64,000 bases of DNA from NCBI RefSeq assembly GCF_000717915.1, contig NZ_JOCX01000006.1, forward strand, positions 186,001 to 250,000. The letters are read 5' to 3'. The translations under genes were made by a program, and so were the position numbers. The notes below the pieces were generated by a model, which was not told the origin of the DNA, did not search any database, and saw only the letters and a list, made by a program, of their open reading frames with translations. The stretch comes from Streptomyces sp. NRRL S-244 (GTDB lineage: Bacteria; Actinomycetota; Actinomycetes; Streptomycetales; Streptomycetaceae). This document shows, in pieces, positions 1-64,000 of this stretch. Within the stretch, counting starts at the first letter, position 1, and each line of letters opens with the position of its first letter.

Positions 1-3000
1 CACGCAGCACGGCTGGCAGGGCGACTGGCCGCCATCCGGGACGACGCCGAGCAGCGGATCGCCGGAGACATCTGGGCCGACCCCGGCTTCGCCTCACGGT
101 TCGCGGACCGGGTGGAGTGGCTGCTCGGGGAGCCTGACAGCGCGCTCGACTTGTACCCGGCCGAGGCCGGGATGCTCGTTCTGTGGCCCTACATCTACCA
201 GACTCACCAACTGCTACTCCTGACCTCTCGCCTGGAGGTCGACCCGTCCGACTTGCGACCTCGGCCGAAAGCAGCGGGATGGCGTGCCGACTACCAGTCC
301 TTCCTGGTCGGCCACGACCTGCTGGTGAACCGGGCCGAACTGCGTCCCGAAGCCGCGCCGGTGATTGGTTGGTGGCTATACCGCCGTTGGCTCGCGCGAG
401 AGGAGAGTGGGAAGGAACGGCTCGTCGGCCTGGCGGCCGAGCTGGCCGTGGAGAGCGGCCCGCTGACCGAGGCACTGAGCACACGGCGGCTGGCAAGGAT
501 CCTCGCCGGCCTGCGGCTCGGATCCGACATTTGCAATTCTGGGCATCTCGGCCAACTGGAGGCGGACGAACTACTTCCCGGGCCGGGTCGGCAGCGGATC
601 CGGGAGCGCCGGGCAAGTCTGCTGCTATCCGTCGCGTACGGCGCGGCGATCGAACTCGCGGTACTGCCGGAGACCGTGGTCGAGCACACAGGTGTTCCGA
701 ATGCCGTACAGCTGGACGGAGTTCGGCGGACCCTGGCCGGGATGGCGTGGGGCGGATCACCGGACCTGCCTGTACTCAAGGCCGTCTGTGAGCATGAGGC
801 CGTGGTGGAAGCACTGCGCGAGCACACCGAGCGGCTCGATGGGTTGCTTCTCGCAGTAGCGCGCACCGTACCCGACCGGATCACCCAACCCATGCCGCCG
901 CTGCCCACTCGCATCTCCCCGGAAGGCGTGGTCCCGGCAGAGGGGACATTCATCAGCGGGGCGCGGTTCCGGTTGGACGACCGCCGGGTGCGCGGCCTGC
1001 TCACCGGCACCCAGCTCTACAAGGACCGCGGCCTGGCTATGCGGGAGCTCTATCAGAACGCCCTCGACGCATGCCGTTACCGGCGCGCCAGGACACAGTT
1101 CCTGGAACGGTCCGGACGCCCCTTCCATCCGTACAAGGGCCAGATCAACTTCGTCCAGGGTGTAGACGAGGACGGCCGCGAGTACCTGGAGTGCGTGGAC
1201 GACGGGATCGGCATGGGCGAGGCGGAGCTACGCGGGGTGTTCTCATCCGCGGGTGCCCGTTTCGCCGATCAGCCCGACTTCCTGCTGGAGCAGACCGAGT
1301 GGCAGCGGGTGGAGCCTCCGGTGCGGCTCCACCCCAACAGCCGGTTCGGGATCGGGGTCCTCTCCTACTTCATGCTCGCGGACGAGATCCGGGTGACGTC
1401 CTGCCGGATGGGCCTGGACGGTGTGCCCGGCCCTCTGGTAGAGGCGCACATCCTAGGGCCCAACCACCTGTTCCGGATCGTCGAGAAGTCGGAACGGAGC
1501 GTAGCGCCCGGCACTCAGGTGCGGCTCTACCTTCGGGAGTGGCGGCGTTCTTGGTCGAGCGTGGACACCCTGGCCGAAGTGCTGAAGATCGCCGAGTTCC
1601 GTACGACCGTCGAACACGGAGCGCGCCGAAAAGTATGGGACCCGGCCGTCTTCCAGCCCTCGTCCGCCCGTCACAGCAGTGATCTGGTGGAATGGCAGGA
1701 CAGTCCCCCAGGCGTGCAGGTGATCTGGTGTAACCAGGGAGGCATGCTGCTGGTGGATGGTCTCCGGATCGAGCCACGGCAGCAGGTCGGGGTACTGTCG
1801 GGTCTCCGGGGCGTCGTGGTGAACCTGAGCGGGGACCACGCCCCGCAGCAGCTCAGCACCGACCGTCTCACAGTCCTGACCGATATATCGTCCCGCGTCG
1901 AGGATCTACTGAAAGCGGCGGCGCCCGCCCTGGTGACGAGCGGAGCGAAATTCCTCACGCTGGAGTGGATGCAAGAGGTCGCCGGACAGAGCCCACGAAC
2001 CGCGGACCTGGTGGCGGAGGCGGCGCTCGAAGCGGGGAGTCAGTTCGGGTTCGGTGTCCGCGGCCGGCAGACGGTTCCTGCGGCGGTCGGGTGCTTCCCT
2101 CTCGACCGGATGCTGCTCAACAATCTCCTGACATCGGATCGCCGCTCAGAACGGCAAACCAACTCGTCGTTTCTCACAATCCCAGACCACATTCTGCTCT
2201 GGCGAGTACTCGCTCACAGCGACACCGATCTGGCACGTGAGCTGGCAGAGCTCGTACCTGAGCTGGACGAACCGCGAAAGGTGGCCACGGCACTGCCGTC
2301 GGATCTGGAGTTGCTCACCGGGAGAAATCGAAATGTGTTCGGGTTGACCAGGCCGTCCGATGCGTTCGACGTCGCTCGGAGGCTCGGCTGTCACCCTGCT
2401 GGCCCGGCGAAGCGCAGACGGCTGTTCGGGGTCGCCGACCTGATTGTCCCCGACTCCGACGACTCGGGCGAATGGGATACTTCGGATATGACCTGGCTCA
2501 ATACGCCGTTCGAACGCCGCCGCTCGTACGCGAATATCGGCGACCTTCTGAAGATCGGTGCGAAGCTCGGTGTGACCACGGCTCAGGCCGCACGCCGGCT
2601 GCGGTCCTATGGCATCTCGATCGTGCCTGAACAGCTACGGGAGGACACACCTGATGAGGTGGACCTCCAACTGCTCCACAGAAATGGCGAGATCGCCGAA
2701 CACAACGGAATTTGGCACCACGGGCCCGTACCACCCGGTCACGTGGCCCAGGCTGCTCTGCGTACGGGACTGAGCCCGGGAGAGGTGCAGCATCGACTCG
2801 AGCGATACGGCTTGCAAATAGAGCCGTTCACCTTCCCGGAGCAGGTGGACCAGGCATACGTCAACTGGCTCAGCCGTGACCACGAGGGGCAGTGGCCGTG
2901 GGTCAGCGCCATCGGGCCACTGCCACCCTGGCAACTGGTCGCCGCTCAAAGTTGGTTGGGAATCTCCGCAGACGATGTCCGGGCCGAGTACGCCCGTGTC

Positions 3001-3672
3001 GGGTTCACGCTTCCGCCCCGGGCGGCCTGCCCGGAATCACCCGCCGACTTTGATCTACTCGCCGGCGCATGGGAGGTTGACTGGTCGCCCTTCCGGACGG
3101 ACCATGCGCCGAGCTTCCACCAGCTCATGGAAGTGGCCCAGAACCTGGGGCTCAGTCTGCGCGCGCTGACCAGCCAACTGGCCGCCTATCGGGTGAAGAC
3201 GGGCATGCGCCTGCCGCAGCGCGCGACCCAACTCGACCACGATTTGTTCCGCTATGACGATCTGTTCCGAAACGACACGGATGACATGGACGAGCGATAC
3301 GGCCCCTGGTGGTTTTGGCTCAGCCCGGACGACGAGATCCCGTTCTTCCTCCTGGTTCTGGCGGCACGAGACCTGGGCCGACGCCCACGAGACCTGGCAT
3401 CCCGGCTGCGCTCCTACGGCCTGCGGGTATCCCACGACGATCTCCCACAGGACCTCACCCATCGCGACGCACTACGTCTGTTGACGGTCGACGAGAGGCC
3501 CATGCCGAAACCGATGAATCCAACGATGCCCCTCGCCCAACTCGCCCGAATCGCTCGCCGCGTCGAACTGCCGGTCGCGGAGACCGCCCGGCACCTTCGC
3601 GACCTCGGCGTCAACGTCGGGGATCTGCCCGACACAGTGCGTGCAGCCTTGGCCAGGGTGCCGTCTGGGTAA
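1..3672 (+). CDS. HSP90-like (GHKL) ATPase with C-terminal winged-helix-like repeats, 5' truncated
   Basis: The frame is open from base 1, so the gene begins before the window; the GTG at 112 is probably an internal codon. Residues below are numbered from that GTG. A GHKL ATP-binding fold is visible: N-box with RELYQNALDAC (about 311-321), the G1 motif DDGIGMG (about 363-369) and the lid motif NSRFGIGVLSYFML (about 409-422). The last third carries about six degenerate repeats (near 810, 880, 942, 1004, 1080 and 1141), each a helix-turn-helix-like unit ending in a pattern such as LRSYGI. Known of the family: large HSP90-like ATPases with winged-helix repeats occur in predicted conflict systems of multicellular bacteria. 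Substrate and partners are unknown. The C-terminus overlaps the convergent ORF at 3611-4150. Confidence 0.8.
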   Translation, partial: HAARLAGRLAAIRDDAEQRIAGDIWADPGFASRFADRVEWLLGEPDSALDLYPAEAGMLVLWPYIYQTHQLLLLTSRLEVDPSDLRPRPKAAGWRADYQSFLVGHDLLVNRAELRPEAAPVIGWWLYRRWLAREESGKERLVGLAAELAVESGPLTEALSTRRLARILAGLRLGSDICNSGHLGQLEADELLPGPGRQRIRERRASLLLSVAYGAAIELAVLPETVVEHTGVPNAVQLDGVRRTLAGMAWGGSPDLPVLKAVCEHEAVVEALREHTERLDGLLLAVARTVPDRITQPMPPLPTRISPEGVVPAEGTFISGARFRLDDRRVRGLLTGTQLYKDRGLAMRELYQNALDACRYRRARTQFLERSGRPFHPYKGQINFVQGVDEDGREYLECVDDGIGMGEAELRGVFSSAGARFADQPDFLLEQTEWQRVEPPVRLHPNSRFGIGVLSYFMLADEIRVTSCRMGLDGVPGPLVEAHILGPNHLFRIVEKSERSVAPGTQVRLYLREWRRSWSSVDTLAEVLKIAEFRTTVEHGARRKVWDPAVFQPSSARHSSDLVEWQDSPPGVQVIWCNQGGMLLVDGLRIEPRQQVGVLSGLRGVVVNLSGDHAPQQLSTDRLTVLTDISSRVEDLLKAAAPALVTSGAKFLTLEWMQEVAGQSPRTADLVAEAALEAGSQFGFGVRGRQTVPAAVGCFPLDRMLLNNLLTSDRRSERQTNSSFLTIPDHILLWRVLAHSDTDLARELAELVPELDEPRKVATALPSDLELLTGRNRNVFGLTRPSDAFDVARRLGCHPAGPAKRRRLFGVADLIVPDSDDSGEWDTSDMTWLNTPFERRRSYANIGDLLKIGAKLGVTTAQAARRLRSYGISIVPEQLREDTPDEVDLQLLHRNGEIAEHNGIWHHGPVPPGHVAQAALRTGLSPGEVQHRLERYGLQIEPFTFPEQVDQAYVNWLSRDHEGQWPWVSAIGPLPPWQLVAAQSWLGISADDVRAEYARVGFTLPPRAACPESPADFDLLAGAWEVDWSPFRTDHAPSFHQLMEVAQNLGLSLRALTSQLAAYRVKTGMRLPQRATQLDHDLFRYDDLFRNDTDDMDERYGPWWFWLSPDDEIPFFLLVLAARDLGRRPRDLASRLRSYGLRVSHDDLPQDLTHRDALRLLTVDERPMPKPMNPTMPLAQLARIARRVELPVAETARHLRDLGVNVGDLPDTVRAALARVPSG

Positions 3673-4150
3673 CCCCAACGACTGCGGAGTGGGGTAGTTC
3701 AGTCCCGACGCGCATTTCCACGCCGAGTCGACAAGACGCAGGTACACGTCCATTCAGATGATGCTCGGCGACGGACAGCGCCCGCAGTTCAATTGTCGCC
3801 ACCCCCGAACCCTTCCTCGCCACCAGAGGTACAGAGGCCACGGTGATCGCCGGCAGCAGCACGGCAACGGCGTACCACACGCAGCGGTTCCTGGCTCGGG
3901 CGATCTTGCTGGTCTCCCTCAGCGCACGGAGTGGCCGGTACTGGGGTTCTAAGCCGCCTTGTCGGAGCCCAGCCGCCCATTCGGCGCGCGTCTTGGCACG
4001 CACTACATCCTCGCAGTACGCGGGGAAGCGCTGCCGCTCCCTGCCTCTCGCCCCACGGCGGTCGGTGATTCCCTCCTCGCCCACAGCGGGAAGGTGCGCC
4101 TCGACGCCGTCGCAGGTGCACTCCGGACACGCACGAGAACCGCTTCCCAC
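3611..4150 (-). CDS. hypothetical protein with one membrane segment
   Basis: A 179-residue reading frame starting with GTG at 4150. Third codon positions are mostly G or C over its middle part, as expected for a real gene here. The N-terminus has a CPEC motif followed by a charged region. A single hydrophobic segment (WYAVAVLLPAITVASVPLVA, about residues 92-111) is preceded by an Arg-rich stretch, so the N-terminal part is probably cytoplasmic. Its 3' end overlaps the convergent gene ending at 3672 by 62 nt, which lowers confidence in the C-terminus. I do not recognise the family. Confidence 0.45.
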   Translation of the reverse strand: MGSGSRACPECTCDGVEAHLPAVGEEGITDRRGARGRERQRFPAYCEDVVRAKTRAEWAAGLRQGGLEPQYRPLRALRETSKIARARNRCVWYAVAVLLPAITVASVPLVARKGSGVATIELRALSVAEHHLNGRVPASCRLGVEMRVGTELPHSAVVGVTQTAPWPRLHALCRADPRR

Positions 4151-4184
4151 GAGCCGCGCATCATCGAGGCGAAGATGAACCAGG

Positions 4185-4217
4185 CCGACGGGCCCGGCGT
4201 CATGTCGGGCCCGTCGG
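4185..4217. terminator. intrinsic terminator hairpin
   Basis: Perfect 11-bp stem (CCGACGGGCCC pairs with GGGCCCGTCGG) with an 11-nt loop. It is followed on the plus strand by TCGTTTT. It lies 30 nt past the stop of the minus-strand hydrolase gene at 4247, so it could serve either strand. Confidence 0.6.
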
Positions 4218-4246
4218 TCGTTTTCACGGAATGCCCTCGGCGGGGT

Positions 4247-5392
4247 TCAGCGGCACAGGGCGGTGTCCACTGCGCGTTCGAGGTTCCTGCGGCCCGCCTC
4301 GTCGGTCAGCTGCATGGTGACCGCGATACTGGCGGCTCGGCCGTCATCGGTGGCGCCGCCCCGGGTCTCGTACCCCGGGAAGCTGCCGCCGTGGCCCCAG
4401 GAGAGGCCGCCGCACGGCAGCGGCCTGCTGACCAGTCCGAGTCCGTAGCGGGAGCCGGGGCCGAAGGTCGCTTCGGCGGGGACGGTGGTCCGCATCTGGG
4501 TGAGTTGGGCCGCCGGGAGGAGGCGGCCCGCGAGGAGCGCGGTGAAGAAGCGGTTGACGTCGGAGTTGGTGGAGACCATCTGGCCTGCCGCCCAGCCCCA
4601 GGAGGGGTCGATCTCCGTGATGTCGCGCAGCGGCGCGTCCGCCGATTCCCGGTAGTAGCCGTGGGGGTGGGGCTCCCGGATGCTCGCGTCACCAGGGGCG
4701 GGGAAATACGTGTGGCGCAGCCCGATGGGCTTGATGATGCGCTGGTCGATCTGTTCGGCCAGGGGCCGGCCGGTGACCTTCTGGACGATCAGGCCGGCGA
4801 GCACGTAGTTGGTGTTGCTGTACTTCCAACTCTTCCCGGGGGCGAAGTCGGCCGGGTGCCGGAGGGCTGTGTCGAGCAGTTCGCGGGGGGTGTAGTACCT
4901 GACGTCGTCCCCGAGGTAGTTGCTGTAGTTGGGGAGTCCGCTGGTCTGCTGGAGGAGCTGGCGGACGGTGATGCGCTGTCCGTCGATCCCCTCCCCGCGG
5001 ACGAGCCCGGGCAGGTAGGTGTCCACGGTGGCGTCCAGATCCATCCTCCGCTCGGCGACGAGCTGGAGGACGACGACCGCGACGAAGGTCTTGGTGTTGC
5101 TGCCGATCCGCACCTGCCCGTCGACGGGCACCGGTGCGCCGGTGGCCAGGTTGCCGAGCCCCGCGGTGTAGGTCCGGGTGCGGCCGTCGCGGTCCTTGAT
5201 GCTTGCCAGCGCGGCGGGCATCCCGTCGTCGCGCACCAGCGCGTTCAGGCTCTGCTGGACGGTGTCCGGCCTGGGGGAGGCGGAGGCGGCGGGCGGGGCG
5301 AGGACGCCCAGTGTCATGACGCCGATGGCCACCCCGGCTGCGGCGCGCAGGGCACGACGCCGTATGTCGCCCTGGCGGGTCTGTTCACGCAT
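4247..5392 (-). CDS. secreted serine hydrolase, class C beta-lactamase / D-Ala-D-Ala carboxypeptidase-like (family S12)
   Basis: 381 residues. The ATG at 5392 follows AGGAG with an ideal gap. Residues 1-38 form an exported signal: an Arg-rich start, a hydrophobic core and an ASA cleavage region. The three S12 active-site motifs are present: SNTK (S98 and K101), YSN (Y191-N193) and HGG (H334-G336), in a beta-lactamase fold of usual length. Such enzymes cleave D-amino-acid peptides or esters outside the membrane; the substrate cannot be read from sequence. It is a close paralogue of the next gene upstream (5507-6682), with long identical stretches around the motifs, so the pair arose by tandem duplication. 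Both face away from a histidine kinase/response regulator pair that may sense envelope stress (inference). Confidence 0.88.
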   Translation of the reverse strand: MREQTRQGDIRRRALRAAAGVAIGVMTLGVLAPPAASASPRPDTVQQSLNALVRDDGMPAALASIKDRDGRTRTYTAGLGNLATGAPVPVDGQVRIGSNTKTFVAVVVLQLVAERRMDLDATVDTYLPGLVRGEGIDGQRITVRQLLQQTSGLPNYSNYLGDDVRYYTPRELLDTALRHPADFAPGKSWKYSNTNYVLAGLIVQKVTGRPLAEQIDQRIIKPIGLRHTYFPAPGDASIREPHPHGYYRESADAPLRDITEIDPSWGWAAGQMVSTNSDVNRFFTALLAGRLLPAAQLTQMRTTVPAEATFGPGSRYGLGLVSRPLPCGGLSWGHGGSFPGYETRGGATDDGRAASIAVTMQLTDEAGRRNLERAVDTALCR

Positions 5393-5430
5393 GAGTCAAC
5401 TCCTGAGGAATCATTGGATTGTTGCTCTGG

Positions 5431-5505
5431 TTGCCGACTGCGGGCTTGCCGGGTGCCGGCTTGCCGACTGCCGGCTTGCCGACTGCCGGCTTGCCGGGTG
5501 CCCGG
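5431..5505. repeat. five 15-bp tandem repeats between the paralogous hydrolases
   Basis: Five imperfect copies of TTGCCGACTGCCGGC lie head to tail between the stop of one hydrolase gene and the start of the other. Each contains the palindrome GCCGGC or a one-base variant, so the RNA could form alternative small hairpins. The length is a multiple of three and one minus-strand frame reads Gly-Lys-Pro-Ala repeats, but no gene uses it. Confidence 0.85.
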
Positions 5506-5506
5506 C

Positions 5507-6682
5507 TCATCCGCACAGGGCCTTGTCCACGGCGTCCTTCACGTGCTCCGCGGCCGAATCGTCCGTTGGGATGGTCGTGACCGTGACGTTGGCTGCGCGA
5601 CCGTCGTCGGTGACACCGCCCCGGGTCTCGTACCCCGCGATGTCGCCGCCGTGGCCCCAGTAGACGCCTCCGCACGACAGCGGCCTGCTCGTGAGCCCCA
5701 GCCCGTAGCGGAGGCCGGAGGTACCGGCGGGGACCGTCGTGCGCATCTGGGCGAGCTGGGCCGCCGGGAGGAGGCGGCCGGCGAGGAGTTCGGTGAAGAA
5801 GCGGTTGAGGTCGGAGTTGGTGGAGATCAACTGGCCTGCCGCCCAGGCCCAGGAGGGGTCCATCTCCGTGAAGTCGCGCAGCGGTCCGTCCGCCGGGTTG
5901 CGGTGGTAGCCCTGGGGGTGCGGCTCTCGGATGGTCATCTCTCCGGGGGCGGGGAAGTAGGTGTGGCGCAGCCCGATGCGCTTGATGATGCGCCGGTCCA
6001 TCTCCTCGGCCAGGGGGCGGCCGGTGACCTTCTGCACGATCAGGCCGGCCAGGACGTAGTTGGTGTTGCTGTATCCCCACGTTTTCCCCGGCTCCGCGTC
6101 GGCCTTGTGCCGGAGGGCGATGTCGAGCAGCTCGCGGGGTTCGACGTACCGGTTCCTCATCTCGTCGTCGTCGATGTGGACGCCGTAGTCGGGGAGTCCG
6201 CTGGTGTGCTGGAGGAGCTGTCGGACGGTGATGTGGCGCCCGTCGATTCCCTCGCCGCGGACGAGACCGGGCAGGTAGGTGTCGACGGTGGCGTCGAGGC
6301 CGATCTTCCCTTCGCCGACCAGCTGCAGGACCACGACCGCCGTGAACGTCTTGGTGTTGCTGCCGATCCGCACCTGGCCGTCCCTGGGCACCTTCGAGCC
6401 GGTGGTCAGATCTCCGACTCCTGCGGTGTAGGTGCGGGTGCGGCCGTCACGGTCCTGGACGCTCGCCAGCGCGGCGGGCATCCCGTCGTCGCGCACCAGC
6501 CCGTTCAGGGCTCGCTGGACGGCGTCCGCGCCGGCGGCGGCGGAGACGGAGGGCGGCGCGAGGGCGCCCAGTGTCATGACGCCGATGGCCACCGCGACCG
6601 CGGCCGACACGGCCCGTCGCCGCCTCCCGCCGTGATGCTGCCGGGTCGGGGAAGGAAGGCCCTGCCGGGTCTGAGCTCGCAT
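5507..6682 (-). CDS. secreted serine hydrolase, class C beta-lactamase-like (family S12), paralogue
   Basis: 391 residues. The ATG at 6682 follows the same AGGAGTTGACTC leader as its paralogue at 4247-5392. It has a signal peptide of about 48 residues, slightly longer than its neighbour's because of a basic insert after residue 8. Catalytic motifs are SNTK (S108 and K111), YSN (Y204-N206) and HGG (H344-G346). The two proteins align over almost their whole length, differing mostly in the signal region and near residues 165-185. The genes are collinear with a 114-bp repeat-bearing gap, so they may be co-transcribed. It diverges from the sensor kinase gene starting at 6824. Confidence 0.88.
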   Translation of the reverse strand: MRAQTRQGLPSPTRQHHGGRRRRAVSAAVAVAIGVMTLGALAPPSVSAAAGADAVQRALNGLVRDDGMPAALASVQDRDGRTRTYTAGVGDLTTGSKVPRDGQVRIGSNTKTFTAVVVLQLVGEGKIGLDATVDTYLPGLVRGEGIDGRHITVRQLLQHTSGLPDYGVHIDDDEMRNRYVEPRELLDIALRHKADAEPGKTWGYSNTNYVLAGLIVQKVTGRPLAEEMDRRIIKRIGLRHTYFPAPGEMTIREPHPQGYHRNPADGPLRDFTEMDPSWAWAAGQLISTNSDLNRFFTELLAGRLLPAAQLAQMRTTVPAGTSGLRYGLGLTSRPLSCGGVYWGHGGDIAGYETRGGVTDDGRAANVTVTTIPTDDSAAEHVKDAVDKALCG

Positions 6683-6771
6683 GAGTCAACTCCTGGGGAA
6701 TCGTTGGGGTCTGGGCACGATCCTGGTTTCCAGGGCCCTGTGACCGCATCGCGGGAAGGCGGGAGAAACCG

Positions 6772-6789
6772 CTCCCCCGATCGGGGGAG
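6772..6789. promoter_or_regulatory. perfect 18-bp palindrome in the divergent promoter region
   Basis: CTCCCCCGATCGGGGGAG is its own reverse complement. It lies in the 141-bp gap between the hydrolase gene starting at 6682 and the histidine kinase gene starting at 6824, 34 nt upstream of the kinase start. A shared operator, possibly for the adjacent response regulator, is an inference. Confidence 0.5.
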
Positions 6790-6823
6790 GCTGCCGGTGG
6801 GCTGCCCGGCGATACTGGCGATC

Positions 6824-8074
6824 ATGATCAGGGGAATTCGGCCGCTGTTGCGCGGCTCCACGTATTCAGGTGTGCTGTTCGCCTATTGCGGCGCGCTGGC
6901 CAGCCTTCCGCTGCTGCCTTTCGCCCTGTTGCCGGCGCTGTCGTGGCGATCCGCTCCCGAAAGCGTGCAGCTCGTCCTGGTCCTGCTCGTCTGGGCGGTC
7001 CTGGTCGGCGTGGCCGGACTGGCGCGCCCCGTACGGCGGGCGCTGGTCGTGTCCGCACGCCGGCTGCTGCGGGTGCCGCTGCCGGATCCGGTGGCCGGTC
7101 GCCAGGCCCCGGGTTCCCCCGGCCTCGACCGCTGGCGGACCCCGCTCTGGCTGGTGCTGCACGTGGCCGTCGGGTGGGCGGGGGCGCTGGCGAGCGGGGT
7201 GCTGTTCGTCATGGGCCTCGTCCTGCCGGGGAACTGGCTCGGAGGCGAGGCGCGGGCGAGTCTGTTCGGCACGTCGGTCCGGGTATCGGGCGGGTGGAGC
7301 AGCTGGGCGGTGGCGGCCGTGTGCATCCTGCTGGCGGCGGCCGTCTGCGTACTGGTGACGAAGACCCTGCGGTGGTCGGCGCCACGGCTGTTGGGACCGT
7401 CGGCAGCCGAACGGCTCGCACTGGCTGCCGAGCGGGAACTGCTGCTGGCCGAACGCAACCGGATCGCCCACGAGTTGCACGATTCGATCGGGCACACGCT
7501 GACGGCGGCCACCATCCAGGCGGCGGTGGCGGGCGAGATGCTCTCCGCCGACCCGGCGGCGGCGCGGGCCGCCATGCGCAGCATCGAGGAGTCGACGCGG
7601 GCCGCGCTGGAGGACCTGGACTACGTGCTCGGAGTGCTGCGCGAGGAACAGTCGGGGACGGCCCCGACCCGGACCCTGGCCGACCTCCCCGAGCTGCTGG
7701 ACCGCCTGCGGCACGCGGGGGCGGTGGTGGAAGCGGAGCTGTCGGGCGCTCTGGCGCAGGTGCAGGGGACGCTCTCCCGGGCGGCGTACCGGATACTCCA
7801 GGAGGCGCTGACGAACGCGCTGCGCCACGGGGCCGGCGGCCCGATCGAGGTCCGCGTGGCGGCCGGGCCGGACGGACTGGACCTCACGGTGGTCAACCGG
7901 ACCGGGGCACGGACGGGGCCGGGTACGGGCCCGGGAGCCTTCCCCACCTCCGGCCACGGTCTGCCCGGACTGGCCGAGCGCATCCGGCTGCTGCACGGCG
8001 AGTTCCAGGCCGGCCCGGACGGGACGCAGCACTGGCGGCTGTCCTGCCGGCTGCCGGCACGGGCGTCGGCGTGA
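6824..8074 (+). CDS. two-component sensor histidine kinase, NarL/DesK type (HisKA_3)
   Basis: 416 residues. The ATG at 6824 is chosen because the long upstream extension of this frame is antisense to the two hydrolase genes. The N-terminal half has about four hydrophobic segments (around residues 14-38, 45-63, 105-135 and 160-185) and no recognisable extracellular sensor, as in intramembrane-sensing kinases. The dimerisation/phosphotransfer box AERNRIAHELHD puts the phospho-accepting histidine at H216. A HATPase_c domain follows, with a late GHGLPGLAER motif. It phosphorylates the response regulator encoded next, with which it overlaps by GTGA. The signal is unknown; the flanking hydrolases suggest the cell envelope (inference). 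Confidence 0.92.
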   Translation: MIRGIRPLLRGSTYSGVLFAYCGALASLPLLPFALLPALSWRSAPESVQLVLVLLVWAVLVGVAGLARPVRRALVVSARRLLRVPLPDPVAGRQAPGSPGLDRWRTPLWLVLHVAVGWAGALASGVLFVMGLVLPGNWLGGEARASLFGTSVRVSGGWSSWAVAAVCILLAAAVCVLVTKTLRWSAPRLLGPSAAERLALAAERELLLAERNRIAHELHDSIGHTLTAATIQAAVAGEMLSADPAAARAAMRSIEESTRAALEDLDYVLGVLREEQSGTAPTRTLADLPELLDRLRHAGAVVEAELSGALAQVQGTLSRAAYRILQEALTNALRHGAGGPIEVRVAAGPDGLDLTVVNRTGARTGPGTGPGAFPTSGHGLPGLAERIRLLHGEFQAGPDGTQHWRLSCRLPARASA

Positions 8075-8778
8075 GCGGATCCGACGCGGGCGAGAGCACG
8101 GCCCTGCCCGCCGTCACCAGCCCCTGCGTCACCCTCCTGATCGCGGACGACGACGAGGTCACCCGCAGCGGCCTGCGCATGCTGCTCGCCGCGCAGCCGG
8201 GGATCACGGTGGTCGGAGAAGCCGCCGACGGCGTCGAGGCGCTCGAACGGGCGCGGAGCCTGCGGCCGGACGTGGTCCTGATGGACGTCCGGATGCCGCG
8301 CCTCAACGGGATCGAGGCCACCCGCCAGCTGCTGGCCGAAACGGCCGATCCGCCGAAGGTGGTGGTGATCACCACCTTCGAGAACGACGGCTACGTCACC
8401 GCCGCCCTCAGCGCGGGCGCCAGCGGCTTCGTCCTCAAGCGCCTCCCGGTCCGCCGGATCGCCGAGGCGGTCCGGGTGGTGGCGGCGGGCGAAGCGGTCC
8501 TCTTCCCGGCCGCACTGGGCCGCATGGTCGCCCCCCGCCCGCTGGGCTCCGCCGAGGCCCTGCCGCGGGCCGCCCTGACCGGCCGGGAGGAGGAGGTGCT
8601 GCGCCTGATGGCCACTGGGCTCTCCAATCCGGAGATCGCGGAATCCCTCACGGTGAGCCTGGAGACGGTCAAGACCCACGTCGGCAACGTGCTGACCAAG
8701 CTCGCCGCGCAGAACCGGACCCACGCGGTGGTGATCGCGTACGAGTCCGGCCTGGTCGTCCCGGGCTTCGCCGGGTGA
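8071..8778 (+). CDS. two-component response regulator, NarL/LuxR family
   Basis: 235 residues from the GTG at 8071, whose GTGA overlaps the kinase stop and implies translational coupling. The receiver domain (about residues 17-130) carries the acidic DDD pocket, the phospho-accepting D72 in VLMDVRMP and the switch Thr in VVVITTFEN. A LuxR-type helix-turn-helix (about 169-225) contains LTGREEEVLRLMATG and the recognition helix LETVKTHVGNVL. It should bind DNA as a phosphorylated dimer. Likely targets include its own operon and the divergent hydrolase genes (inference). It ends 72 nt from the convergent NACHT gene. Confidence 0.93.
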   Translation: MSGSDAGESTALPAVTSPCVTLLIADDDEVTRSGLRMLLAAQPGITVVGEAADGVEALERARSLRPDVVLMDVRMPRLNGIEATRQLLAETADPPKVVVITTFENDGYVTAALSAGASGFVLKRLPVRRIAEAVRVVAAGEAVLFPAALGRMVAPRPLGSAEALPRAALTGREEEVLRLMATGLSNPEIAESLTVSLETVKTHVGNVLTKLAAQNRTHAVVIAYESGLVVPGFAG

Positions 8779-8850
8779 CCGGCTTCCGCTCCTCTTCGCG
8801 CGGCCGTCCGGCAGCCGTGACTGGGGAGAACCGGGGCGCATACCCGCACC

Positions 8851-11800
8851 CTACGATGCACCACCGGTCGCCCGTCTCGGAGCAGCTGCACCGCGTTGCT
8901 CGGGCACGGACGCATCATCCGGAAGCGCCCCGGCGGCCTTGAGCCAGGCCAGCAGCTGCCGCAGGCGCAGCCGCCGCGGCGCACGGGTCTCCGGGTGCGC
9001 GATGAGCTTCTCGATATGGGCAGCGGCCTCGGCGTCCAGTCCTGCGGCCTGCATGTCGATGAGCAGGGAGAGCTCCGTGCCCAGGGGTGGGTCCGGGAAT
9101 CCGAGGGCGTGCTTCCACAGGCGGAGGGCCGATTCCCGTTCCCCCAGTGCCGCGAACTCCGCAGCGAGGTCACGCATCTGATGCCATGTCACCCAGGGGT
9201 GGGTGAGTGCGGTGTCGATGACGTAGGGCACCGCGTCCCTGCCTTCCAGGGAGAGGAGTCCGTGGAGGCCGCGCAGTACGTCGTCCGAATCGCCTGCGGG
9301 CAAGGCCACCAGCCGGCGGGCCAGGATGCCGGTCGCCTCAAGGTCGTCCTCCTGATAAGGCAGAACCTGCAGCACGCCTTGGAGCCAATCACTGCTGTCG
9401 GCCAGGGCCGGGGTGCCGTCCCAGATCTCCAGCAGGCGGGTCGCCCCATGGGCGCCTTGGCCTTGGGCCTTGAGTAGAACCCGGGTCGCCTGCTCGTACT
9501 CGGCACGAGAGCAGAAGGGAGTGCGCAGCGCCAGCTCGGCCACTTCTCCCGCTTCGTCGAGTGCCCCACTGTCCAGGAGCGCTTCGGCGACGACCGGCCG
9601 GTCGGGCGGGGTGAGCGACCTGCCACGGGAGATGCGTTCCATCACCCGTCCGACGGCAGGCAGTCCTCCTGCTTCCAGCCAGATCTTGACGGCGCGCCCC
9701 GCCCCGAACGTCCCCCACCGGCCACCGGCCTGCGCCTCGTCCGCCCAGCCGAGGGCACCTTCCACCTCACCAAGCCCGACCAGCTCCTGTTGGAGGCGCG
9801 CCGGGACCCACAGGTAGTGCCCCGCGTCGGCCCCACTGCGTTCGAAGGCCGTCCGGATCTCGGAGCGCGCGTCCTGCCCCTGTGCTTTGGCCCACAGGGA
9901 CACCGCCCAGTCCGTTGCGTGGAGGCTGGTGGCATCCGATCGGAGCAGCGTCAGAGCTATCCGAGCGGCGGCCTGGATGTCGCCGGATTTCTCCAGAGCC
10001 TTGCCCACGGCTGTGGGGCTGTACTGGTCGGTGGGCGGCCAGGACATCACGATCTCGGTCAGTTCCTGCGCCGCCTCGGGCATCGCGGTGAGCCAGGCCT
10101 CGGCGGCCCGTTGTATGGAGTGCGAACCCGCGGACGCGTCCTCCAGCACTTTGCGCGCGACCCGCACGGCGTCCTCGGGCATCTCCATGTGTGCGAGTGC
10201 CTGCGCGGCGTGCGAGAGTCTCCGGCTGTTCCGGCCGGGTTCCGTTGCCAACTCCCAGGCTCGTCTGCGGACCAGTTCCCGAGCCCGGTCGCCGAGCGCG
10301 ACGGCCACGCGCGCGGCCTTGCCGAGCCAGAGCGACACCCCGCTCAGCACCTCCCCGAGCAGTTCCTCCGTCAGATCCGCTGGCCCGCACCGGCCGAACG
10401 CCTCCACGGCGAGGAGCCGTTTCCCGCCTCCGAGAAGCTCATTGCGCGCCATGCGCTCCAGCCTGTCCAGTACTCCGGGCTCCGCCCCGAGCGCACCCAG
10501 TGCCGCGAAAGCCTCTTCCTGATCCGACTCGTCACGGGCGCAGCAGCCGATGTTCTCCAACCGCTCGACCAGCAACCGACGGTTGTCCTCCCCGAAGGCG
10601 ACTCCCTCGGCGAGGAGCAGGCCGGCCAACAGCGGCCGTTCATGGCCTCCCACCGCCCCGGTGCGCAACCGCTCGGCAATCCGATCGGCCTCGCACTCCT
10701 CCCGCTCCGCCCACAGGCAGAGGACGAACATGGCCAGGGTCCGCTTGTCCTCGTGGAAGGCACGCAGGATCCAGGACTCGAGGTCGGGGAAGTCGGGGCC
10801 GATGTCCTCCGCATACGACCGGGCGGCGAAGAACTCGGCGAATGAGTGGTGAAGGAAGCGGTAGTCGCGCTGCTCCTGGACGAGGACTCCGGTCCCTTGC
10901 AGGAAGTCACTGACGTCCGTCTGCCACCCTTCCAGAACGAGGTGGGCGCGGCCGTGTTCGCGAACCCAGGCCAGCGCCGCCTCGAGCAGCGACTCCTCAC
11001 CCTCGAGCCGATGCTGCCCGAGCGCCCCGAGCAGCCGCCGTTTCTGCTCATCCAGCCAGAGGTGCAGGGCCAGTCGTTCCGGTTCGGGCGCGTAGCGACG
11101 ACGCAGTTCTGCCCGGACTCCGGCACGCCGAGTGAGCAGGTGTCCGAAGAAGCGCTGGTAGAGGCTGAGACGACTGGTCGGGAGTGGAATCGTGGGGTCC
11201 ACCGTGGCATTGACCGCGGCGATGGTGGCCAACAGCGGGTTGTGGGCCAGTTCCTGGAGCCGGCTGTCCTTCACCTCACCGAGGAATCGTTCAGCGGCTG
11301 CCCGCGCCGACGCCTTGTCCTCGTACTGTGCCGCGAACCACTTGTCGGCAAAGTCCTTCAGCTCTTTCGCGCCGAAGGGCTCCATGGTGTATTCGCCCAT
11401 CGATGGCCCACGCAACGGAGCGAGCTCGCCATCGGGCAGCGGGCGACTGGTGATCACAAAACGGTAGTCACCGTCCGTGCGGGTGTGCAGCGCGATCATC
11501 CTGATGACCTCGGCGCGCGACTCCCGGTCGGCTACCTCGTCCAGGCCGTCCACCAGAACCATCCATCGTGCACCCTGCACGCGGCCGCGGAAGAGACTGG
11601 GATCTGGATCGGCGATCAGGCTGTGTCCCAGGCTGCGCGAAACGGCCCGGCTCAAGACCGCGCTCCACGAGCCCGTCTCACCCAGGAGGGTGTGTGCCGC
11701 GACCTTGACGGGGAGCAGAGGCTCGTCGACCGGCGCCTCGAGACTGGTGTCCTGCCGTAGCCAGACGCGGGAGAGAGACCAGGCGAGGTGGCTGGACAGG

Positions 11801-12456
11801 GTGGACTTGCCAGCTCCGGGCTCGCCGGTGATCAGGAGATGCCGGTGTCGGACCATCGCCTTCGGCACCGGCAGTTGGGTATCGGTGCCCTGAGTGCCGT
11901 CGTGCCGGGAAGTGCTCATGGGCGGGAGGGCATCAGGCCCCTCGCTCGACGACATTTCCTTACGGGTCGAACTGTCCCCCACTACGTGGGGTATTCGGAT
12001 GCTCTGCCTCACGTACACGGCGGACAACGGAGGTTCGGCAACGCCCAGCATGTCGTAGGGCAGCCGTTCCACCGCCTTGGCCTGGGCTTCCAATAAGTTG
12101 CGCACCATGAGTGTCGGGAGCGGCAGTTCGGTCCACGAAGACAGGCTGGGCGCCTGTGCCTGCTTGGCCGCGTGTGCGGCGCGGTCCATGGCCTCCTTGG
12201 CTCGAGTCCAGATCGGCATGACGTCGGAGGAGTCACGCCCCAGGGCCACGGCGAAGGACCGGATGACCTCAGGCTTCACCATCCTCGTGGCGTTGCAGAC
12301 GCCGTAGACGACGTTCTTGTGGGCGATCTCCGCCCGCACCACGGCGTTGAGGCTCTCATAGCCGACGTCCGTCACAGCCTCCCGGAACCATGCAGCCAGT
12401 TCTTCAAGTTCCGGATAGCGCTGCTGATCACCTTTCGGTGGACGGCCCCCGACCAT
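8851..12456 (-). CDS. NACHT-type STAND NTPase with N-terminal HTH and C-terminal helical repeats
   Basis: 1201 residues. The ATG at 12456 follows GGGGGAG. Residues about 15-90 look like an Xre-type helix-turn-helix (an ELAAWFREAV helix, then RAEIAHKNVVYGVCNATR). The NACHT core has Walker A GEPGAGKST (211-219) and Walker B WMVLVDGLDEVAD (298-310), which includes the extra acidic residues typical of NACHT. The remainder (about 560-1180) is alpha-helical and Ala/Leu/Glu-rich, as in HEAT/TPR-like ligand-sensing repeats. STAND NTPases are switch proteins that oligomerise on ligand binding, and bacterial NACHT proteins include anti-phage defence proteins. No separate toxic effector domain is visible, so a signalling or transcriptional role is equally possible. 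Confidence 0.82.
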   Translation of the reverse strand: MVGGRPPKGDQQRYPELEELAAWFREAVTDVGYESLNAVVRAEIAHKNVVYGVCNATRMVKPEVIRSFAVALGRDSSDVMPIWTRAKEAMDRAAHAAKQAQAPSLSSWTELPLPTLMVRNLLEAQAKAVERLPYDMLGVAEPPLSAVYVRQSIRIPHVVGDSSTRKEMSSSEGPDALPPMSTSRHDGTQGTDTQLPVPKAMVRHRHLLITGEPGAGKSTLSSHLAWSLSRVWLRQDTSLEAPVDEPLLPVKVAAHTLLGETGSWSAVLSRAVSRSLGHSLIADPDPSLFRGRVQGARWMVLVDGLDEVADRESRAEVIRMIALHTRTDGDYRFVITSRPLPDGELAPLRGPSMGEYTMEPFGAKELKDFADKWFAAQYEDKASARAAAERFLGEVKDSRLQELAHNPLLATIAAVNATVDPTIPLPTSRLSLYQRFFGHLLTRRAGVRAELRRRYAPEPERLALHLWLDEQKRRLLGALGQHRLEGEESLLEAALAWVREHGRAHLVLEGWQTDVSDFLQGTGVLVQEQRDYRFLHHSFAEFFAARSYAEDIGPDFPDLESWILRAFHEDKRTLAMFVLCLWAEREECEADRIAERLRTGAVGGHERPLLAGLLLAEGVAFGEDNRRLLVERLENIGCCARDESDQEEAFAALGALGAEPGVLDRLERMARNELLGGGKRLLAVEAFGRCGPADLTEELLGEVLSGVSLWLGKAARVAVALGDRARELVRRRAWELATEPGRNSRRLSHAAQALAHMEMPEDAVRVARKVLEDASAGSHSIQRAAEAWLTAMPEAAQELTEIVMSWPPTDQYSPTAVGKALEKSGDIQAAARIALTLLRSDATSLHATDWAVSLWAKAQGQDARSEIRTAFERSGADAGHYLWVPARLQQELVGLGEVEGALGWADEAQAGGRWGTFGAGRAVKIWLEAGGLPAVGRVMERISRGRSLTPPDRPVVAEALLDSGALDEAGEVAELALRTPFCSRAEYEQATRVLLKAQGQGAHGATRLLEIWDGTPALADSSDWLQGVLQVLPYQEDDLEATGILARRLVALPAGDSDDVLRGLHGLLSLEGRDAVPYVIDTALTHPWVTWHQMRDLAAEFAALGERESALRLWKHALGFPDPPLGTELSLLIDMQAAGLDAEAAAHIEKLIAHPETRAPRRLRLRQLLAWLKAAGALPDDASVPEQRGAAAPRRATGGAS

Positions 12457-12580
12457 CGCTCCCCCGTGTCGCCGACTGCCCTACCGTTTCGCAGGGTTTC
12501 TCAAGCCTAGAGGGAAAGTCCGAGCGGATCTCAGAGTTGTGGCACACCCCTTCACCGCCCAGCCTCGGCGAGGAGATTCC

Positions 12581-12847
12581 ATGACTCAGTTCATAGCCGT
12601 CAATCCAGTTCTCGCTGCCCTTCTCATGGCCTTCGCAGCCGCCGTCGGCCTGCTCCGCGCCTGGATCGGCCACCACACCGCCGTCAGGACCGAGGAGGAG
12701 CACACACGGCGCACACAGATCGCCGTAGAGGGTTCAACACCGGCCCGCAGGGCGGCCGTAGTGCGTGCATGCGCGGACCTGGAGGCGGCCTCACGGGCCC
12801 GGTCGCAGGCGGGGCCAGGGGCCTCGCGCCGGGTGCGCAGGCCGTAA
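12581..12847 (+). CDS. small single-pass membrane protein
   Basis: 88 residues from the ATG at 12581, which follows GAGGAGATTCC; an in-frame start at 12539 lacks such a site. Residues about 7-29 form one hydrophobic helix (NPVLAALLMAFAAAVGLLRAW). The cytoplasmic tail is Arg/Glu/Ala-rich. It diverges from the NACHT gene across 124 bp, so the two promoters are adjacent. No family is recognised. Confidence 0.6.
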   Translation: MTQFIAVNPVLAALLMAFAAAVGLLRAWIGHHTAVRTEEEHTRRTQIAVEGSTPARRAAVVRACADLEAASRARSQAGPGASRRVRRP

Positions 12848-12947
12848 CCGCCCCGGCATTGCCGGCGCGATCCTGCTGATGGCGGTCGTCTGCGTCAGCC
12901 TCTGCCTCTGCCTCTGCCTCATCTTCAGGAAGCGCGACTGGCTGTAG
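12765..12947 (+). CDS. candidate micro-membrane peptide
   Basis: A 60-codon frame overlaps the end of the previous gene. Only the C-terminal part looks biological: a hydrophobic run ending in LCLCLCLIF and a basic RKRDWL tail. The Leu-Cys run comes from a GCCTCT hexamer repeat at 12898-12920. A shorter 22-residue version could start at the ATG at 12879. No good ribosome site is seen for either, so this is speculative. Confidence 0.25.
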   Translation: MHARTWRRPHGPGRRRGQGPRAGCAGRNRPGIAGAILLMAVVCVSLCLCLCLIFRKRDWL

Positions 12948-12972
12948 GCGGCTTCGGGAACGGGGCAGCCGG

Positions 12973-14343
12973 TCAGACCCGCAGCGGGGGTGTGTTGCCC
13001 GGCGTGTCGTGCCAGGCCGCGCGGTGTTTCCGGGCGGCCGTCTCGGCGCGGCGGATTGCTGACGGTGGCACGGGTACGCGGCACAGGGCGTCGAGGGTCT
13101 CCAGCATGCGGCCGGCGAACCGCAGGCCGAGCGGGGTGAGCCGGCCGGAGTCCAGGATCGCGGCCGTCGCCTCCCGGGCTCCGGAGCGCCAGCGGGCGAA
13201 GCGGGTGTGCGCGACGGCCCGCAGGTCCGGGTCCGGCTCCGCGTCCCCCCGCCTGCCCCAGAACTGGGCGACCGCCAGATGCGCGTACGCCCCGTGGAAG
13301 AGGCCGACCAGCGGGCGGGGGTCGGGACGCCACGGCGCGTAGTACCGCTCCTCGGGGCCCTGCCGTCCCTCCTCGAACAGGTCGAAGAGGTGCAGCAGCG
13401 CCGCGAACTTGTTGTGCTGCATCTCGTGCGCCATCGTCACCGCGAGGACGGTGCCGCTCGACGGCAGCGACAGTGCCATGGAGCCGAAGGTCTCCGCACT
13501 GCTGCCACTGACGATGCCCCGGGCCGGGGCGCGCAAGGGCACCAGGAGCCAGGGCCCCGCGGCCAGTTCCGCGTACGTCTCCGGATGGCCGGCGCGCAGC
13601 AGCCCGCAGGCCGCCTTCGCCCCCGCCGCCCAGCGCTGCGCCTCGTCGGCGTCGGGGTGGACCGCCCGCCCCGCGGCCGCCGGGAAGGACGGCGGGTCGA
13701 GGGTGTCGAGCACGAGGGTGGCGCCGGTGTCGAAGGTGGCCAGCAGCCGCGCCCCCCGCCAGCGGTCGCCGCTGGCGTACGGATCGCCGGCCACCGGCAC
13801 CGGGGACTGCGGGACCGGGGCGTCCGGAATGGCGATCGAGGCCCGTCCATCGGTCCCCACGCGCAGCTCGACCTGGTCTCCTGGGCGGGCGCCGGGGAAG
13901 TGGGCCCGGCCGAGCGTGGGCAGCGGCGCCCAGGAACCCGGCCCCGTCAGCGGCCATCGCGCGCGGGCGGGCACCCGGGCCCGCACCGCCGCCGCGGCGG
14001 CGAGCGCCGTGAGCCGGTGCACCGGGGCATCGGCTCCCTCGGGCCGCCGCGTCAGGCGGGCGAGCAGGTCGACGAGCGCGGGACCCGCCGCCGGGTGCGT
14101 CAGGACGGCCGTCGCGGCGTCGGGGTCCGCCCGGTGGACCGTCTCCAGCAGCTCCCAGGCGCTCTCGGCCCCCTGGGCCACCGCGCCCCCGGCCTCCCGG
14201 GCGGCGGTCCTGATCGCATACAGGCAGGCGAGACGACGGCTGTGCTCGGCGCGGGCGAGCAGGCGCATCGCCTCTGCCCCGCCGCCGCCCGCGGCGATCC
14301 CGTCGAACAGTTCGCCGGGCAGACGGTGCGGCGACGGTGTCAT
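12973..14343 (-). CDS. HExxH-motif RiPP-associated enzyme of an FxSxx locus
   Basis: 456 residues. The ATG at 14343 overlaps the FxsB stop by ATGA. The defining motif is HEMQH (306-310) within a helix, as in the HExxH family found beside FxsB radical SAM enzymes. Members were first described only by this metal-binding motif and are now annotated as probable iron/2-oxoglutarate-dependent peptide beta-hydroxylases rather than proteases (established annotation; not provable from this sequence). The N-terminal 130 residues are Ala/Arg-rich helices. Its likely substrate is the FxsA-type peptide at 15828, before or after cyclophane formation (inference). Confidence 0.8.
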   Translation of the reverse strand: MTPSPHRLPGELFDGIAAGGGGAEAMRLLARAEHSRRLACLYAIRTAAREAGGAVAQGAESAWELLETVHRADPDAATAVLTHPAAGPALVDLLARLTRRPEGADAPVHRLTALAAAAAVRARVPARARWPLTGPGSWAPLPTLGRAHFPGARPGDQVELRVGTDGRASIAIPDAPVPQSPVPVAGDPYASGDRWRGARLLATFDTGATLVLDTLDPPSFPAAAGRAVHPDADEAQRWAAGAKAACGLLRAGHPETYAELAAGPWLLVPLRAPARGIVSGSSAETFGSMALSLPSSGTVLAVTMAHEMQHNKFAALLHLFDLFEEGRQGPEERYYAPWRPDPRPLVGLFHGAYAHLAVAQFWGRRGDAEPDPDLRAVAHTRFARWRSGAREATAAILDSGRLTPLGLRFAGRMLETLDALCRVPVPPSAIRRAETAARKHRAAWHDTPGNTPPLRV

Positions 14344-15587
14344 ACCGCCTCCGCCGGCACCGTACGGGCGGAGGTCAGGCCCGTCACGTCCCCGGCCAGC
14401 CGCTCCCGTACCCGCCCGATGAGCGCCGTCAGGTCGGCGCAGTACACGCTCGGGTTGGCGAAACCGGTGTCGTGGCGATAGCGGTTCGCGTAATGGCCGC
14501 CGCCGCACACGGTGTGCAGCGGGCAGGCGCGGCATGCGGCGCACAGCCCGTCGGCGCCCCACTGGCGGGCCGCGATCCCGGGATGGCGCAGCAGCTCGTC
14601 CAAGGAGTGGCGCCACACGTCGAGCCCGGTGCGCGCCGCTCCCTGGTACACGGTGCGCAGGGTGTCGTCCTGGGCGAGGGAGCCGTCGGTCTCCACCACC
14701 GCGTAGCGCACCGGGGCGAGCCCGAGGGCCTCCGTCTGCGGGGCGGCTCCGAGCAGGAGCGCCATGAGATCGTCGAGGAGGCGGACGTGGGTCTCGCGCA
14801 CCGGGGCGTCGTACCAGCGCTCGAAGACGGACCACAGCCAGTTCGCGTACGGGGTCCGGCGGCCGGCGGGATCCACGCCGGGCGGCGGAGTGTGCCAATT
14901 GCCCAGCGGCAGCAGGAAGTCGACGGCGGGCGGGCGGTGGACGAGCAGTTCCTCGTAGGTCCGCACGGGGTCGTTGCGCAGGTCGATCGTGCACAGCAGC
15001 GCGGCGAACAGCGGGCGGTGGCGGTCGGTGTCGAGCAGGCGCAGAGCGGCCTGGACCCGGGCGTGGCTGCCGCGGCCGTCGGCGCTCCGGCGGTGCCGGT
15101 CGTGGGCGGCGCGCCCGCCGTCGGTACTCACCCCGATCCGGATGCCCAACTCCCCGCAGAGGTCGAGTCGTTCCTCGGTCAGCCGCACGCCGTTGGTCTG
15201 CAGGGCCAGGTGGAGCCGCACACCCGCGCCGACCGTGGCGCGCAGCACCCCGGCGGTGCGGGCGAGCGCCTCGTCACCGGCGAGAAGGGGTTCACCGCCG
15301 TGCAGGACGACGCCCGCCTCCGTCAGTCCGTGCGCGGCCAGGTGCTCGGCGATCCGCTCGGCCGTACGCGTGACGGTGTCCGGCGCCATCGCGCGCGGCT
15401 GTGTACGCCAACTCTGGTCGAGCGAGCGGTACATGTAGCAGTAGTCACAGGCCAGGTCGCAGCGGCTGTGCACCTTGAGGACGAACGAGTGGAACGGGTA
15501 CGGAACCCAGCCGGCCGCCTCACGTGTCAGCACGTCGGCGGCGCCCGGCCAGGGGAGCCGGCCCGGGCGCAGTAACGGTCGACTCAT
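14340..15587 (-). CDS. fxsB: FxsB family radical SAM/SPASM RiPP-modifying enzyme
   Basis: 415 residues, with the ATG at 15587 after GGGGGGAG. The radical SAM cluster site is C43-x3-C47-x2-C50 in SRCDLACDYCY. A SPASM-type Cys-rich region is near the C-terminus (C349, C352, C355, C361 and C383), expected to hold auxiliary Fe-S clusters. Other core elements include the VVLHGGEPLL strand and NGV after strand 3. FxsB is one of the enzyme families (with XyeB and GrrM) reported to install three-residue cyclophane cross-links at an aromatic residue of the precursor. The expected substrate is the divergent precursor gene at 15828. The overlap with the HExxH enzyme gene indicates coordinated maturation. 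Confidence 0.93.
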   Translation of the reverse strand: MSRPLLRPGRLPWPGAADVLTREAAGWVPYPFHSFVLKVHSRCDLACDYCYMYRSLDQSWRTQPRAMAPDTVTRTAERIAEHLAAHGLTEAGVVLHGGEPLLAGDEALARTAGVLRATVGAGVRLHLALQTNGVRLTEERLDLCGELGIRIGVSTDGGRAAHDRHRRSADGRGSHARVQAALRLLDTDRHRPLFAALLCTIDLRNDPVRTYEELLVHRPPAVDFLLPLGNWHTPPPGVDPAGRRTPYANWLWSVFERWYDAPVRETHVRLLDDLMALLLGAAPQTEALGLAPVRYAVVETDGSLAQDDTLRTVYQGAARTGLDVWRHSLDELLRHPGIAARQWGADGLCAACRACPLHTVCGGGHYANRYRHDTGFANPSVYCADLTALIGRVRERLAGDVTGLTSARTVPAEAV

Positions 15588-15827
15588 CCGCTCCCCCCCG
15601 AAAGCGTGCGCCGATCGGTCGCGCAGCGGTACGTGCGCACTCCGTTCGTCCAGTATTCGGTTGCGGTGCGCCGACCGTCAACATCACGAACGAGCCAACG
15701 GGTGGCACGGGGGGCGCAGTTGGAGCAGTTCCGGCGTGTTCGGCGGTTGCCTCCGGGGCGAGTGGCGGCGCTACCCTGGGAAGGACAACGGTTCGCCGGT
15801 CCGCAGCGACCTCCGGGAGTGGACATC
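15588..15827. promoter_or_regulatory. divergent control region between fxsB and fxsA
   Basis: This 240-bp gap separates the minus-strand modifying enzymes from the plus-strand precursor. It must hold both promoters and has no open frame with a credible start. It is slightly less GC-rich near 15650-15690 (GTATTCGGTTG, ATCACGAACG). No clear -35/-10 pair or palindrome was found by eye. Confidence 0.4.
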
Positions 15828-16022
15828 ATGACCGATGCCGATGCCGAGGGCGCCGACCCGGCCCCTGCGGGACCCGACGCGGAGTCCGTCGTCCTGGACA
15901 TCTCCGGGCTCTCGCCGGAGGAAGTAGCCGCCCTCCCCGACTCGGTACTGGGTGCTCTTCTGCGCCGGGTGCACGACACGGCGGGCGATCCCTTCGTCAC
16001 CGGGTTCTCGGAGAGCATGTGA
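15828..16022 (+). CDS. fxsA: FxSxx-COOH-type RiPP precursor with non-canonical FSESM tail
   Basis: 64 residues from the ATG at 15828, after GGGAG. The middle region (VVLDISGLSPEEVAAL, then LLRRVHDTA) matches the leader pattern of FxSxx-COOH proteins. Its location, divergent from fxsB, fits the family. The C-terminus is FVTGFSESM: Phe is at position -5 as required, but position -3 is Glu where the family has Ser. I checked the codons (TTC TCG GAG AGC ATG TGA). If FxsB acts here, the cross-link would join Phe60 to the beta carbon of Glu62 rather than Ser (inference). The cellular role of Fxs peptides is not established. Confidence 0.85.
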   Translation: MTDADAEGADPAPAGPDAESVVLDISGLSPEEVAALPDSVLGALLRRVHDTAGDPFVTGFSESM

Positions 16023-16197
16023 CCGCTCGCCACCCGGTGCGGCCGACCGCGCACCGGGGCTTCCGGGCCCTGCGGACGCCACGGGCGTCCGACGGGGAAC
16101 AAGACGGGGAACAAGGGGGGACGGCCCCTATACTTGCATCCCTGCATGCCCGTTATGTCCACCGTCATTCGCTGTCACCGCGCCGAGCGGAGAGGTC

Positions 16198-19100
16198 ATG
16201 CCAGACGCCAACCCCCAGCGCCACGCGGGTTCGTTCGCCGTCTTCTACACCACGTCCGAGAACCTCGGGCTGAGCACCACCCTGCGCAACGCGGCGGACA
16301 TCCTCGCCGAGGGCAACCGCAGTGTGCTGCTCGTCGACGGCCGCCCCGGTGCATCGGGGGACGGGGCCGTGGTGCCCGAGCCGGACGCCGGGCAGGTCGC
16401 CGCCGTGGGGCGCGCCGCCCCGCGCGAACTCACCGCGCTCTTCGACGACCCCGTCGCGGCACGCTACGACCACGTCCTGATCGAGGCGCCCGTACCGGCG
16501 GCACCCGGCGACGAGGCACCCGGCAGGCTGGTGGAGTTCGCCGACGCGCTCGTGATCTGCTTCGCCCTCACGGCCTGGTCCATCGACGGCGCCGCCGCCC
16601 TCGCCGAGGAGCTCTCCGGCCGCCGCGCCGACCGGCCCGTACGGCTGCTCACCCTCGGGCTCAAGAGCGACATCGGGGTGCACGACCGGCTGCGCGAGGG
16701 GCGCGAGCGCGTGCGCCGCAAGTTCTCGGCGCTCGCCCTGGCCCGCGGCGTGGGGGAATACCCCTTCCTGGAGATCCCGTACAACCCCCTCTACATGGAC
16801 AGCCGCAGCCTCGCCGTCGAGGCCGAGGACGCGGGCAGCGTCGTGGGCCTGCGCCCCTCCTACGCGCAACTCGCCGACTGGCTGCGCGCCCGCCGCGAGG
16901 CCCGGCTCACCGACGCCACCGTCGTCCACTCCGGGCGGCACGTCGCCTGGGCGGCCTGGCTGCGGGACCGGCTCGGCGAACGAGGCGTCCGCACCGAACT
17001 GCGCAGGGTCGACACCTACACGGGAGAGCGTCCCGAGACCGGCACGGCCCTGCTCTTCCTGTCACCGGGCGACGCCGACGACGCCCTCCTCGCCCAGATC
17101 GGCGCGCTCTCCCACACCGACGTGCGCATCGTCCTGGTCGACGAGCCCTTCGCGAACGCCGAGGCCGCGCACCACGAGCGCATCGACCTGCGCGACGTCA
17201 CCGAGGACGAGGCGCTGCGGATCCTGTACTCCGGCCTCGGCCTGGGCCCCGGGCGGCCCCGCGAGTCCGCCACCGGCGCCCGCTTCCCGCGGCTGCCGGA
17301 GATCACCAACGTCGCCACGCGCAGGGGCGGCTTCACCGGCCGCGACGACCTGCTCACCTCCCTCGACGAGAAACTGCGGGAGGCCGGCCAGGGCGGCGCG
17401 GCCCTGGTGCTGCACGGCCCCAGCGGCTGGGGCAAGAGCGAGACCGCCCGCGAGCTGTGCCATCGCCACGGCCCCGGGTACGACGTGGTGTGGTGGGTGC
17501 GCTCCTGGGACCCGCAGCGCCTGCGCAGGGGCCTGATCCGGCTCGCAGGACGCCTCGGGACGGCCGAGGGCCGGCTCGGAGCCGTAGCCGCCGAAGGGGA
17601 CATCTCCCCGCTCCTGAACCGCCTCTCGCGCCCCGACACCGAAAACAGCTGGCTGATCGTCTACGACGGGGCAACGGACCCCGCCGAACTGAACGGGCTG
17701 CTCCCGATCCCGCACGAGCGGGGCCATGTGCTGATCACCAGCCGCGTCTCCCCCGCGCAGGACGAGCCCGGGGACACGCGCCCGCCGTACCTGACGTCCT
17801 GCCCCATGCGGGCCATGACCCAGGCCGAGAGCTTCGACCTGCTGAGCGAACGGCTGCCGGAGCTCACCGCCGACCAGGCCCAACAGGTCGCCGGCATCGT
17901 CGACTTCATCCCGCTTCCCCTCCAGCTGGCCGCCCGCTGCCTCGCCGAGCGGGCCGCCTCCCACCGCCGTGAGGACCACATGACCCCGGACGCGGCGGCC
18001 CGCGCGGCCGTCGCGGACCTCCTCGCCGAGTACCTGGCCAGCAAGACCGAGCTGCTCGGCGAGAGCGCGACCGGAGCCGTGTCCTCCCTCGCCGTCATGG
18101 TGCACGTCGCCCGGCGGTTCGCCCGGTTCACCCCGGGCGCCGCCGCCTGGCGCACCGAGCGCCCCGCCGCCGACGCACTGGACTGGCTGCTTCAAGCCGC
18201 CTCCCTGCTCACCGGGCGCGGCATGGGCCTGGAGCTGCTCCGCTCGCGCCGCATCCTGTCCGAACTGGCCCGCGACGACTCCTCCGGACCGCTGCCCCCC
18301 GAAGGCGACGGCAGCGTCCGTCACCCCGACCAGGTCCAGCTGCCCGACGAGCACATGGTGAGCGTCGCCCTCTGGGCACTCGCCCAAGTCGGCCTGCTCG
18401 ACGTCGAGTTCGACCGCAAGGACCAGCCCCTCACCCAGCACCACGCGCTGCGCGACCTGATCCGCGACGGCATGGACGCACGGGCCCGGGAGCGCATCGA
18501 GTCCGTCCTGCGCGGCGTCCTGGCCGAGTACGTACGACAGGACGAGGACCTGCCCCCCGACTGGGCGCGCGAGGTGTACTCGCTCAGGCTGTGGGAGGAC
18601 GACCGGCCCCGCGTGCGCCGCTCACTGCTCCGGCACCTCCAGGCGCTCGGTGCACGCGCCGAGAGCACCGACCTCTCACGCCTCCTCGACATCGCCGACA
18701 GGGCCCGCGAAGCGTGGTGGGCCGACGGCGACGAGCCCACGCCCGAGTACCTGCGCCTGCTCAACCTCACCGCCCGTGCCCACCGCCTCGCCGGTGCGTA
18801 CGACACGTCCCGCGCGCTCTCCCGGGAGGCCCTGCGCGGCCACCGCAGGCTCCTCGGCCTCGTCCACCCCCGCACCCTGCTCTCGGCGGACTCGCACGCC
18901 GCGACCCTGCGGGCCCTCGGCCGGTTCCAGGACGCGTTGCTGGAGCTCAGGCCCTCCGTGGAGGGCCTGACCCTGCTGCTCGGACGGCAGCACCCGGCCA
19001 CCATCCAGGTCGAGCACAACCTGGCGCTCAACGAGGCGCTCACGGGGCGCGTCGCCGCCGCCCTCGGCCGGGTCCAGGAGCGCTTCCGCTACCAGCAGGC

Positions 19101-19884
19101 CGTCAAGGGCAAGGCCGACCCGGCCGCCTGGGGCGAGGCGGACCTGCTCGCCTACCTGTACCGGGCGATGGGGCGTGACGGCGAAGCCCGGGACCTGCTG
19201 CGGCAGCGGCTGCGCCGGCACGGCGACGTCTGGGACGGGGCGCGGCTGAGGACGGAGGTCGGCCTCGCCGTCAGCGAGCGCCGCCTCGCCGACGGCTTCC
19301 CCGCCGCCAAGGACCCCCGTTACGGGTACGAGATGGCCCACGAGCGCGATCTGCGCGCCTTGAAGCTGTACGTCAGCCGCTTCGGCGCCGACCGGATCGA
19401 CACCCTGCGCTGCCAGTTCAGCTACGCGGCCGACCTGCACGCCCTCGGCAAGGCGGACGAGGCGGAGCTCCAGGCGCGGCAGTGCGGTACCTCGCTGGCG
19501 GAACGGTTCGGCGTGACGCACCCCTACACGGCGCTCAGCGACGTCCGCCACGGCGTCTACCTGCGGGCGACGGGCGACCTGGTGTCCGCGGAGGTGATCG
19601 GCCGCCACTCCCTCGCCCGGCTCGCCCTCAAGCTCGGTCAGGCGCACCCGTGGGTCGCCGCCGCCGAGAACTCCCTCGCCGCCACCCTCGCCGAGGCGGG
19701 GCATGCGGAGGAAGCCGCCGAACTGGCAGGAAGCGCCCTGACCCGGCTCCGTGACCTGGGTGTCGCCCACCGCCCGGACGGTCGGCGCGTGAAGGCGCAC
19801 CATGCCCGCCTGACCGCGTCGGGCACCTCGCGCCCGGTCCCGCAGTCGGGCTTCGACATCGATCTGGAGCTGCCGGGACTGTAG
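16198..19884 (+). CDS. fxsT: FxsT-like multidomain regulator: ParA-like, TIR-like, NB-ARC and TPR
   Basis: 1228 residues; the ATG at 16198 follows GGAGAGG. Domains in order: a ParA/MinD-like fold (1-235) starting FYTTSENLGLSTTL, where the P-loop lysines are missing although LLVDGRPG persists; a TIR-like domain (about 241-347, opening VVHSGRHVAWAAWLRDRL and including ALLFLSPGD); an NB-ARC NTPase (about 360-650) with intact Walker A GPSGWGKSE (G407, K413, S414), Walker B SWLIVYDG and sensor HVLITSR; and a TPR array (about 850-1200). This matches the tetratricopeptide protein named FxsT in FxSxx systems. The likely role is a STAND switch that reads the Fxs peptide or another ligand and signals through the TIR-like part (inference). 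It follows fxsA by 175 bp on the same strand. Confidence 0.85.
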   Translation: MPDANPQRHAGSFAVFYTTSENLGLSTTLRNAADILAEGNRSVLLVDGRPGASGDGAVVPEPDAGQVAAVGRAAPRELTALFDDPVAARYDHVLIEAPVPAAPGDEAPGRLVEFADALVICFALTAWSIDGAAALAEELSGRRADRPVRLLTLGLKSDIGVHDRLREGRERVRRKFSALALARGVGEYPFLEIPYNPLYMDSRSLAVEAEDAGSVVGLRPSYAQLADWLRARREARLTDATVVHSGRHVAWAAWLRDRLGERGVRTELRRVDTYTGERPETGTALLFLSPGDADDALLAQIGALSHTDVRIVLVDEPFANAEAAHHERIDLRDVTEDEALRILYSGLGLGPGRPRESATGARFPRLPEITNVATRRGGFTGRDDLLTSLDEKLREAGQGGAALVLHGPSGWGKSETARELCHRHGPGYDVVWWVRSWDPQRLRRGLIRLAGRLGTAEGRLGAVAAEGDISPLLNRLSRPDTENSWLIVYDGATDPAELNGLLPIPHERGHVLITSRVSPAQDEPGDTRPPYLTSCPMRAMTQAESFDLLSERLPELTADQAQQVAGIVDFIPLPLQLAARCLAERAASHRREDHMTPDAAARAAVADLLAEYLASKTELLGESATGAVSSLAVMVHVARRFARFTPGAAAWRTERPAADALDWLLQAASLLTGRGMGLELLRSRRILSELARDDSSGPLPPEGDGSVRHPDQVQLPDEHMVSVALWALAQVGLLDVEFDRKDQPLTQHHALRDLIRDGMDARARERIESVLRGVLAEYVRQDEDLPPDWAREVYSLRLWEDDRPRVRRSLLRHLQALGARAESTDLSRLLDIADRAREAWWADGDEPTPEYLRLLNLTARAHRLAGAYDTSRALSREALRGHRRLLGLVHPRTLLSADSHAATLRALGRFQDALLELRPSVEGLTLLLGRQHPATIQVEHNLALNEALTGRVAAALGRVQERFRYQQAVKGKADPAAWGEADLLAYLYRAMGRDGEARDLLRQRLRRHGDVWDGARLRTEVGLAVSERRLADGFPAAKDPRYGYEMAHERDLRALKLYVSRFGADRIDTLRCQFSYAADLHALGKADEAELQARQCGTSLAERFGVTHPYTALSDVRHGVYLRATGDLVSAEVIGRHSLARLALKLGQAHPWVAAAENSLAATLAEAGHAEEAAELAGSALTRLRDLGVAHRPDGRRVKAHHARLTASGTSRPVPQSGFDIDLELPGL

Positions 19885-19948
19885 GACTTCGAAGGGACCT
19901 GTAGGAACCTGGAGGGACCCGCAGGGACCTCATCCACCGAAAGGCGAC

Positions 19949-20971
19949 GTGCACGTGGCAGCCCCCGCACCGCATGGCACCCAGACGCTGACGGAGCACC
20001 ACTGGGCTCCCGAACGGCTCGGCCGGATAACCTCGTTGTGCGAGGCGTCGGTCGCCTCGACGCCCGGGATCAGGTCTCTGTCCCACTTCGGCAACGGCAT
20101 CCTCGACTTCGTCGTCTGCCGCGCCGGCCGGCGCCCCCTCGGCGCCGTGACCGGCGACCCCGGCGACGAACGCGACGAGGAGTCGCTGCCCGGCAGCCGA
20201 CTGCTGCTCTGCGCCCAGGACGTCGGCGTGCTCTTGCAGCCGCTCGGCACGGGAGAGCTGATGCGCACCGTCGTCGCGAACGGGGAGGGCTCCCTGTGGG
20301 GCGGGCGCGTCAAGCCCGGCGAGTACCTGGCCGCGGTCGCCGACACGGGCGACGGCGTCGACGCCATGGACACCACCATGAACGGTCTGGTCACCCGGAT
20401 CCGTACCGAGGTGCACCGGCTGTCCGACGAGCTGCCCGGCGGAGACCCGACGGCCAAGCCCGGTCTCTCCTCCGTCGACGGCGGACGAACTCCGCTGCGC
20501 GTCGACTTCGGCACGGCCGCCACGCCGGAGCCGGCCTACGAGGACCGGCTGCGCGCCCTGTGGCTCGGCCATGTGAACACCACCGACCTGCAGTACGCCG
20601 CCTACTACCGCGACTGGACCCTGGTGTGCGCGGGCGACGTCTTCGAATCGGACGACCTCGGACCGAAGTTCCTGAGCGTCAGCGTCCGCTCCCGGCGCAG
20701 CGCCTACCGCGAGCTCTCCAGGAGCCTGCGCGGCCATCTGATACGTCTCGCCGACGCGCTGGACCTCGTCGCCCCGGCGCAGGCGGGCAGTCCGGCCGTG
20801 GAGCGACTGGTCCTGGACGTGCAGGAGGGTGCGATCTACCTCGTCTGGACCTCGTCCCGTGAGTTCCTCGTCGGTGTCACCCTCGACCAGACCCAGGTCG
20901 CCAACGCCGACGCGCAGTTGCAGCGGCTCGCGGGCGCGGTACGGGGGCTCACGACACCACCGCCGCGCTGA
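19949..20971 (+). CDS. protein of unknown function downstream of fxsT
   Basis: 340 residues from the GTG at 19949; a second GTG at 19955 is better spaced from AAAGG and would shorten it by two residues. No signal peptide or membrane helix. I do not recognise a family. The C-terminal 60 residues (around VLDVQEGAIYLVWT and then VGVTLDQTQVANADAQLQRL) resemble the alternating strand/helix of roadblock-type regulatory domains, but this is only an impression. It follows fxsT by 64 bp, so it probably belongs to the same transcript. Its last 23 bp overlap the convergent ATPase gene. Confidence 0.65.
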   Translation: MHVAAPAPHGTQTLTEHHWAPERLGRITSLCEASVASTPGIRSLSHFGNGILDFVVCRAGRRPLGAVTGDPGDERDEESLPGSRLLLCAQDVGVLLQPLGTGELMRTVVANGEGSLWGGRVKPGEYLAAVADTGDGVDAMDTTMNGLVTRIRTEVHRLSDELPGGDPTAKPGLSSVDGGRTPLRVDFGTAATPEPAYEDRLRALWLGHVNTTDLQYAAYYRDWTLVCAGDVFESDDLGPKFLSVSVRSRRSAYRELSRSLRGHLIRLADALDLVAPAQAGSPAVERLVLDVQEGAIYLVWTSSREFLVGVTLDQTQVANADAQLQRLAGAVRGLTTPPPR

Positions 20972-23333
20972 GCGTGCCCCACACCTCCTCCGCGAGCACC
21001 TCGACCGTACGGGCCGCCGTCAGCGGGTGAGGGGGGCCCGGGTTGCCCAGCAGATGCACCGGAAGGACCTCGACCGCGGTCTCGTACTCCCGGCAGATCC
21101 GGCGCAGTTCGCCCCACTGGCGCTCGGTCGGTGCACCGGGCACGGCGGCGCGGTGCCAAGCCGCCACCGAGCCGCGGAAGTTCTCGGTCAGCGCGCGGAC
21201 CAGGGTGGCGCAGCCGAGCACGCCGAGCTCCGCCGACGTCGCCGCCGCGGTACGCCGTTTCACGGCCGTGCCGGCGACGCGCCGGGTGACCGTGTCGAGC
21301 ACCGCGAGCGCCTCCTGGAACCGGCGCCGTACCGGTCCCGGCAGATCCAGGGCGGCCGGCTCCGGCTCGGGACCGCTCTCGACGAGCACCGACGCCGGCG
21401 CTCCCGGCGACGATGTGCTCCGCTCGCCGGCGGCCGGCAGGGCACGCGGCCGGGGCTCCGGCGTCCACGAGGCCATCGCCCGGCGCAGTTCGGCGAGTTC
21501 GGTGGTCTGCTGCTCCAGGTCGCGGCGCATCCGCTCGCCGAGCTGGACCAGACCGTCCTCACGGCGCCCGTCCGCGAGCCGCCCGTCCAGCTTCCGCAGC
21601 GCCTCGTCCACGGTCTCCGCGAAGCCGCCCTGCCGGTACACCAGCGGCCGGGATCCGATCGAGCGCCCGAGACGGTCCTGCATGGCCTGCGAGACATGGC
21701 CGTTGACCACGAGCAGCACCTCGCACCGCCCCGGACGCACCGCACTGCGCAGGCTGTGCACCTGGGCGGCGATCCGCTCGGCGTCATCGGCGACGAGGAC
21801 GGAGCGGGTGAGGATCACCGCGAGGTAGGAGTTCGGCACGGCAGAGAGCCAGTGCAGCACCTCCTCCCGGCCTCCCGGCGGGGCCGACAGCCGGGCCGGG
21901 ACCGGATCGCGGGAGGCGATCCGCCACTGACCGATGTCCAGGGCCTTGCGCACGTCCGCCTCGACCTGACGCCGGGCGACCCCCTCGTGCAGATCGCGCA
22001 CCGCCTGGAGCACCCTGGCGGCCGGCACATCCCGAACCGCGCCCCCGCCGCCTTCGAGCCGGTCCTTGTCCTCGACGAGCTGCCAGGCCTGGCGGCAGGT
22101 CTTGAGGACCTCGCGGGGCACCCCCTCCGTCAGCTCGTACAGCAGCCGCAGGGCCTCCGCGTCGAACGGGCCGGCGGACCCGTCGGGCGACGGGCCGGGG
22201 GGCGTGCCCGGGGAGGCGCCGGGGGGCGCGCCGCTCCCGCCCTGCCCGGCGTGGACGTACGCGGCGACCAGCTCGCCGGTGAGCCTCTCGTCGAATCCGC
22301 TCGGCCACAGCTGCACCAGCCGCTCGTGCACGCTCTGCCGGAGCTCCCCCAGCCCGCTCGGAGAGACGCAGAAGACCAGCAGGCCGCCGCGGCTCGCGTA
22401 GATGTTGACGAGCCGTTCGAAGGCGTCCATGAACGTACGCCGGTGCTCGTCGCGCCATTCGAGCACCTTCTCCAGGGAATCGATCAGGAGCGCGTACGGC
22501 TTGCCGACCCGGCCGTGCAGGACGGCCTGCACCGCCAGCGCGTCGAACACCCGGTCGATGCCGGCGGCGTCCTCGTGGCCGCCCTGCCCCGCCGCGGGCC
22601 CGATGGCCTCGGTGATGCCGCGCTCACGCAGCGGCTCGGCGGGCTCGCCGCCGTTCAGCCACTCCCACACCATCCTGTTGAACGACGGATCCTGGAGCAG
22701 CGCCAGCGCGGTGGCGAAGCGGCGGTGCTCGGTGACCTCGCCCAGCGTGCCGCGCAGGTCCGCGTGGATCACCTCGGGGTCGTAGCGGAGCGCCGACACC
22801 ACCTTGTCCGGGTCGAGACTGCCGCCCCGCAGCCCCGCCGCGATCTCGCCGAGCGCGCCCAGTCGTGAATCGCTGCCCTGGGTGTCGACGCGGTTGGCGG
22901 TCGCGTACGCGTAGTAGTTCCGGACCAGTTCCTCGAAGGCGCGCTTCCCCTGGGGCGTGTCACCGGGACCGCGTAACCGGTCCCGGTACATCCGCCCCAT
23001 GTCCTGCACCGGCTCGTCCATGATCCACATGGCCAGGGGGTCCGGCAGACCGCTCAGATCGGCGTACACCTTGCGCAGTGCGTGGCTCTTGCCCAGACCG
23101 AACTCACCCACCAGGGCGATCACCCTGCCGCGCCGGCCACCGGTCGGCCGGCTGCCGAGGTAGTCGTCGACCAGCCCCGTGAGCTCGGTGGTGGTCGGCG
23201 TCCCGATCGTCGCGTTGCCCGAGTCCGCCGCCTCGACCGGCACGTTTCCGAGGTCGGCCGATGGGCCGAGGCGCACGACCGGGCTCAGGGGGAAGGGGTT
23301 GCTGTGCCAGATGTCTCCACTGTCTGGGGCCAC
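20949..23333 (-). CDS. large P-loop ATPase of unknown function
   Basis: 794 residues. The start is the GTG at 23333, preceded by GAGGAGTGCCCGCC; the longer open frame upstream is antisense noise. Walker A is GEFGLGKS (76-83, K82) and a Walker B-like ALLIDSLE lies near 280-288, followed by a LLVFCVSPSG strand that could be sensor 1. This order fits an AAA/STAND-like ATPase. A Gly/Pro/Ser-rich linker lies around residues 355-385. The C-terminal half is helical with a coiled-coil-like segment (ERMRRDLEQQTTELAELRRAM). It is the third gene of a three-gene unit with 23402-24511 and 24508-25389, pointing toward the Fxs genes. Confidence 0.75.
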   Translation of the reverse strand: MAPDSGDIWHSNPFPLSPVVRLGPSADLGNVPVEAADSGNATIGTPTTTELTGLVDDYLGSRPTGGRRGRVIALVGEFGLGKSHALRKVYADLSGLPDPLAMWIMDEPVQDMGRMYRDRLRGPGDTPQGKRAFEELVRNYYAYATANRVDTQGSDSRLGALGEIAAGLRGGSLDPDKVVSALRYDPEVIHADLRGTLGEVTEHRRFATALALLQDPSFNRMVWEWLNGGEPAEPLRERGITEAIGPAAGQGGHEDAAGIDRVFDALAVQAVLHGRVGKPYALLIDSLEKVLEWRDEHRRTFMDAFERLVNIYASRGGLLVFCVSPSGLGELRQSVHERLVQLWPSGFDERLTGELVAAYVHAGQGGSGAPPGASPGTPPGPSPDGSAGPFDAEALRLLYELTEGVPREVLKTCRQAWQLVEDKDRLEGGGGAVRDVPAARVLQAVRDLHEGVARRQVEADVRKALDIGQWRIASRDPVPARLSAPPGGREEVLHWLSAVPNSYLAVILTRSVLVADDAERIAAQVHSLRSAVRPGRCEVLLVVNGHVSQAMQDRLGRSIGSRPLVYRQGGFAETVDEALRKLDGRLADGRREDGLVQLGERMRRDLEQQTTELAELRRAMASWTPEPRPRALPAAGERSTSSPGAPASVLVESGPEPEPAALDLPGPVRRRFQEALAVLDTVTRRVAGTAVKRRTAAATSAELGVLGCATLVRALTENFRGSVAAWHRAAVPGAPTERQWGELRRICREYETAVEVLPVHLLGNPGPPHPLTAARTVEVLAEEVWGTLSAAVVS

Positions 23334-23401
23334 GGCGGGCACTCCTCGTGTTTCCGATGACGGCGATCCGAGCGGCGGGCGGGTGGGGCGTGGGGGCGGA
23401 G

Positions 23402-24511
23402 TCAGGGGCTCGCCGGCGGGGCGGAGCTGTCGGGCGGGGAGTCGTCGGGCGCGGGGTCGTGGGGCGCGGGGTCGTCGGGCGGGGACTCGTCGGGTGGGGA
23501 GTCGTGGGCCAGCGCACCGAGCAGGTTCTCCCTGGCCTCGCGTCTGAGCCGTTCCGCGTGGTGGCTCAGCTCGTGCGCCGTGATCCGGACCGGCTCGCCC
23601 GCGCGTATCTGATGTTCGGCCGCGGCGTGGTAGACCATCCGCAGCTCCCGCACATCGGCGGGCTCCCACTCGGTCAGGAGCGCCGCGTCCGGGTCGGGGT
23701 GGCCCGAGCGGGCGGCCTGGCTGAACGTCACCCGGTCCTCCCCCTTCAGGCGGCCGAGTTCGAGGTGCGTGACCGCGGGATGCTTCACCACCTCCTTGAC
23801 CACCTCCTTGGCCCGGTCGGTCGCGTGGCTGATCTCGACGAAGAGGACGATCCGGCTCCGTGCGTGCTTCAGACACGTCAAGAGGAACTCGCTCCGCACG
23901 CCCGGGTCCTTCCAGGCGATGTGCGGCACGATGACGAAGAGCAGCGCGTCCTGCTGCTCCAGGAGCTCGCTGATCGCTTCGAACGCCTCGCCCGGTGGCC
24001 ATTTGGAGATGCCCGTGTCGACATGGGCGAGCTTCGTGCGCAGCTCGCCGACGACCTGCTTCACGATGCCGGCGTTGATGGCCGGAATGGTGGCGAACCG
24101 GCCGTTGTCGTCGAGGCTGATGACGTCGCCGATGTTGTCGTAGCCGGCCGTCATCGCGACGACCTGGTTCAGGGGCGGGTCCGGGTCCAGTCGTTCGATG
24201 TGCTTCTGCGCCTCGTGGACGCACCGGTGGATGAGGGTGGTCTTGCCCATGCCGATCGGGCCGGTCACCACCACCAGAGAGCCGTAGTTCACCCCGCTGT
24301 CGACCACGTCCGGGAGCCTCTCCAGCCACTTCCGGAAGGAGTCCACCTGCGCCTTGGCGTGATCGACGTCCACCCACTGCTCGCAGTGGCTCGTCTCGCT
24401 CCAGGGCACCAGCGGGTAGTCGACCCGGGGCGGGGACTCGACGTTGCGCAGGGCCTGCCTCTTCTTCGGTACGCGCACGCTGTACGGGTTGTGCTGCGGA
24501 GGCACCGTCAT
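23402..24511 (-). CDS. P-loop ATPase with Pro/Asp-rich tail
   Basis: 369 residues. The ATG at 24511 overlaps the stop of the upstream membrane-protein gene (ATGA), implying coupling. Walker A is GPIGMGKTT (84-92) after a SLVVV strand. ALLFVIVPHIAW and RIVLFVEISH are candidate Walker B and sensor strands. The fold looks like an AAA/ORC-type ATPase. The last 40 residues are a low-complexity Pro/Asp/Ser tail made by 15-bp repeats, probably disordered. With the second ATPase 68 bp downstream, it may form a heteromeric NTPase attached to the membrane protein (inference). Confidence 0.75.
   Translation of the reverse strand: MTVPPQHNPYSVRVPKKRQALRNVESPPRVDYPLVPWSETSHCEQWVDVDHAKAQVDSFRKWLERLPDVVDSGVNYGSLVVVTGPIGMGKTTLIHRCVHEAQKHIERLDPDPPLNQVVAMTAGYDNIGDVISLDDNGRFATIPAINAGIVKQVVGELRTKLAHVDTGISKWPPGEAFEAISELLEQQDALLFVIVPHIAWKDPGVRSEFLLTCLKHARSRIVLFVEISHATDRAKEVVKEVVKHPAVTHLELGRLKGEDRVTFSQAARSGHPDPDAALLTEWEPADVRELRMVYHAAAEHQIRAGEPVRITAHELSHHAERLRREARENLLGALAHDSPPDESPPDDPAPHDPAPDDSPPDSSAPPASP
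23426..23500. repeat. five 15-bp in-frame repeats encoding the acidic-proline tail
   Basis: Five copies of a unit like GTCGTCGGGCGCGGG lie inside the 3' end of the ATPase gene. On the coding strand each gives a five-residue unit of the type DDPAP or DESPP. Such in-frame repeats may vary in number between strains. Confidence 0.8.
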
Positions 24512-25389
24512 GCGGTCGCTCCCGGGGTCGTGCGAGCCAGGCGCTCGCGTGCGGTACGCCATCTCCAGTAGAACGTGCGTCTGTTGAGATCCGACACGGC
24601 GCTCAGCTTACGGTCCACGGACTGCCGTACCTCCTGTGCCCGCCGGGCGCGCGCATCGGTTCCGAGCCGCCGGTCGCCGCTGAACTCGGGCAGCGGCCGG
24701 GCCAGCGGCAGTTCATCTGCCAGCTGCCGGGCCCGCGTCCGCCGCGCGCCGGGGGCGGCGACCCGGGCGAGGGCCGCGCCCAGCGCCTCGTGCGCGGTCA
24801 GCACCGCCGCGTGGTCCGCCGCCGGATCGTCCTCGTAGTTCCTGAGGTATTCCCGGGCAGCCGCCCGGAAGGACGCCCTTCCGCTCTCCAACTGCTGTTT
24901 CAGCAGACGGCGTTCGGAGGAGACGCGCTCCCAGGCCTGCCCGCCGAGGGGGAGCAGGGCGCCCACCGCAAGGAGGGGGAGCGAGGTCAGGAAGGTCTCC
25001 CACCAGCCGCCCTCCCCCTTCTTCTCCTCGGCTCCGGCCCCCGGGGAGTCGGACGCGGCCCCCATCAGCGCCGAACAGGCCCGGGCGAAGTCGTCCTGAC
25101 GGCGCACGGACCACGCCTCCGGCGTCATGCGCCCGACGGAGGCCGTGGGCATGACGGAGTCCGTGGCCATGAGGGAGTCCGGGGCCGATGCCCCGGGCTG
25201 GAGGAGGCCCAGGCGTACGGCGGCCGTGACGAGCTCCGCCCGGCGCGAGGCGTCGAGGCAGTACACGAGCTGGACGTCGCGCTCCTTGGATCCGGCGGGC
25301 GCGGCGGACACCGGGGCGCCCGCCAGCAGCACGAGGACCGCGGCCGCGGTCCCGAGCCCTGCCCGGCCTGGACGCGTTCTCCGCCTCAT
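24508..25389 (-). CDS. exported membrane protein of unknown function
   Basis: 293 residues. The ATG at 25389 follows GGAGGG. An Arg-rich N-terminus and a hydrophobic core ending in SAAPA (about residues 1-31) form a signal peptide. An outside segment of about 100 residues with two cysteines follows, then a membrane helix (about 131-151, FLTSLPLLAVGALLPLGG) and a helical cytoplasmic domain rich in Arg, Ala and Glu. It heads a coupled unit with two P-loop ATPases, so it may be the membrane sensor or anchor for them (inference). No known family is recognised. Confidence 0.68.
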   Translation of the reverse strand: MRRRTRPGRAGLGTAAAVLVLLAGAPVSAAPAGSKERDVQLVYCLDASRRAELVTAAVRLGLLQPGASAPDSLMATDSVMPTASVGRMTPEAWSVRRQDDFARACSALMGAASDSPGAGAEEKKGEGGWWETFLTSLPLLAVGALLPLGGQAWERVSSERRLLKQQLESGRASFRAAAREYLRNYEDDPAADHAAVLTAHEALGAALARVAAPGARRTRARQLADELPLARPLPEFSGDRRLGTDARARRAQEVRQSVDRKLSAVSDLNRRTFYWRWRTARERLARTTPGATA

Positions 25390-25400
25390 GCGCACCCTCC

Positions 25401-25458
25401 CCCGTCCCGCCACTGCCCCGTCCCGCCACTGCCCCGTGCCGCCACTGCCCCGTGCCGG
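25401..25458. repeat. 16-bp tandem repeats upstream of the membrane-protein gene
   Basis: Three full copies and a partial fourth of CCCGTCCCGCCACTGC lie 12-69 bp upstream of the start at 25389. They occupy the expected promoter and leader region, so copy number could influence expression. Confidence 0.85.
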
Positions 25459-25514
25459 TTCCTCGACTCGTTCCCCTGGGCCCCGTACGGTCGTCGCCAC
25501 CGCCCTGGCGGTCG

Positions 25515-26762
25515 TCAGGCGGGCGAGCGCCCCTTGGCCAGCGGCTCCTGCGCCACCCTCCCGGAGGGACGCTCCTCGGCCGCGCGGAGTTCCGGCCCGC
25601 CGCGGCGCCGCCACGGCCGCGGCGGATGGGCGAGCAGCACCTGCGACGTGCCGTGGAGCAGGTTGACGACCAGCACGGCGGGGCCGACGATCGAGACCGT
25701 GCCGGGGAAGTCGCGTTCCAGGGCGAGGGCGATGAGAACGGCCGTGATGCCGTTCTGCTGACCCAGTCCGAGCGCGATCCGGTCCCGCCGCTCCAGCCCC
25801 CGTACGAACAGCGGCATGACGCCCAGGGCGACCACCGCCTGCGCGCCGAACGCGGCCACGCCGAGGACCAGTCCGGGCAGCAGCGCCACGCCCTGGGCCA
25901 GGAACAGACCGAGTGCCAGGAACGCGGCCAGATAGGCCCCGGCGACGGCCCGTTCGACGACCTTGTCGAACGCCCCCGTACGGACGGCCAGACCGGCCAG
26001 CGCCACCGCGGGCATCAGCATGCCGGACGCGGCGAGCGCGAGCATCGCCACCACCAGTGCTCCCGTGAGGACCGCCTCGGCGCGCCGGCCCGGCGGCGTG
26101 CCCGCGAGCGCCGCGGCCGCCGCCCTCGAACCCGCGAACGCCCGCAGCGCCCTGCGTCCGCCCCACCACAGCAGCAGCACCCCGGCGAGCAGCGCGGCGT
26201 TGAGACCCAGGCCGCTCACGTAGCCGCCGGCCCCGCCGCCCGCGACGGCCGGTACGCCCTCGTGCCCCGCGGCCGTGTAGGCGTAGGCCGCGACGTACAG
26301 CGTCAGCAGCACCGTCATCGGGTCGTCGAACGAGGCCCACGCCGTGAGCAGCGACCGGGCGCGCGGCGACATGCGCTCGTCCTTGCCGAGCGCCGCGACG
26401 GACAGCGGATCGATCTGGGCCACCGCGATGCCCAGCACCAGGTACTCGGGCCGGTCGAACGTCAGCACCATCACGCCCGCGATGAGGGACGCCTTCAGGA
26501 CGACGCCGAGCGTCACGGCCGCCACCACGCCGGACAGGTCCGAGCGCAGGGCCCCGAGATCGATCGAGTACGTGGATCCGTACAGTCCGACGGCGAGCAG
26601 GAGCCCCGTGCCGTAGAGATAGCCGCCGCTGCCGACCAGCGCCGCCGGATCCGTGAACAGCCCGATGGTCACGCCGGCCACCAGCGCGCCGAGCCCGCCG
26701 ACCACGATTCCGGGGATCGATTCCGGCAGCCGCCAGGACCGGACACCTCCAGATCTCCTCAC
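25515..26762 (-). CDS. cation/proton antiporter-like membrane protein
   Basis: 415 residues from the GTG at 26762, which follows GGGGGAGAGG. About eleven hydrophobic segments are visible. The motif IDPLSVAALGKDER (about 118-131) resembles the acidic ion-binding region of monovalent cation:proton antiporters, and SFDDPMTVLLTLYVAAYAY (about 144-162) gives a second acidic pair within a helix. Both fit the CPA superfamily, although the sequence is more divergent than a standard NhaP. It probably exchanges Na+ or K+ for H+. The C-terminal 35 residues are a charged cytoplasmic tail. It is not tightly linked to its neighbours. Confidence 0.75.
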   Translation of the reverse strand: MRRSGGVRSWRLPESIPGIVVGGLGALVAGVTIGLFTDPAALVGSGGYLYGTGLLLAVGLYGSTYSIDLGALRSDLSGVVAAVTLGVVLKASLIAGVMVLTFDRPEYLVLGIAVAQIDPLSVAALGKDERMSPRARSLLTAWASFDDPMTVLLTLYVAAYAYTAAGHEGVPAVAGGGAGGYVSGLGLNAALLAGVLLLWWGGRRALRAFAGSRAAAAALAGTPPGRRAEAVLTGALVVAMLALAASGMLMPAVALAGLAVRTGAFDKVVERAVAGAYLAAFLALGLFLAQGVALLPGLVLGVAAFGAQAVVALGVMPLFVRGLERRDRIALGLGQQNGITAVLIALALERDFPGTVSIVGPAVLVVNLLHGTSQVLLAHPPRPWRRRGGPELRAAEERPSGRVAQEPLAKGRSPA

Positions 26763-26875
26763 AGCCTCTCCCCCTCCCGGCCCGCGGACGTCGCCCTGCA
26801 CCCCCACATGCCGGCGCCGCGGAGCCAGGTAAATCGTAGGGGTCGCGGGCGCCGAATCGAAAGCCGGACTCCCGC

Positions 26876-26889
26876 CTCCCGTACGGGAG
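26876..26889. promoter_or_regulatory. 14-bp palindrome upstream of the antiporter gene
   Basis: CTCCCGTACGGGAG is a perfect inverted repeat, flanked by a direct repeat of ACTCCCG and by TTGACTC. It lies 114-127 bp upstream of the antiporter start, in the 244-bp gap after the DUF421 gene. It could be an operator. Confidence 0.35.
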
Positions 26890-27006
26890 TTGACTCTTCG
26901 ACCCGAGCGGACGACACAAGATGACGCGTCTCGGCCGCTTCTGCGCGGTCGTGCCAAGAAGATGCCCGGTCCAGGCTGTCGCCGAACGCAGGCCCCGAAG
27001 GCCGTC

Positions 27007-27621
27007 TCACCGGCGTTCCCCGCCGCGCCCGGAGTCATCGCGGGGGGACAGGGCGTCGACTTTCCGGGTCAGGGCGGCCAGGGCGGCTTCCAGGGCGGCG
27101 ATGTCGGCCTTGTCGGCGGATTGGTTCGCTTCCGCCAGTTGGACCACCAGGGCGCCGCCCGGTTCCAGGGTGACCTCCGTGGTTTCCGTGACGTCGTCGC
27201 CGCCCTGGTGGCGGACCGCCGCGTCCAGGTCGGCGCGGCGCAGGCCGTTGCGGCGGATCACCCGGGTGAGCCAGTGGCCGTCGCGGGCCAGGGTGGTGGG
27301 GCTGCCCTCCAGGAGGCGGCCCAGCCATTCGTAGCGGGCGGCCGTCCGGACCACCACGGAGTTCACCCCGAGCAGTACGGCGGCCCCGAAGGCCGCTCCG
27401 ACGACCGAGTTGTCCGGGCCGATCACGGCGTTCTGCACGACGTTGGCCAGCAGCAGCATCACCACCAGGTCGAAGGTGCTGAGCTGCGCGAGCTGGCGCT
27501 TGCCGACGATCCGCAGCAGCACCAGGATCAGTACGTAGACCCCGATGGTGCGGAGCGCCTTCTCCGGGTAGGGGACTTCACCGTGCAGGAAGGGGGTGAG
27601 GGCGTCGTGGGCGGCATGCAT
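27007..27621 (-). CDS. DUF421/YetF-like membrane protein
   Basis: 204 residues from the ATG at 27621; starts at 27630 (GTG) or 27672 are possible and no site has a strong Shine-Dalgarno. Three hydrophobic segments lie in the first 85 residues (TIGVYVLILVLLRIVG, FDLVVMLLLANVVQNAVIG and AFGAAVLLGVNSVVV). The soluble DUF421 domain follows, with GRLLEGSPTTLARDGHW and the conserved LRRADLDAAVRHQG. A short heptad-rich helix (ADIAALEAALAALTRKVDAL) ends the protein. Family members are small membrane proteins of uncertain function. Confidence 0.85.
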   Translation of the reverse strand: MHAAHDALTPFLHGEVPYPEKALRTIGVYVLILVLLRIVGKRQLAQLSTFDLVVMLLLANVVQNAVIGPDNSVVGAAFGAAVLLGVNSVVVRTAARYEWLGRLLEGSPTTLARDGHWLTRVIRRNGLRRADLDAAVRHQGGDDVTETTEVTLEPGGALVVQLAEANQSADKADIAALEAALAALTRKVDALSPRDDSGRGGERR

Positions 27622-27676
27622 CCCGTCCACGCTGGCACATCCGGCATGTCCGGTCTCACCGACCCGCCGCATCCCC

Positions 27677-27988
27677 CTAGATCAGGACCTCGGCCGCGCT
27701 CAGACCGCTCTCCCCGCCCCAGGTGAAGGTGAGGCCGCGCTCCTGTGCGGCCTCGGTCAGCCGGCCGCGCAGGACCTCCGCGGCGAGGGTCAGGGCCTGG
27801 AGTCCGTCGACCCCGTGGATCTCGTACGTGACGTCGGACAGGCCTTCCAGCCGGCACGGGCAGATCCAGTCGCCGTCCGGGTTCGGATCGGGGTACGGGG
27901 CGCCCAGCCGGAGGGTGACCGGGAAGGTCACGCCGTCCTTGGTGACCGCCTGGAGCGGGCGGCTCGCGATGGTGGGGTGGTTCTTCAT
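27677..27988 (-). CDS. small DUF6968-like protein
   Basis: 103 residues from the ATG at 27988, preceded by GAAGG at 8 nt. The pattern DWICPCRLEGL followed by GVDGLQALTLAAEVL is characteristic of DUF6968, a small soluble family with no assigned function. No signal peptide or membrane helix. It sits upstream of the DUF421 gene on the same strand with a 55-bp gap and may be co-transcribed with it. Confidence 0.75.
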   Translation of the reverse strand: MKNHPTIASRPLQAVTKDGVTFPVTLRLGAPYPDPNPDGDWICPCRLEGLSDVTYEIHGVDGLQALTLAAEVLRGRLTEAAQERGLTFTWGGESGLSAAEVLI

Positions 27989-28085
27989 GCGTTCGGCCTT
28001 CGCGTCGACTGGGTGGGGCCAGTTTCCCCCAGTCCGCGTCGGTTCCGCGTATGGCCGGCCGCCCACCCGGCCGCTCGCCTGGCCC

Positions 28086-28117
28086 CCCGCCCCGGCCGAG
28101 CGGGCGGCCGGGGCGGG
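28086..28117 (-). terminator. GC-rich terminator hairpin after the protease gene
   Basis: A perfect 12-bp stem (CCCGCCCCGGCC with GGCCGGGGCGGG) and an 8-nt loop lie 13 nt beyond the stop of the minus-strand protease gene at 28130. There is no T-tract, as is common in Streptomyces. Confidence 0.6.
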
Positions 28118-28129
28118 CGGCCTCCTGCG

Positions 28130-28966
28130 TTACGGCTTCGGCAGGGTGCAGCCTGCGCGGTTCAGGTCGATCTTGTTGCCCGCCCCGATGCACGGGACGA
28201 TGATGTACGTCTCCTGGGCGTAGTTGATGCCCTGGCGGACCGTGACGTTGCCCGCCTCGTCCACCTCGCACGGGTTGTTCTCCGTGCAGCGCTGCCCGTC
28301 CTCATTGCCCGTGTTGTTGACCGCGACGACCTTGCCCGTCGTCGTGTCGATCACCGGGGAGCCCGAGGTGCCGCCGATCGTGTTGCAGGACGAGGTGTAG
28401 CGGACCGAGTCCTTCCAGGTCCACTCGCCCTCCTTGAGCCGGTACGCGAACCCGTCCACGTTGCAGCTGTAGATCCGCTTCCAGTACCCCGACACGACCT
28501 TGATCGCCGTGCCCTGCACCGGGCGGGCGTCGTTCAGGGTGAGCGCGGAGATGCCGTACTGGCTCTGGATCTGCGCGTACGTCTTGGTCAGCTGGTAGAT
28601 CGAGACGTCCGTGTCGGTCATCGTCGCGTACGCGATCTTGCTGGCCCGCAGCGTCGCCACGCGCGAGCCCGACGCGTTGAGGAGCGAGAACGAGCGGCTG
28701 GACGACTGGTCCTTGACGACCTCGCCCGGCCCCGGGAAACCGGTCTCGATGCAGTGCCCGTTGGAGAGCACGAGCGCGGGGTCGTTCGGCTGGGAGCCGG
28801 GGGCGCGGACGACGGACCCGGAGCAGTTGCTGAGCGCGACCGTCCCCGCGTAGTTCACGGTGACGGCCGCCGCCGCCTTGTCCCGGGGTGCTGAGGCGAC
28901 GGCCGGCGCTGCCGCCGCTCCTATCAGGAGCAGCGAGAGCACGGCGCCGACGAGAGGCTTGCGCAT
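28130..28966 (-). CDS. secreted trypsin-like serine protease
   Basis: 278 residues. The ATG at 28966 follows GAGGGG. The signal peptide is about residues 1-26, ending in AVASA. The chymotrypsin-fold triad is legible: H71 in LSNGHC, D120 in TDTDVSIY and S201 in GGTSGSPV. Several cysteines (such as C48 and C72, and C168 and C194) could form disulfides, fitting an extracellular enzyme. Length is usual for single-domain S1 proteases of actinomycetes. There is no clear propeptide, and the substrate is unknown. Its own terminator hairpin follows. Confidence 0.88.
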   Translation of the reverse strand: MRKPLVGAVLSLLLIGAAAAPAVASAPRDKAAAAVTVNYAGTVALSNCSGSVVRAPGSQPNDPALVLSNGHCIETGFPGPGEVVKDQSSSRSFSLLNASGSRVATLRASKIAYATMTDTDVSIYQLTKTYAQIQSQYGISALTLNDARPVQGTAIKVVSGYWKRIYSCNVDGFAYRLKEGEWTWKDSVRYTSSCNTIGGTSGSPVIDTTTGKVVAVNNTGNEDGQRCTENNPCEVDEAGNVTVRQGINYAQETYIIVPCIGAGNKIDLNRAGCTLPKP

Positions 28967-29092
28967 GTGGGGGTTCCCCTCTGATGACGATGCAACCGAA
29001 GATCCTCCGGTTGTCATGTGCATTGTTAGGACACCCGCATCAACAGGCAAGGATGTGGCCAGAGTTGGCGGTTTTCCGGTCCAGGCCGCCCG

Positions 29093-29863
29093 TCAGCGCA
29101 GGAGGCGCTCCCGGAGCCGGTCCGCCGTCGCCGGGGTGATCCCGACGCGCGTCGCGAGGTAGTCGGCCGTGGAGCCGTAGCGCGAGGTCAGGTCGGCGAG
29201 GACGAGGGACAGGATCTCGGCCGGGGCGCGGCCGTACGAGGGCCAGCGCATGGTGCGGCCCGGGTTGGCGGCGTGCCAGTCGGCCGTCAGGCGGGCGGTG
29301 GCCAGCTCGGTGAGCGCGAAATCGGCCAGGATCTCCTCCTCGGACACGTCGAGGAGGGTCAGGACGAAAGCGGCGATCAGGCCGGTGCGGTCCTTGCCCG
29401 AGGTGCAGTGGAAGACCGCCGGACCGGGACCGGCGGCGATGAGCTCGATGGCCCCGCGGATCTCCTCCACGCCGTCCTCGGTCACCTCGGCGAACCGGTC
29501 GGCCAGGTACCGCCAGGGGTCGACGCCCGGGTCGATCGCGGCCTGGTCGTACGGGCGGTGCTCGATGCTGAGGTTGGCGTACGTGAACCGCTCGGGCTCG
29601 GGGATCCGCCCCTTGGCCTCGATCTCCCAGGGGTAGCGCAGGTCGATGACGGTGCGTATGCCGAGGCCGAGGAAGCGGTCCCAGTCGGCTCCGGCGAGTT
29701 TGCCCAGGGAGTCGGACCGGTAGAGCGCGCCCCAGGCGACGGTACGGCCGTCGGCGGAGCGGTAGCCGCCCAGGTCGCGGAAGTTGTGCAGGCGGTCGAA
29801 GCCGACGTGGCGGCTGTGCGGGTGGTGCGGGTGGTGCGGGTCGTGCGCGCTCTGAACGGGCAA
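29093..29863 (-). CDS. tyrosine-protein phosphatase (Y_phosphatase3 type)
   Basis: 256 residues using a TTG start at 29863. The TTG is chosen because GAGGAG lies 6 nt upstream and the homologous core begins soon after; no ATG or GTG gives a better match. The signature loop is HCTSGKDRTG (H152 to G161), with nucleophile C153 and R159. The N-terminal RLHNFRDLGGYRS is the usual first motif of this family, and the general-acid loop is likely around EHRPYDQ. The first 20 residues are His/Pro-rich (HDPHHPHHPHSRH), made by a GGGTGGTGC DNA repeat, and could bind metal. It dephosphorylates phosphotyrosine or phosphoinositide substrates; which one is unknown. Confidence 0.88.
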   Translation of the reverse strand: MPVQSAHDPHHPHHPHSRHVGFDRLHNFRDLGGYRSADGRTVAWGALYRSDSLGKLAGADWDRFLGLGIRTVIDLRYPWEIEAKGRIPEPERFTYANLSIEHRPYDQAAIDPGVDPWRYLADRFAEVTEDGVEEIRGAIELIAAGPGPAVFHCTSGKDRTGLIAAFVLTLLDVSEEEILADFALTELATARLTADWHAANPGRTMRWPSYGRAPAEILSLVLADLTSRYGSTADYLATRVGITPATADRLRERLLR

Positions 29864-29913
29864 CTGGGGCTCCTCGGGATGCGGTTGAGTCCCCCAGGAT
29901 GCCTCAGGACGCC

Positions 29914-30582
29914 TCAGCGTTTGCGCGCGAGCGTGAGCCCGTCCGCGATCGGGAGCATCACCGACTCCACGCGCCCGTCGGCGCGCACGTGCGCGTTGAA
30001 CTCCCTGATGGCCAGGGCGTTCCCCCGGGCGCCGGCGTCCACCGCCTCTCCCCCGTACAGGACGTTGTCGGCGAGGATCAGCCCGCCGGGCCGCAGGCGC
30101 GGCACGAGCTCGTCCCAGTACGCGCGGTAGCCGGGCTTGTCGGCGTCCAGGAACACCAGGTCGATCACCGGGTCCGGCGGGAGCGCGCGGAGCATCTCCA
30201 GTGCCGGGGCGATCACGAGCTCGATCCGGTCGTCGACCCCGGCCGCCTTCCAGGCCTCCTGCGCGATCGACGTCCACTCCTCGGAGACGTCACAGGTCAG
30301 GACCTGCCCGCCGGCGACCAGGCCCGCGGCCAGGGCCAGCGTGGAGTAGCCGGTGAAGGTGCCGACCTCGACGATCCGGCGCGCGCCGACCATCTTGCCC
30401 AGCAGGGTGAGGAAGACGCCCTGCTCGTGCGGGACCTGCATCTGCGCCGGGCGGCCGAGCGCGCGGGTCCGTTCGACGAGCTCCTCCTGGATGCGGCTCG
30501 GCGGCTCGGCCTGCGCGACCAGGTACCCGTACACCTCGGGGGTGAGGTGCACCGTCTTCACGTCGCCGACGGCCCTGTCCAT
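29914..30582 (-). CDS. SAM-dependent O-methyltransferase, class I (CCoAOMT-like)
   Basis: 222 residues, with the ATG at 30582 and GAAGGGA 10 nt upstream. The fold is the small metal-dependent catechol/caffeoyl-CoA type: motif I is VEVGTFTGYSTLALA, the DLVFLDADKPGYRAYW segment supplies the metal-binding acidic residues, and ILADNVLYGG follows with the conserved DN. Such enzymes methylate catechol hydroxyls. The acceptor cannot be told. It lies 50 bp upstream of the tyrosine phosphatase gene and may share a transcript with it. Confidence 0.9.
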   Translation of the reverse strand: MDRAVGDVKTVHLTPEVYGYLVAQAEPPSRIQEELVERTRALGRPAQMQVPHEQGVFLTLLGKMVGARRIVEVGTFTGYSTLALAAGLVAGGQVLTCDVSEEWTSIAQEAWKAAGVDDRIELVIAPALEMLRALPPDPVIDLVFLDADKPGYRAYWDELVPRLRPGGLILADNVLYGGEAVDAGARGNALAIREFNAHVRADGRVESVMLPIADGLTLARKR

Positions 30583-30681
30583 CTCGTACGTCCCTTCGCG
30601 AGTCCCGTGTGTACGCCTTCGGGACTGCCCAACGACGGCGCCCCGGAGCGGCAACGGCCCGCCCCGGGCCAGGCCGCGCCG

Positions 30682-31746
30682 TCAGGCCGTCGGGTGGAGG
30701 GCCGCGTACTCCAACGGGGCCGACGGGTCGATCGTGAGCGTGAGCGGGGCGGGTGGCGCGTCCGCGCGGACCAGGAGGTCGCCGATCGCCGCGATCATCG
30801 CGCCGTTGTCCGTGCACAACGTCATCGGCGGTACGCGCAGTTCGATGCCCGCCGAGGCGCAGCGCCGCTCCGCCAGGGCCCGGACGCGGGAGTTCGCCGC
30901 CACCCCGCCGACCACCACCAGCGTCCTCACGCCGTACGCCGCGCAGGCGGCCACCGCCTTGCGGGTCAGTACGTCGGCCACCGCCTCCTGGAGCGAGGCC
31001 GCGCCGTCGGCGACCGGCAGCCGCTCCCCGCGCAGGCGGTGGCCCTCGGCCCAGCGGGCGGCGGCCGTCTTCAGCCCCGAGAAGGAGAAGGAGTACGCGT
31101 ACGGGTCCTGCGCGCGCGGCCCGCCGGTCAGCGGACGCGGGAACGGGACCGCCTCCGGGTCGCCGCCCCGCGCCGCCCGGTCGATGGCCGGCCCGCCCGG
31201 GTACGGCAGGCCGAACACCCGGGCCACCTTGTCGAAGCACTCCCCCGCCGCGTCGTCCAGGGTGTCCCCGAGGTGCAGGATCGGCTCGCGCACGAGGTCC
31301 CGTACGAGCAGCAGCGAGGTGTGCCCGCCCGAGACGATCAGCACCACGCAGGGTTCGGGCAGCGGCCCGTGCTCCAGGGTGTCGGCGGCGACGTGCCCGG
31401 CCAGGTGGTGGACCCCGTACAGCGGTACGCCCACTGCGTACGCGAGGGTCTTGGCCCCGGCCAGTCCGACCTGGAGTGCGCCGGAGAGGCCGGGGCCGGT
31501 GGTGACGGCCACCGCGTCGAGCTGGTCGGCCCGCAGTCCGGCCCGGTCGAGGGCCTGGCGCACCACCGGGCCGAAGGCGTGCAGGTGGGCGCGGGCCGCG
31601 ATCTCGGGGACGACCCCGCCGAAGCGGGCGTGCTCGTCCATGCTCGACGCGACGACGTGCGCGAGGAGCCGGCCGCCCTGCACGATGCCCGCGCCCGTCT
31701 CGTCGCAGGAGGACTCGATGCCGAGCACCACCGGAGAAACAGCCAT
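30682..31746 (-). CDS. tsaD: TsaD, tRNA N6-threonylcarbamoyladenosine transferase subunit
   Basis: 354 residues, full length for the family. The opening [13 protein letters not shown] and [15 protein letters not shown] are ASKHA-fold nucleotide motifs. The metal-binding HxxxH is in HHLAGH (H114 and H118), and VSGGHTSLL and [14 protein letters not shown] are also conserved. TsaD transfers the threonylcarbamoyl group to A37 of ANN-decoding tRNAs, with TsaB and TsaE. Those partners and rimI, the usual neighbours, are absent here. Whether this is the only copy or a second one cannot be told from the window. A long perfect palindrome lies just upstream of the start. Confidence 0.95.
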
Positions 31747-31760
31747 CAGACCCGCACCCG

Positions 31761-31791
31761 ACCCTTATTGCGAATAGTTCGCAATAAGGGT
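31761..31791. promoter_or_regulatory. AT-rich perfect palindrome immediately upstream of tsaD
   Basis: Two 14-bp arms (ACCCTTATTGCGAA and TTCGCAATAAGGGT) flank a 3-bp centre. It fills most of the 46-bp gap between the PI-PLC-like gene and tsaD, 15-45 bp upstream of the tsaD start. The core TTGCGAA-3-TTCGCAA has the symmetry of Fur-family sites (inference). With no T-tract it is more likely an operator than a terminator. Confidence 0.65.
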
Positions 31792-31792
31792 A

Positions 31793-32836
31793 CTAGCCGC
31801 GCGGGACCACCGTGGCCAGCACCGACGGCAGCGGGTACCAGTCGGCCGAGGCGATGGACGCGTGGTGCGACGCCATCAGGGCGACGCGGTCCCGGGCCTG
31901 GGCCTCGGTCGGGTGCACCCCGTCGATCGCGGGCGCCACGTTGTGCGCGTCGGTGGCGATCAGCAGGTAGTGGTTGCGGTCGTACCAGGCGGTGTCGATC
32001 GAGCCGCCCGCGTACGCGCCCGCGTCCCCGTCGAAGACCACGAACCAGGGGCGCAGCGAGGCGTCGGCGTACCGGGCGCGCGGGTCGCCTGCCTCGGCCC
32101 GGTGCACGGCGGGGAAGGCGGCGGCCTGGCCGAGCCGGCCCGCGGCGGCGAGGGAGCGCAGGTACTGGGCGTACTCGCGGTCGGTCCACAGGGTGTCGTT
32201 CGCGTTGCCCTCCTCCAGCGTGCCGGGGATCAGCTCCACCAGGAACTTCCCGGCCATCGCGGCACGGCTCGGCCACGCGCCGGCCCGGGCGGCGGTGTCC
32301 AGGTCGGGGTGGCCGGCGGCGAGCTGGCCGGGGCGGTAGACGGCGTCGCCGAGCTTCGAGTTCAGCAGCGCGTCGAGCTCGGCCGGGCCGCGCCCGAGGT
32401 TGGCGGCGAAGCCGTCCTTGAGCTCCAGCTTGAGGACGACCGGGCGGTGGCCGGGGTGGGCGTCGTGCCAGCTGCGGATGTCGGAGAGGCAGCCCGCGAG
32501 GTTCTGGTTGCGGGACTTGGTGCGCAGCTGGGCGGGGCTGGTGGCGTTCTCGCAGTTGCTGTCGTTGCCGAAGGGGTTGTCGTGGGAGACCCGCCAGGAG
32601 CTGCCGAAGAAATTGGTCCACACGTCGAGTTCCAGCATCGCGGCGCCGGAGTCGAGCGCGTCCGCGAAGTACGGGTACTTGGCCTTCTCGTACGCGTTGT
32701 GCACGCCGACGCCGGTCGATCCCGCGTACGGGAGGTCGGCGGCGGCCCGTGCCCCCGCCGGAGCCGCGCCCAGTACGAGGGTCAAGGCCGCCAGGCCCGC
32801 CGTCACCGCGCCCGCCATCCGGTTCCGCAATCCCAT
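31793..32836 (-). CDS. secreted PI-PLC-like phosphodiesterase
   Basis: 347 residues. The ATG at 32836 follows AGGAG at 8 nt. The signal peptide (about 1-32) ends near ARAAA. The catalytic core is of the phosphatidylinositol-specific phospholipase C/glycerophosphodiesterase TIM barrel: GVHNAYE with H46, MLELDVW with paired acidic residues E69 and D71, and VSHDNPFG with H85. VVLKLELKDG supplies later metal-site residues. It belongs to the Ca2+-dependent actinobacterial subgroup. The product is exported and should cleave phosphodiester lipids. It ends 46 bp before tsaD, with the palindrome between them. Confidence 0.82.
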   Translation of the reverse strand: MGLRNRMAGAVTAGLAALTLVLGAAPAGARAAADLPYAGSTGVGVHNAYEKAKYPYFADALDSGAAMLELDVWTNFFGSSWRVSHDNPFGNDSNCENATSPAQLRTKSRNQNLAGCLSDIRSWHDAHPGHRPVVLKLELKDGFAANLGRGPAELDALLNSKLGDAVYRPGQLAAGHPDLDTAARAGAWPSRAAMAGKFLVELIPGTLEEGNANDTLWTDREYAQYLRSLAAAGRLGQAAAFPAVHRAEAGDPRARYADASLRPWFVVFDGDAGAYAGGSIDTAWYDRNHYLLIATDAHNVAPAIDGVHPTEAQARDRVALMASHHASIASADWYPLPSVLATVVPRG

Positions 32837-33047
32837 GCTTTCGGCTCCTGTCCGCCCAGTCGGTGCGCCATCTGTCAACTCGGCGGGAGAGTAGGCGAGT
32901 TGGGTGAAGGGCGGAAGGACGGGGGATGACGGGCTCCCCGGCTGTGAGGACGGACACGTTCCGACGAGGAACTGGCGTCGGCACGCCGTCCGTCGAACAG
33001 GGAGCCTGCCGGGACGCCGGTCGGCGTTTTCCGGGCGGGAGTACCAC

Positions 33048-34058
33048 ATGTTCACGAGGGTTCGCGGGCGGGCCGTACGGGTCTCCCTGCTCGTCGGCGT
33101 CGGCTGCGCCGTGCTGATGGGGTGCGCCGGACTCCTGTGGAAGCTGCACGGCATGGCGGCGTACCTGGCGGACGGGGATCCCGCGGAGGGGAGCTACGTA
33201 CAGGACGCCGAGCAGGCCGACCGCGCGGCGGCGGCCGTACTGGAGGGCCCGGCGCGGGAGGCCCCGGCGGGGGCCCCGGCGCCCCCGGCCTCCTCGGCCT
33301 CCCCGGATCCCGCCGTACCCGGCCCGGCCGCGCGGGGCACGGTCGGCCCCCCGGCCGGCGTGCCCTGGCGTTCGGGCGGCTGGCGGCCCTCCGACCCGCT
33401 GGTCGCGCGGCCCGCCGCCGCGGAGCCCGCGATCGGGGCGCTGTTCTCCCCCGGTGAGGACGCGGACCAGGACCACCACTGCTCGGCGAGCGTGGTCCAC
33501 TCCCCCGGCGGCGACCTCATCGCCACCGCCGCCCACTGCGTGTACCGCGGCGTCTTCGGCTTCCGCACGAACCTCGCCTTCGCCCCCGGCTACCGGGACG
33601 GCAAGGCCCCGTACGGGGTCTGGGTGCCCACCCGGATCGACGTGGACCCCCGCTGGATCGAGGACCAGGACCCCGACTACGACGTGGCCTTCCTCCGCAT
33701 GCGCCGGCCGGGCCACCCCGGCGAGCGGCTGGAGGACGCCACCGGGGCGCAGACGGTCCGGTTCGGGCCCGAGCTGCCCGCTCCGGCCCGGGTCGTGGGC
33801 TATCCGAACGACACCGAGTACCCCGTGGAGTGCTTCAACACCGCCCGTGCCGACGGGCCCACGCAGCTGCGGCTGGATTGCGCGGACGTACCCGACGGCA
33901 CGAGCGGTGGTCCGGTGCTGACCGACGCGCACACCCTGATCGGGGTGGTCGGCGGCCGCGACGGGGGCGGCGACGAGAAGACCTCGTACAGCAGCCTGTT
34001 CGACGACGGGGTACGCGCCGTGTACGAGCGCGCCGTGGCGGCGCGCCGGCCGCGGTAG
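33048..34058 (+). CDS. membrane-anchored trypsin-like serine protease
   Basis: 336 residues, with the ATG at 33048 after GGGAG. A single N-terminal helix (about 10-31, VSLLVGVGCAVLMGCAGLLW) is an anchor or uncleaved signal. A 75-residue Ala/Pro-rich spacer follows, then a chymotrypsin-like domain with H163 (TAAHCV), D212 (DYDVAFL) and S286 (DGTSGGPV). The layout resembles V8/glutamyl endopeptidase-like enzymes. It diverges from the PI-PLC-like gene across 211 bp and ends 14 bp from the convergent oxidoreductase gene. Confidence 0.85.
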   Translation: MFTRVRGRAVRVSLLVGVGCAVLMGCAGLLWKLHGMAAYLADGDPAEGSYVQDAEQADRAAAAVLEGPAREAPAGAPAPPASSASPDPAVPGPAARGTVGPPAGVPWRSGGWRPSDPLVARPAAAEPAIGALFSPGEDADQDHHCSASVVHSPGGDLIATAAHCVYRGVFGFRTNLAFAPGYRDGKAPYGVWVPTRIDVDPRWIEDQDPDYDVAFLRMRRPGHPGERLEDATGAQTVRFGPELPAPARVVGYPNDTEYPVECFNTARADGPTQLRLDCADVPDGTSGGPVLTDAHTLIGVVGGRDGGGDEKTSYSSLFDDGVRAVYERAVAARRPR

Positions 34059-34072
34059 TCCCCCGTCGGGTC

Positions 34073-35488
34073 CTACGACCCGGAATCCGCGGGGGCCTTG
34101 TGGTGCGGCGGGTAGTCGGCGGTTTCCGGAGCCGTCGGCAGCCGCCACTTGGACAGGACCCGGATCACCGTGCCCGGGCTCAGCAGGACGTTCGGCGAGA
34201 CCGCCAGCGACAGCACGCCGAAGAAGGGCCGGGAGATCTCCGGGTCGGCGTTGGCGCCCACGATCACCCGGGACATGTAGGACTGGAGGACCTTGGTGGC
34301 CCGGTCGGGCGGCGGCCCCTCGGTCTCCGGGTAGCGCATGTCCTCGCTGGTGGCGATCTGCCAGGCCACGTCGGAGGCGGCGGCCGTGCGCCGCTGGATC
34401 CGGCGGGCGGCGGCGGCGATCTCCCGGGGGGCCAGGCCCCGGATGGCGCCGGCCAGTGCGTCCGCCGCGAGGGCGGCCACCGTCATCCCCTGCCCGTACA
34501 CGGGGTTGACCCGGCAGACGGCGTCGCCGAGGACGACGAATCCGGCCGGCCAGCGGTCGAGGCGCTCGAAGTGGCGCCATTCGTTGGCGGTGTTGCGGTA
34601 ACTCGTCGGCGTGGAGAGGGGTTTGGCGTCGCGGATGGCGTCGTACAGCACCGGGCTGCGCAGGGTCCGGGTGAAGTCGAGGAACTCCTCCTCCCCGGTC
34701 GGCGGGGCGTGTTCGCCGTTGCCGGTCAGCGTCACCAGCCAGCGGCCGTCGTCAAGGGGGACCAGCACGCCGCCGCGCGGATTCTCGGGGCGGCCCTGGA
34801 CGTAGATCCCCTGCCAGCGGCGCGCCGGATCGGGCGGGATCTCGTAGTAGCGGCTGGAGTAGCCGAGGTGGGAGTCGTAGCGGGTGGTCGCCGGGGCCGG
34901 GTGGCCGAGGGCGGCGAGCCAGGCCGGGGCCCGGGAGGTCCGTCCGGTCGCGTCGACCACGAAGCGGGCCGGCAGCGGGTCCCCCTCGCGCATCCTTACG
35001 CCGGTGACCGAGCGGCCGTCGGGCCCGGCGACGAGCCCGGTCGCCATCGAGCCGGAGCGGACCCGGATGCGCTCGTCCCGCAGCACCTCGCGGCGGACCG
35101 TCCAGTCGATCAGCTCCCGGCTGCCGATCAGGACCCGGGAACCGGGAACCGGGTGGAACCAGTCGGCCGGGCTCAGCCACAGGAAGTCCCGCGGAGTCTC
35201 CATCAGGGCCGCCCCGGCCGCCAGCAGCTCGCGGGTGACCCCGGGCAGCAGCCCCTCCATCAGGTCCAGGCCGCGCGACCACAGCACGTGCACGTGCCGG
35301 GACTGCGGCACACCGGGCCGGAAGGCCGGTCCGGTGTCCGGCAGTTCGTCCCGTTCCACCACGGTCACGCGCGCGAACCGCTGGGCGAGTGCCCGCGCCG
35401 CCAGCAGCCCCGCCAGGCCTGCGCCGAGGACCACCGCGTGATCGTGGGCTTCGTGGGCTTCTGGGTGGTTGTCCGTGTCGTCGTCCAT
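34073..35488 (-). CDS. FAD-dependent oxidoreductase (monooxygenase/halogenase-like)
   Basis: 471 residues from the ATG at 35488. The FAD-binding dinucleotide motif is VVLGAGLAGLLAARAL (G22, G24 and G27), ending with acidic E45 in VVERDEL. A second FAD motif, VVLGDAVCRVNPVYGQGM, lies near residue 320 and FVVDATGRTSRAP near 175. This places it among group A flavin monooxygenase-like enzymes. The substrate is unknown. It lies downstream of the broken dehydrogenase gene with a repeat-filled gap of 235 bp. Confidence 0.85.
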   Translation of the reverse strand: MDDDTDNHPEAHEAHDHAVVLGAGLAGLLAARALAQRFARVTVVERDELPDTGPAFRPGVPQSRHVHVLWSRGLDLMEGLLPGVTRELLAAGAALMETPRDFLWLSPADWFHPVPGSRVLIGSRELIDWTVRREVLRDERIRVRSGSMATGLVAGPDGRSVTGVRMREGDPLPARFVVDATGRTSRAPAWLAALGHPAPATTRYDSHLGYSSRYYEIPPDPARRWQGIYVQGRPENPRGGVLVPLDDGRWLVTLTGNGEHAPPTGEEEFLDFTRTLRSPVLYDAIRDAKPLSTPTSYRNTANEWRHFERLDRWPAGFVVLGDAVCRVNPVYGQGMTVAALAADALAGAIRGLAPREIAAAARRIQRRTAAASDVAWQIATSEDMRYPETEGPPPDRATKVLQSYMSRVIVGANADPEISRPFFGVLSLAVSPNVLLSPGTVIRVLSKWRLPTAPETADYPPHHKAPADSGS

Positions 35489-35615
35489 GGCGCCGAGTCT
35501 CCCGCGCCGGCCGCGCGCCGGATCAGGTCCCGCCCGGGGCGCCCCGAGGCACCCCGGGGGCGGACGGGGGGCTCACGGAGGGGCGCCCGCGCCGGAATCC
35601 CCTGGTGGGTGCCCG

Positions 35616-35717
35616 GTCGCGCGGCCCGTTCGGTCACGCGGCCCGATCGGTCACGCAGCCCGTTCGGTCACGCAGCCCGTTCGGTCACGCGGCCGGTTCG
35701 GTCACGCGGCCCGATCG
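35616..35717. repeat. six 17-bp tandem repeats
   Basis: Six consecutive copies of a unit close to GTCACGCGGCCCGTTCG, differing at a few fixed positions. They lie immediately beyond the stop of the dehydrogenase gene and upstream of the oxidoreductase gene. Seventeen is not a multiple of three, so the array is non-coding. Confidence 0.9.
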
Positions 35718-35723
35718 GCCCGT

Positions 35724-36657
35724 TCAGCGCCCGGGGAACCCGTACGGGACGGAGGCCAGCTTCTCCGAGGCCGTCCAGAGCCGTTCGCCGGACGCGTCGT
35801 CCAGGGTCCACTTCGCCCGCCAGGAGCGGACGGGCGCCCCGCGCCAGCCGAGCCGCGGCCCGAAGAACGCGTCGGGCCGCACCCCCGGCGCGGTGGCCGC
35901 GTACAGAGTGGGCAGCGCGCCGGAGGCGGCGGACTGGGCGAGGACGGCGGCGCCGAGGCCCATCAGCCGTGACATGGGCCGGTGGCCCTCCTGCCGCGAG
36001 GCTCCGACGTGCAGGTTGGTCGAGGCGTAGCCGGGGTGCGCGGCGGCCGCGACGATCCCGGAACCGGCGGCTTCGAGCCGCCGGGCCAGCTCGTGCGTGA
36101 AGAGGAGGTTGGCCGTCTTGGAGCGGCCGTACGCGATCCAGCGCCGGTAGCCGTGCTCGCCGTTCAGGTCGTCGTGGTCCACGTCGCCCAGTGCGTGGAA
36201 CCCGCTGGAGACGGTGACGATCCGGGCCCCGGGAGCCGCGGCCAGCAGCTGCGGCAGGAGCAGTCCGGTCAGCGCGAAGTGGCCGAGGTGGTTGACCCCG
36301 AACTGGGTCTCGAAACCGTCGGCGGTCCGCCCGTACGGCAGCGCCATCACCCCGGCGTTGTTCACGAGCAGGTCGAGGGAGCGGCGGCGCTGCCCGTGCA
36401 CGTGGGCGAACTCCCCGTACGGAGGCCAGGTCGGCCAGGTCCAGCGGTATGAACTCCACCTCCGCGCCCGGGACTTCGGAGCGCAGCCGGATCACCGCGG
36501 CCCGGCCGCGCGCCGAGCTGCGGCAGGCCAGCACCACGTCGGCCCCGCGCCGGGCGAGCTCGCGGGCGGCGACGTAGCCGATACCGCTGTTGGCTCCCGT
36601 GACGACGGCGGTGCGGCCGCTCTGGTCGGGGATGTTCTCGGCGTTCCAGCCAGGCAT
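35724..36657 (-). pseudogene. short-chain dehydrogenase/reductase broken by a frameshift
   Basis: The first part reads from the ATG at 36657 (RBS GGGAG) through the NAD(P) motif TGANSGIG (21-28) to DLADLASVR in one frame. The rest continues in another frame from about 36410 down to the stop at 35724, carrying VNNAGV, the catalytic Ser region VTVSSG and YGRSK (YxxxK). Deleting one G from the run of four at 36413-36416 (coding strand CGGGGAGTTC) restores a continuous protein of about 310 residues similar to retinol dehydrogenase-like SDRs. Either the gene is recently inactivated or the run is a sequencing error. Both halves are otherwise intact. Confidence 0.85.
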
Positions 36658-36740
36658 GTGAGCTCCCTCGCGACGGTGGGTTGCACGGTGCGGTCACCAT
36701 GGGGTTACCGAGGGTAGACCTCCTCCTTCACGGGGGTGGA

Positions 36741-36761
36741 GCCGGGGGCCGGTCCCCCGGC
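36741..36761. other. leader hairpin before cobL
   Basis: An 8-bp GC stem (GCCGGGGG with CCCCCGGC) with a 5-nt loop lies 57 nt before the cobL start. It may be a leader structure. No cobalamin riboswitch elements are visible at this locus. Confidence 0.3.
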
Positions 36762-36817
36762 CAGTAGGCTGCGGGTCCGTCCGCCCGCTCCCCTTCCCGT
36801 TCCCGAGGTACCGCGCA

Positions 36818-38122
36818 GTGAGCCCCGCACCGCCGCTCCCCCCACCCGTCTCGGTCGTCGGCCTCGGCGCCGACGGCTGGGCCGGGCTCACCGCCGCCGC
36901 ACGGTCCGCGCTGACCGGTGCCGAGGTGCTGATCGGCGGACCGCGGCAGCTGGACCTGCTGCCGGCCGGCGACTGCGCCGGCGAGCGGGTGGCCTGGCCG
37001 AGCCCGCTGCGGCCCGCCGTGCCGAAGCTGATGGCCGAGCACGCGGGCCGCCGGATCGCGGTGCTGGCCAGCGGCGACCCCATGTTCTACGGGATCGGCC
37101 GGGCTCTGGCCGAGGAGCTCGGGCCGGACGCACTGCGGGTCCACCCGCACCCCTCCTCGGTCTCGTACGCGTGCGCCCGCCTGGGCTGGCCGGTGGAGGA
37201 CACCGAGGTGGTCACGGTGGTCGGCCGCCCGGTGGCCCGGCTCGCGGCCGCGCTGTACGAGGGGCGGCGGGTGCTGGTGCTCAGTGCCGGAGCAGTGACC
37301 CCGAACGAGATCGCCGCTCTGCTTCGAGAGCGGGGCTTCGGCCCGAGCCGGATGCGGGTGCTGGAACAGCTCGGCTCCGAGCGCGAGGACACGTACGAAG
37401 GACGGGCCGAGAGCTGGGACCACGCGCCCGGCGATCCCCTCAACGTGGTGGCCGTGGACTGCCGCCGGGACCGGCGCAGCGCCGTCCCGCGGCTCGGCGC
37501 GACCCCCGGCCTGCCCGACACCGCGTACGAGCACGACGGCCAGCTCACCAAGCGCCACGTGCGGGCCGCGACCCTCTGCGCCCTCGCCCCGGCCCCCGGC
37601 GAGCTGCTCTGGGACATCGGCGGCGGCTCCGGCTCCATCGGCATCGAGTGGATGCGGACGCACCCCTCCTGCCGGGCGGTGGCCGTGGAGCGCGTCCCGG
37701 AGCGGGCGGCCCGCATCACCCGCAACGCGGCGGCGCTCGGCGTCCCGGGACTGCGCGTGGTCACCGGCGCAGCGCCCGACGCCCTGGCCGGCCTCCCGGC
37801 CCCCGATGCGGTGTTCATCGGCGGCGGGCTGACCGCGCCGGGCCTGCTGGACGCGGCCTGGGCGGCGCTCGCCCCCGGCGGCCGGCTGGTCGTCAACACC
37901 GTGACGCTGGAGTCGGAGGCGGTCCTCGCCGAGCGTTACCGGCGCCACGGCGGCGACCTGGTCAAACTGGCCGTCGCGCACGCGGTGGCGGTCGGCGGTT
38001 TCACGGGCTGGCGGCAGGCGATGCCGGTCACCCAGTGGTCCGTGACGAAGCCCTGGCCGCGGACGGACCGTCCCACGGCAGCAGCGCACGAGCAGAACGA
38101 AGAGGACCAGGAGACGACATGA
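36818..38122 (+). CDS. cobL: CobL, precorrin-6Y C5,15-methyltransferase (decarboxylating)
   Basis: 434 residues from the GTG at 36818. It is a natural fusion: an N-terminal tetrapyrrole methylase domain (CbiE-like, about 10-215, with VVGLGADGW and LASGDPMFYGIGR) and a C-terminal Rossmann methyltransferase (CbiT-like, about 235-410, with the SAM loop LLWDIGGGSGSIGIEW). It methylates C5 and C15 of the corrin ring and removes the C12 acetate carboxyl in the aerobic B12 pathway. Its stop overlaps the cobM start by ATGA. Confidence 0.95.
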   Translation: MSPAPPLPPPVSVVGLGADGWAGLTAAARSALTGAEVLIGGPRQLDLLPAGDCAGERVAWPSPLRPAVPKLMAEHAGRRIAVLASGDPMFYGIGRALAEELGPDALRVHPHPSSVSYACARLGWPVEDTEVVTVVGRPVARLAAALYEGRRVLVLSAGAVTPNEIAALLRERGFGPSRMRVLEQLGSEREDTYEGRAESWDHAPGDPLNVVAVDCRRDRRSAVPRLGATPGLPDTAYEHDGQLTKRHVRAATLCALAPAPGELLWDIGGGSGSIGIEWMRTHPSCRAVAVERVPERAARITRNAAALGVPGLRVVTGAAPDALAGLPAPDAVFIGGGLTAPGLLDAAWAALAPGGRLVVNTVTLESEAVLAERYRRHGGDLVKLAVAHAVAVGGFTGWRQAMPVTQWSVTKPWPRTDRPTAAAHEQNEEDQETT

Positions 38123-38868
38123 CCGTGTACTTCATCGGCGCGGGCCCCGGCGCCGCCGACCTGATCACGGTGCGCGGTGCCCGGACGCTGGCCGCCGCCC
38201 CCGTCTGCCTGTACGCGGGCAGCCTGGTCCCGCGCGAACTGCTGGCCGAGTGCCCGCCGGACGCCCGCCTGGTCGACACCTCGCAGCTGAACCTCGACGA
38301 GATCGTCGCCGAGTGCGTACGGGCCCACGCCGCCGGCGAGGACGTCGCGCGGCTCCACTCCGGCGACCCGTCGATCTTCAGCGCGGTCGCCGAGCAGATG
38401 CGGCGGCTCGACGCGGCCGGCATCCCGTACGAGGTGGTGCCCGGTGTCCCGGCGTTCGCCGCGGCGGCGGCCGCCCTGAAGCGGGAGCTGACGGTCCCCA
38501 CCGTCGGCCAGACCGTCATCCTGACCCGGATCGCCCAGCAGGCCACGCCGATGCCGCCCGGCGAGGACCTGGCCACGCTCGGCCGCAGCGGCGCGCTGCT
38601 GGTGCTGCACCTGGCCACGCGGTACGTGGACCGGGTCGTCGCCGAACTGCTGCCGCACTACGGGGCCGAGTGCCCGGTGGCGGTGGTGGCGATGGCCAGC
38701 CGCCCCGACGAGCTGATCCTGCGCGGCACGCTGGCCGACATCGCCGCCCGGGTGAAGGAGGCGGGCCTGGTCCGTACCGCCGTCATCCTGGTGGGCCGTA
38801 CGCTCGGCGCCGAGCAGTTCCGCGACAGCCACCTGTACTCCCCCGAGCGCGACCGGCATGTCTGCTGA
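38119..38868 (+). CDS. cobM: CobM, precorrin-4 C11-methyltransferase
   Basis: 249 residues from the ATG at 38119. It is a standard tetrapyrrole methylase: VYFIGAGPGAADLITVRG at the N-terminus, LHSGDPSIFSAVAEQ in the SAM pocket and VVPGVPAFAAAAAAL after it. It adds the C11 methyl to precorrin-4, giving precorrin-5. It is coupled by overlap to cobL upstream and overlaps cobK downstream by 11 bp. Confidence 0.95.
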   Translation: MTVYFIGAGPGAADLITVRGARTLAAAPVCLYAGSLVPRELLAECPPDARLVDTSQLNLDEIVAECVRAHAAGEDVARLHSGDPSIFSAVAEQMRRLDAAGIPYEVVPGVPAFAAAAAALKRELTVPTVGQTVILTRIAQQATPMPPGEDLATLGRSGALLVLHLATRYVDRVVAELLPHYGAECPVAVVAMASRPDELILRGTLADIAARVKEAGLVRTAVILVGRTLGAEQFRDSHLYSPERDRHVC

Positions 38869-39610
38869 TCCGCCCCGCCACGTCCTGGTCCTGGGCGGTA
38901 CGACGGAGGCCAGGCGGCTGGCGGAGGCGCTGGCCGCCGACCCGGCGTACCGCGTGACCACCTCGCTGGCGGGCCGGGTGTCCGCGCCCGTGCTGCCGCC
39001 CGGCGAGGTGCGGATCGGCGGCTTCGGCGGGGTCGCCGGGCTCGCGGAGTGGATCGCCGGCCACGGCGTGACGCACCTGGTCGACGCCACGCACCCGTTC
39101 GCGGAGCGGATGAGCTTCCACGCCTCCGGGGCGCAGGCGCGCACGGGGGTCCCGCTGCTGGCGCTGCGCCGCCCCGGCTGGGCCCCCGGCCCGGGCGACG
39201 ACTGGCACTTCGCCGACTCGCTCGCCGAGGCGGCGCTGCGGCTGCCGGAACTCGGCGGCCGGGCCTTCCTGACCACCGGCCGCATGGGCCTGCACACGTT
39301 CGCGCACCTGGCCGACACCTGGTTCCTGGTGCGCTCGGTGGACCCGCCGGACGCACCGGTGCCGCCGCGGCTCGAAGTCCTGCTCGCCCGGGGGCCGTTC
39401 ACCCTGGACGGCGAGCGGGAGCTGCTGGCCCGGCACCGGATCGAGGTGCTGGTCACCAAGGACAGCGGCGGCTCCGCGACCGCCCCCAAGCTCACCGCGG
39501 CCCGCGAGACCGGCATCCCGGTCCTGCTGGTCCGCAGGCCCCCCGTCCCGGAGGGCGTCGCGGAGGCGGAGCGCCCGGAGGCGGCCCTGGAGTGGCTCGC
39601 GGGAGCCTGA
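38858..39610 (+). CDS. cobK: CobK, precorrin-6A reductase
   Basis: 250 residues from the ATG at 38858, which overlaps the end of cobM. The N-terminal VLVLGGTTEARRLAEAL is the CobK nucleotide-binding signature. VDATHPFAERMS and VTKDSGGSATAPKL are further family motifs. It reduces precorrin-6A to 6B with NADPH, between the CobM and CobL steps. It closes a tightly packed three-gene forward operon. Confidence 0.95.
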   Translation: MSADPPRHVLVLGGTTEARRLAEALAADPAYRVTTSLAGRVSAPVLPPGEVRIGGFGGVAGLAEWIAGHGVTHLVDATHPFAERMSFHASGAQARTGVPLLALRRPGWAPGPGDDWHFADSLAEAALRLPELGGRAFLTTGRMGLHTFAHLADTWFLVRSVDPPDAPVPPRLEVLLARGPFTLDGERELLARHRIEVLVTKDSGGSATAPKLTAARETGIPVLLVRRPPVPEGVAEAERPEAALEWLAGA

Positions 39611-39671
39611 CGGAGACGGCCCGGCCACCCGCGCCCAGGCGTTGTCGGAGGGGTCTTCTACGCTCGTCGGC

Positions 39672-40346
39672 ATGAGCACCACCACCCTGCTGGTTCACGA
39701 CGGCTCCGCCGCACCCGACGCCCCGGTCACCCGCATCGGCGGCCTTCCGCTGGCGCCCTCCGGCACGCGCTGGCCCACCTGTACGACCTGCTCCGGGCCG
39801 CTCTGCTTCATCGCGCAGATCGTCCTCGACGGCGGGCGCGGGATCCTCGCCGTCTTCATGTGCGCCAACGACCCCGGCAGTTGCGGGGAGTGGAGCGCGA
39901 CGTCCGGCGGCAACAGGGCGTACCTCTTCCCGTCGGCCGGTCTCGTGCCCATGCCGCTGCCCGCACTCCCCACCGCCGAGGACGAGGACGAGGACGAGGA
40001 CGACGACGAAACCGACGAGGACGAGGAGGACGTTCGGCAGCTGGGGGCGGTCCGTACCGTCGAGCTCGTCACGGTGGCCGAGCCGGAGTACCGGCTCGCG
40101 CGCAAGGCCTGGTCCGAGCGGAGCGGGCGCCCGGCGAACGAGGTGCTCGGCCGGCTCGGCGGCACCCCCGGCTGGCTTCAGAACGACGAGACGCCCGACT
40201 GCCCGGAGTGCGGCGGGCCGATGGAGTTCGCCGCCCAGCTGGAGGAGGGTCCCGACCCCCTCACCGCCCCCAACTTCGGCTCCGGCAGGGCCTATGCACA
40301 CGTCTGCACGCCCTGCGGCCGGGCGGCGTTCCTCTGGCAGTGCTGA
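39672..40346 (+). CDS. hypothetical protein with zinc-ribbon-like cysteines and an acidic run
   Basis: 224 residues from the ATG at 39672. CxxC-type pairs occur at CTTC, CPEC and CTPC, plus further Cys near CANDPGSC, suggesting one or two zinc-binding sites. An uninterrupted Glu/Asp stretch lies near residues 100-120 (EDEDEDEDDDETDEDEED). The fold may be DUF1963-like, but I am not certain. It lies between cobK and the convergent cobIJ genes, but nothing in the sequence ties it to cobalamin or cobalt. It ends 22 bp from the cobIJ stop. Confidence 0.7.
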   Translation: MSTTTLLVHDGSAAPDAPVTRIGGLPLAPSGTRWPTCTTCSGPLCFIAQIVLDGGRGILAVFMCANDPGSCGEWSATSGGNRAYLFPSAGLVPMPLPALPTAEDEDEDEDDDETDEDEEDVRQLGAVRTVELVTVAEPEYRLARKAWSERSGRPANEVLGRLGGTPGWLQNDETPDCPECGGPMEFAAQLEEGPDPLTAPNFGSGRAYAHVCTPCGRAAFLWQC

Positions 40347-40368
40347 GGAACGCCACCCGGCCCTGCGG

Positions 40369-41874
40369 TCAGGCCTCCGGGTAGCGGCGCGGGGTCCAGG
40401 TCACGCGGGAGCCGTCCGGGCGCTCCGTGACCCGGGTCTGCGAGGAGCCGATCAGCAGGATCGTGCGCATGTCCACCTCGGACGGCTCCAGTTCGCCGAG
40501 CGCCAGGACGCGGACCGACTGCTCCGGGCCGCCCACGTCCCGCGCGACGACCACCGGCGTCTGCTCCGGACGCAGCTCCAGCAGCAGCTCCTTGGCCTGG
40601 GCCACCTGCCAGGTCCGGCTGCGCGAGCCCGGGTTGTACAGGGCGAGCACCAGGTCGGCCGCGGCGGCGGCGCGCAGCCGCTCCGCGATGACCTCCCACG
40701 GCTTGAGCCGGTCCGACAGGGAGATGGTGGCGTAGTCGTGGCCGAGCGGTGCCCCGGCCGCGGCGGCCGCCGCGTTGGCGGCGGTGACCCCCGGCAGGAC
40801 CCGTACGGGCACGTCCTCGTACTCCGGCTGCCCGGCGACCTCCAGCACGGCGGTGGCCATGGCGAACACGCCCGGGTCGCCGCCGGAGACCACGGCCACG
40901 CGCTTGCCGCGGCGGGCGAGGTCGAGCGCGAACTCGGCGCGCTCCGACTCGACCTTGTTGTCGGAGCCGTGCCGTACCTGGCCCGGCTTCACGGGGACCC
41001 GGTCCAGGTACGTGGTGTACCCGACGAGCACCTCGGCGTCGGCCAGCGCCCGCCGCGTCTCGGGGGTGAGCCAGAGCGGCCCGGCCGGTCCGGTGCCGAC
41101 GACCACGACCTCGCCGGGGCCGGACGGCACGCTGCCCGGGTTGCCGATGCGGCTGGGCACCACGGCGACGGCGAAGTACGGGACGCTGTCGGGGTCGGTG
41201 TCGGCGAGGATGCCGGTCCGCTCCCCCGCCATGGTGGCGCGCTCCACGTACCGGGCCTCCGCGAGGCGGCCGCTGCCCTCCATGGCCCGGCGTACGGCGG
41301 GGAAGGTACGGCCGAGCTTCATCACGACCGCCGAGTCGGTGGCGGCGAGGCGGGCGGTGAGCTCCTCCTCCGGCAGGGTGCCGGGCAGGATCGTCAGCAC
41401 CTCCTCGCCCTCGACGAGCGGGGTGCCGAGGCGGGCCGCGGCGGCGCTCACCGAGGTCACACCGGGGATCACCTCGGCCTCGTACCGGCCGGCGAGCCGC
41501 TTGTGCATGTGCATGTACGAGCCGTAGAAGAGCGGGTCCCCCTCGGCGAGCACGGCGACGGTCCGGCCGGCGTCGAGGTGCGCGGCCAGCCGTGCGGCGG
41601 ACGCCTCGTAGAACTCCTCCATCGCCCCCTGGTAGCCGCCGGGGTGGTCGGTGGTCTCGGTGGTGACCGGATAGACCAGCGGCTCCTCGATGTGGTCGGC
41701 GCGCAGGTGCTTCGCGGCGATCGAGCGGGCGATCGAGCGGCCGTGGCGGGCGCTGTGGTACGCGACGACCTGCGCCTCGGCGATCACCTCGACGGCCCGC
41801 AGCGTCATCAGGGAGGGGTCGCCGGGGCCGAGCCCGACGCCGTACAGCTTTCCGGAGGTCGCTTCGGTGCTCAT
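40369..41874 (-). CDS. cobIJ: CobI-CobJ fusion: precorrin-2 C20- and precorrin-3B C17-methyltransferase
   Basis: 501 residues. The ATG at 41874 overlaps the cobH stop (ATGA). Two complete tetrapyrrole methylase domains lie in tandem. Residues about 9-245 are CobI/CbiL-like (LYGVGLGPGDPSLMTLRA, LAEGDPLFYGSYMHM). Residues about 255-490 are CobJ/CbiH-like (VVVVGTGPAGPLWLTPE, VVSGGDPGVFAMA and LYNPGSRSRTWQ). The enzyme would methylate C20 of precorrin-2 and later C17 with ring contraction. The fusion is common in actinobacteria. Confidence 0.95.
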   Translation of the reverse strand: MSTEATSGKLYGVGLGPGDPSLMTLRAVEVIAEAQVVAYHSARHGRSIARSIAAKHLRADHIEEPLVYPVTTETTDHPGGYQGAMEEFYEASAARLAAHLDAGRTVAVLAEGDPLFYGSYMHMHKRLAGRYEAEVIPGVTSVSAAAARLGTPLVEGEEVLTILPGTLPEEELTARLAATDSAVVMKLGRTFPAVRRAMEGSGRLAEARYVERATMAGERTGILADTDPDSVPYFAVAVVPSRIGNPGSVPSGPGEVVVVGTGPAGPLWLTPETRRALADAEVLVGYTTYLDRVPVKPGQVRHGSDNKVESERAEFALDLARRGKRVAVVSGGDPGVFAMATAVLEVAGQPEYEDVPVRVLPGVTAANAAAAAAGAPLGHDYATISLSDRLKPWEVIAERLRAAAAADLVLALYNPGSRSRTWQVAQAKELLLELRPEQTPVVVARDVGGPEQSVRVLALGELEPSEVDMRTILLIGSSQTRVTERPDGSRVTWTPRRYPEA

Positions 41875-42518
41875 TCTTCCTCGCTCGCGATCGCGTTGAC
41901 GGCGGCGGCCGCGATGGCGCTGCCGCCGCGCCGGCCGCGCACGATCAGGTGGTCGAGCCCGGAGGCGTGGGCGGCGAGCGCGTCCTTGGACTCGGCGGCG
42001 CCGATGAAGCCGACCGGGACGCCGATGACGGCGGCGGGGCGCGGGGCGCCCTCCTCGATCATCTCCAGCAGCCGGAACAGCGCGGTCGGCGCGTTGCCGA
42101 CGGCGATCACGGAGCCCTCCAACAGGCCGCGGTCGCGCCAGACTTCGAGGGCGGCGGCGCTGCGGGTGGTGCCCATCTCGGCGGCGAGGGCCGGCACGGC
42201 GGGGTCGGAGAGGGTGCAGATCACCTCGTTGCCGGCGGGCAGCCGCTTGCGGGTGACGCCGCTGGCGACCATCTGCACGTCGCAGAGGATCGGCGCGCCC
42301 GCCTTCAGCGCGGCCCGCGCGCGGAGCACGACGTCCGGGGTGTAGCCGAGGTCCTGGGGCAGGTCGGTCATTCCGCAGGCGTGGATCATGCGCACCGCGA
42401 CCTGGGCGACGGAGGCGGGCAGCCCGGAGAGGTCCGCCTCGGCGCGGATCGTGGCAAAGGACTGGCGGTAGATCGCCGCGCCGTCCTTCTCGTACTCGAA
42501 CACTGTGTACTCGCTCAT
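41871..42518 (-). CDS. cobH: CobH/CbiC, precorrin-8X methylmutase
   Basis: 215 residues from the ATG at 42518, overlapping the cobG stop by ATGA and the cobIJ start likewise. The family signatures are AVRMIHACGMTDLP (with the catalytic His), APILCDVQMVASGVTRK and VGFIGAAESKDAL. It moves the methyl from C11 to C12, giving hydrogenobyrinate. Confidence 0.96.
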   Translation of the reverse strand: MSEYTVFEYEKDGAAIYRQSFATIRAEADLSGLPASVAQVAVRMIHACGMTDLPQDLGYTPDVVLRARAALKAGAPILCDVQMVASGVTRKRLPAGNEVICTLSDPAVPALAAEMGTTRSAAALEVWRDRGLLEGSVIAVGNAPTALFRLLEMIEEGAPRPAAVIGVPVGFIGAAESKDALAAHASGLDHLIVRGRRGGSAIAAAAVNAIASEEE

Positions 42519-43873
42519 TTCTTCGCTGCGTCGTGGGAGGTGGTGCGGCGTACGGCCGCGAGGGCCGCGGGAAGTTCGGAGGCCGGAACACCGCGGCGCG
42601 GGGCGTGACCGGCCGCGCGGAGGTCGTACCCGTCGGCGGTGGCGACCACGTCCGCCCAGGCGGTGCCGCGGGGGTGCCCGCACCGGCGTTCGCAGCCGGA
42701 CCAGTGCACGGGCAGCGGGCGGGTGGCGTGCGCGTGCGTCTGCGCCTGCGCCTGCGCCTGCGCCTGCTGCGCTACGACGGCTCGCGCGTCGGCGCGTACG
42801 TCCGCCAGGGATTTCGCGCAACCCGGCTGCCCCGTACAGGCGGTGACGGACCGCCAGGGATCGTCGGGGCCGGTCACGAGCCCGGCCTCGGCGAGCCCGG
42901 CGAGCGCGCCGTCGGCGGCGTGGGCGGGCAGGCCGGGGACGACGATCCCGCGCCAGGGGGTCAGACGGACACGGCCCGTGAGCCCGGCCAGCCGGCGCCA
43001 CTGCGCGGTGGTCAGGCGGCCCAGCGGCGCGAACACGCTGAGCGCGGCGGCGCCGCCCGGACCTTCGACGACGCCCGGTTCGGGAGCCGGTCCGTGCAGG
43101 GCGGCGCAGCCCCGTACGACGGAGGCCGCGATGCCGGCGGCGGCCAGCCGGGCGCCCAACTCATCGGCATCAAGCGCCTGTTCTGCGGGCAGCTCGGAGA
43201 CCCGCCAGGCCCGCGTCCCGGCCCGGCGGACGGCGTCGAGGAAGTACGAGGCGGCGACGAGCGCGGCCCGCGGCGCATCGGCGGCGGCCACGAGCAGGGC
43301 GTCCGCCGCGTCGGCCGTCCACAGCAGGGCCCGGCCCCCGTCTCGGACGGCGGCCAGGTTCACATCGGCGGCCAGCGAGGTCACGTCCCCGCGGCCGTCG
43401 TCGAGGGCGAACAGGAAGCGCCCGGACAGCCCGGCCGCCGACGCGCTCGCGCACAGCAGCCGGTCCAGCTCCGCGACCCAGGGCGCCACGTCGGGCAGAC
43501 CGCGCCGGTCCAGGCCGGTCAGCGGCGAGGCGACGATGTTGCGGACCCGCTCGTGGGTGGGGGCGGGCAGCAGCCCGGCGCGCACGAGCACGGCCTGCAG
43601 CTCGCCGCCGCAGCTCGCGCCGAGCCCGCGCAGCTGCGCGTTGCCGCGCGAGGTGAGGTCGACGTGCCCGTCGCCGAGCCGGTCCGCCGCATCGGCCAGC
43701 AGCAGGGCCGCGTCCGCGTCGAGCATCCCGCCGGGTATCCGGATCCGGGCCAGGTGCCCGTCGTCCGCCGCGTGCAGGCGCAGCGCACCGGGGCAGGCGT
43801 CACCGCGGTCACGTATGACCGGTTCGTCCCGCGATGCGGCGGAAGGGGGCTGGGGCGGCATGGCGGCGAGCAT
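42515..43873 (-). CDS. cobG: CobG, precorrin-3B synthase
   Basis: 452 residues if the ATG at 43873 is used; the ATG at 43861 is also possible, and earlier extensions are low-complexity. It belongs to the sulfite/nitrite reductase ferredoxin-like fold. The 4Fe-4S/sirohaem-type cysteines are CTGQPGCAKS and CERRC near the C-terminus. It hydroxylates precorrin-3A with O2, marking the aerobic route. An Ala/Gln repeat (QAQAQAQ then THAHA) encoded by GCGCCT hexamers precedes the last cluster motif and is unlikely to be functional. It heads the reverse operon cobG-cobH-cobIJ. Confidence 0.92.
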   Translation of the reverse strand: MLAAMPPQPPSAASRDEPVIRDRGDACPGALRLHAADDGHLARIRIPGGMLDADAALLLADAADRLGDGHVDLTSRGNAQLRGLGASCGGELQAVLVRAGLLPAPTHERVRNIVASPLTGLDRRGLPDVAPWVAELDRLLCASASAAGLSGRFLFALDDGRGDVTSLAADVNLAAVRDGGRALLWTADAADALLVAAADAPRAALVAASYFLDAVRRAGTRAWRVSELPAEQALDADELGARLAAAGIAASVVRGCAALHGPAPEPGVVEGPGGAAALSVFAPLGRLTTAQWRRLAGLTGRVRLTPWRGIVVPGLPAHAADGALAGLAEAGLVTGPDDPWRSVTACTGQPGCAKSLADVRADARAVVAQQAQAQAQAQTHAHATRPLPVHWSGCERRCGHPRGTAWADVVATADGYDLRAAGHAPRRGVPASELPAALAAVRRTTSHDAAKK

Positions 43874-44010
43874 ACCCACGATTCCCCGACCCCGACCTGT
43901 GTCCGTCACCACCCGCCCCCTGCGCCCCACCCTCCGCCCGACCTGCCCGGATCCGTTCCCCGGGCACGGGCCACCCCCACTCCCGGCCAGGGAGAACGCC
44001 ACCTAAGATG

Positions 44011-44160
44011 ACCACCGGCGGAGCCACGTGGCCCGCTGGGAGGAAGCCCGGTGCGAATCCGGCGCGGTCCCGCCACTGTGAACCCGCGGAGCGATCCGCC
44101 GGGTGAGTCAGGAACTCCCGCTGTCCACACTGCCCGGGGCGCGGAAACCCCGAGGAAGGC
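44011..44160 (+). promoter_or_regulatory. cobalamin (AdoCbl) riboswitch upstream of cobN
   Basis: The leader holds the conserved order of a B12 aptamer: GGAAGCCCGGTGCGAATCC-like element at 44042-44060, CGGTCCCGCCACTGTGAACC-type core with the B12 box GCCACTG at 44072-44078, then GAGTCAGGAACTCCCGC at 44104-44120. A purine-rich stretch including GAGGAAGG follows and could be sequestered on ligand binding. Known of the class: AdoCbl represses. Ends are approximate. Confidence 0.93.
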
Positions 44161-44170
44161 ATGCCGCCGC

Positions 44171-47100
44171 ATGATCCTGCTGCTGTCGACGTCCGACACC
44201 GATCTGCTCAGCGCCCGCGCCGCCGCGGACGGCCCCGTGCCGTACCGGTTCGCGAACCCCTCCCGCCTTCCCCTCGACGACCTCCCCGCCCTGCTCGACG
44301 GCGTCGACCTGGTCGTCGTACGCCTCCTCGGCGGCCTGCGCGCCTGGCAGGACGGCCTCGACCTGCTCCTGGCGCCGGCCCAGACCCGCCCGGTGGTCGT
44401 CCTCACCGGCGAACAGGCCCCGGACGCCCAGCTGATGGAGGCCTCGACGGTCCCGATCGGCATCGCGGCCGAGGCGCACGGCTACCTCGCGCACGGCGGC
44501 CCCGCCAACCTCGACCAGCTGGCCCGGTTCCTGTCCGACACCGTGCTGCTCACCGGCCACGGCTTCGAGCCGCCCGCCGCCGCGCCCACCTGGGGCCCGC
44601 TGGAGCGCGCTCCCATGCGCCCGTACGGCCCGCGCATCGCGGTGCTCTACTACCGAGCCCACCAGATGAGCGGCAACACCGCCTTCGTGCACGCCCTGTG
44701 CGACGCGATCGTGGAGACCGGCGGCACGCCCGTACCGCTGTACGTGTCCTCCCTGCGCAGCCCCGAGCCGGAGCTGATCGCCGAGCTGGAGTCGGCGGAC
44801 GCGATCGTCACCACGGTCCTGGCGGCCGGCGGCACCAAGCCCGCCACGGCCTCGGCCGGCGGCGACGACGAGTCCTGGGACGCGGGCGCGCTCGCCGCGC
44901 TGGGCGTCCCGGTCCTCCAGGCCCTGTGCCTGACCGGCTCGCGCAGCGCCTGGGAGGAGAACGACGAGGGCCTGTCCCCGCTCGACGCCGCGACGCAGGT
45001 CGCCGTGCCCGAGTTCGACGGCCGCCTGATCACCGTCCCGTTCTCCTTCAAGGAGTTCGACGAGGACGGGCTGCCGGCGTACGTGGCCGACCCCGAGCGC
45101 GCCGCCCGCGTCGCCGGCATCGCCGTGCGGCACGCCCGGCTGCGGCACATCTCGCGCCGCGACAAGAAGGTCGCGCTCGTCCTGTCCGCGTACCCGACCA
45201 AGCACTCCCGCATCGGCAACGCGGTCGGCCTCGACACCCCGGCCAGCGCCGTGGAGCTGCTGCGCACCCTCATCGCGGGCGGTTACGACTTCGGCCCCGT
45301 CGAGGACATCCCGGGCCTGGTCTCCGGCGACGGCGACGAGCTGATCCGCGCCCTGATCGAGGCCGGCGGCCACGACCAGGACTGGCTGACCGAGGAGCAG
45401 CTGGCCCGCAACCCGGTCCGCATCCCGGCCGCCGACTACAAGCGGTGGTTCGCCGAGCTCCCGGCCGAGCTGCGCGGCAGCGTGGAGCAGCACTGGGGTG
45501 AGGCCCCGGGCAACATGTTCGTGGACCGCTCGGCCAACCCGGAGGGCGACATCGTCCTCGCGGCCCTGCGCCGCGGGAACCTGCTCATCCTGATCCAGCC
45601 GCCGCGCGGCTTCGGCGAGAACCCGATCGCGATCTACCACGACCCGGACCTGCCGCCCTCGCACCACTACCTGGCCGCGTACCGCTGGATCCAGGCGAGC
45701 GCGCAGGACGGCGGCTTCGGCGCCGACGCGATGATCCACCTGGGCAAGCACGGCAACCTGGAGTGGCTGCCCGGCAAGAACGCCGGCCTGTCCGCGGCCT
45801 GCGCGCCGGACGCCGCGCTCGGCGACCTCCCCCTCATCTACCCCTTCCTGGTCAACGACCCGGGCGAGGGCACCCAGGCCAAGCGCCGCGTGCACGCCAC
45901 GCTGGTCGACCACCTGGTGCCGCCGATGGCGCGCGCGGAGTCGTACGGCGACATCGCGCGCCTGGAGCAGCACCTCGACGAGTACGCGCAGATCTCCGCG
46001 ATGGACCCGGCGAAGCTGCCGGCCATCCGCGCCCAGATCTGGACGCTGATCCAGGCCGCGAAGCTCGACCACGACCTGGGGCTGGCGGAGCGCCCGGACG
46101 ACGACGGCTTCGACGACTTCCTGCTGCACGTCGACGGCTGGCTGTGCGAGGTCAAGGACGCCCAGATCCGCGACGGCCTGCACGTCCTGGGCGGCGCGCC
46201 GACCGGCGAGGCCCGGGTCAACCTGGTCCTCGCGATCCTGCGCGCCCGCCAGATCTGGGGCGGTACGACGGCCCTGCCCGGCCTGCGCGAGGCGCTCGGC
46301 CTGGACGAGTCCGCGGCCACCCGCACGACCGCCGACGAGGCGGAGGAGGCGGCCCGCGCGCTGGTGCAGGCGATGGAGGACGCGAACTGGGCGCCGGAGG
46401 CGGTGGCTTCGGTCGCGGTCGGGTACTCGGCGGACGTGGCGGCCGTACTGGACTTCGCCGCGCGCGAGGTCGTCCCGCGGCTGGCCGGCACGACGGACGA
46501 GATCGCCCACGTCGTCTCGGCCCTGGACGGGCGCTTCGTCCCGGCGGGCCCCTCGGGCTCCCCCCTGCGGGGCCTGGTGAACGTCCTGCCCACGGGCCGC
46601 AACTTCTACTCCGTGGACCCGAAGGCCGTCCCCTCCCGCCTCGCGTGGGAGACGGGCCAGGCCCTGGCCGACTCCCTCCTCACCCGCTACCGCACGGACA
46701 ACGGCGAGTGGCCGGCCTCCGTCGGGCTGTCCCTGTGGGGCACGAGCGCGATGCGCACCTCCGGCGACGACGTCGCCGAGGCCCTCGCCCTGCTCGGCGT
46801 CCGCCCGGTCTGGGACGAGGCCTCGCGCCGCGTCACCGGGCTCGAAGCGATCCCCCTGGCGGAGCTCGCGCGCCCCCGGATCGACGTCACCCTCCGCATC
46901 TCGGGCTTCTTCCGGGACGCGTTCCCGCACGTCATCGGCCTGCTGGACGACGCGGTCCGGCTGGCGGCGAGCCTGGACGAGCCCGCGGACCAGAACTTCA
47001 TCCGGGCGCACGCGGAGGCCGACCTGGCCGTCCACGGTGACGAGCGCCGCGCGACGACCCGCATCTTCGGCTCGCGCCCGGGCACGTACGGCGCCGGCAT

Positions 47101-47782
47101 CCTCCAGCTGATCGACTCCCGCGACTGGCGTACGGACGCCGACCTGGCGGAGGTCTACACGGTCTGGGGCGGCTACGCGTACGGCCGCGGCCTGGAGGGC
47201 CGGGCGGCGCGCGAGGAGATGGAGACCGCGTACAAGCGGATCACGGTGGCCGCGAAGAACACGGACACCCGCGAGCACGACATCGCCGACTCGGACGACT
47301 ACTTCCAGTACCACGGCGGCATGGTGGCCACGGTCCGCGCCCTGCGCGGCACGGCCCCGGAGGCGTACATCGGCGACTCGACCCGCCCGGAGACGGTCAA
47401 GACCCGCACGCTGGTGGAGGAGACGTCCCGCGTCTTCCGGGCCCGCGTGGTGAACCCGAAGTGGATCGAGGCGATGCGCCGCCACGGCTACAAGGGCGCC
47501 TTCGAGCTGGCGGCGACGGTGGACTACCTCTTCGGCTACGACGCCACGACGGGCGTGGTGGCGGACTGGATGTACGACAAGCTGACGGAGACGTACGTCC
47601 TGGACCCGGAGAACCGCGCCTTCCTGGAGGAGGCCAACCCCTGGGCCCTCCACGGCATCGCGGAACGCCTCCTGGAGGCCGAGTCCCGCGGCATGTGGGA
47701 AAAGCCGGACCCCCAGATCCTCGAATCCCTCCGCCAGGTCTACCTGGACACGGAAGGCAACCTCGAGGCCGACTCGGAGTAG
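44171..47782 (+). CDS. cobN: CobN, cobaltochelatase large subunit
   Basis: 1203 residues from the ATG at 44171. GAGGAAGG lies 12 nt upstream, rather far; an out-of-frame ATG at 44161 is nearer but opens only a shadow frame. Full-length CobN/magnesium-chelatase H architecture is present: VALVLSAYPTKHSRIGNAVGLD, NLLILIQPPRGFGENP, MIHLGKHGNLEWLPGK (H523 region) and ESRGMWEKPDP near the end. With AAA partners it inserts Co2+ into hydrogenobyrinate diamide at the cost of ATP. Partner subunits are not in the window. Expression should fall when adenosylcobalamin is high. Confidence 0.95.
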   Translation: MILLLSTSDTDLLSARAAADGPVPYRFANPSRLPLDDLPALLDGVDLVVVRLLGGLRAWQDGLDLLLAPAQTRPVVVLTGEQAPDAQLMEASTVPIGIAAEAHGYLAHGGPANLDQLARFLSDTVLLTGHGFEPPAAAPTWGPLERAPMRPYGPRIAVLYYRAHQMSGNTAFVHALCDAIVETGGTPVPLYVSSLRSPEPELIAELESADAIVTTVLAAGGTKPATASAGGDDESWDAGALAALGVPVLQALCLTGSRSAWEENDEGLSPLDAATQVAVPEFDGRLITVPFSFKEFDEDGLPAYVADPERAARVAGIAVRHARLRHISRRDKKVALVLSAYPTKHSRIGNAVGLDTPASAVELLRTLIAGGYDFGPVEDIPGLVSGDGDELIRALIEAGGHDQDWLTEEQLARNPVRIPAADYKRWFAELPAELRGSVEQHWGEAPGNMFVDRSANPEGDIVLAALRRGNLLILIQPPRGFGENPIAIYHDPDLPPSHHYLAAYRWIQASAQDGGFGADAMIHLGKHGNLEWLPGKNAGLSAACAPDAALGDLPLIYPFLVNDPGEGTQAKRRVHATLVDHLVPPMARAESYGDIARLEQHLDEYAQISAMDPAKLPAIRAQIWTLIQAAKLDHDLGLAERPDDDGFDDFLLHVDGWLCEVKDAQIRDGLHVLGGAPTGEARVNLVLAILRARQIWGGTTALPGLREALGLDESAATRTTADEAEEAARALVQAMEDANWAPEAVASVAVGYSADVAAVLDFAAREVVPRLAGTTDEIAHVVSALDGRFVPAGPSGSPLRGLVNVLPTGRNFYSVDPKAVPSRLAWETGQALADSLLTRYRTDNGEWPASVGLSLWGTSAMRTSGDDVAEALALLGVRPVWDEASRRVTGLEAIPLAELARPRIDVTLRISGFFRDAFPHVIGLLDDAVRLAASLDEPADQNFIRAHAEADLAVHGDERRATTRIFGSRPGTYGAGILQLIDSRDWRTDADLAEVYTVWGGYAYGRGLEGRAAREEMETAYKRITVAAKNTDTREHDIADSDDYFQYHGGMVATVRALRGTAPEAYIGDSTRPETVKTRTLVEETSRVFRARVVNPKWIEAMRRHGYKGAFELAATVDYLFGYDATTGVVADWMYDKLTETYVLDPENRAFLEEANPWALHGIAERLLEAESRGMWEKPDPQILESLRQVYLDTEGNLEADSE

Positions 47783-47808
47783 TCCGCTCCGCAGGCCCCG
47801 CACCACAG

Positions 47809-47851
47809 ATGCCGTCCGCCTCGCCCCTGCCCCGGGCGAGGCGGACGGCAT
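47809..47851 (+). terminator. strong intrinsic terminator after cobN
   Basis: A perfect 18-bp stem (ATGCCGTCCGCCTCGCCC with GGGCGAGGCGGACGGCAT) and 7-nt loop, followed by TCTT, begins 27 nt after the cobN stop. It should insulate the geosmin synthase gene from cobN transcription. Confidence 0.85.
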
Positions 47852-47920
47852 TCTTCGTGCCCGTATCCCCCACGCGGCGCCTGCGCCCCGGAACGGTTCG
47901 TCCGTCACCTGAAGCGGTGA

Positions 47921-50257
<2,337 letters not shown>

Positions 50258-50258
50258 T

Positions 50259-50279
50259 CCCGCGGAGCCCGGCCGCGGG
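50259..50279. terminator. hairpin between convergent genes
   Basis: A 7-bp GC stem (CCCGCGG with CCGCGGG) and 7-nt loop lie in the 33-bp gap between the geosmin synthase stop and the acetyltransferase stop. It could end transcription from both sides. Confidence 0.45.
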
Positions 50280-50290
50280 GGCGGTACGCC

Positions 50291-51529
50291 TCAGAACTCG
50301 TCCGCCGTGTGCGGCAGCAGGGGGGTGTGCAGGGCCGCGTCCAGGGCCGCCGCCGCGCCGGGTGTCCGCTCCGCCACCAGCCCGGCGGCGACCAGCTCGG
50401 CGACCCGGGTCCCGCCCAGGTAGCAGGCCGCGAGGTCCCGTACGTCGAGCTCCAGGTCGGCGGGGTCCGCGGCGGCGGCGCGCTCGCAGGTCGCCCCGCC
50501 CGGCCCCGCCTTCAGCCGGAACCGCCCCGCGTTCGCGGGCAGCCGTACGTCGGCCACCTCCAGCACCAGCTCCACCGGCGCGGCCCAGGACCGCCGGGTC
50601 AGCGCCGCCCGTACGTCGACCAGGCGCAGCCAGAGCGCCGGGAACTGGGCGGTGACCCTGACCTGGTCCCGGTCGGCGGCGAACCGGAGCAGCGGGTCGT
50701 CCAGCGGCCGGCCCCACGCGGAGACCCTGCCGGTGAGGTCGAGGCCGGCCAGGCAGTCCCACAGGGCGGCGGCCACCGCCGGGGTGTCCGCCTCCAGTTC
50801 GTCGACGCGGACCAGGCCGGGGCTGCGGGCGGGGCCTCCGTCGGCCTCGTGCTTCGTGCGGTAGAGCACGTACCCCGCGATCGGTTCGCCCGGATCGCCG
50901 AGGACGATGATCCGGGGCGGGCCCAACTCGTCGTCCTCCTCGTCCTGTTCGCAGAGCCACGACTCGTTCCAGCGCTCCGCGTCGCGGGTCGGGCGGCCGG
51001 CCCGCCCGGCGCGGGCGGCCTCGTGGTACGGCCCGATCACCCCGAGCGCGTCCTTTGGGCCGACCAGGCGCAGCGGGCGCGGGTCCGGGGCGATGCGCAG
51101 GGCCAGCGGCCGCGTCGAGTCGATCTCGATGGTGGCGCCCTGGGTGGCCGGACCGTAGCCGAAGCGGCCGTAGATGGCGGATTCGGAGGCCCACAGGGCG
51201 GCGATCGGGCTGCCCGCGGCCCCCGTGCGCCGCAGCTGCTCGTCCATCAGCGCGGTGAGCACGCCCCGGCGGCGGTGGGTGGGGGCGACGCTGACGAAGG
51301 TGAGCCCGGGGCAGGGCAGGTCCGCCCCGGGCACCGAGAGCCGGAAGTCGTGCGCGGCCATGAACCCGACCAGCGCGTCCCCGTCGTAGGCCCCGAGGCG
51401 TGCGCAGTGGCGCAGGAGGGCGTGGTGGCGTTCGCGGCCCTCCGGTTCGGGGCGGTCGTGGAAGACCAGGTACGCGAGCTCCAGAGCGCGGTCGATGTCG
51501 GCTTCGGGTACCTCGCGGATGTCCACCAT
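50291..51529 (-). CDS. Eis-family GNAT N-acetyltransferase
   Basis: 412 residues from the ATG at 51529. The N-terminal GNAT domain has the acetyl-CoA loop VSVAPTHRRRGVLTALM (about 79-95, with RRRG) and WASESAIYGRFGYG. A second GNAT-like fold and a C-terminal sterol-carrier-like domain follow (LELDVRDLAACYLGG), and the last residue is the free carboxylate after TADEF, as in Eis proteins. Eis relatives acetylate amines, including aminoglycosides and protein lysines. No specific resistance role can be read here. Confidence 0.9.
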   Translation of the reverse strand: MVDIREVPEADIDRALELAYLVFHDRPEPEGRERHHALLRHCARLGAYDGDALVGFMAAHDFRLSVPGADLPCPGLTFVSVAPTHRRRGVLTALMDEQLRRTGAAGSPIAALWASESAIYGRFGYGPATQGATIEIDSTRPLALRIAPDPRPLRLVGPKDALGVIGPYHEAARAGRAGRPTRDAERWNESWLCEQDEEDDELGPPRIIVLGDPGEPIAGYVLYRTKHEADGGPARSPGLVRVDELEADTPAVAAALWDCLAGLDLTGRVSAWGRPLDDPLLRFAADRDQVRVTAQFPALWLRLVDVRAALTRRSWAAPVELVLEVADVRLPANAGRFRLKAGPGGATCERAAAADPADLELDVRDLAACYLGGTRVAELVAAGLVAERTPGAAAALDAALHTPLLPHTADEF

Positions 51530-51597
51530 GATCGGGAGACTAATCGGTCATCGCGGACCGGTCACCCCATATGGGCCGGGGTGGCCGACGGGTACCG

Positions 51598-52923
51598 CTA
51601 CTGCGGGCCCGTCCAGCCCGTCGGGACGTGGCCGAGGCGGACGCGCTGCGGGTGGTCGCCGACGGGGACGGACACCCGCTTGGTCCCGGTGGCGAAGTCG
51701 ATGGCGGTGACCCGGTCGGCGCCGCTCTCGGAGATCACGCACGCCGTGCCGTCCCCGTCGACGGTGGCCCAGTACGGCTTGTCGGCGGGCACCAGCGGCC
51801 CTTCGGTGAGGGAGGCGCGGTCCACGACGGTGACGTAGTCGTCCATGGTGCCCGCGACGCAGAGCCTGGTCCCGTCCGGGCTCATGGACATGCCGTGGTG
51901 GCGGGAGTCGTTGACCCAGGTGGTGCGGTCCGCGTTGGTGGCGGGGTTGCGGGGAAGCTCCTTGATCCGGGTGATCCGGTCGGTGGCCACGTCGTACTCG
52001 ACGACCCCGTTGAAGAAGGACACCTGGAAGTAGAGCTTCGACTCGTCGGGGCTGAAGGACATCGGCCGGACGGCGTCGGACAGGTCCGGGCGGCCGAAGG
52101 CGTCCAGCCGCTCGCGCATGTCGATCACCCGGACCGTGCGGAAGGTCTGCGCGTCGACGACGGTGATCTTCCGGTCGCCCTTCGTCCAGTCCAGCCACGG
52201 CGCGTCGAGGGCGGAGGTCACGTCCCCGATGGAGCTGTTCCACAGGAAGCGGCCGTCCCGGCTGAAGGTGTTCTCGTGCGGTTTGTCGCCGGTGGGGAAG
52301 GAGCCGAGCTGCCGCCCGGTGGCGATGTCGAGGACGTGCACGGTGTTGGCGGTGGAGGCGGAGACCGCGACCCGGGTGCCGTCGGGCGAGACCGCCATGT
52401 GGTCGGAGCGGTAGCCGGAGACGGGGAAGCGCCAGTTGATCCGGCCCGTGCGCACGTCGATCGAGACGACGTCGGCGAAGCTGGGGCGGGAGGCGACCAC
52501 GGCGGAGCCGTCGGGGGTGGTGTACATGTCGTCGACGAACTGGTCGTGGCCCTCGCCCGCGCCGCCCCGGATGCCGAGGAAGAAGGCGAGCTTGACCGGA
52601 TTGAGGTAGATCTCCCGGAGCCGCTCCTCCTTGTCGGGGATCATGTTGAGCCGGCCGACCTTCGCGAGGTCGCCGGTGGAGGCGAGCACATCGGCGGTGC
52701 CCTCCCAGTTGTTCCCGACGAACAGCACCTCGCGGACGCCGGGGCCGACGGCGGCGGCACCCGCGGCCGGGGGCGGCGCCGAGGCCGAGGCCGAGGCCGG
52801 TCCTCCCGCCAGCGAGGCCGCGACCAGCGCACAGCCGGCGAGGAGCGTACGGACGGGGGTGCGGGCGGTGCGTGCCGTACGGGGGGTGCGGGCCGTGCGG
52901 GCGGTACGTGCGGTCCGGGACAT
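51598..52923 (-). CDS. secreted YVTN-type beta-propeller protein
   Basis: 441 residues from the ATG at 52923, chosen for GGAG 8 nt upstream. The first 24 residues are a Thr-Ala-Arg repeat (RTART-type), the extended n-region of a signal peptide whose core is LLAGCALVAASLAGGPASASA. The mature part has repeated blades with SPDGTRVAVS, SPDESKLYF, SPDGTRLCV and TTPDGSAVV signatures, about seven in all. No catalytic residues are evident. Such proteins bind ligands or surfaces. A perfect palindrome precedes the gene. Confidence 0.8.
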   Translation of the reverse strand: MSRTARTARTARTPRTARTARTPVRTLLAGCALVAASLAGGPASASASAPPPAAGAAAVGPGVREVLFVGNNWEGTADVLASTGDLAKVGRLNMIPDKEERLREIYLNPVKLAFFLGIRGGAGEGHDQFVDDMYTTPDGSAVVASRPSFADVVSIDVRTGRINWRFPVSGYRSDHMAVSPDGTRVAVSASTANTVHVLDIATGRQLGSFPTGDKPHENTFSRDGRFLWNSSIGDVTSALDAPWLDWTKGDRKITVVDAQTFRTVRVIDMRERLDAFGRPDLSDAVRPMSFSPDESKLYFQVSFFNGVVEYDVATDRITRIKELPRNPATNADRTTWVNDSRHHGMSMSPDGTRLCVAGTMDDYVTVVDRASLTEGPLVPADKPYWATVDGDGTACVISESGADRVTAIDFATGTKRVSVPVGDHPQRVRLGHVPTGWTGPQ

Positions 52924-52952
52924 CCGCTCAACTCCGTTGCAGGAAGGCGCTG

Positions 52953-52966
52953 TTACCGGCCGGTAA
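52953..52966. promoter_or_regulatory. 14-bp palindromic operator candidate
   Basis: TTACCGGCCGGTAA is perfectly symmetric and lies 30-43 bp upstream of the beta-propeller start. Short palindromes of this form are typical TetR-family sites (inference); no TetR gene lies in the window. Confidence 0.5.
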
Positions 52967-52984
52967 AATAGGCGCAACAACAAA

Positions 52985-53013
52985 AGGGCGCAACCCTCAC
53001 GGGGTTGCGCCCT
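52985..53013 (-). terminator. intrinsic terminator after xdhC
   Basis: A 12-bp perfect stem (AGGGCGCAACCC with GGGTTGCGCCCT) and 5-nt loop, followed on the minus strand by TTTTGTTGTT. It lies 13 nt past the xdhC stop and closely resembles the canonical bacterial form. Confidence 0.88.
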
Positions 53014-53026
53014 ACGACTCTCCCCT

Positions 53027-54190
53027 TCAGGCGACCGAGCCGATCCGGCCGATCACGGCCTTCGAGGTGTCCGGGTGGATCGGTATGTGCGCCCCGGTGA
53101 GGGCCGCGCCCGACCCGCCGCGGCGGTTCGCGACGATCTCGGCGGCGATGGACAGCGCGGTCTCCTCCGGGGAGCGGGCACCGAGGTCCAGGCCGATCGG
53201 GGAGCGCAGCCGGGCCAGCTCCAGCTCGGTCACGCCGACGTCCCGGAGCCGCTTGTTGCGGTCCTCGTGGGTGCGGCGGGAGCCCATGGCGCCGACGTAG
53301 GCGACGGGCAGTTTGAGGGCCAGCTCCAGGAGCGGCACGTCGAACTTGGCGTCGTGGGTGAGCACGCACAGGACGGTCCGGCCGTCGAGCGAGCCCGCCG
53401 AGGACTGGGCTTCCAGATAGCGGTGCGGCCATTCGACGACGATCTCGTCCGCCTCGGGGAAACGGTTCTTCGTCGCGAAAACGGGCCGGGCGTCACACAG
53501 GGTCACGTGGTAGCCGAGGAACTTGCCGATCCGCACCAGGGCGGACGCGAAGTCGATCGCCCCGAAGACGATCATCCGCGGCGGCGGGACGCTGGACTCG
53601 ACGAGCACCTTCAGCGGCTCCCCGCAGAGCCGGCCGTCGGCGCCGATCTCCAGCACGCCCGTGCGGCCGGCGTCGAGCATGGCGCGGGCCTCTTCGGCGA
53701 TGGTGCGGTCCAGCTCGGGGTGGCCCCCGAAACCGCCCTCGTGGCCGCCCTCGCCCCGGACGAGCACGGCGCGGCCCAGGAGCTCGGCCGGACCCTCCGC
53801 GATCCGGGCCACCGCCGCAGCCTCCCCGCGGGAAGCCGCCGCCAGCGCGGCCGCGAACACCTCCCGCCCGGGGGATCCCACCGGCACCGGGGTGATGAGG
53901 ATGTCGATGATCCCGCCGCAGGTCAGGCCCACGGCGAAGGCATCGTCGTCGCTGTACCCGAAGCGCTCCCGGACGGTCTCGCCGTCCTCCAGCGCCTGCT
54001 GGCACAGCTCGTACACCGCGCCCTCCACGCATCCGCCGGAGACCGATCCGATGGCCGTGCCCTCGCTGTCGACGGCGAGTGCGGCTCCGGGCTGCCGGGG
54101 TGCGCTCCCGCCGACCGCCACCACGGTGGCGACGGCGAAGTCACGTCCCTGCTCGACCCACCGGTTCAGTTCTTCGGCGATGTCCAGCAT
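53027..54190 (-). CDS. xdhC: XdhC/CoxF family molybdenum cofactor insertion protein
   Basis: 387 residues. The ATG at 54190 follows GAGGAGG. The XdhC N-terminal domain has TVVAVGGSAPRQPGAAL, SVSGGCVEGAVYE and GLTCGGIIDI with conserved cysteines. A Rossmann domain follows (MIVFGAIDFASALVRIGKFLGY; VLTHDAKFDVPLLELAL; YVGAMGSRRTHEDR). XdhC binds molybdenum cofactor, oversees its sulfuration and inserts it into xanthine dehydrogenase. It is the last gene of the purine set, 74 bp after the permease. Confidence 0.93.
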   Translation of the reverse strand: MLDIAEELNRWVEQGRDFAVATVVAVGGSAPRQPGAALAVDSEGTAIGSVSGGCVEGAVYELCQQALEDGETVRERFGYSDDDAFAVGLTCGGIIDILITPVPVGSPGREVFAAALAAASRGEAAAVARIAEGPAELLGRAVLVRGEGGHEGGFGGHPELDRTIAEEARAMLDAGRTGVLEIGADGRLCGEPLKVLVESSVPPPRMIVFGAIDFASALVRIGKFLGYHVTLCDARPVFATKNRFPEADEIVVEWPHRYLEAQSSAGSLDGRTVLCVLTHDAKFDVPLLELALKLPVAYVGAMGSRRTHEDRNKRLRDVGVTELELARLRSPIGLDLGARSPEETALSIAAEIVANRRGGSGAALTGAHIPIHPDTSKAVIGRIGSVA

Positions 54191-54264
54191 TGCGGCCTCC
54201 TCGGAGAGGTTCGGTTACCAGTATCGGATGCGTGGAGGGTCAGGGCCTGATCACCGGCCCCGCC

Positions 54265-55728
54265 TTACTTCACCCCGAGCCACGCCTCGATGGGGTGCTC
54301 CGCGAAGAAGATCACGAAGATCACGGTCAGTGCCCACATGAAGGCGCCGATCTCGCGGGCCTTGCCCTGTGCGATCTTGATGGCGACGTAGGAGATCACA
54401 CCGGCGGCGACACCTGCGGTGATCGAGTACGTGAAGGGCATGATCGCCACGGTCAGGAAGACCGGGATGGCGGTGGCGCTGTCGGCCCAGTCCACGTGGC
54501 GGGCGTTCTGCATCATCATCGCGCCGATGACGACCAGGGCCGCGGAGGCGACCTCACCCGGGACGATCTGCGTGATCGGGGTGAAGAAGAGGCAGGCGGC
54601 GAAGAAGAGGCCGGTGACGACGGAGGCGAGGCCCGTACGGGCTCCCTCGCCGACGCCGGTGGCGGACTCGACGAACACGGTCTGGCCGGAGCCGCCCGCG
54701 ATGCCACCGATGGCGCCACCGGCGCCGTCGATGAACAGGGCCTTGGACAGGCCCGGCATGCGGCCCTTGTCGTCGGCCAGCTTGGCCTCGGTGCCGACGC
54801 CGATGATGGTGGCCATCGCGTCGAAGAAGCCGGCGAGCACGAGGGTGAAGACGATCATGCCGACCGTCATGGCCCCGACCTCGCCCCAGCCGCCGAAGGA
54901 GACCTCGCCGAAGAGCGAGAAGTCCGGCATCGAGACGGCGGAGCCGTCCAGCGTGGGCGGGCCGTTGCGCCAGGCCTTCGCGTCGACGTCGGCGACGGCG
55001 TTGACGATCGCGGCGATCACGGTGCCGCCGATGATGCCGATGAGGATCGCGCCGCGGACCTTGCGGGCCTGCAGCATGAAGATGGTGAGCAGGGTGATGC
55101 AGAAGATCAGGACGGGCCACCCGGAGAGCTGGCCGACCGCACCGAGCTGGACCGGCGGAGCGAACTCCCCACCGTTGCCGACGAAGCCCGCCTTCACCAG
55201 CCCGATCAGGGCGACGAACATGCCGATGCCCATGGTGATCGCGTGCTTGAGCGCGAGGGGGATCGCGTTCATGATCATCTCTCGGAGGCCGGTGACGACC
55301 AGGAGACAGATCACGACGCCGTACATCACGCACATGCCCATGGCCTGCGGCCAGGTCATCTGGGGGGCGACCTGCGAGGAGAGCACGCCGGAGACCGACA
55401 GGCCCGCGGCCAGGGCCAGCGGGACCTTGCCGACGAAGCCCATGAGGAGCGTGGTCAGGGCCGCGGCGAAGGCCGTGGCGGTGATGAGGGCCTTCTGGCT
55501 CATGGTGTCTCCGGCGACGTCCTTGCCGGAGAGGATCAACGGGTTGAGCAAGAGGATGTACGCCATGGCCATGAAGGTCGTGACTCCGCCACGAACCTCA
55601 TTGCCGACGTTGGAACCTCTGTGCGTGATGTGAAAGTACCGGTCGAGCCAAGAACGCCCGGCGGGGGTGCGAGAGCCGTCGCCGGCCTCTTCCGCGGTGG
55701 TCTTGGGCTCTACAGACGACTGGGTCAT
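54265..55728 (-). CDS. NCS2-family purine permease (AzgA type)
   Basis: 487 residues from the ATG at 55728; GGGAG lies 9 nt upstream. About twelve membrane segments are visible. Family signatures include GGVTTFMAMAYILLLNP near residue 47, LVLAGFFDAMATIIGVGTEA in the substrate region and GGSGQTVFVESATGVGEGARTGLASVV, typical of AzgA-like hypoxanthine/guanine/adenine:proton symporters. It imports purines for the neighbouring dehydrogenase. Confidence 0.92.
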   Translation of the reverse strand: MTQSSVEPKTTAEEAGDGSRTPAGRSWLDRYFHITHRGSNVGNEVRGGVTTFMAMAYILLLNPLILSGKDVAGDTMSQKALITATAFAAALTTLLMGFVGKVPLALAAGLSVSGVLSSQVAPQMTWPQAMGMCVMYGVVICLLVVTGLREMIMNAIPLALKHAITMGIGMFVALIGLVKAGFVGNGGEFAPPVQLGAVGQLSGWPVLIFCITLLTIFMLQARKVRGAILIGIIGGTVIAAIVNAVADVDAKAWRNGPPTLDGSAVSMPDFSLFGEVSFGGWGEVGAMTVGMIVFTLVLAGFFDAMATIIGVGTEAKLADDKGRMPGLSKALFIDGAGGAIGGIAGGSGQTVFVESATGVGEGARTGLASVVTGLFFAACLFFTPITQIVPGEVASAALVVIGAMMMQNARHVDWADSATAIPVFLTVAIMPFTYSITAGVAAGVISYVAIKIAQGKAREIGAFMWALTVIFVIFFAEHPIEAWLGVK

Positions 55729-56096
55729 GGTGCCTAACTCCCAAGGTTCAAAGGGGCACCCGCATGGAGATTGGAGACGCGGGATTTGGGAAACTCCGTT
55801 TGGCTGCACGACCCGGGGTGACGGCCCGAGGCGACGCGAAATGCACTGCGTTTACTGCGGGTACTGCGGGGGTTCTGCGGTACTGGTGTGGTGCTGGTGG
55901 CGGCTCCGGGGTGCCGGGGCCACCGGGTGTTCCGTGGGGGTACTGCCGGTGGAACGGACCGCGAGCGGTGCGGTCTTTTCGTACTCCGGACTTCTGGCTC
56001 CGGGCGGTGCGACAGGAAGTGTGACGTTCCCGGTGTCACACCGCCCGGAGAGTCTGTGGGGGTCCGGGGGCCTCGCGGCCCCCGGACCAGGCCGTC
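55729..56096. promoter_or_regulatory. permease leader region with helically phased CTGCGG repeats
   Basis: This 368-bp gap has no convincing gene. At 55845-55880 four copies of a CTGCGG-like hexamer recur at 9-11 bp spacing, about one helical turn. They lie some 120-150 bp upstream of the permease start. The xdh terminator occupies the other end. Confidence 0.4.
56061..56088 (-). terminator. GC-rich hairpin after the xanthine dehydrogenase operon
   Basis: A perfect 12-bp stem (GGTCCGGGGGCC with GGCCCCCGGACC) and 4-nt loop sit 9 nt after the stop of the molybdopterin subunit gene. No T-tract. Confidence 0.65.
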
Positions 56097-58502
56097 CTAG
56101 AGGGTGCCGGTGAGGGCTTCCGGACGGATCGGGGTCTTGTTGATCTCCAGACCGGTCGCCGCCCGGATCGCCGCGATGACGGCCGGGGTGGACGAGAGGG
56201 TGGGGGCCTCGCCCATCCCGCGAAGGCCGTACGGCGCGTTCGGGTCGGCGAGCTCCAGGACGTCGACCGGGATGGTCGGGGTGTCGAGGATGGTCGGGAT
56301 CAGGTAGTCCGTGAAGGAGGGGTTGCGCACCTTCGCGGTCTTCGGGTCCACGATGATCTCCTCCATGATCGCGACGCCCAGGCCCTGGGTGGTGCCACCC
56401 TGGATCTGGCCGACCACGGAGAGCATGTTCAGGGCCTTGCCGACGTCCTGCGCGGTCGCCAGCTCGACGACCTTGACCAGGCCGAGCTCGGTGTCCACCT
56501 CGACCACCGCGCGGTGGGCGGCGAAGGTGTACTGGACGTGGCCGTCGCCCTGGCCGGTCTTCAGGTCGAAGGCGACGGTCGGCCGGTGCCGGAACTCCAG
56601 CTCCAGGTCGATCGCGTCCTCGCCCTCCAGGATGTCGGCGAGGTCCGCGAGGACCTCTCCGCCGTCGGTGACGACCTTGCCGCCTTCGAGGAGCAGCTCG
56701 GCGGTCGCCCACGCGGGGTGGTAGGACCCGTTCTTGCGGCGGCCGATCTCCAGGGCCGCCTCGCGGACGGCCTCGCAGGTGTTCTTCACGGCGCCACCGG
56801 TCATGTACGTCTGCCGCGAGGCGGACGTGGAACCGGCGGAGCCGACCTGCGTGTCGGCCGGGTGGATGGTCACCTGCGTGACGCCCAGCTCCGTACGGGC
56901 GATCTGCGCGTGGACGGTGACACCGCCCTGGCCGACCTCCGCCATGGCCGTGTGGACCATCGCGACGGGCTCGCCGTTGATGACCTCCAGGCGCACGCGG
57001 GCGGTGGAGTAGTCGTCGAAGCCCTCGGAGAAGCCGACGTTCTTGATGCCGACCGCGTAGCCGACGCCGCGTACGACGCCCTCGCCGTGGGTGGTGTTGG
57101 ACAGGCCGCCGGGCAGTGCGCGGACGTCCGCGCCCTCGCCGGCGGTCTCCCACTGGCGCTCCGGCGGCAGCGGGCGGGCCTTGACCCGGCGCAGCAGCTC
57201 GGCGACGGGCGCCGGGGAGTCCACGACCTGGCCGGTGGGCATGATCGTGCCCATCTCCATGGCGTTCAGCTGGCGGAACTCGACCGGGTCCATGCCGAGC
57301 TTCGCCGCGAGCTTGTCCATCTGGGCCTCGTACGCGAAGCAGGCCTGGACGGCGCCGAAGCCGCGCATCGCGCCGCAGGGCGGGTTGTTCGTGTAGAGCG
57401 CGACCGCCTCGATGTCGACGTCCTCGAGGACGTACGGGCCGACCGACAGCGAGGAGGCGTTGCCCACGACCGCCGGGGAGGCGGACGCGTACGCGCCGCC
57501 GTCCAGGACGATCTTGCACTTCATGTGCGTGAGCTTGCCGTCCTTGGTGGCGCCGTGCTCGTAGTACAGCTTCGCCGGGTGGCGGTGCACGTGGCCGAAG
57601 AAGGACTCGAACCGGTTGTAGACGATCTTGACCGGCTTGTTCGTGGCCAGGGCCAGGAGGCAGGCGTGGATCTGCATCGAGATGTCCTCGCGGCCGCCGA
57701 AGGCACCGCCGACGCCCGAGAGCGTCATGCGGACCTTCTCCTCGGGGAGACCGAGGACCGGGGCGATCTGCTTGAGGTCCGAGTGCAGCCACTGGGTGGC
57801 GACGTAGAGGTCGACACCGCCGTCCTCGGCGGGTACGGCGAGGCCGGACTCCGGGCCGAGGAAGGCCTGGTCCTGCATGCCGAAGGTGTACTCGCCCTCG
57901 ACGATGACGTCGGCGCGCTTGCGGGCCTCTTCCACGTTGCCGCGGATGATCGGCTGGCGGTGCACGATGTTCGGGTGCGGGACGTGACCGGAGTGGTGGT
58001 CGTCGCGGCCCGGGTGGATCAGCGGCGCGTCCTCGGCGAGGGCGGAGGCCTCGTCCGTGACGACCGGCAGCTCCCGGTAGTCGATCTTGATCTTGGCGGC
58101 CGCGCGGCGGGCGGTCTCCGGGTGGTCGGCGGCCACGAGGGCGACCGGCTCACCGTGGTGGCGCACCCGGCCGTTGGCGAGGACCGGGGTGTCCTGGATC
58201 TCCAGGCCGTAGTTCTTCATCGCGGCCGGCAGGTCGTCGTACGTGAGCACCGAGTAGACGCCCGGCATCGCGAGGGCCTCGGAGATGTCGATCGAGGCGA
58301 TCTCGGCGTGGGCGACGGTGCTGCGCAGGGTCTGGCCCCAGAGCATGTCCTCGTGCCACATGTCCGAGGAGTACGCGAACTCTCCGGTGACCTTGAGGGT
58401 GCCGTCCGGGCGGAGCGTGGACTCGCCGATGCCGCCCTTGTTGTGCTTCTGGGTGACGTTGGTCGGCGTGCCGGCCGGTACCGTGCGGGTGTTCTGAGCC
58501 AT
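56097..58502 (-). CDS. xanthine dehydrogenase, molybdopterin-binding subunit
   Basis: 801 residues from the ATG at 58502. It starts two bases after the 2Fe-2S subunit gene ends. The xanthine oxidase family core has GTLKVTGEFAYSSDM, GAFGGRED (molybdopterin contact), GAMRGFGAVQACFAYE and GLRGMGEAP near the C-terminus, with the catalytic base Glu at about residue 762. It hydroxylates hypoxanthine and xanthine to urate using water oxygen, passing electrons to the 2Fe-2S and FAD subunits. Other substrates of the superfamily cannot be excluded, but the PucR and purine permease context favours xanthine. Confidence 0.93.
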   Translation of the reverse strand: MAQNTRTVPAGTPTNVTQKHNKGGIGESTLRPDGTLKVTGEFAYSSDMWHEDMLWGQTLRSTVAHAEIASIDISEALAMPGVYSVLTYDDLPAAMKNYGLEIQDTPVLANGRVRHHGEPVALVAADHPETARRAAAKIKIDYRELPVVTDEASALAEDAPLIHPGRDDHHSGHVPHPNIVHRQPIIRGNVEEARKRADVIVEGEYTFGMQDQAFLGPESGLAVPAEDGGVDLYVATQWLHSDLKQIAPVLGLPEEKVRMTLSGVGGAFGGREDISMQIHACLLALATNKPVKIVYNRFESFFGHVHRHPAKLYYEHGATKDGKLTHMKCKIVLDGGAYASASPAVVGNASSLSVGPYVLEDVDIEAVALYTNNPPCGAMRGFGAVQACFAYEAQMDKLAAKLGMDPVEFRQLNAMEMGTIMPTGQVVDSPAPVAELLRRVKARPLPPERQWETAGEGADVRALPGGLSNTTHGEGVVRGVGYAVGIKNVGFSEGFDDYSTARVRLEVINGEPVAMVHTAMAEVGQGGVTVHAQIARTELGVTQVTIHPADTQVGSAGSTSASRQTYMTGGAVKNTCEAVREAALEIGRRKNGSYHPAWATAELLLEGGKVVTDGGEVLADLADILEGEDAIDLELEFRHRPTVAFDLKTGQGDGHVQYTFAAHRAVVEVDTELGLVKVVELATAQDVGKALNMLSVVGQIQGGTTQGLGVAIMEEIIVDPKTAKVRNPSFTDYLIPTILDTPTIPVDVLELADPNAPYGLRGMGEAPTLSSTPAVIAAIRAATGLEINKTPIRPEALTGTL

Positions 58503-58504
58503 GG

Positions 58505-59113
58505 TCAGACCGCCTCTCCCTGACGGGCGGCCGCCAGGCGGACCGCGTCGAGGATCTTCTCGTAGCCCGTGCAGCGGCAGAGGTTGCCGGACAGGGCCTC
58601 ACGGATGTCCTGGTCGGACGGGGAGCTGTTCTGTTCGAGCAGCGCGTCGGCCTGCACCAGCAGACCGGGGGTGCAGAAACCGCACTGCACGGCGCCGGCG
58701 TCGATGAACGCCTGCTGGATGTTGGAGAGTTCGACGCCCTCGCCGGTCTGGGAGTCGGCAGGCTTGGCCTGCCACTGCTTGGCCGCGTCCAGGGTGACGC
58801 CGGTCTTGGAGCCGCAGCCGCCGCCGGTGCCGCACGCACCGCCGTGGCCGTGCTCCTCGCGCTGCTTGGCGAACTCCGCCAGACCTTCGACGGTCACGAC
58901 GTCGCGGCCCTCGACCTGCCCGGCCGCCACCAGACAGGAACAGACCGGCACGCCGTCGAGACGGACGGTGCAGGAACCGCACTCGCCCTGCTCACAGGCG
59001 TTCTTCGAGCCCGGCAGGCCGAGCCGCTCGCGCAGCACGTAGAGGAGGGACTCGCCCTCCCAGACGTCGTCGGCTTCCTGCTGACGGCCGTTGACGGTGA
59101 AATTGACGCGCAT
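58505..59113 (-). CDS. xanthine dehydrogenase, 2Fe-2S subunit with Cys/Gly-rich insertion
   Basis: 202 residues, longer than the usual 155-175. The plant-type cluster site is C40, C45, C48 and C60; the second cluster is C144, C147, C179 and C181 (CGFC and CRC). Between the two domains lies an insertion at about 84-127 that is Gly/His-rich with two extra cysteines (C94 in GGACGTGGGCG and C100), followed by a Lys/Gln/Ala-rich linker. The protein relays electrons from molybdopterin to FAD. The start at 59113 is 2 nt after the preceding stop. Confidence 0.93.
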   Translation of the reverse strand: MRVNFTVNGRQQEADDVWEGESLLYVLRERLGLPGSKNACEQGECGSCTVRLDGVPVCSCLVAAGQVEGRDVVTVEGLAEFAKQREEHGHGGACGTGGGCGSKTGVTLDAAKQWQAKPADSQTGEGVELSNIQQAFIDAGAVQCGFCTPGLLVQADALLEQNSSPSDQDIREALSGNLCRCTGYEKILDAVRLAAARQGEAV

Positions 59114-59115
59114 GA

Positions 59116-60012
59116 TTACGCAGCCCCTTCGAGCGAGCGGCCGTGGCCGGTTCCGCGGTACTGCTCCCAGGTCCAGACGAGCTGGCGGCGAGCCATGATG
59201 CCGACCGCGTGACGGCGGTACTTCGCCGTGCCGCGGACGTCGTCGATCGGGTTGGCCGCGCCGGTGGCGAGGTCACCGAACTGCTTGGCGATCGACGGGG
59301 TGATGACCTTGCCGGACTCCCAGAAACCGCCCTCTTCGAGCGCGGCGTTCAGGAACTCCTCGGCGGCCTTGGCACGGATCGGCGTCGGCGCGGCCGATCC
59401 GATGCCCGTGCGGACCGTGCGGGTCTCGGGGTGCAGCGCAAGGCCGAACGCGCAGACGGCGATGACCATCGCGTTGCGGGAGCCGACCTTGGAGTACTGC
59501 TGGGGACCGTCCGCCTTCTTGACGTGGACGGTCTTGATGAGCTCGTCGGCGGCGAGCGCGTTGCGCTTCACGCCGGTGTAGAACTCGTCGATCGGGATCA
59601 GGCGCGAGCCGCGTACGGACTCCACCTCGACCTCGGCGCCCGCCGCGAGCAGCGCGGGGTGGGAGTCGCCGGCCGGCGAGGCGCAACCGAGGTTGCCGCC
59701 GACGCCGCCGCGGTTGCGGATCTGCGGGGACGCGACCGTGTGCGAGGCGAGCGCGAGACCCGGGAGCTCCGTCCGGAGGTTCTCCATGATCTGCGTGTAC
59801 GGAACGGAGGCGCCCAGCCGGACCACGTCCTCGCCGACCTCCCACTCCCGCAGCAGACCGATGCGGTTCAGGTCCAGGAGGTACTCCGGCCGACGGTGGT
59901 CGAAGTTGATCTCGACCATGATGTCGGTGCCACCCGCAATCGGCACAGCTGTGGGGTACTCGGCCTTAGCGGCGAGCGCCTCCTCCCAGCTGGCGGGGCG
60001 AAGGAAGTCCAT
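59116..60012 (-). CDS. xanthine dehydrogenase, FAD-binding subunit
   Basis: 298 residues from the ATG at 60012. The FAD-binding domain has PIAGGTDIMVEIN (about 24-36) and the second loop IRNRGGVGGNLGCASPAGDSHP, characteristic of the CoxM/XdhB family. It transfers electrons to NAD+. It is the first gene of a tightly packed three-subunit operon and diverges from the PucR gene across 255 bp. Confidence 0.94.
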   Translation of the reverse strand: MDFLRPASWEEALAAKAEYPTAVPIAGGTDIMVEINFDHRRPEYLLDLNRIGLLREWEVGEDVVRLGASVPYTQIMENLRTELPGLALASHTVASPQIRNRGGVGGNLGCASPAGDSHPALLAAGAEVEVESVRGSRLIPIDEFYTGVKRNALAADELIKTVHVKKADGPQQYSKVGSRNAMVIAVCAFGLALHPETRTVRTGIGSAAPTPIRAKAAEEFLNAALEEGGFWESGKVITPSIAKQFGDLATGAANPIDDVRGTAKYRRHAVGIMARRQLVWTWEQYRGTGHGRSLEGAA

Positions 60013-60267
60013 GTGCGGCTCTCTTCTTCTTCATCGTGTCGTTCACTTCAAGCCAGGAGGCCCGGGGGGCCCTCGACTGGTCGTTCACGTGCTGTTAACG
60101 CGGTGTGGAGTCAGTACACAAGCCGTGCGTCCTTCGGGTGCAGTCACCGAAACCATGAAGGAGTTGGCTGGCGGCCTCCCTCGTCTTGTAGATTCGTATG
60201 AAAGGCAGGATGCAACGACCTGCCCGATTTCCAACGGCAACATTCGAGACAGATCGGCGGCGACACC
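60013..60267. promoter_or_regulatory. divergent control region of the purine catabolism operon and pucR
   Basis: The 255-bp gap holds both promoters. A possible plus-strand pair is TTGGCT at 60164 and TAGATT at 60189 (19-bp spacing, weak). A GC palindrome-like segment lies near 60057-60078 (GAGGCCCGGGGGGCCCTC). Binding by PucR is expected but no site is certain. Confidence 0.4.
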
Positions 60268-61947
60268 ATGCGGCTGCGCGCACTGCTGGAAACCGAGGCG
60301 CTGGGGCTGCGGCTGCTGGGCGGCGAGGACGAACTCGACCGGACGGTCCGCGGCGTCATGACGACCGACCTACGGGATCCCAGCCGATACCTCACGGGGG
60401 GCGAACTCGTCCTCACCGGCCTGGCCTGGCGAAGAAATTCGGCCGACTCCGAGCCGTTCGTACGAATCCTGGCGAGCGCGGGCGTCGCCGGCCTCGCGGC
60501 CGGCGAGGCGGAGCTGGGGGACATCCCCGACGATCTCGTTTCAGCCTGTCGGCGCAACCGGCTGCCGCTGTTCGCCGTGAACGAAGACGTTGCATTCGCC
60601 ACGATCACCGAGTACGTGGTGCGGCAGGTCTCCGGTGAGCGCGCGGGCGATCTCGCGGCCGTGGTGGACCGGCACCGCCGCCTGATGACGTCGGGCCCCG
60701 CCGGTGGCGGACCCGATGTGGTGCTCGATCTGCTCACCACCGACCTCGATCTGCGCGCCTGGGTGCTGTCCCCCACAGGCCGGCAGATCGCCGGCGCGGG
60801 AGAACCCCTGGCTCCGGGCGTCTGTGCGACCCTGGCCGGCGAGCACCTGGCGGCGGTCCGCACCGGGCGCAGGGGCCCGCACCGGATCTCCATCCAGGGT
60901 ATTACGTACTCCCTCTTCCCGATCAGGGGAGCGGGCCGGGGCCCGGGCGGCCCCGGGGCCCGTGACGTGCGGGAAAGCGTGCTCTCGGACTGGCTGCTGG
61001 CCGTCGAGGCGGACGCCGGGGACTGGCCCGCCGAGCGGCTGGACCTGCTCCAGGGCGTGACCCAGCTGATCGCCGTCGAGCGCGACCGGCGCGACGCGGC
61101 CCGCACGGTGCGCCGCCGCCTCGCCCAGGAGGTGCTGGAGCTGGTCCAGACGGGCGCCCCGCCCGCCGAGATCGCCGCCCGCCTGCGGGTCGCGGCCCCG
61201 GTGCTGCTGCCCGGGCTGGGCACCGCCCCGCACTGGCAGGTCGTCGTGGCCCGGGTCGACTGGGACGGCGGGGACATCCCCGGCGGCCCGGTGGCCCAGT
61301 CGCTGCTGGAGGAGATCCTGGTCGACCCGTCCGTCTCGGGGCCCGAGCCCTCGGACCGGATCGCCGTGGCCCACGCGGGCGACGAGGCCATCGCTCTCGT
61401 ACCGCTGCCCGCGCTCCCCGCGGAGCCCGGCGAGGAGAAGGGCCCGGACCGTGCCCTGCACGCCGACGAGCTGCTCTCCGCCGTACGGGAGCCCCTGCAG
61501 GCGGGCCTCGCCGACGACGGCCGGCTCACCCTGGGCGTCAGCGCCGCCGTGCACTCCGCGGAGGGGCTGCGCGGGGCGCTGGAGGAGGCCCGGCACGCCC
61601 GCCGGGTCGCCGCGGCGCGCCCGGGCCGGGTCTGCGCGGCGGGCCACCACGAGCTGGCCTCGCACGTGCTGCTGCTGCCGTTCGTCCCGGACGACGTGCG
61701 CCGCGCCTTCACGGCGCGCCTGCTGGACCCGCTGCGGGACTACGACCGCCGCCACCGCGCGGAGCTCATCCCGACGCTGGAGGCGTTCCTGGACTGCGAC
61801 GGCTCGTGGACGCGCTGCGCGACGCGGCTGCACCTGCACGTCAACACGCTGCGTTACCGGGTCGGGCGAATCGAGCAGTTGACGGGGCGTGACCTCTCGC
61901 GGCTGGAGGACAAGCTCGACTTCTTCCTGGCCCTGCGGATGAGCTGA
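60268..61947 (+). CDS. pucR: PucR-family transcriptional regulator
   Basis: 559 residues from the ATG at 60268. The N-terminal PucR domain (about 1-125) starts RLRALLETEALGLRLLGG and contains YLTGGELVLTGLAW. A middle region of GGDEF-like regulator type follows. The C-terminal PucR helix-turn-helix (about 505-555) has CDGSWTRCATRLHLHVNTLRYRVGRIE. PucR homologues control purine degradation genes in response to a pathway intermediate. It is divergent from the xanthine dehydrogenase operon, its likely target. Confidence 0.92.
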   Translation: MRLRALLETEALGLRLLGGEDELDRTVRGVMTTDLRDPSRYLTGGELVLTGLAWRRNSADSEPFVRILASAGVAGLAAGEAELGDIPDDLVSACRRNRLPLFAVNEDVAFATITEYVVRQVSGERAGDLAAVVDRHRRLMTSGPAGGGPDVVLDLLTTDLDLRAWVLSPTGRQIAGAGEPLAPGVCATLAGEHLAAVRTGRRGPHRISIQGITYSLFPIRGAGRGPGGPGARDVRESVLSDWLLAVEADAGDWPAERLDLLQGVTQLIAVERDRRDAARTVRRRLAQEVLELVQTGAPPAEIAARLRVAAPVLLPGLGTAPHWQVVVARVDWDGGDIPGGPVAQSLLEEILVDPSVSGPEPSDRIAVAHAGDEAIALVPLPALPAEPGEEKGPDRALHADELLSAVREPLQAGLADDGRLTLGVSAAVHSAEGLRGALEEARHARRVAAARPGRVCAAGHHELASHVLLLPFVPDDVRRAFTARLLDPLRDYDRRHRAELIPTLEAFLDCDGSWTRCATRLHLHVNTLRYRVGRIEQLTGRDLSRLEDKLDFFLALRMS

Positions 61948-62125
61948 GCGGATCCGGCCGGGGCCGCCCCCCGCACGGCCGAGCGGTGACGACCATGAGC
62001 CTGACACGTCGTCCGGACTTTGTGAAAGAGTTCACCCGACCCCTTGGCCGAAGGCTCCGATCCGTGCTCTCATTTCGCCCCAGGGGCTCAACGACGTGCT
62101 GCTTGGTTGCTTTGGGGAGGGCAAT

Positions 62126-62914
62126 GTGGCGGATACCGCCATGTCCGGTGCCGGAACTACCGGGGGAGACGACCCCCTCCAGCGGGCGATATGGCGGCTG
62201 CGCTCGCGCGGCTGTTGGACCGACGCGGCAGCCCTGCTGACGCCCCACCTGCACGACGCCGGCGCCGCCGTGCAGCGGACCGCGCTGCTGGTCGAGCGGT
62301 GCCTGTTCACCGGGCAGGGCTGGGCGGAGGCGGAGGACGCGCTGCGGGTCGCGGAGGCGGTGGCGCACGACGACGACGAGCGGGGCGCGGCGGCGTGCGA
62401 GCGGGGGCAGCTGGCGTACGCGGCGACCGTGCTCGGGGTCCGCGACCGCTCGGACGAGGCCCGCTCCGCCCTGGGCCGGGCGGCGGCGCTGCTCTCCCCC
62501 GGTTCCCGGACGCGGCCGCTGCTGGACTTCCGGCGGGGACTGGTCGCGGAGCACCTCGCGGACGCCCCGCAGTCGGCCCGTCCCGCGTACCGCCGGGCCC
62601 ATGCCGGGGCGCTGGCGCACGGGGACACGCTGCTGCTGTCCTTCACCTGGCGCCACCTCGCGGCGCTGTCCCTGCGGGACGGGGAGGTGGCGGAGGCCCG
62701 CAAGGGCTTCGCGGAGTCCCTGCGCATCCGGGAGGACCTCGGCTTCCTGATCGGCACGGCCCCCGCGCTGGCGGCGCTGGCCGAAGCCGAGCCGGAGCCG
62801 GAGGCGGCCCGCCTGCGGGCGGAGGCCCGCCGCCTGTTCCACCTCCTGGGCGGCATCCCCACCTGGCTGGCCGACCAGCTCCACCCGGGCGAGCCCAGCC
62901 CCGCCGGGGTGTGA
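62126..62914 (+). CDS. TPR-like helical repeat protein
   Basis: 262 residues from the GTG at 62126, which follows GGGAGGG; an ATG at 62141 is an alternative, and the frame extends back to 62096. The body is alpha-helical with TPR-like pairs, for example WAEAEDALRVAEAVAHDDDERGAA, DEARSALGRAAALL and AEARKGFAESLRIREDLG. No signal peptide, catalytic motif or DNA-binding domain is seen. It may be a scaffold. It starts 178 bp after pucR and is probably independent of it. Confidence 0.65.
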   Translation: MADTAMSGAGTTGGDDPLQRAIWRLRSRGCWTDAAALLTPHLHDAGAAVQRTALLVERCLFTGQGWAEAEDALRVAEAVAHDDDERGAAACERGQLAYAATVLGVRDRSDEARSALGRAAALLSPGSRTRPLLDFRRGLVAEHLADAPQSARPAYRRAHAGALAHGDTLLLSFTWRHLAALSLRDGEVAEARKGFAESLRIREDLGFLIGTAPALAALAEAEPEPEAARLRAEARRLFHLLGGIPTWLADQLHPGEPSPAGV

Positions 62915-62959
62915 GGGCGGCTTCCGTCGGGAGCCCGGCGGCTTCCGGCGGCTCCCCGC

Positions 62960-63637
62960 TCAGCGGGCGGTGGAGCGGGCGGTGAAGTGGACCCGGAGCA
63001 GGGGTTCGATCAACGCGAGGTCACCCGTGATCAGGGCCTCCAGGAGGGCCGTGTGCTCCGCGGCGTCCGCGACGAGCTCCGCCCGGCGGGTGCGCGGGGT
63101 TCCGGGCAGGGGCCACTGGGAGCGGCGGTGGAGTTCCTGCGCCACCGAGACCAGCTGCTCGTTCCCGCCCAGGGAGAGCATCTCCCGGTGGAAGGCCCGG
63201 TCCGCGTCCGCGTACCCCGCCAGGTCGCCGGCCTCGGCGGCCTCGGCCGCAGCGGCCGCCGCGGGCCGCAGCGCCGCCCAGGCCTCGGCCGGGACCGTAC
63301 GGGCCAGGCCCAGCACCACCGGCACCTCCAGCAGCGCCCGTACCTCCGCCAGCTCCGCCAGGGCCCGCGGCGTACGCGACAGCACCCGGAAACCCCGGTT
63401 CGGGAGGCATTCCACCGCCCCCTCCAGCGCCAGCTGCTGCATCGCCTCGCGCACGGGGGTCGCGGAGACCCCGAAGCGCTCGCCCAGGGCCGGCCCGGAG
63501 TAGATCTCCCCCGGCACCAGCTCCCCCTCGACGAGGGCCGCGCGCAGCGCGTCGAGCACCTGCCCGCGCACCGAGTGCCGGAGCACCTTCTGCGCCGGGA
63601 TCAGCGCCGCCACCCTGCCGTGGGCCGCCTCGTGCAC
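62960..63637 (-). CDS. GntR-family regulator (FCD/FadR type)
   Basis: 225 residues from the GTG at 63637, which follows GAGGAGG. A winged helix-turn-helix (about 15-80) contains LGERFGVSATPVREAMQQLALEGAVE and the wing NRGFRVL. The C-terminal FCD ligand domain includes FHREMLSLGGNEQL and HTALLEALITGDLALIEPLLRVHF with metal-site histidines. FCD regulators sense small acids. The target may be its own gene or the divergent iron-box gene region. Confidence 0.9.
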   Translation of the reverse strand: MHEAAHGRVAALIPAQKVLRHSVRGQVLDALRAALVEGELVPGEIYSGPALGERFGVSATPVREAMQQLALEGAVECLPNRGFRVLSRTPRALAELAEVRALLEVPVVLGLARTVPAEAWAALRPAAAAAAEAAEAGDLAGYADADRAFHREMLSLGGNEQLVSVAQELHRRSQWPLPGTPRTRRAELVADAAEHTALLEALITGDLALIEPLLRVHFTARSTAR

Positions 63638-63730
63638 TCGGTCCTCCTCGGGGTCTCGACCTGACCTTGCGCCGTCCCGAGAATAGGCGAATCGGTCCGG
63701 CAGGTGCTGGCGCGGCCACCCTAGATCAGA

Positions 63731-63749
63731 TAAGGTAAGGCTTACCTTT
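63731..63749. promoter_or_regulatory. iron box (DmdR/IdeR/DtxR operator)
   Basis: The 19-bp site TAAGGTAAGGCTTACCTTT matches the consensus TTAGGTTAGGCTAACCTAA at 14 of 19 positions and keeps its dyad symmetry. It lies 34 bp upstream of the start at 63784. Fe-loaded DmdR would repress in iron-replete cells. Confidence 0.9.
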
Positions 63750-63783
63750 CCCTCTTTCGACCGTGCGAATCGGTGGTCCCGCC

Positions 63784-64000
63784 ATGCCCGACAGCTCCGT
63801 CGTCGCCCCGCCCCCGGCCGGCTCTCCGGTGGCGGACGCGTACGCACGCCTGTCGCGGGCGTACGGCCGCCTCCAGGTCGTCGAGCGCGCGGCGCACGAG
63901 CCCGCCCCTCGCGGTGTGGGGTGGATCGGCGCGGACGCGCTCGCGGCCGGCGGGGCCGAGGTGGACGGCTACCTCGCCTGGGACGACGCCCAGGTGCTGC
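63784..64000 (+). CDS. iron-regulated protein, N-terminal fragment (possible siderophore-iron reductase)
   Basis: Reads from the ATG at 63784 to the window edge (72 codons). The opening SPVADAYARLSRAYGRLQVV and AYLAWDDAQVL-like segment (VDGYLAWDDAQVL) recall the N-terminus of actinobacterial FhuF-like (2Fe-2S) ferric-siderophore reductases. The iron box upstream strongly supports iron control. The family call rests on memory of the pattern and the cluster-binding end lies beyond the window. Confidence 0.45.
   Translation, partial: MPDSSVVAPPPAGSPVADAYARLSRAYGRLQVVERAAHEPAPRGVGWIGADALAAGGAEVDGYLAWDDAQVL

Follow-up and report, generated by a model that had tools for sequence, protein, structure and literature searches.

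A nine-gene Fxs locus of Streptomyces: a candidate peptide-coupled NLR-like system with a tandem Roadblock protein and a CPA1-type antiporter

Nine neighbouring genes, found in a 64,000-nt stretch of DNA from Streptomyces sp. NRRL S-244 (hereafter the window), join an Fxs peptide locus to a tandem Roadblock protein, two ATPases, an exported protein and an antiporter (Table 1). We propose, with a probability of about 40%, that they encode a peptide-coupled NLR-like system in which FxsT would act through the Roadblock protein on the antiporter, the two ATPases and the exported protein being an add-on. From the gene set, its conservation, the predicted folds and the motifs, we infer the signalling steps, the role of the peptide and the output.

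Table 1. Genes of the locus (positions in the window)
Product	Position	Strand	Assignment
aKG-HExxH-type peptide beta-hydroxylase (HEMQH motif)	12973..14343 or to 14361	-	TIGR04267 162 bits, E=1.1e-47
FxsB radical SAM/SPASM peptide maturase	14340..15587	-	TIGR04269 471.6 bits, cut-off 370; CxxxCxxC
FxsA-type precursor, 64 aa, C-terminus DPFVTGFSESM	15828..16022	+	TIGR04268 34.8 bits, cut-off 28
FxsT: degenerate MinD/ParA-like + TIR-like + NB-ARC + TPR	16198..19884	+	NF040586 582 bits, cut-off 300
Tandem Roadblock/LC7 protein (predicted), 340 aa	19949..20971	+	
ATPase 2: GEFGLGKSH P-loop, LLIDSLEKV, GVPR; STAND/AAA+-like	20949..23342	-	nSTAND5/AAA_16 below cut-off; aligned motifs
ATPase 1: P-loop GPIGMGKTT	23402..24511	-	AAA_16 E=1.1e-5, below cut-off; alignment
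Exported/membrane-anchored protein, hydrophobic stretches 12-30 and 132-150	24508..25389	-	hydropathy; alignment
CPA1-type cation/proton antiporter (predicted), AQIDPLSV and FDDP motifs	25515..26762	-	ninth gene

The HExxH hydroxylase and FxsB genes point leftward, and those for the precursor, FxsT and the Roadblock protein rightward, facing a convergent operon for ATPase 2, ATPase 1 and the exported protein. The exported-protein and ATPase 1 genes share an ATGA overlap at 24508-24511, and the Roadblock and ATPase 2 genes overlap tail to tail by 23 bases. The eight genes listed in the original prediction were all present. The unit does not end at 25389, as had been thought, since the antiporter gene lies upstream of the exported-protein gene on the same strand, a position that it holds in 19 of 20 carriers with enough DNA; in the twentieth (L071) it is found behind the Roadblock gene. 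The window also contains two conflict-type genes, an iHD-CE gene at its left edge (1-3672) and a NACHT gene (8851-12456).

An alignment of ATPase 1 (window and 31 relatives) was used to scan a one-genome-per-species collection, which gave 14 loci. Nine queries from the window, one of them the nearby NACHT gene, were used in tblastn to map the genes; iterated profiles followed, and further loci were added. For genome searches, ATPase 1, the Roadblock protein and the antiporter were taken as markers. Genomes with ATPase 1 and/or ATPase 2 are called carriers. Loci that repeat one genome (L018/L033/L080; L022/L034; L020/L032/L081) were counted as one, as recognised by DNA identity or, for L080 and L032, by genome handle. 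Counting the window's own, 22 distinct genomes have the gene set, with protein identities of about 26-95% (L071 by profile only). The membrane protein and the two ATPases belong, as predicted, to one class of Fxs loci.

All 22 carriers have the Roadblock gene, and FxsT was found in 21 of 21 (L025 is cut by a contig end). Where the DNA extends, the HExxH and FxsA genes were each present in 20 of 20 and FxsB in 18 of 20; the two loci lacking it, L030 and L031, lie in genomes (G139 and G158) that gave no FxsB match either. The antiporter occurs in 20 of 20 carrier genomes, plus one at a contig end (L080). The exported protein was detected in 19 of the 22, with no match in L030, L031 and L036, two frames in L035 and a weak match in L071, where ATPase 1 is weakly recognised (E=6e-4) and ATPase 2 clearly so (2e-86). 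In 17 of 23 rows, from 15 of 21 genomes, the Roadblock and ATPase 2 genes share 17-29 bases at their 3' ends; in the other six rows a gap of 12-109 bases lies between them. For eight genes, the HExxH gene being left out, dN/dS against L014, L015 and L034 was below 1 (0.15-0.61; simple Nei-Gojobori counts on GC-rich DNA). Among these loci, L014, from Streptomyces flavotricini, is the nearest relative.

That an Fxs locus and an unrelated membrane/ATPase operon lie together by chance would agree with the convergent orientation of the genes and with the ability of the Roadblock-antiporter pair to exist alone (see below), but no ATPase carrier without the Roadblock gene was found, and none without FxsT where sequence remained. 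The original prediction had taken an ATPase unit widespread without Fxs genes as the mark of chance adjacency. ATPase 1 was instead seen in at least five of 200 family genomes (a lower bound, as carriers G109 and G156 were missed and found by later profiles), with FxsT beside it in all five. Likewise, FxsT stood beside it in 12 of the 14 loci of the collection scan, L020 and L025 being cut by contig ends. Chance adjacency was rejected, and we consider its probability negligible.

FxsB is by itself common, with matches at E<=1e-80 in 161 of 200 family genomes. Among the matches listed, only carrier copies (59-100%) exceeded 57% identity to the FxsB of the window. Twenty further FxsB loci of our own choice, viewed over about 9 kb on either side and including two from the window's genome, contained no Roadblock, ATPase 1, ATPase 2, exported-protein or antiporter gene (0/20 each).

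The Roadblock protein and the antiporter are the wider-spread part of the set, and the two ATPases and the exported protein occur in a subset. Of 297 family genomes, 15 encode the Roadblock protein, each time next to FxsT (15/15), and 14 the antiporter. Thirteen have both (Fisher p about 8e-20), the fourteenth antiporter match (G063) being a fragment. Five Roadblock loci (L037-L041) showed no ATPase. In three of these (L037, L038, L040), as in L071, the Roadblock gene is directly followed by that of the antiporter; the other two (L039, L041), like several class-wide loci, have FxsT and Roadblock genes with no antiporter in the fetched DNA. At the level of the class, the Roadblock profile matched 16 of 296 genomes and 10 of 114 genera. 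Fifteen new loci resulted, with FxsT in 11, the antiporter in seven and FxsB in three (L064, L066, L071); FxsB was thus recognised in 3 of 11 wider FxsT-Roadblock loci, some of which are cut by contig ends. A search for FxsT in 394 class genomes gave two matches at E<=1e-60, a figure that is no measure of absence, as two candidates per genome were scored under a strict cut-off. The whole set was present in L071, from another family, in a different gene order, with the antiporter away from the exported-protein gene.

The gene at 19949, formerly called an unknown protein, is indeed present and is now read as a tandem Roadblock protein. The Roadblock fold is predicted for its first repeat by model and alignment with MglB and for its second by helix/strand order only; the VIA-align rows cover the first domain only. 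Roadblock proteins usually partner Ras-like GTPases, and none of these was recognised in the locus. The antiporter had no Pfam match at E<=0.1, and its predicted NhaP/NHE fold extends over the whole length of the protein, as in CPA1 Na+/H+ antiporters. These carry an ND motif in the ion-binding helix; opposite the FNDP of PaNhaP, all 30 alignment rows have FDDP. We describe the protein as a predicted CPA1-type cation/proton exchanger, with FDDP in place of the ND motif. To our knowledge, the Roadblock-antiporter pair would by itself represent a new way of regulating CPA1-type transporters.

This pair can exist alone, as it does in L072-L074, where 19.9 kb of DNA showed no recognisable Fxs gene. 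There the antiporter gene overlaps the Roadblock gene by 22 bases (called starts), and the neighbourhood, whose genes we take to belong to the shikimate pathway, is common to three genomes of one family. L075 showed the Roadblock gene alone, and a contig end cuts off the DNA upstream of it. In L072-L075 it is chiefly the second Roadblock domain that is matched. Moreover, G139 and G158 each have a second, unlinked antiporter (L077, L078). Both group with the antiporters of L024 and L028 (support 0.996), and several genes next to them are common to L024 and L028, on one side only; the opposite side, represented by L082 for the L028 locus, had no match. That they are relics of a lost locus is half supported. 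From the pair in L072-L074 and the orphan antiporters, it follows that the antiporter need not answer to FxsT.

A housekeeping switch for ion homeostasis or development, rather than defence, would account for the shared neighbourhood of L072-L074. The Roadblock-antiporter pair would then be an ordinary actinomycete module with the Fxs genes as one regulatory input, comparable to conservon signalling, and Roadblock proteins in Streptomyces are indeed known from conservon regulators, as the available text of PMC13343842 describes. Against such a module, the pair is rare in the family of the window (13/297 genomes), CvnA, CvnC and CvnD were not recognised in the locus, and among 23 loci, some with little flank, a long flank is common to the window and L014 only. 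Since the pair is rare and the long flank so restricted, an accessory element is suggested. We regard the housekeeping switch as possible, and hold it tentatively in reserve behind the peptide-coupled NLR-like system.

In the window, YTTSENLGLSTT stands at the P-loop position of the MinD/ParA-like domain of FxsT in the alignment, and the domain is degenerate. The motif KGGxG[RK][ST] is absent from this domain in 20 of 20 carrier genomes with a readable N-terminus, whereas it is kept in 16 of 17 MinD-type FxsT from loci where no ATPases were seen (the exception is L064; for L040, with 7.8 kb, and L067, the absence of the ATPases rests on short contigs). The FxsT of L071, inspected once the pattern was known from the other carriers, fits the loss, which may go back to a single ancestral event or to two. 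For the TIR-like domain the match is weak (TIR_2, E=0.049). As to the ATPases, PDB profile searches gave chiefly P-loop matches for both and a few weak ones elsewhere, and in ATPase 1 the strand expected for Walker B (FVIVPH) aligns without an acidic residue. The exported protein had no Pfam or PDB match in profile searches.

The precursor passes the TIGR04268 family model, and its last five residues, FSESM, differ from a literal F-x-S-x-x. Precursors of near relatives end in HxESx or FSESx. Of the 20 carrier genomes in which a precursor was visible, 14 have the C-terminus [DN][PL]FVTG[HF]xESx, and the ends deviate in L029, L030, L031, L035, L036 and L071. FxsB-type enzymes make three-residue cyclophanes from aromatic-x-x triplets, and two such triplets (FVT and [HF]xE) are present in those 14 precursors. 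A related HExxH enzyme hydroxylates Asp and His once the cyclophane is formed, according to the part of PMC12636437 at hand. It was also considered that carriers lacking FxsB might lack the second aromatic core residue; this holds for L030 (Q) and fails for L031 (H), and was dropped.

A toxin-type RiPP cluster, with the peptide as product and the antiporter, exported protein and ATPases for immunity or export, would make use of the complete maturation genes and the adjacent membrane-protein genes. It would leave no obvious place for FxsT, an antiporter fold is not that of a peptide exporter, and none of the nine genes was recognised as encoding an ABC exporter or a leader peptidase, save for weak P-loop matches of ATPase 1; we judge such a cluster improbable. 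The lack of a recognised exporter or peptidase fits an intracellular role of the peptide.

In the proposed peptide-coupled NLR-like system, FxsB and the HExxH enzyme would modify the C-terminus of FxsA, the predicted changes being beta-hydroxylation and one or more cyclophanes, in F-V-T and/or [H/F]-x-E. Once modified, the peptide would set or relieve the state of FxsT, seen as a STAND protein of the AP-ATPase type that has a TIR-like domain and whose MinD-like domain is dead. FxsT would signal via the tandem Roadblock protein to the antiporter, and a shift of ion or proton flux might lead to cell arrest or adaptation. The ATPases and the exported protein would form a nucleotide-driven, membrane-linked add-on, possibly providing the switch lost by the MinD-like domain.

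The original prediction had likened the locus to a peptide-signalled sensing or defence system. It may be one: the patchy distribution and the two conflict-type neighbour genes point that way. A more specific form of this idea is an abortive-infection-like defence, in which the FxsT repeats would sense an invader and trigger harmful ion flux through the antiporter. The STAND-TIR-TPR build, the NACHT and iHD-CE genes nearby and the patchy spread with differing flanks agree with it, and Kaur et al. 2020 (PMC7159879), in the text available, place FxSxx systems among conflict systems. PADLOC, on the other hand, gave no full-length match for the eight genes scanned (the precursor left out), with short P-loop or partial radical SAM matches at most, and the Roadblock-antiporter pair sits in L072-L074 in a neighbourhood common to three genomes. 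Antiporters are moreover tightly coupled, and a leak is not their default. This form appears rather doubtful.

More tentatively than the nine-gene system as a whole, we suggest a peptide-gated ion-flux response, in which an NLR-like (STAND-TIR-TPR) protein tuned by a cyclophane peptide would control a Na+/H+-type antiporter through a tandem Roadblock adaptor. No description of such a response of STAND systems was found in the accessible parts of the literature searched (open-licence PMC). Fxs peptide systems may thus act on ion balance across the membrane. The literature seen, in part, names no molecular target for MinD-type FxsT proteins, and the antiporter, reached via Roadblock, is a concrete candidate output; because FxsB is so common in the family, this candidate makes the 'peptide plus NLR' picture a testable pathway.

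Among known systems, a VMAP-ternary system is not indicated, as neither vWA nor MoxR was recognised among the nine genes (Pfam and NCBIfam; Pfam only for the antiporter). The words FxSxx, antiporter, roadblock and radical SAM are all absent from PMC8195603 (2021). The closest likeness is to the standalone FxSxx systems of Kaur et al. 2020 (PMC7159879), described in the available text as having an AP-ATPase and an inactive MinD/ParA-like domain. The left half of the locus is such a system: both combine a Zincin-like/HExxH gene and a precursor with a radical SAM-SPASM enzyme and with an AP-ATPase-TPR protein whose MinD-like domain is dead. FxsB, a precursor recognised by family model and the AP-ATPase-TPR protein with degenerate MinD domain are all present, and a literal FxSxx C-terminus is missing; the core peptide of the locus and its near relatives is [DN][PL]FVTG[HF]xESx. 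The FxSxx section of that paper, the one published description found, mentions neither a Roadblock protein nor an antiporter, an exported protein or a further pair of ATPases, all of which the locus has, and the words roadblock, LC7 and antiporter do not occur in its main text (figures and supplements aside). This agrees with the earlier view that the last four of the eight genes lie outside standard FxSxx loci.

In Streptomyces, conservons (Cvn; PMC13343842, as far as its text was available) also have a Roadblock protein of the MglB type, as a link in signalling. The locus differs by two Roadblock domains in one chain, and it is not a conservon by its gene content, as no histidine kinase-like CvnA, CvnC or Ras-like GTPase CvnD was recognised among the nine genes. 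Compared with the CPA1 Na+/H+ antiporters PaNhaP, SOS1 and NHE1, the antiporter has FDDP, not FNDP, and its gene is linked to Roadblock and FxsT genes. Finally, fused radical SAM/aKG-HExxH enzymes install a cyclophane and a beta-hydroxylation (Morishita 2024, as cited in the part of PMC12636437 at hand). In the locus these activities would be encoded by separate genes and directed at another substrate motif; the enzyme families are the same, and in the fused enzymes, according to the same text, hydroxylation of Asp/His depends on the preinstalled cyclophane.

Two of the compared loci from other genomes, L030 and L031, contain the precursor, the HExxH enzyme, FxsT, the Roadblock protein, both ATPases and the antiporter, without the radical SAM enzyme and the exported protein. 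A search for FxsB in the genomes carrying them gave zero matches in both, and the core peptide of their precursors is distinct. The same two genomes each have, at another site, an orphan antiporter (L077 and L078), next to genes that in L024 and L028 border the complete locus on one side.

On the left of the window's locus, the gene adjoining the HExxH gene encodes a NACHT/NPHP3-type STAND protein. It had no match in L014-L061, many of which stop at the HExxH gene. A further conflict-type gene near the Fxs locus matches the Pfam families iHD-CE and wHTH-HSP90_Na-associated (E-values of 3e-73 and 4e-40, respectively). Two adjacent genes of the window have similar N-termini, and a Pfam scan of the first gave a match to the Beta-lactamase family.

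Coordinates of the features discussed
Feature	Position	Remark
Orphan antiporter	L077:9331-10596	
Orphan antiporter	L078:9425-10699	
NACHT/NPHP3-type STAND protein	window 8851-12456	~1200 aa
Large gene, iHD-CE and wHTH-HSP90_Na-associated domains	window 1-3672	truncated by window edge; Pfam
Gene pair	window 4247-6610	
Antiporter and Roadblock genes	L072:10216-12203	

In five other loci (L065, L068, L069, L070 and L076), a long HExxH gene (741-805 aa) comes after the FxsT and Roadblock genes in the same orientation; all of these loci except L068 have additional FxsT-like genes upstream. In L072, and likewise in L073 and L074, the antiporter gene overlaps the Roadblock gene, and no Fxs genes were recognised near the pair, which may constitute a two-gene regulatory module.
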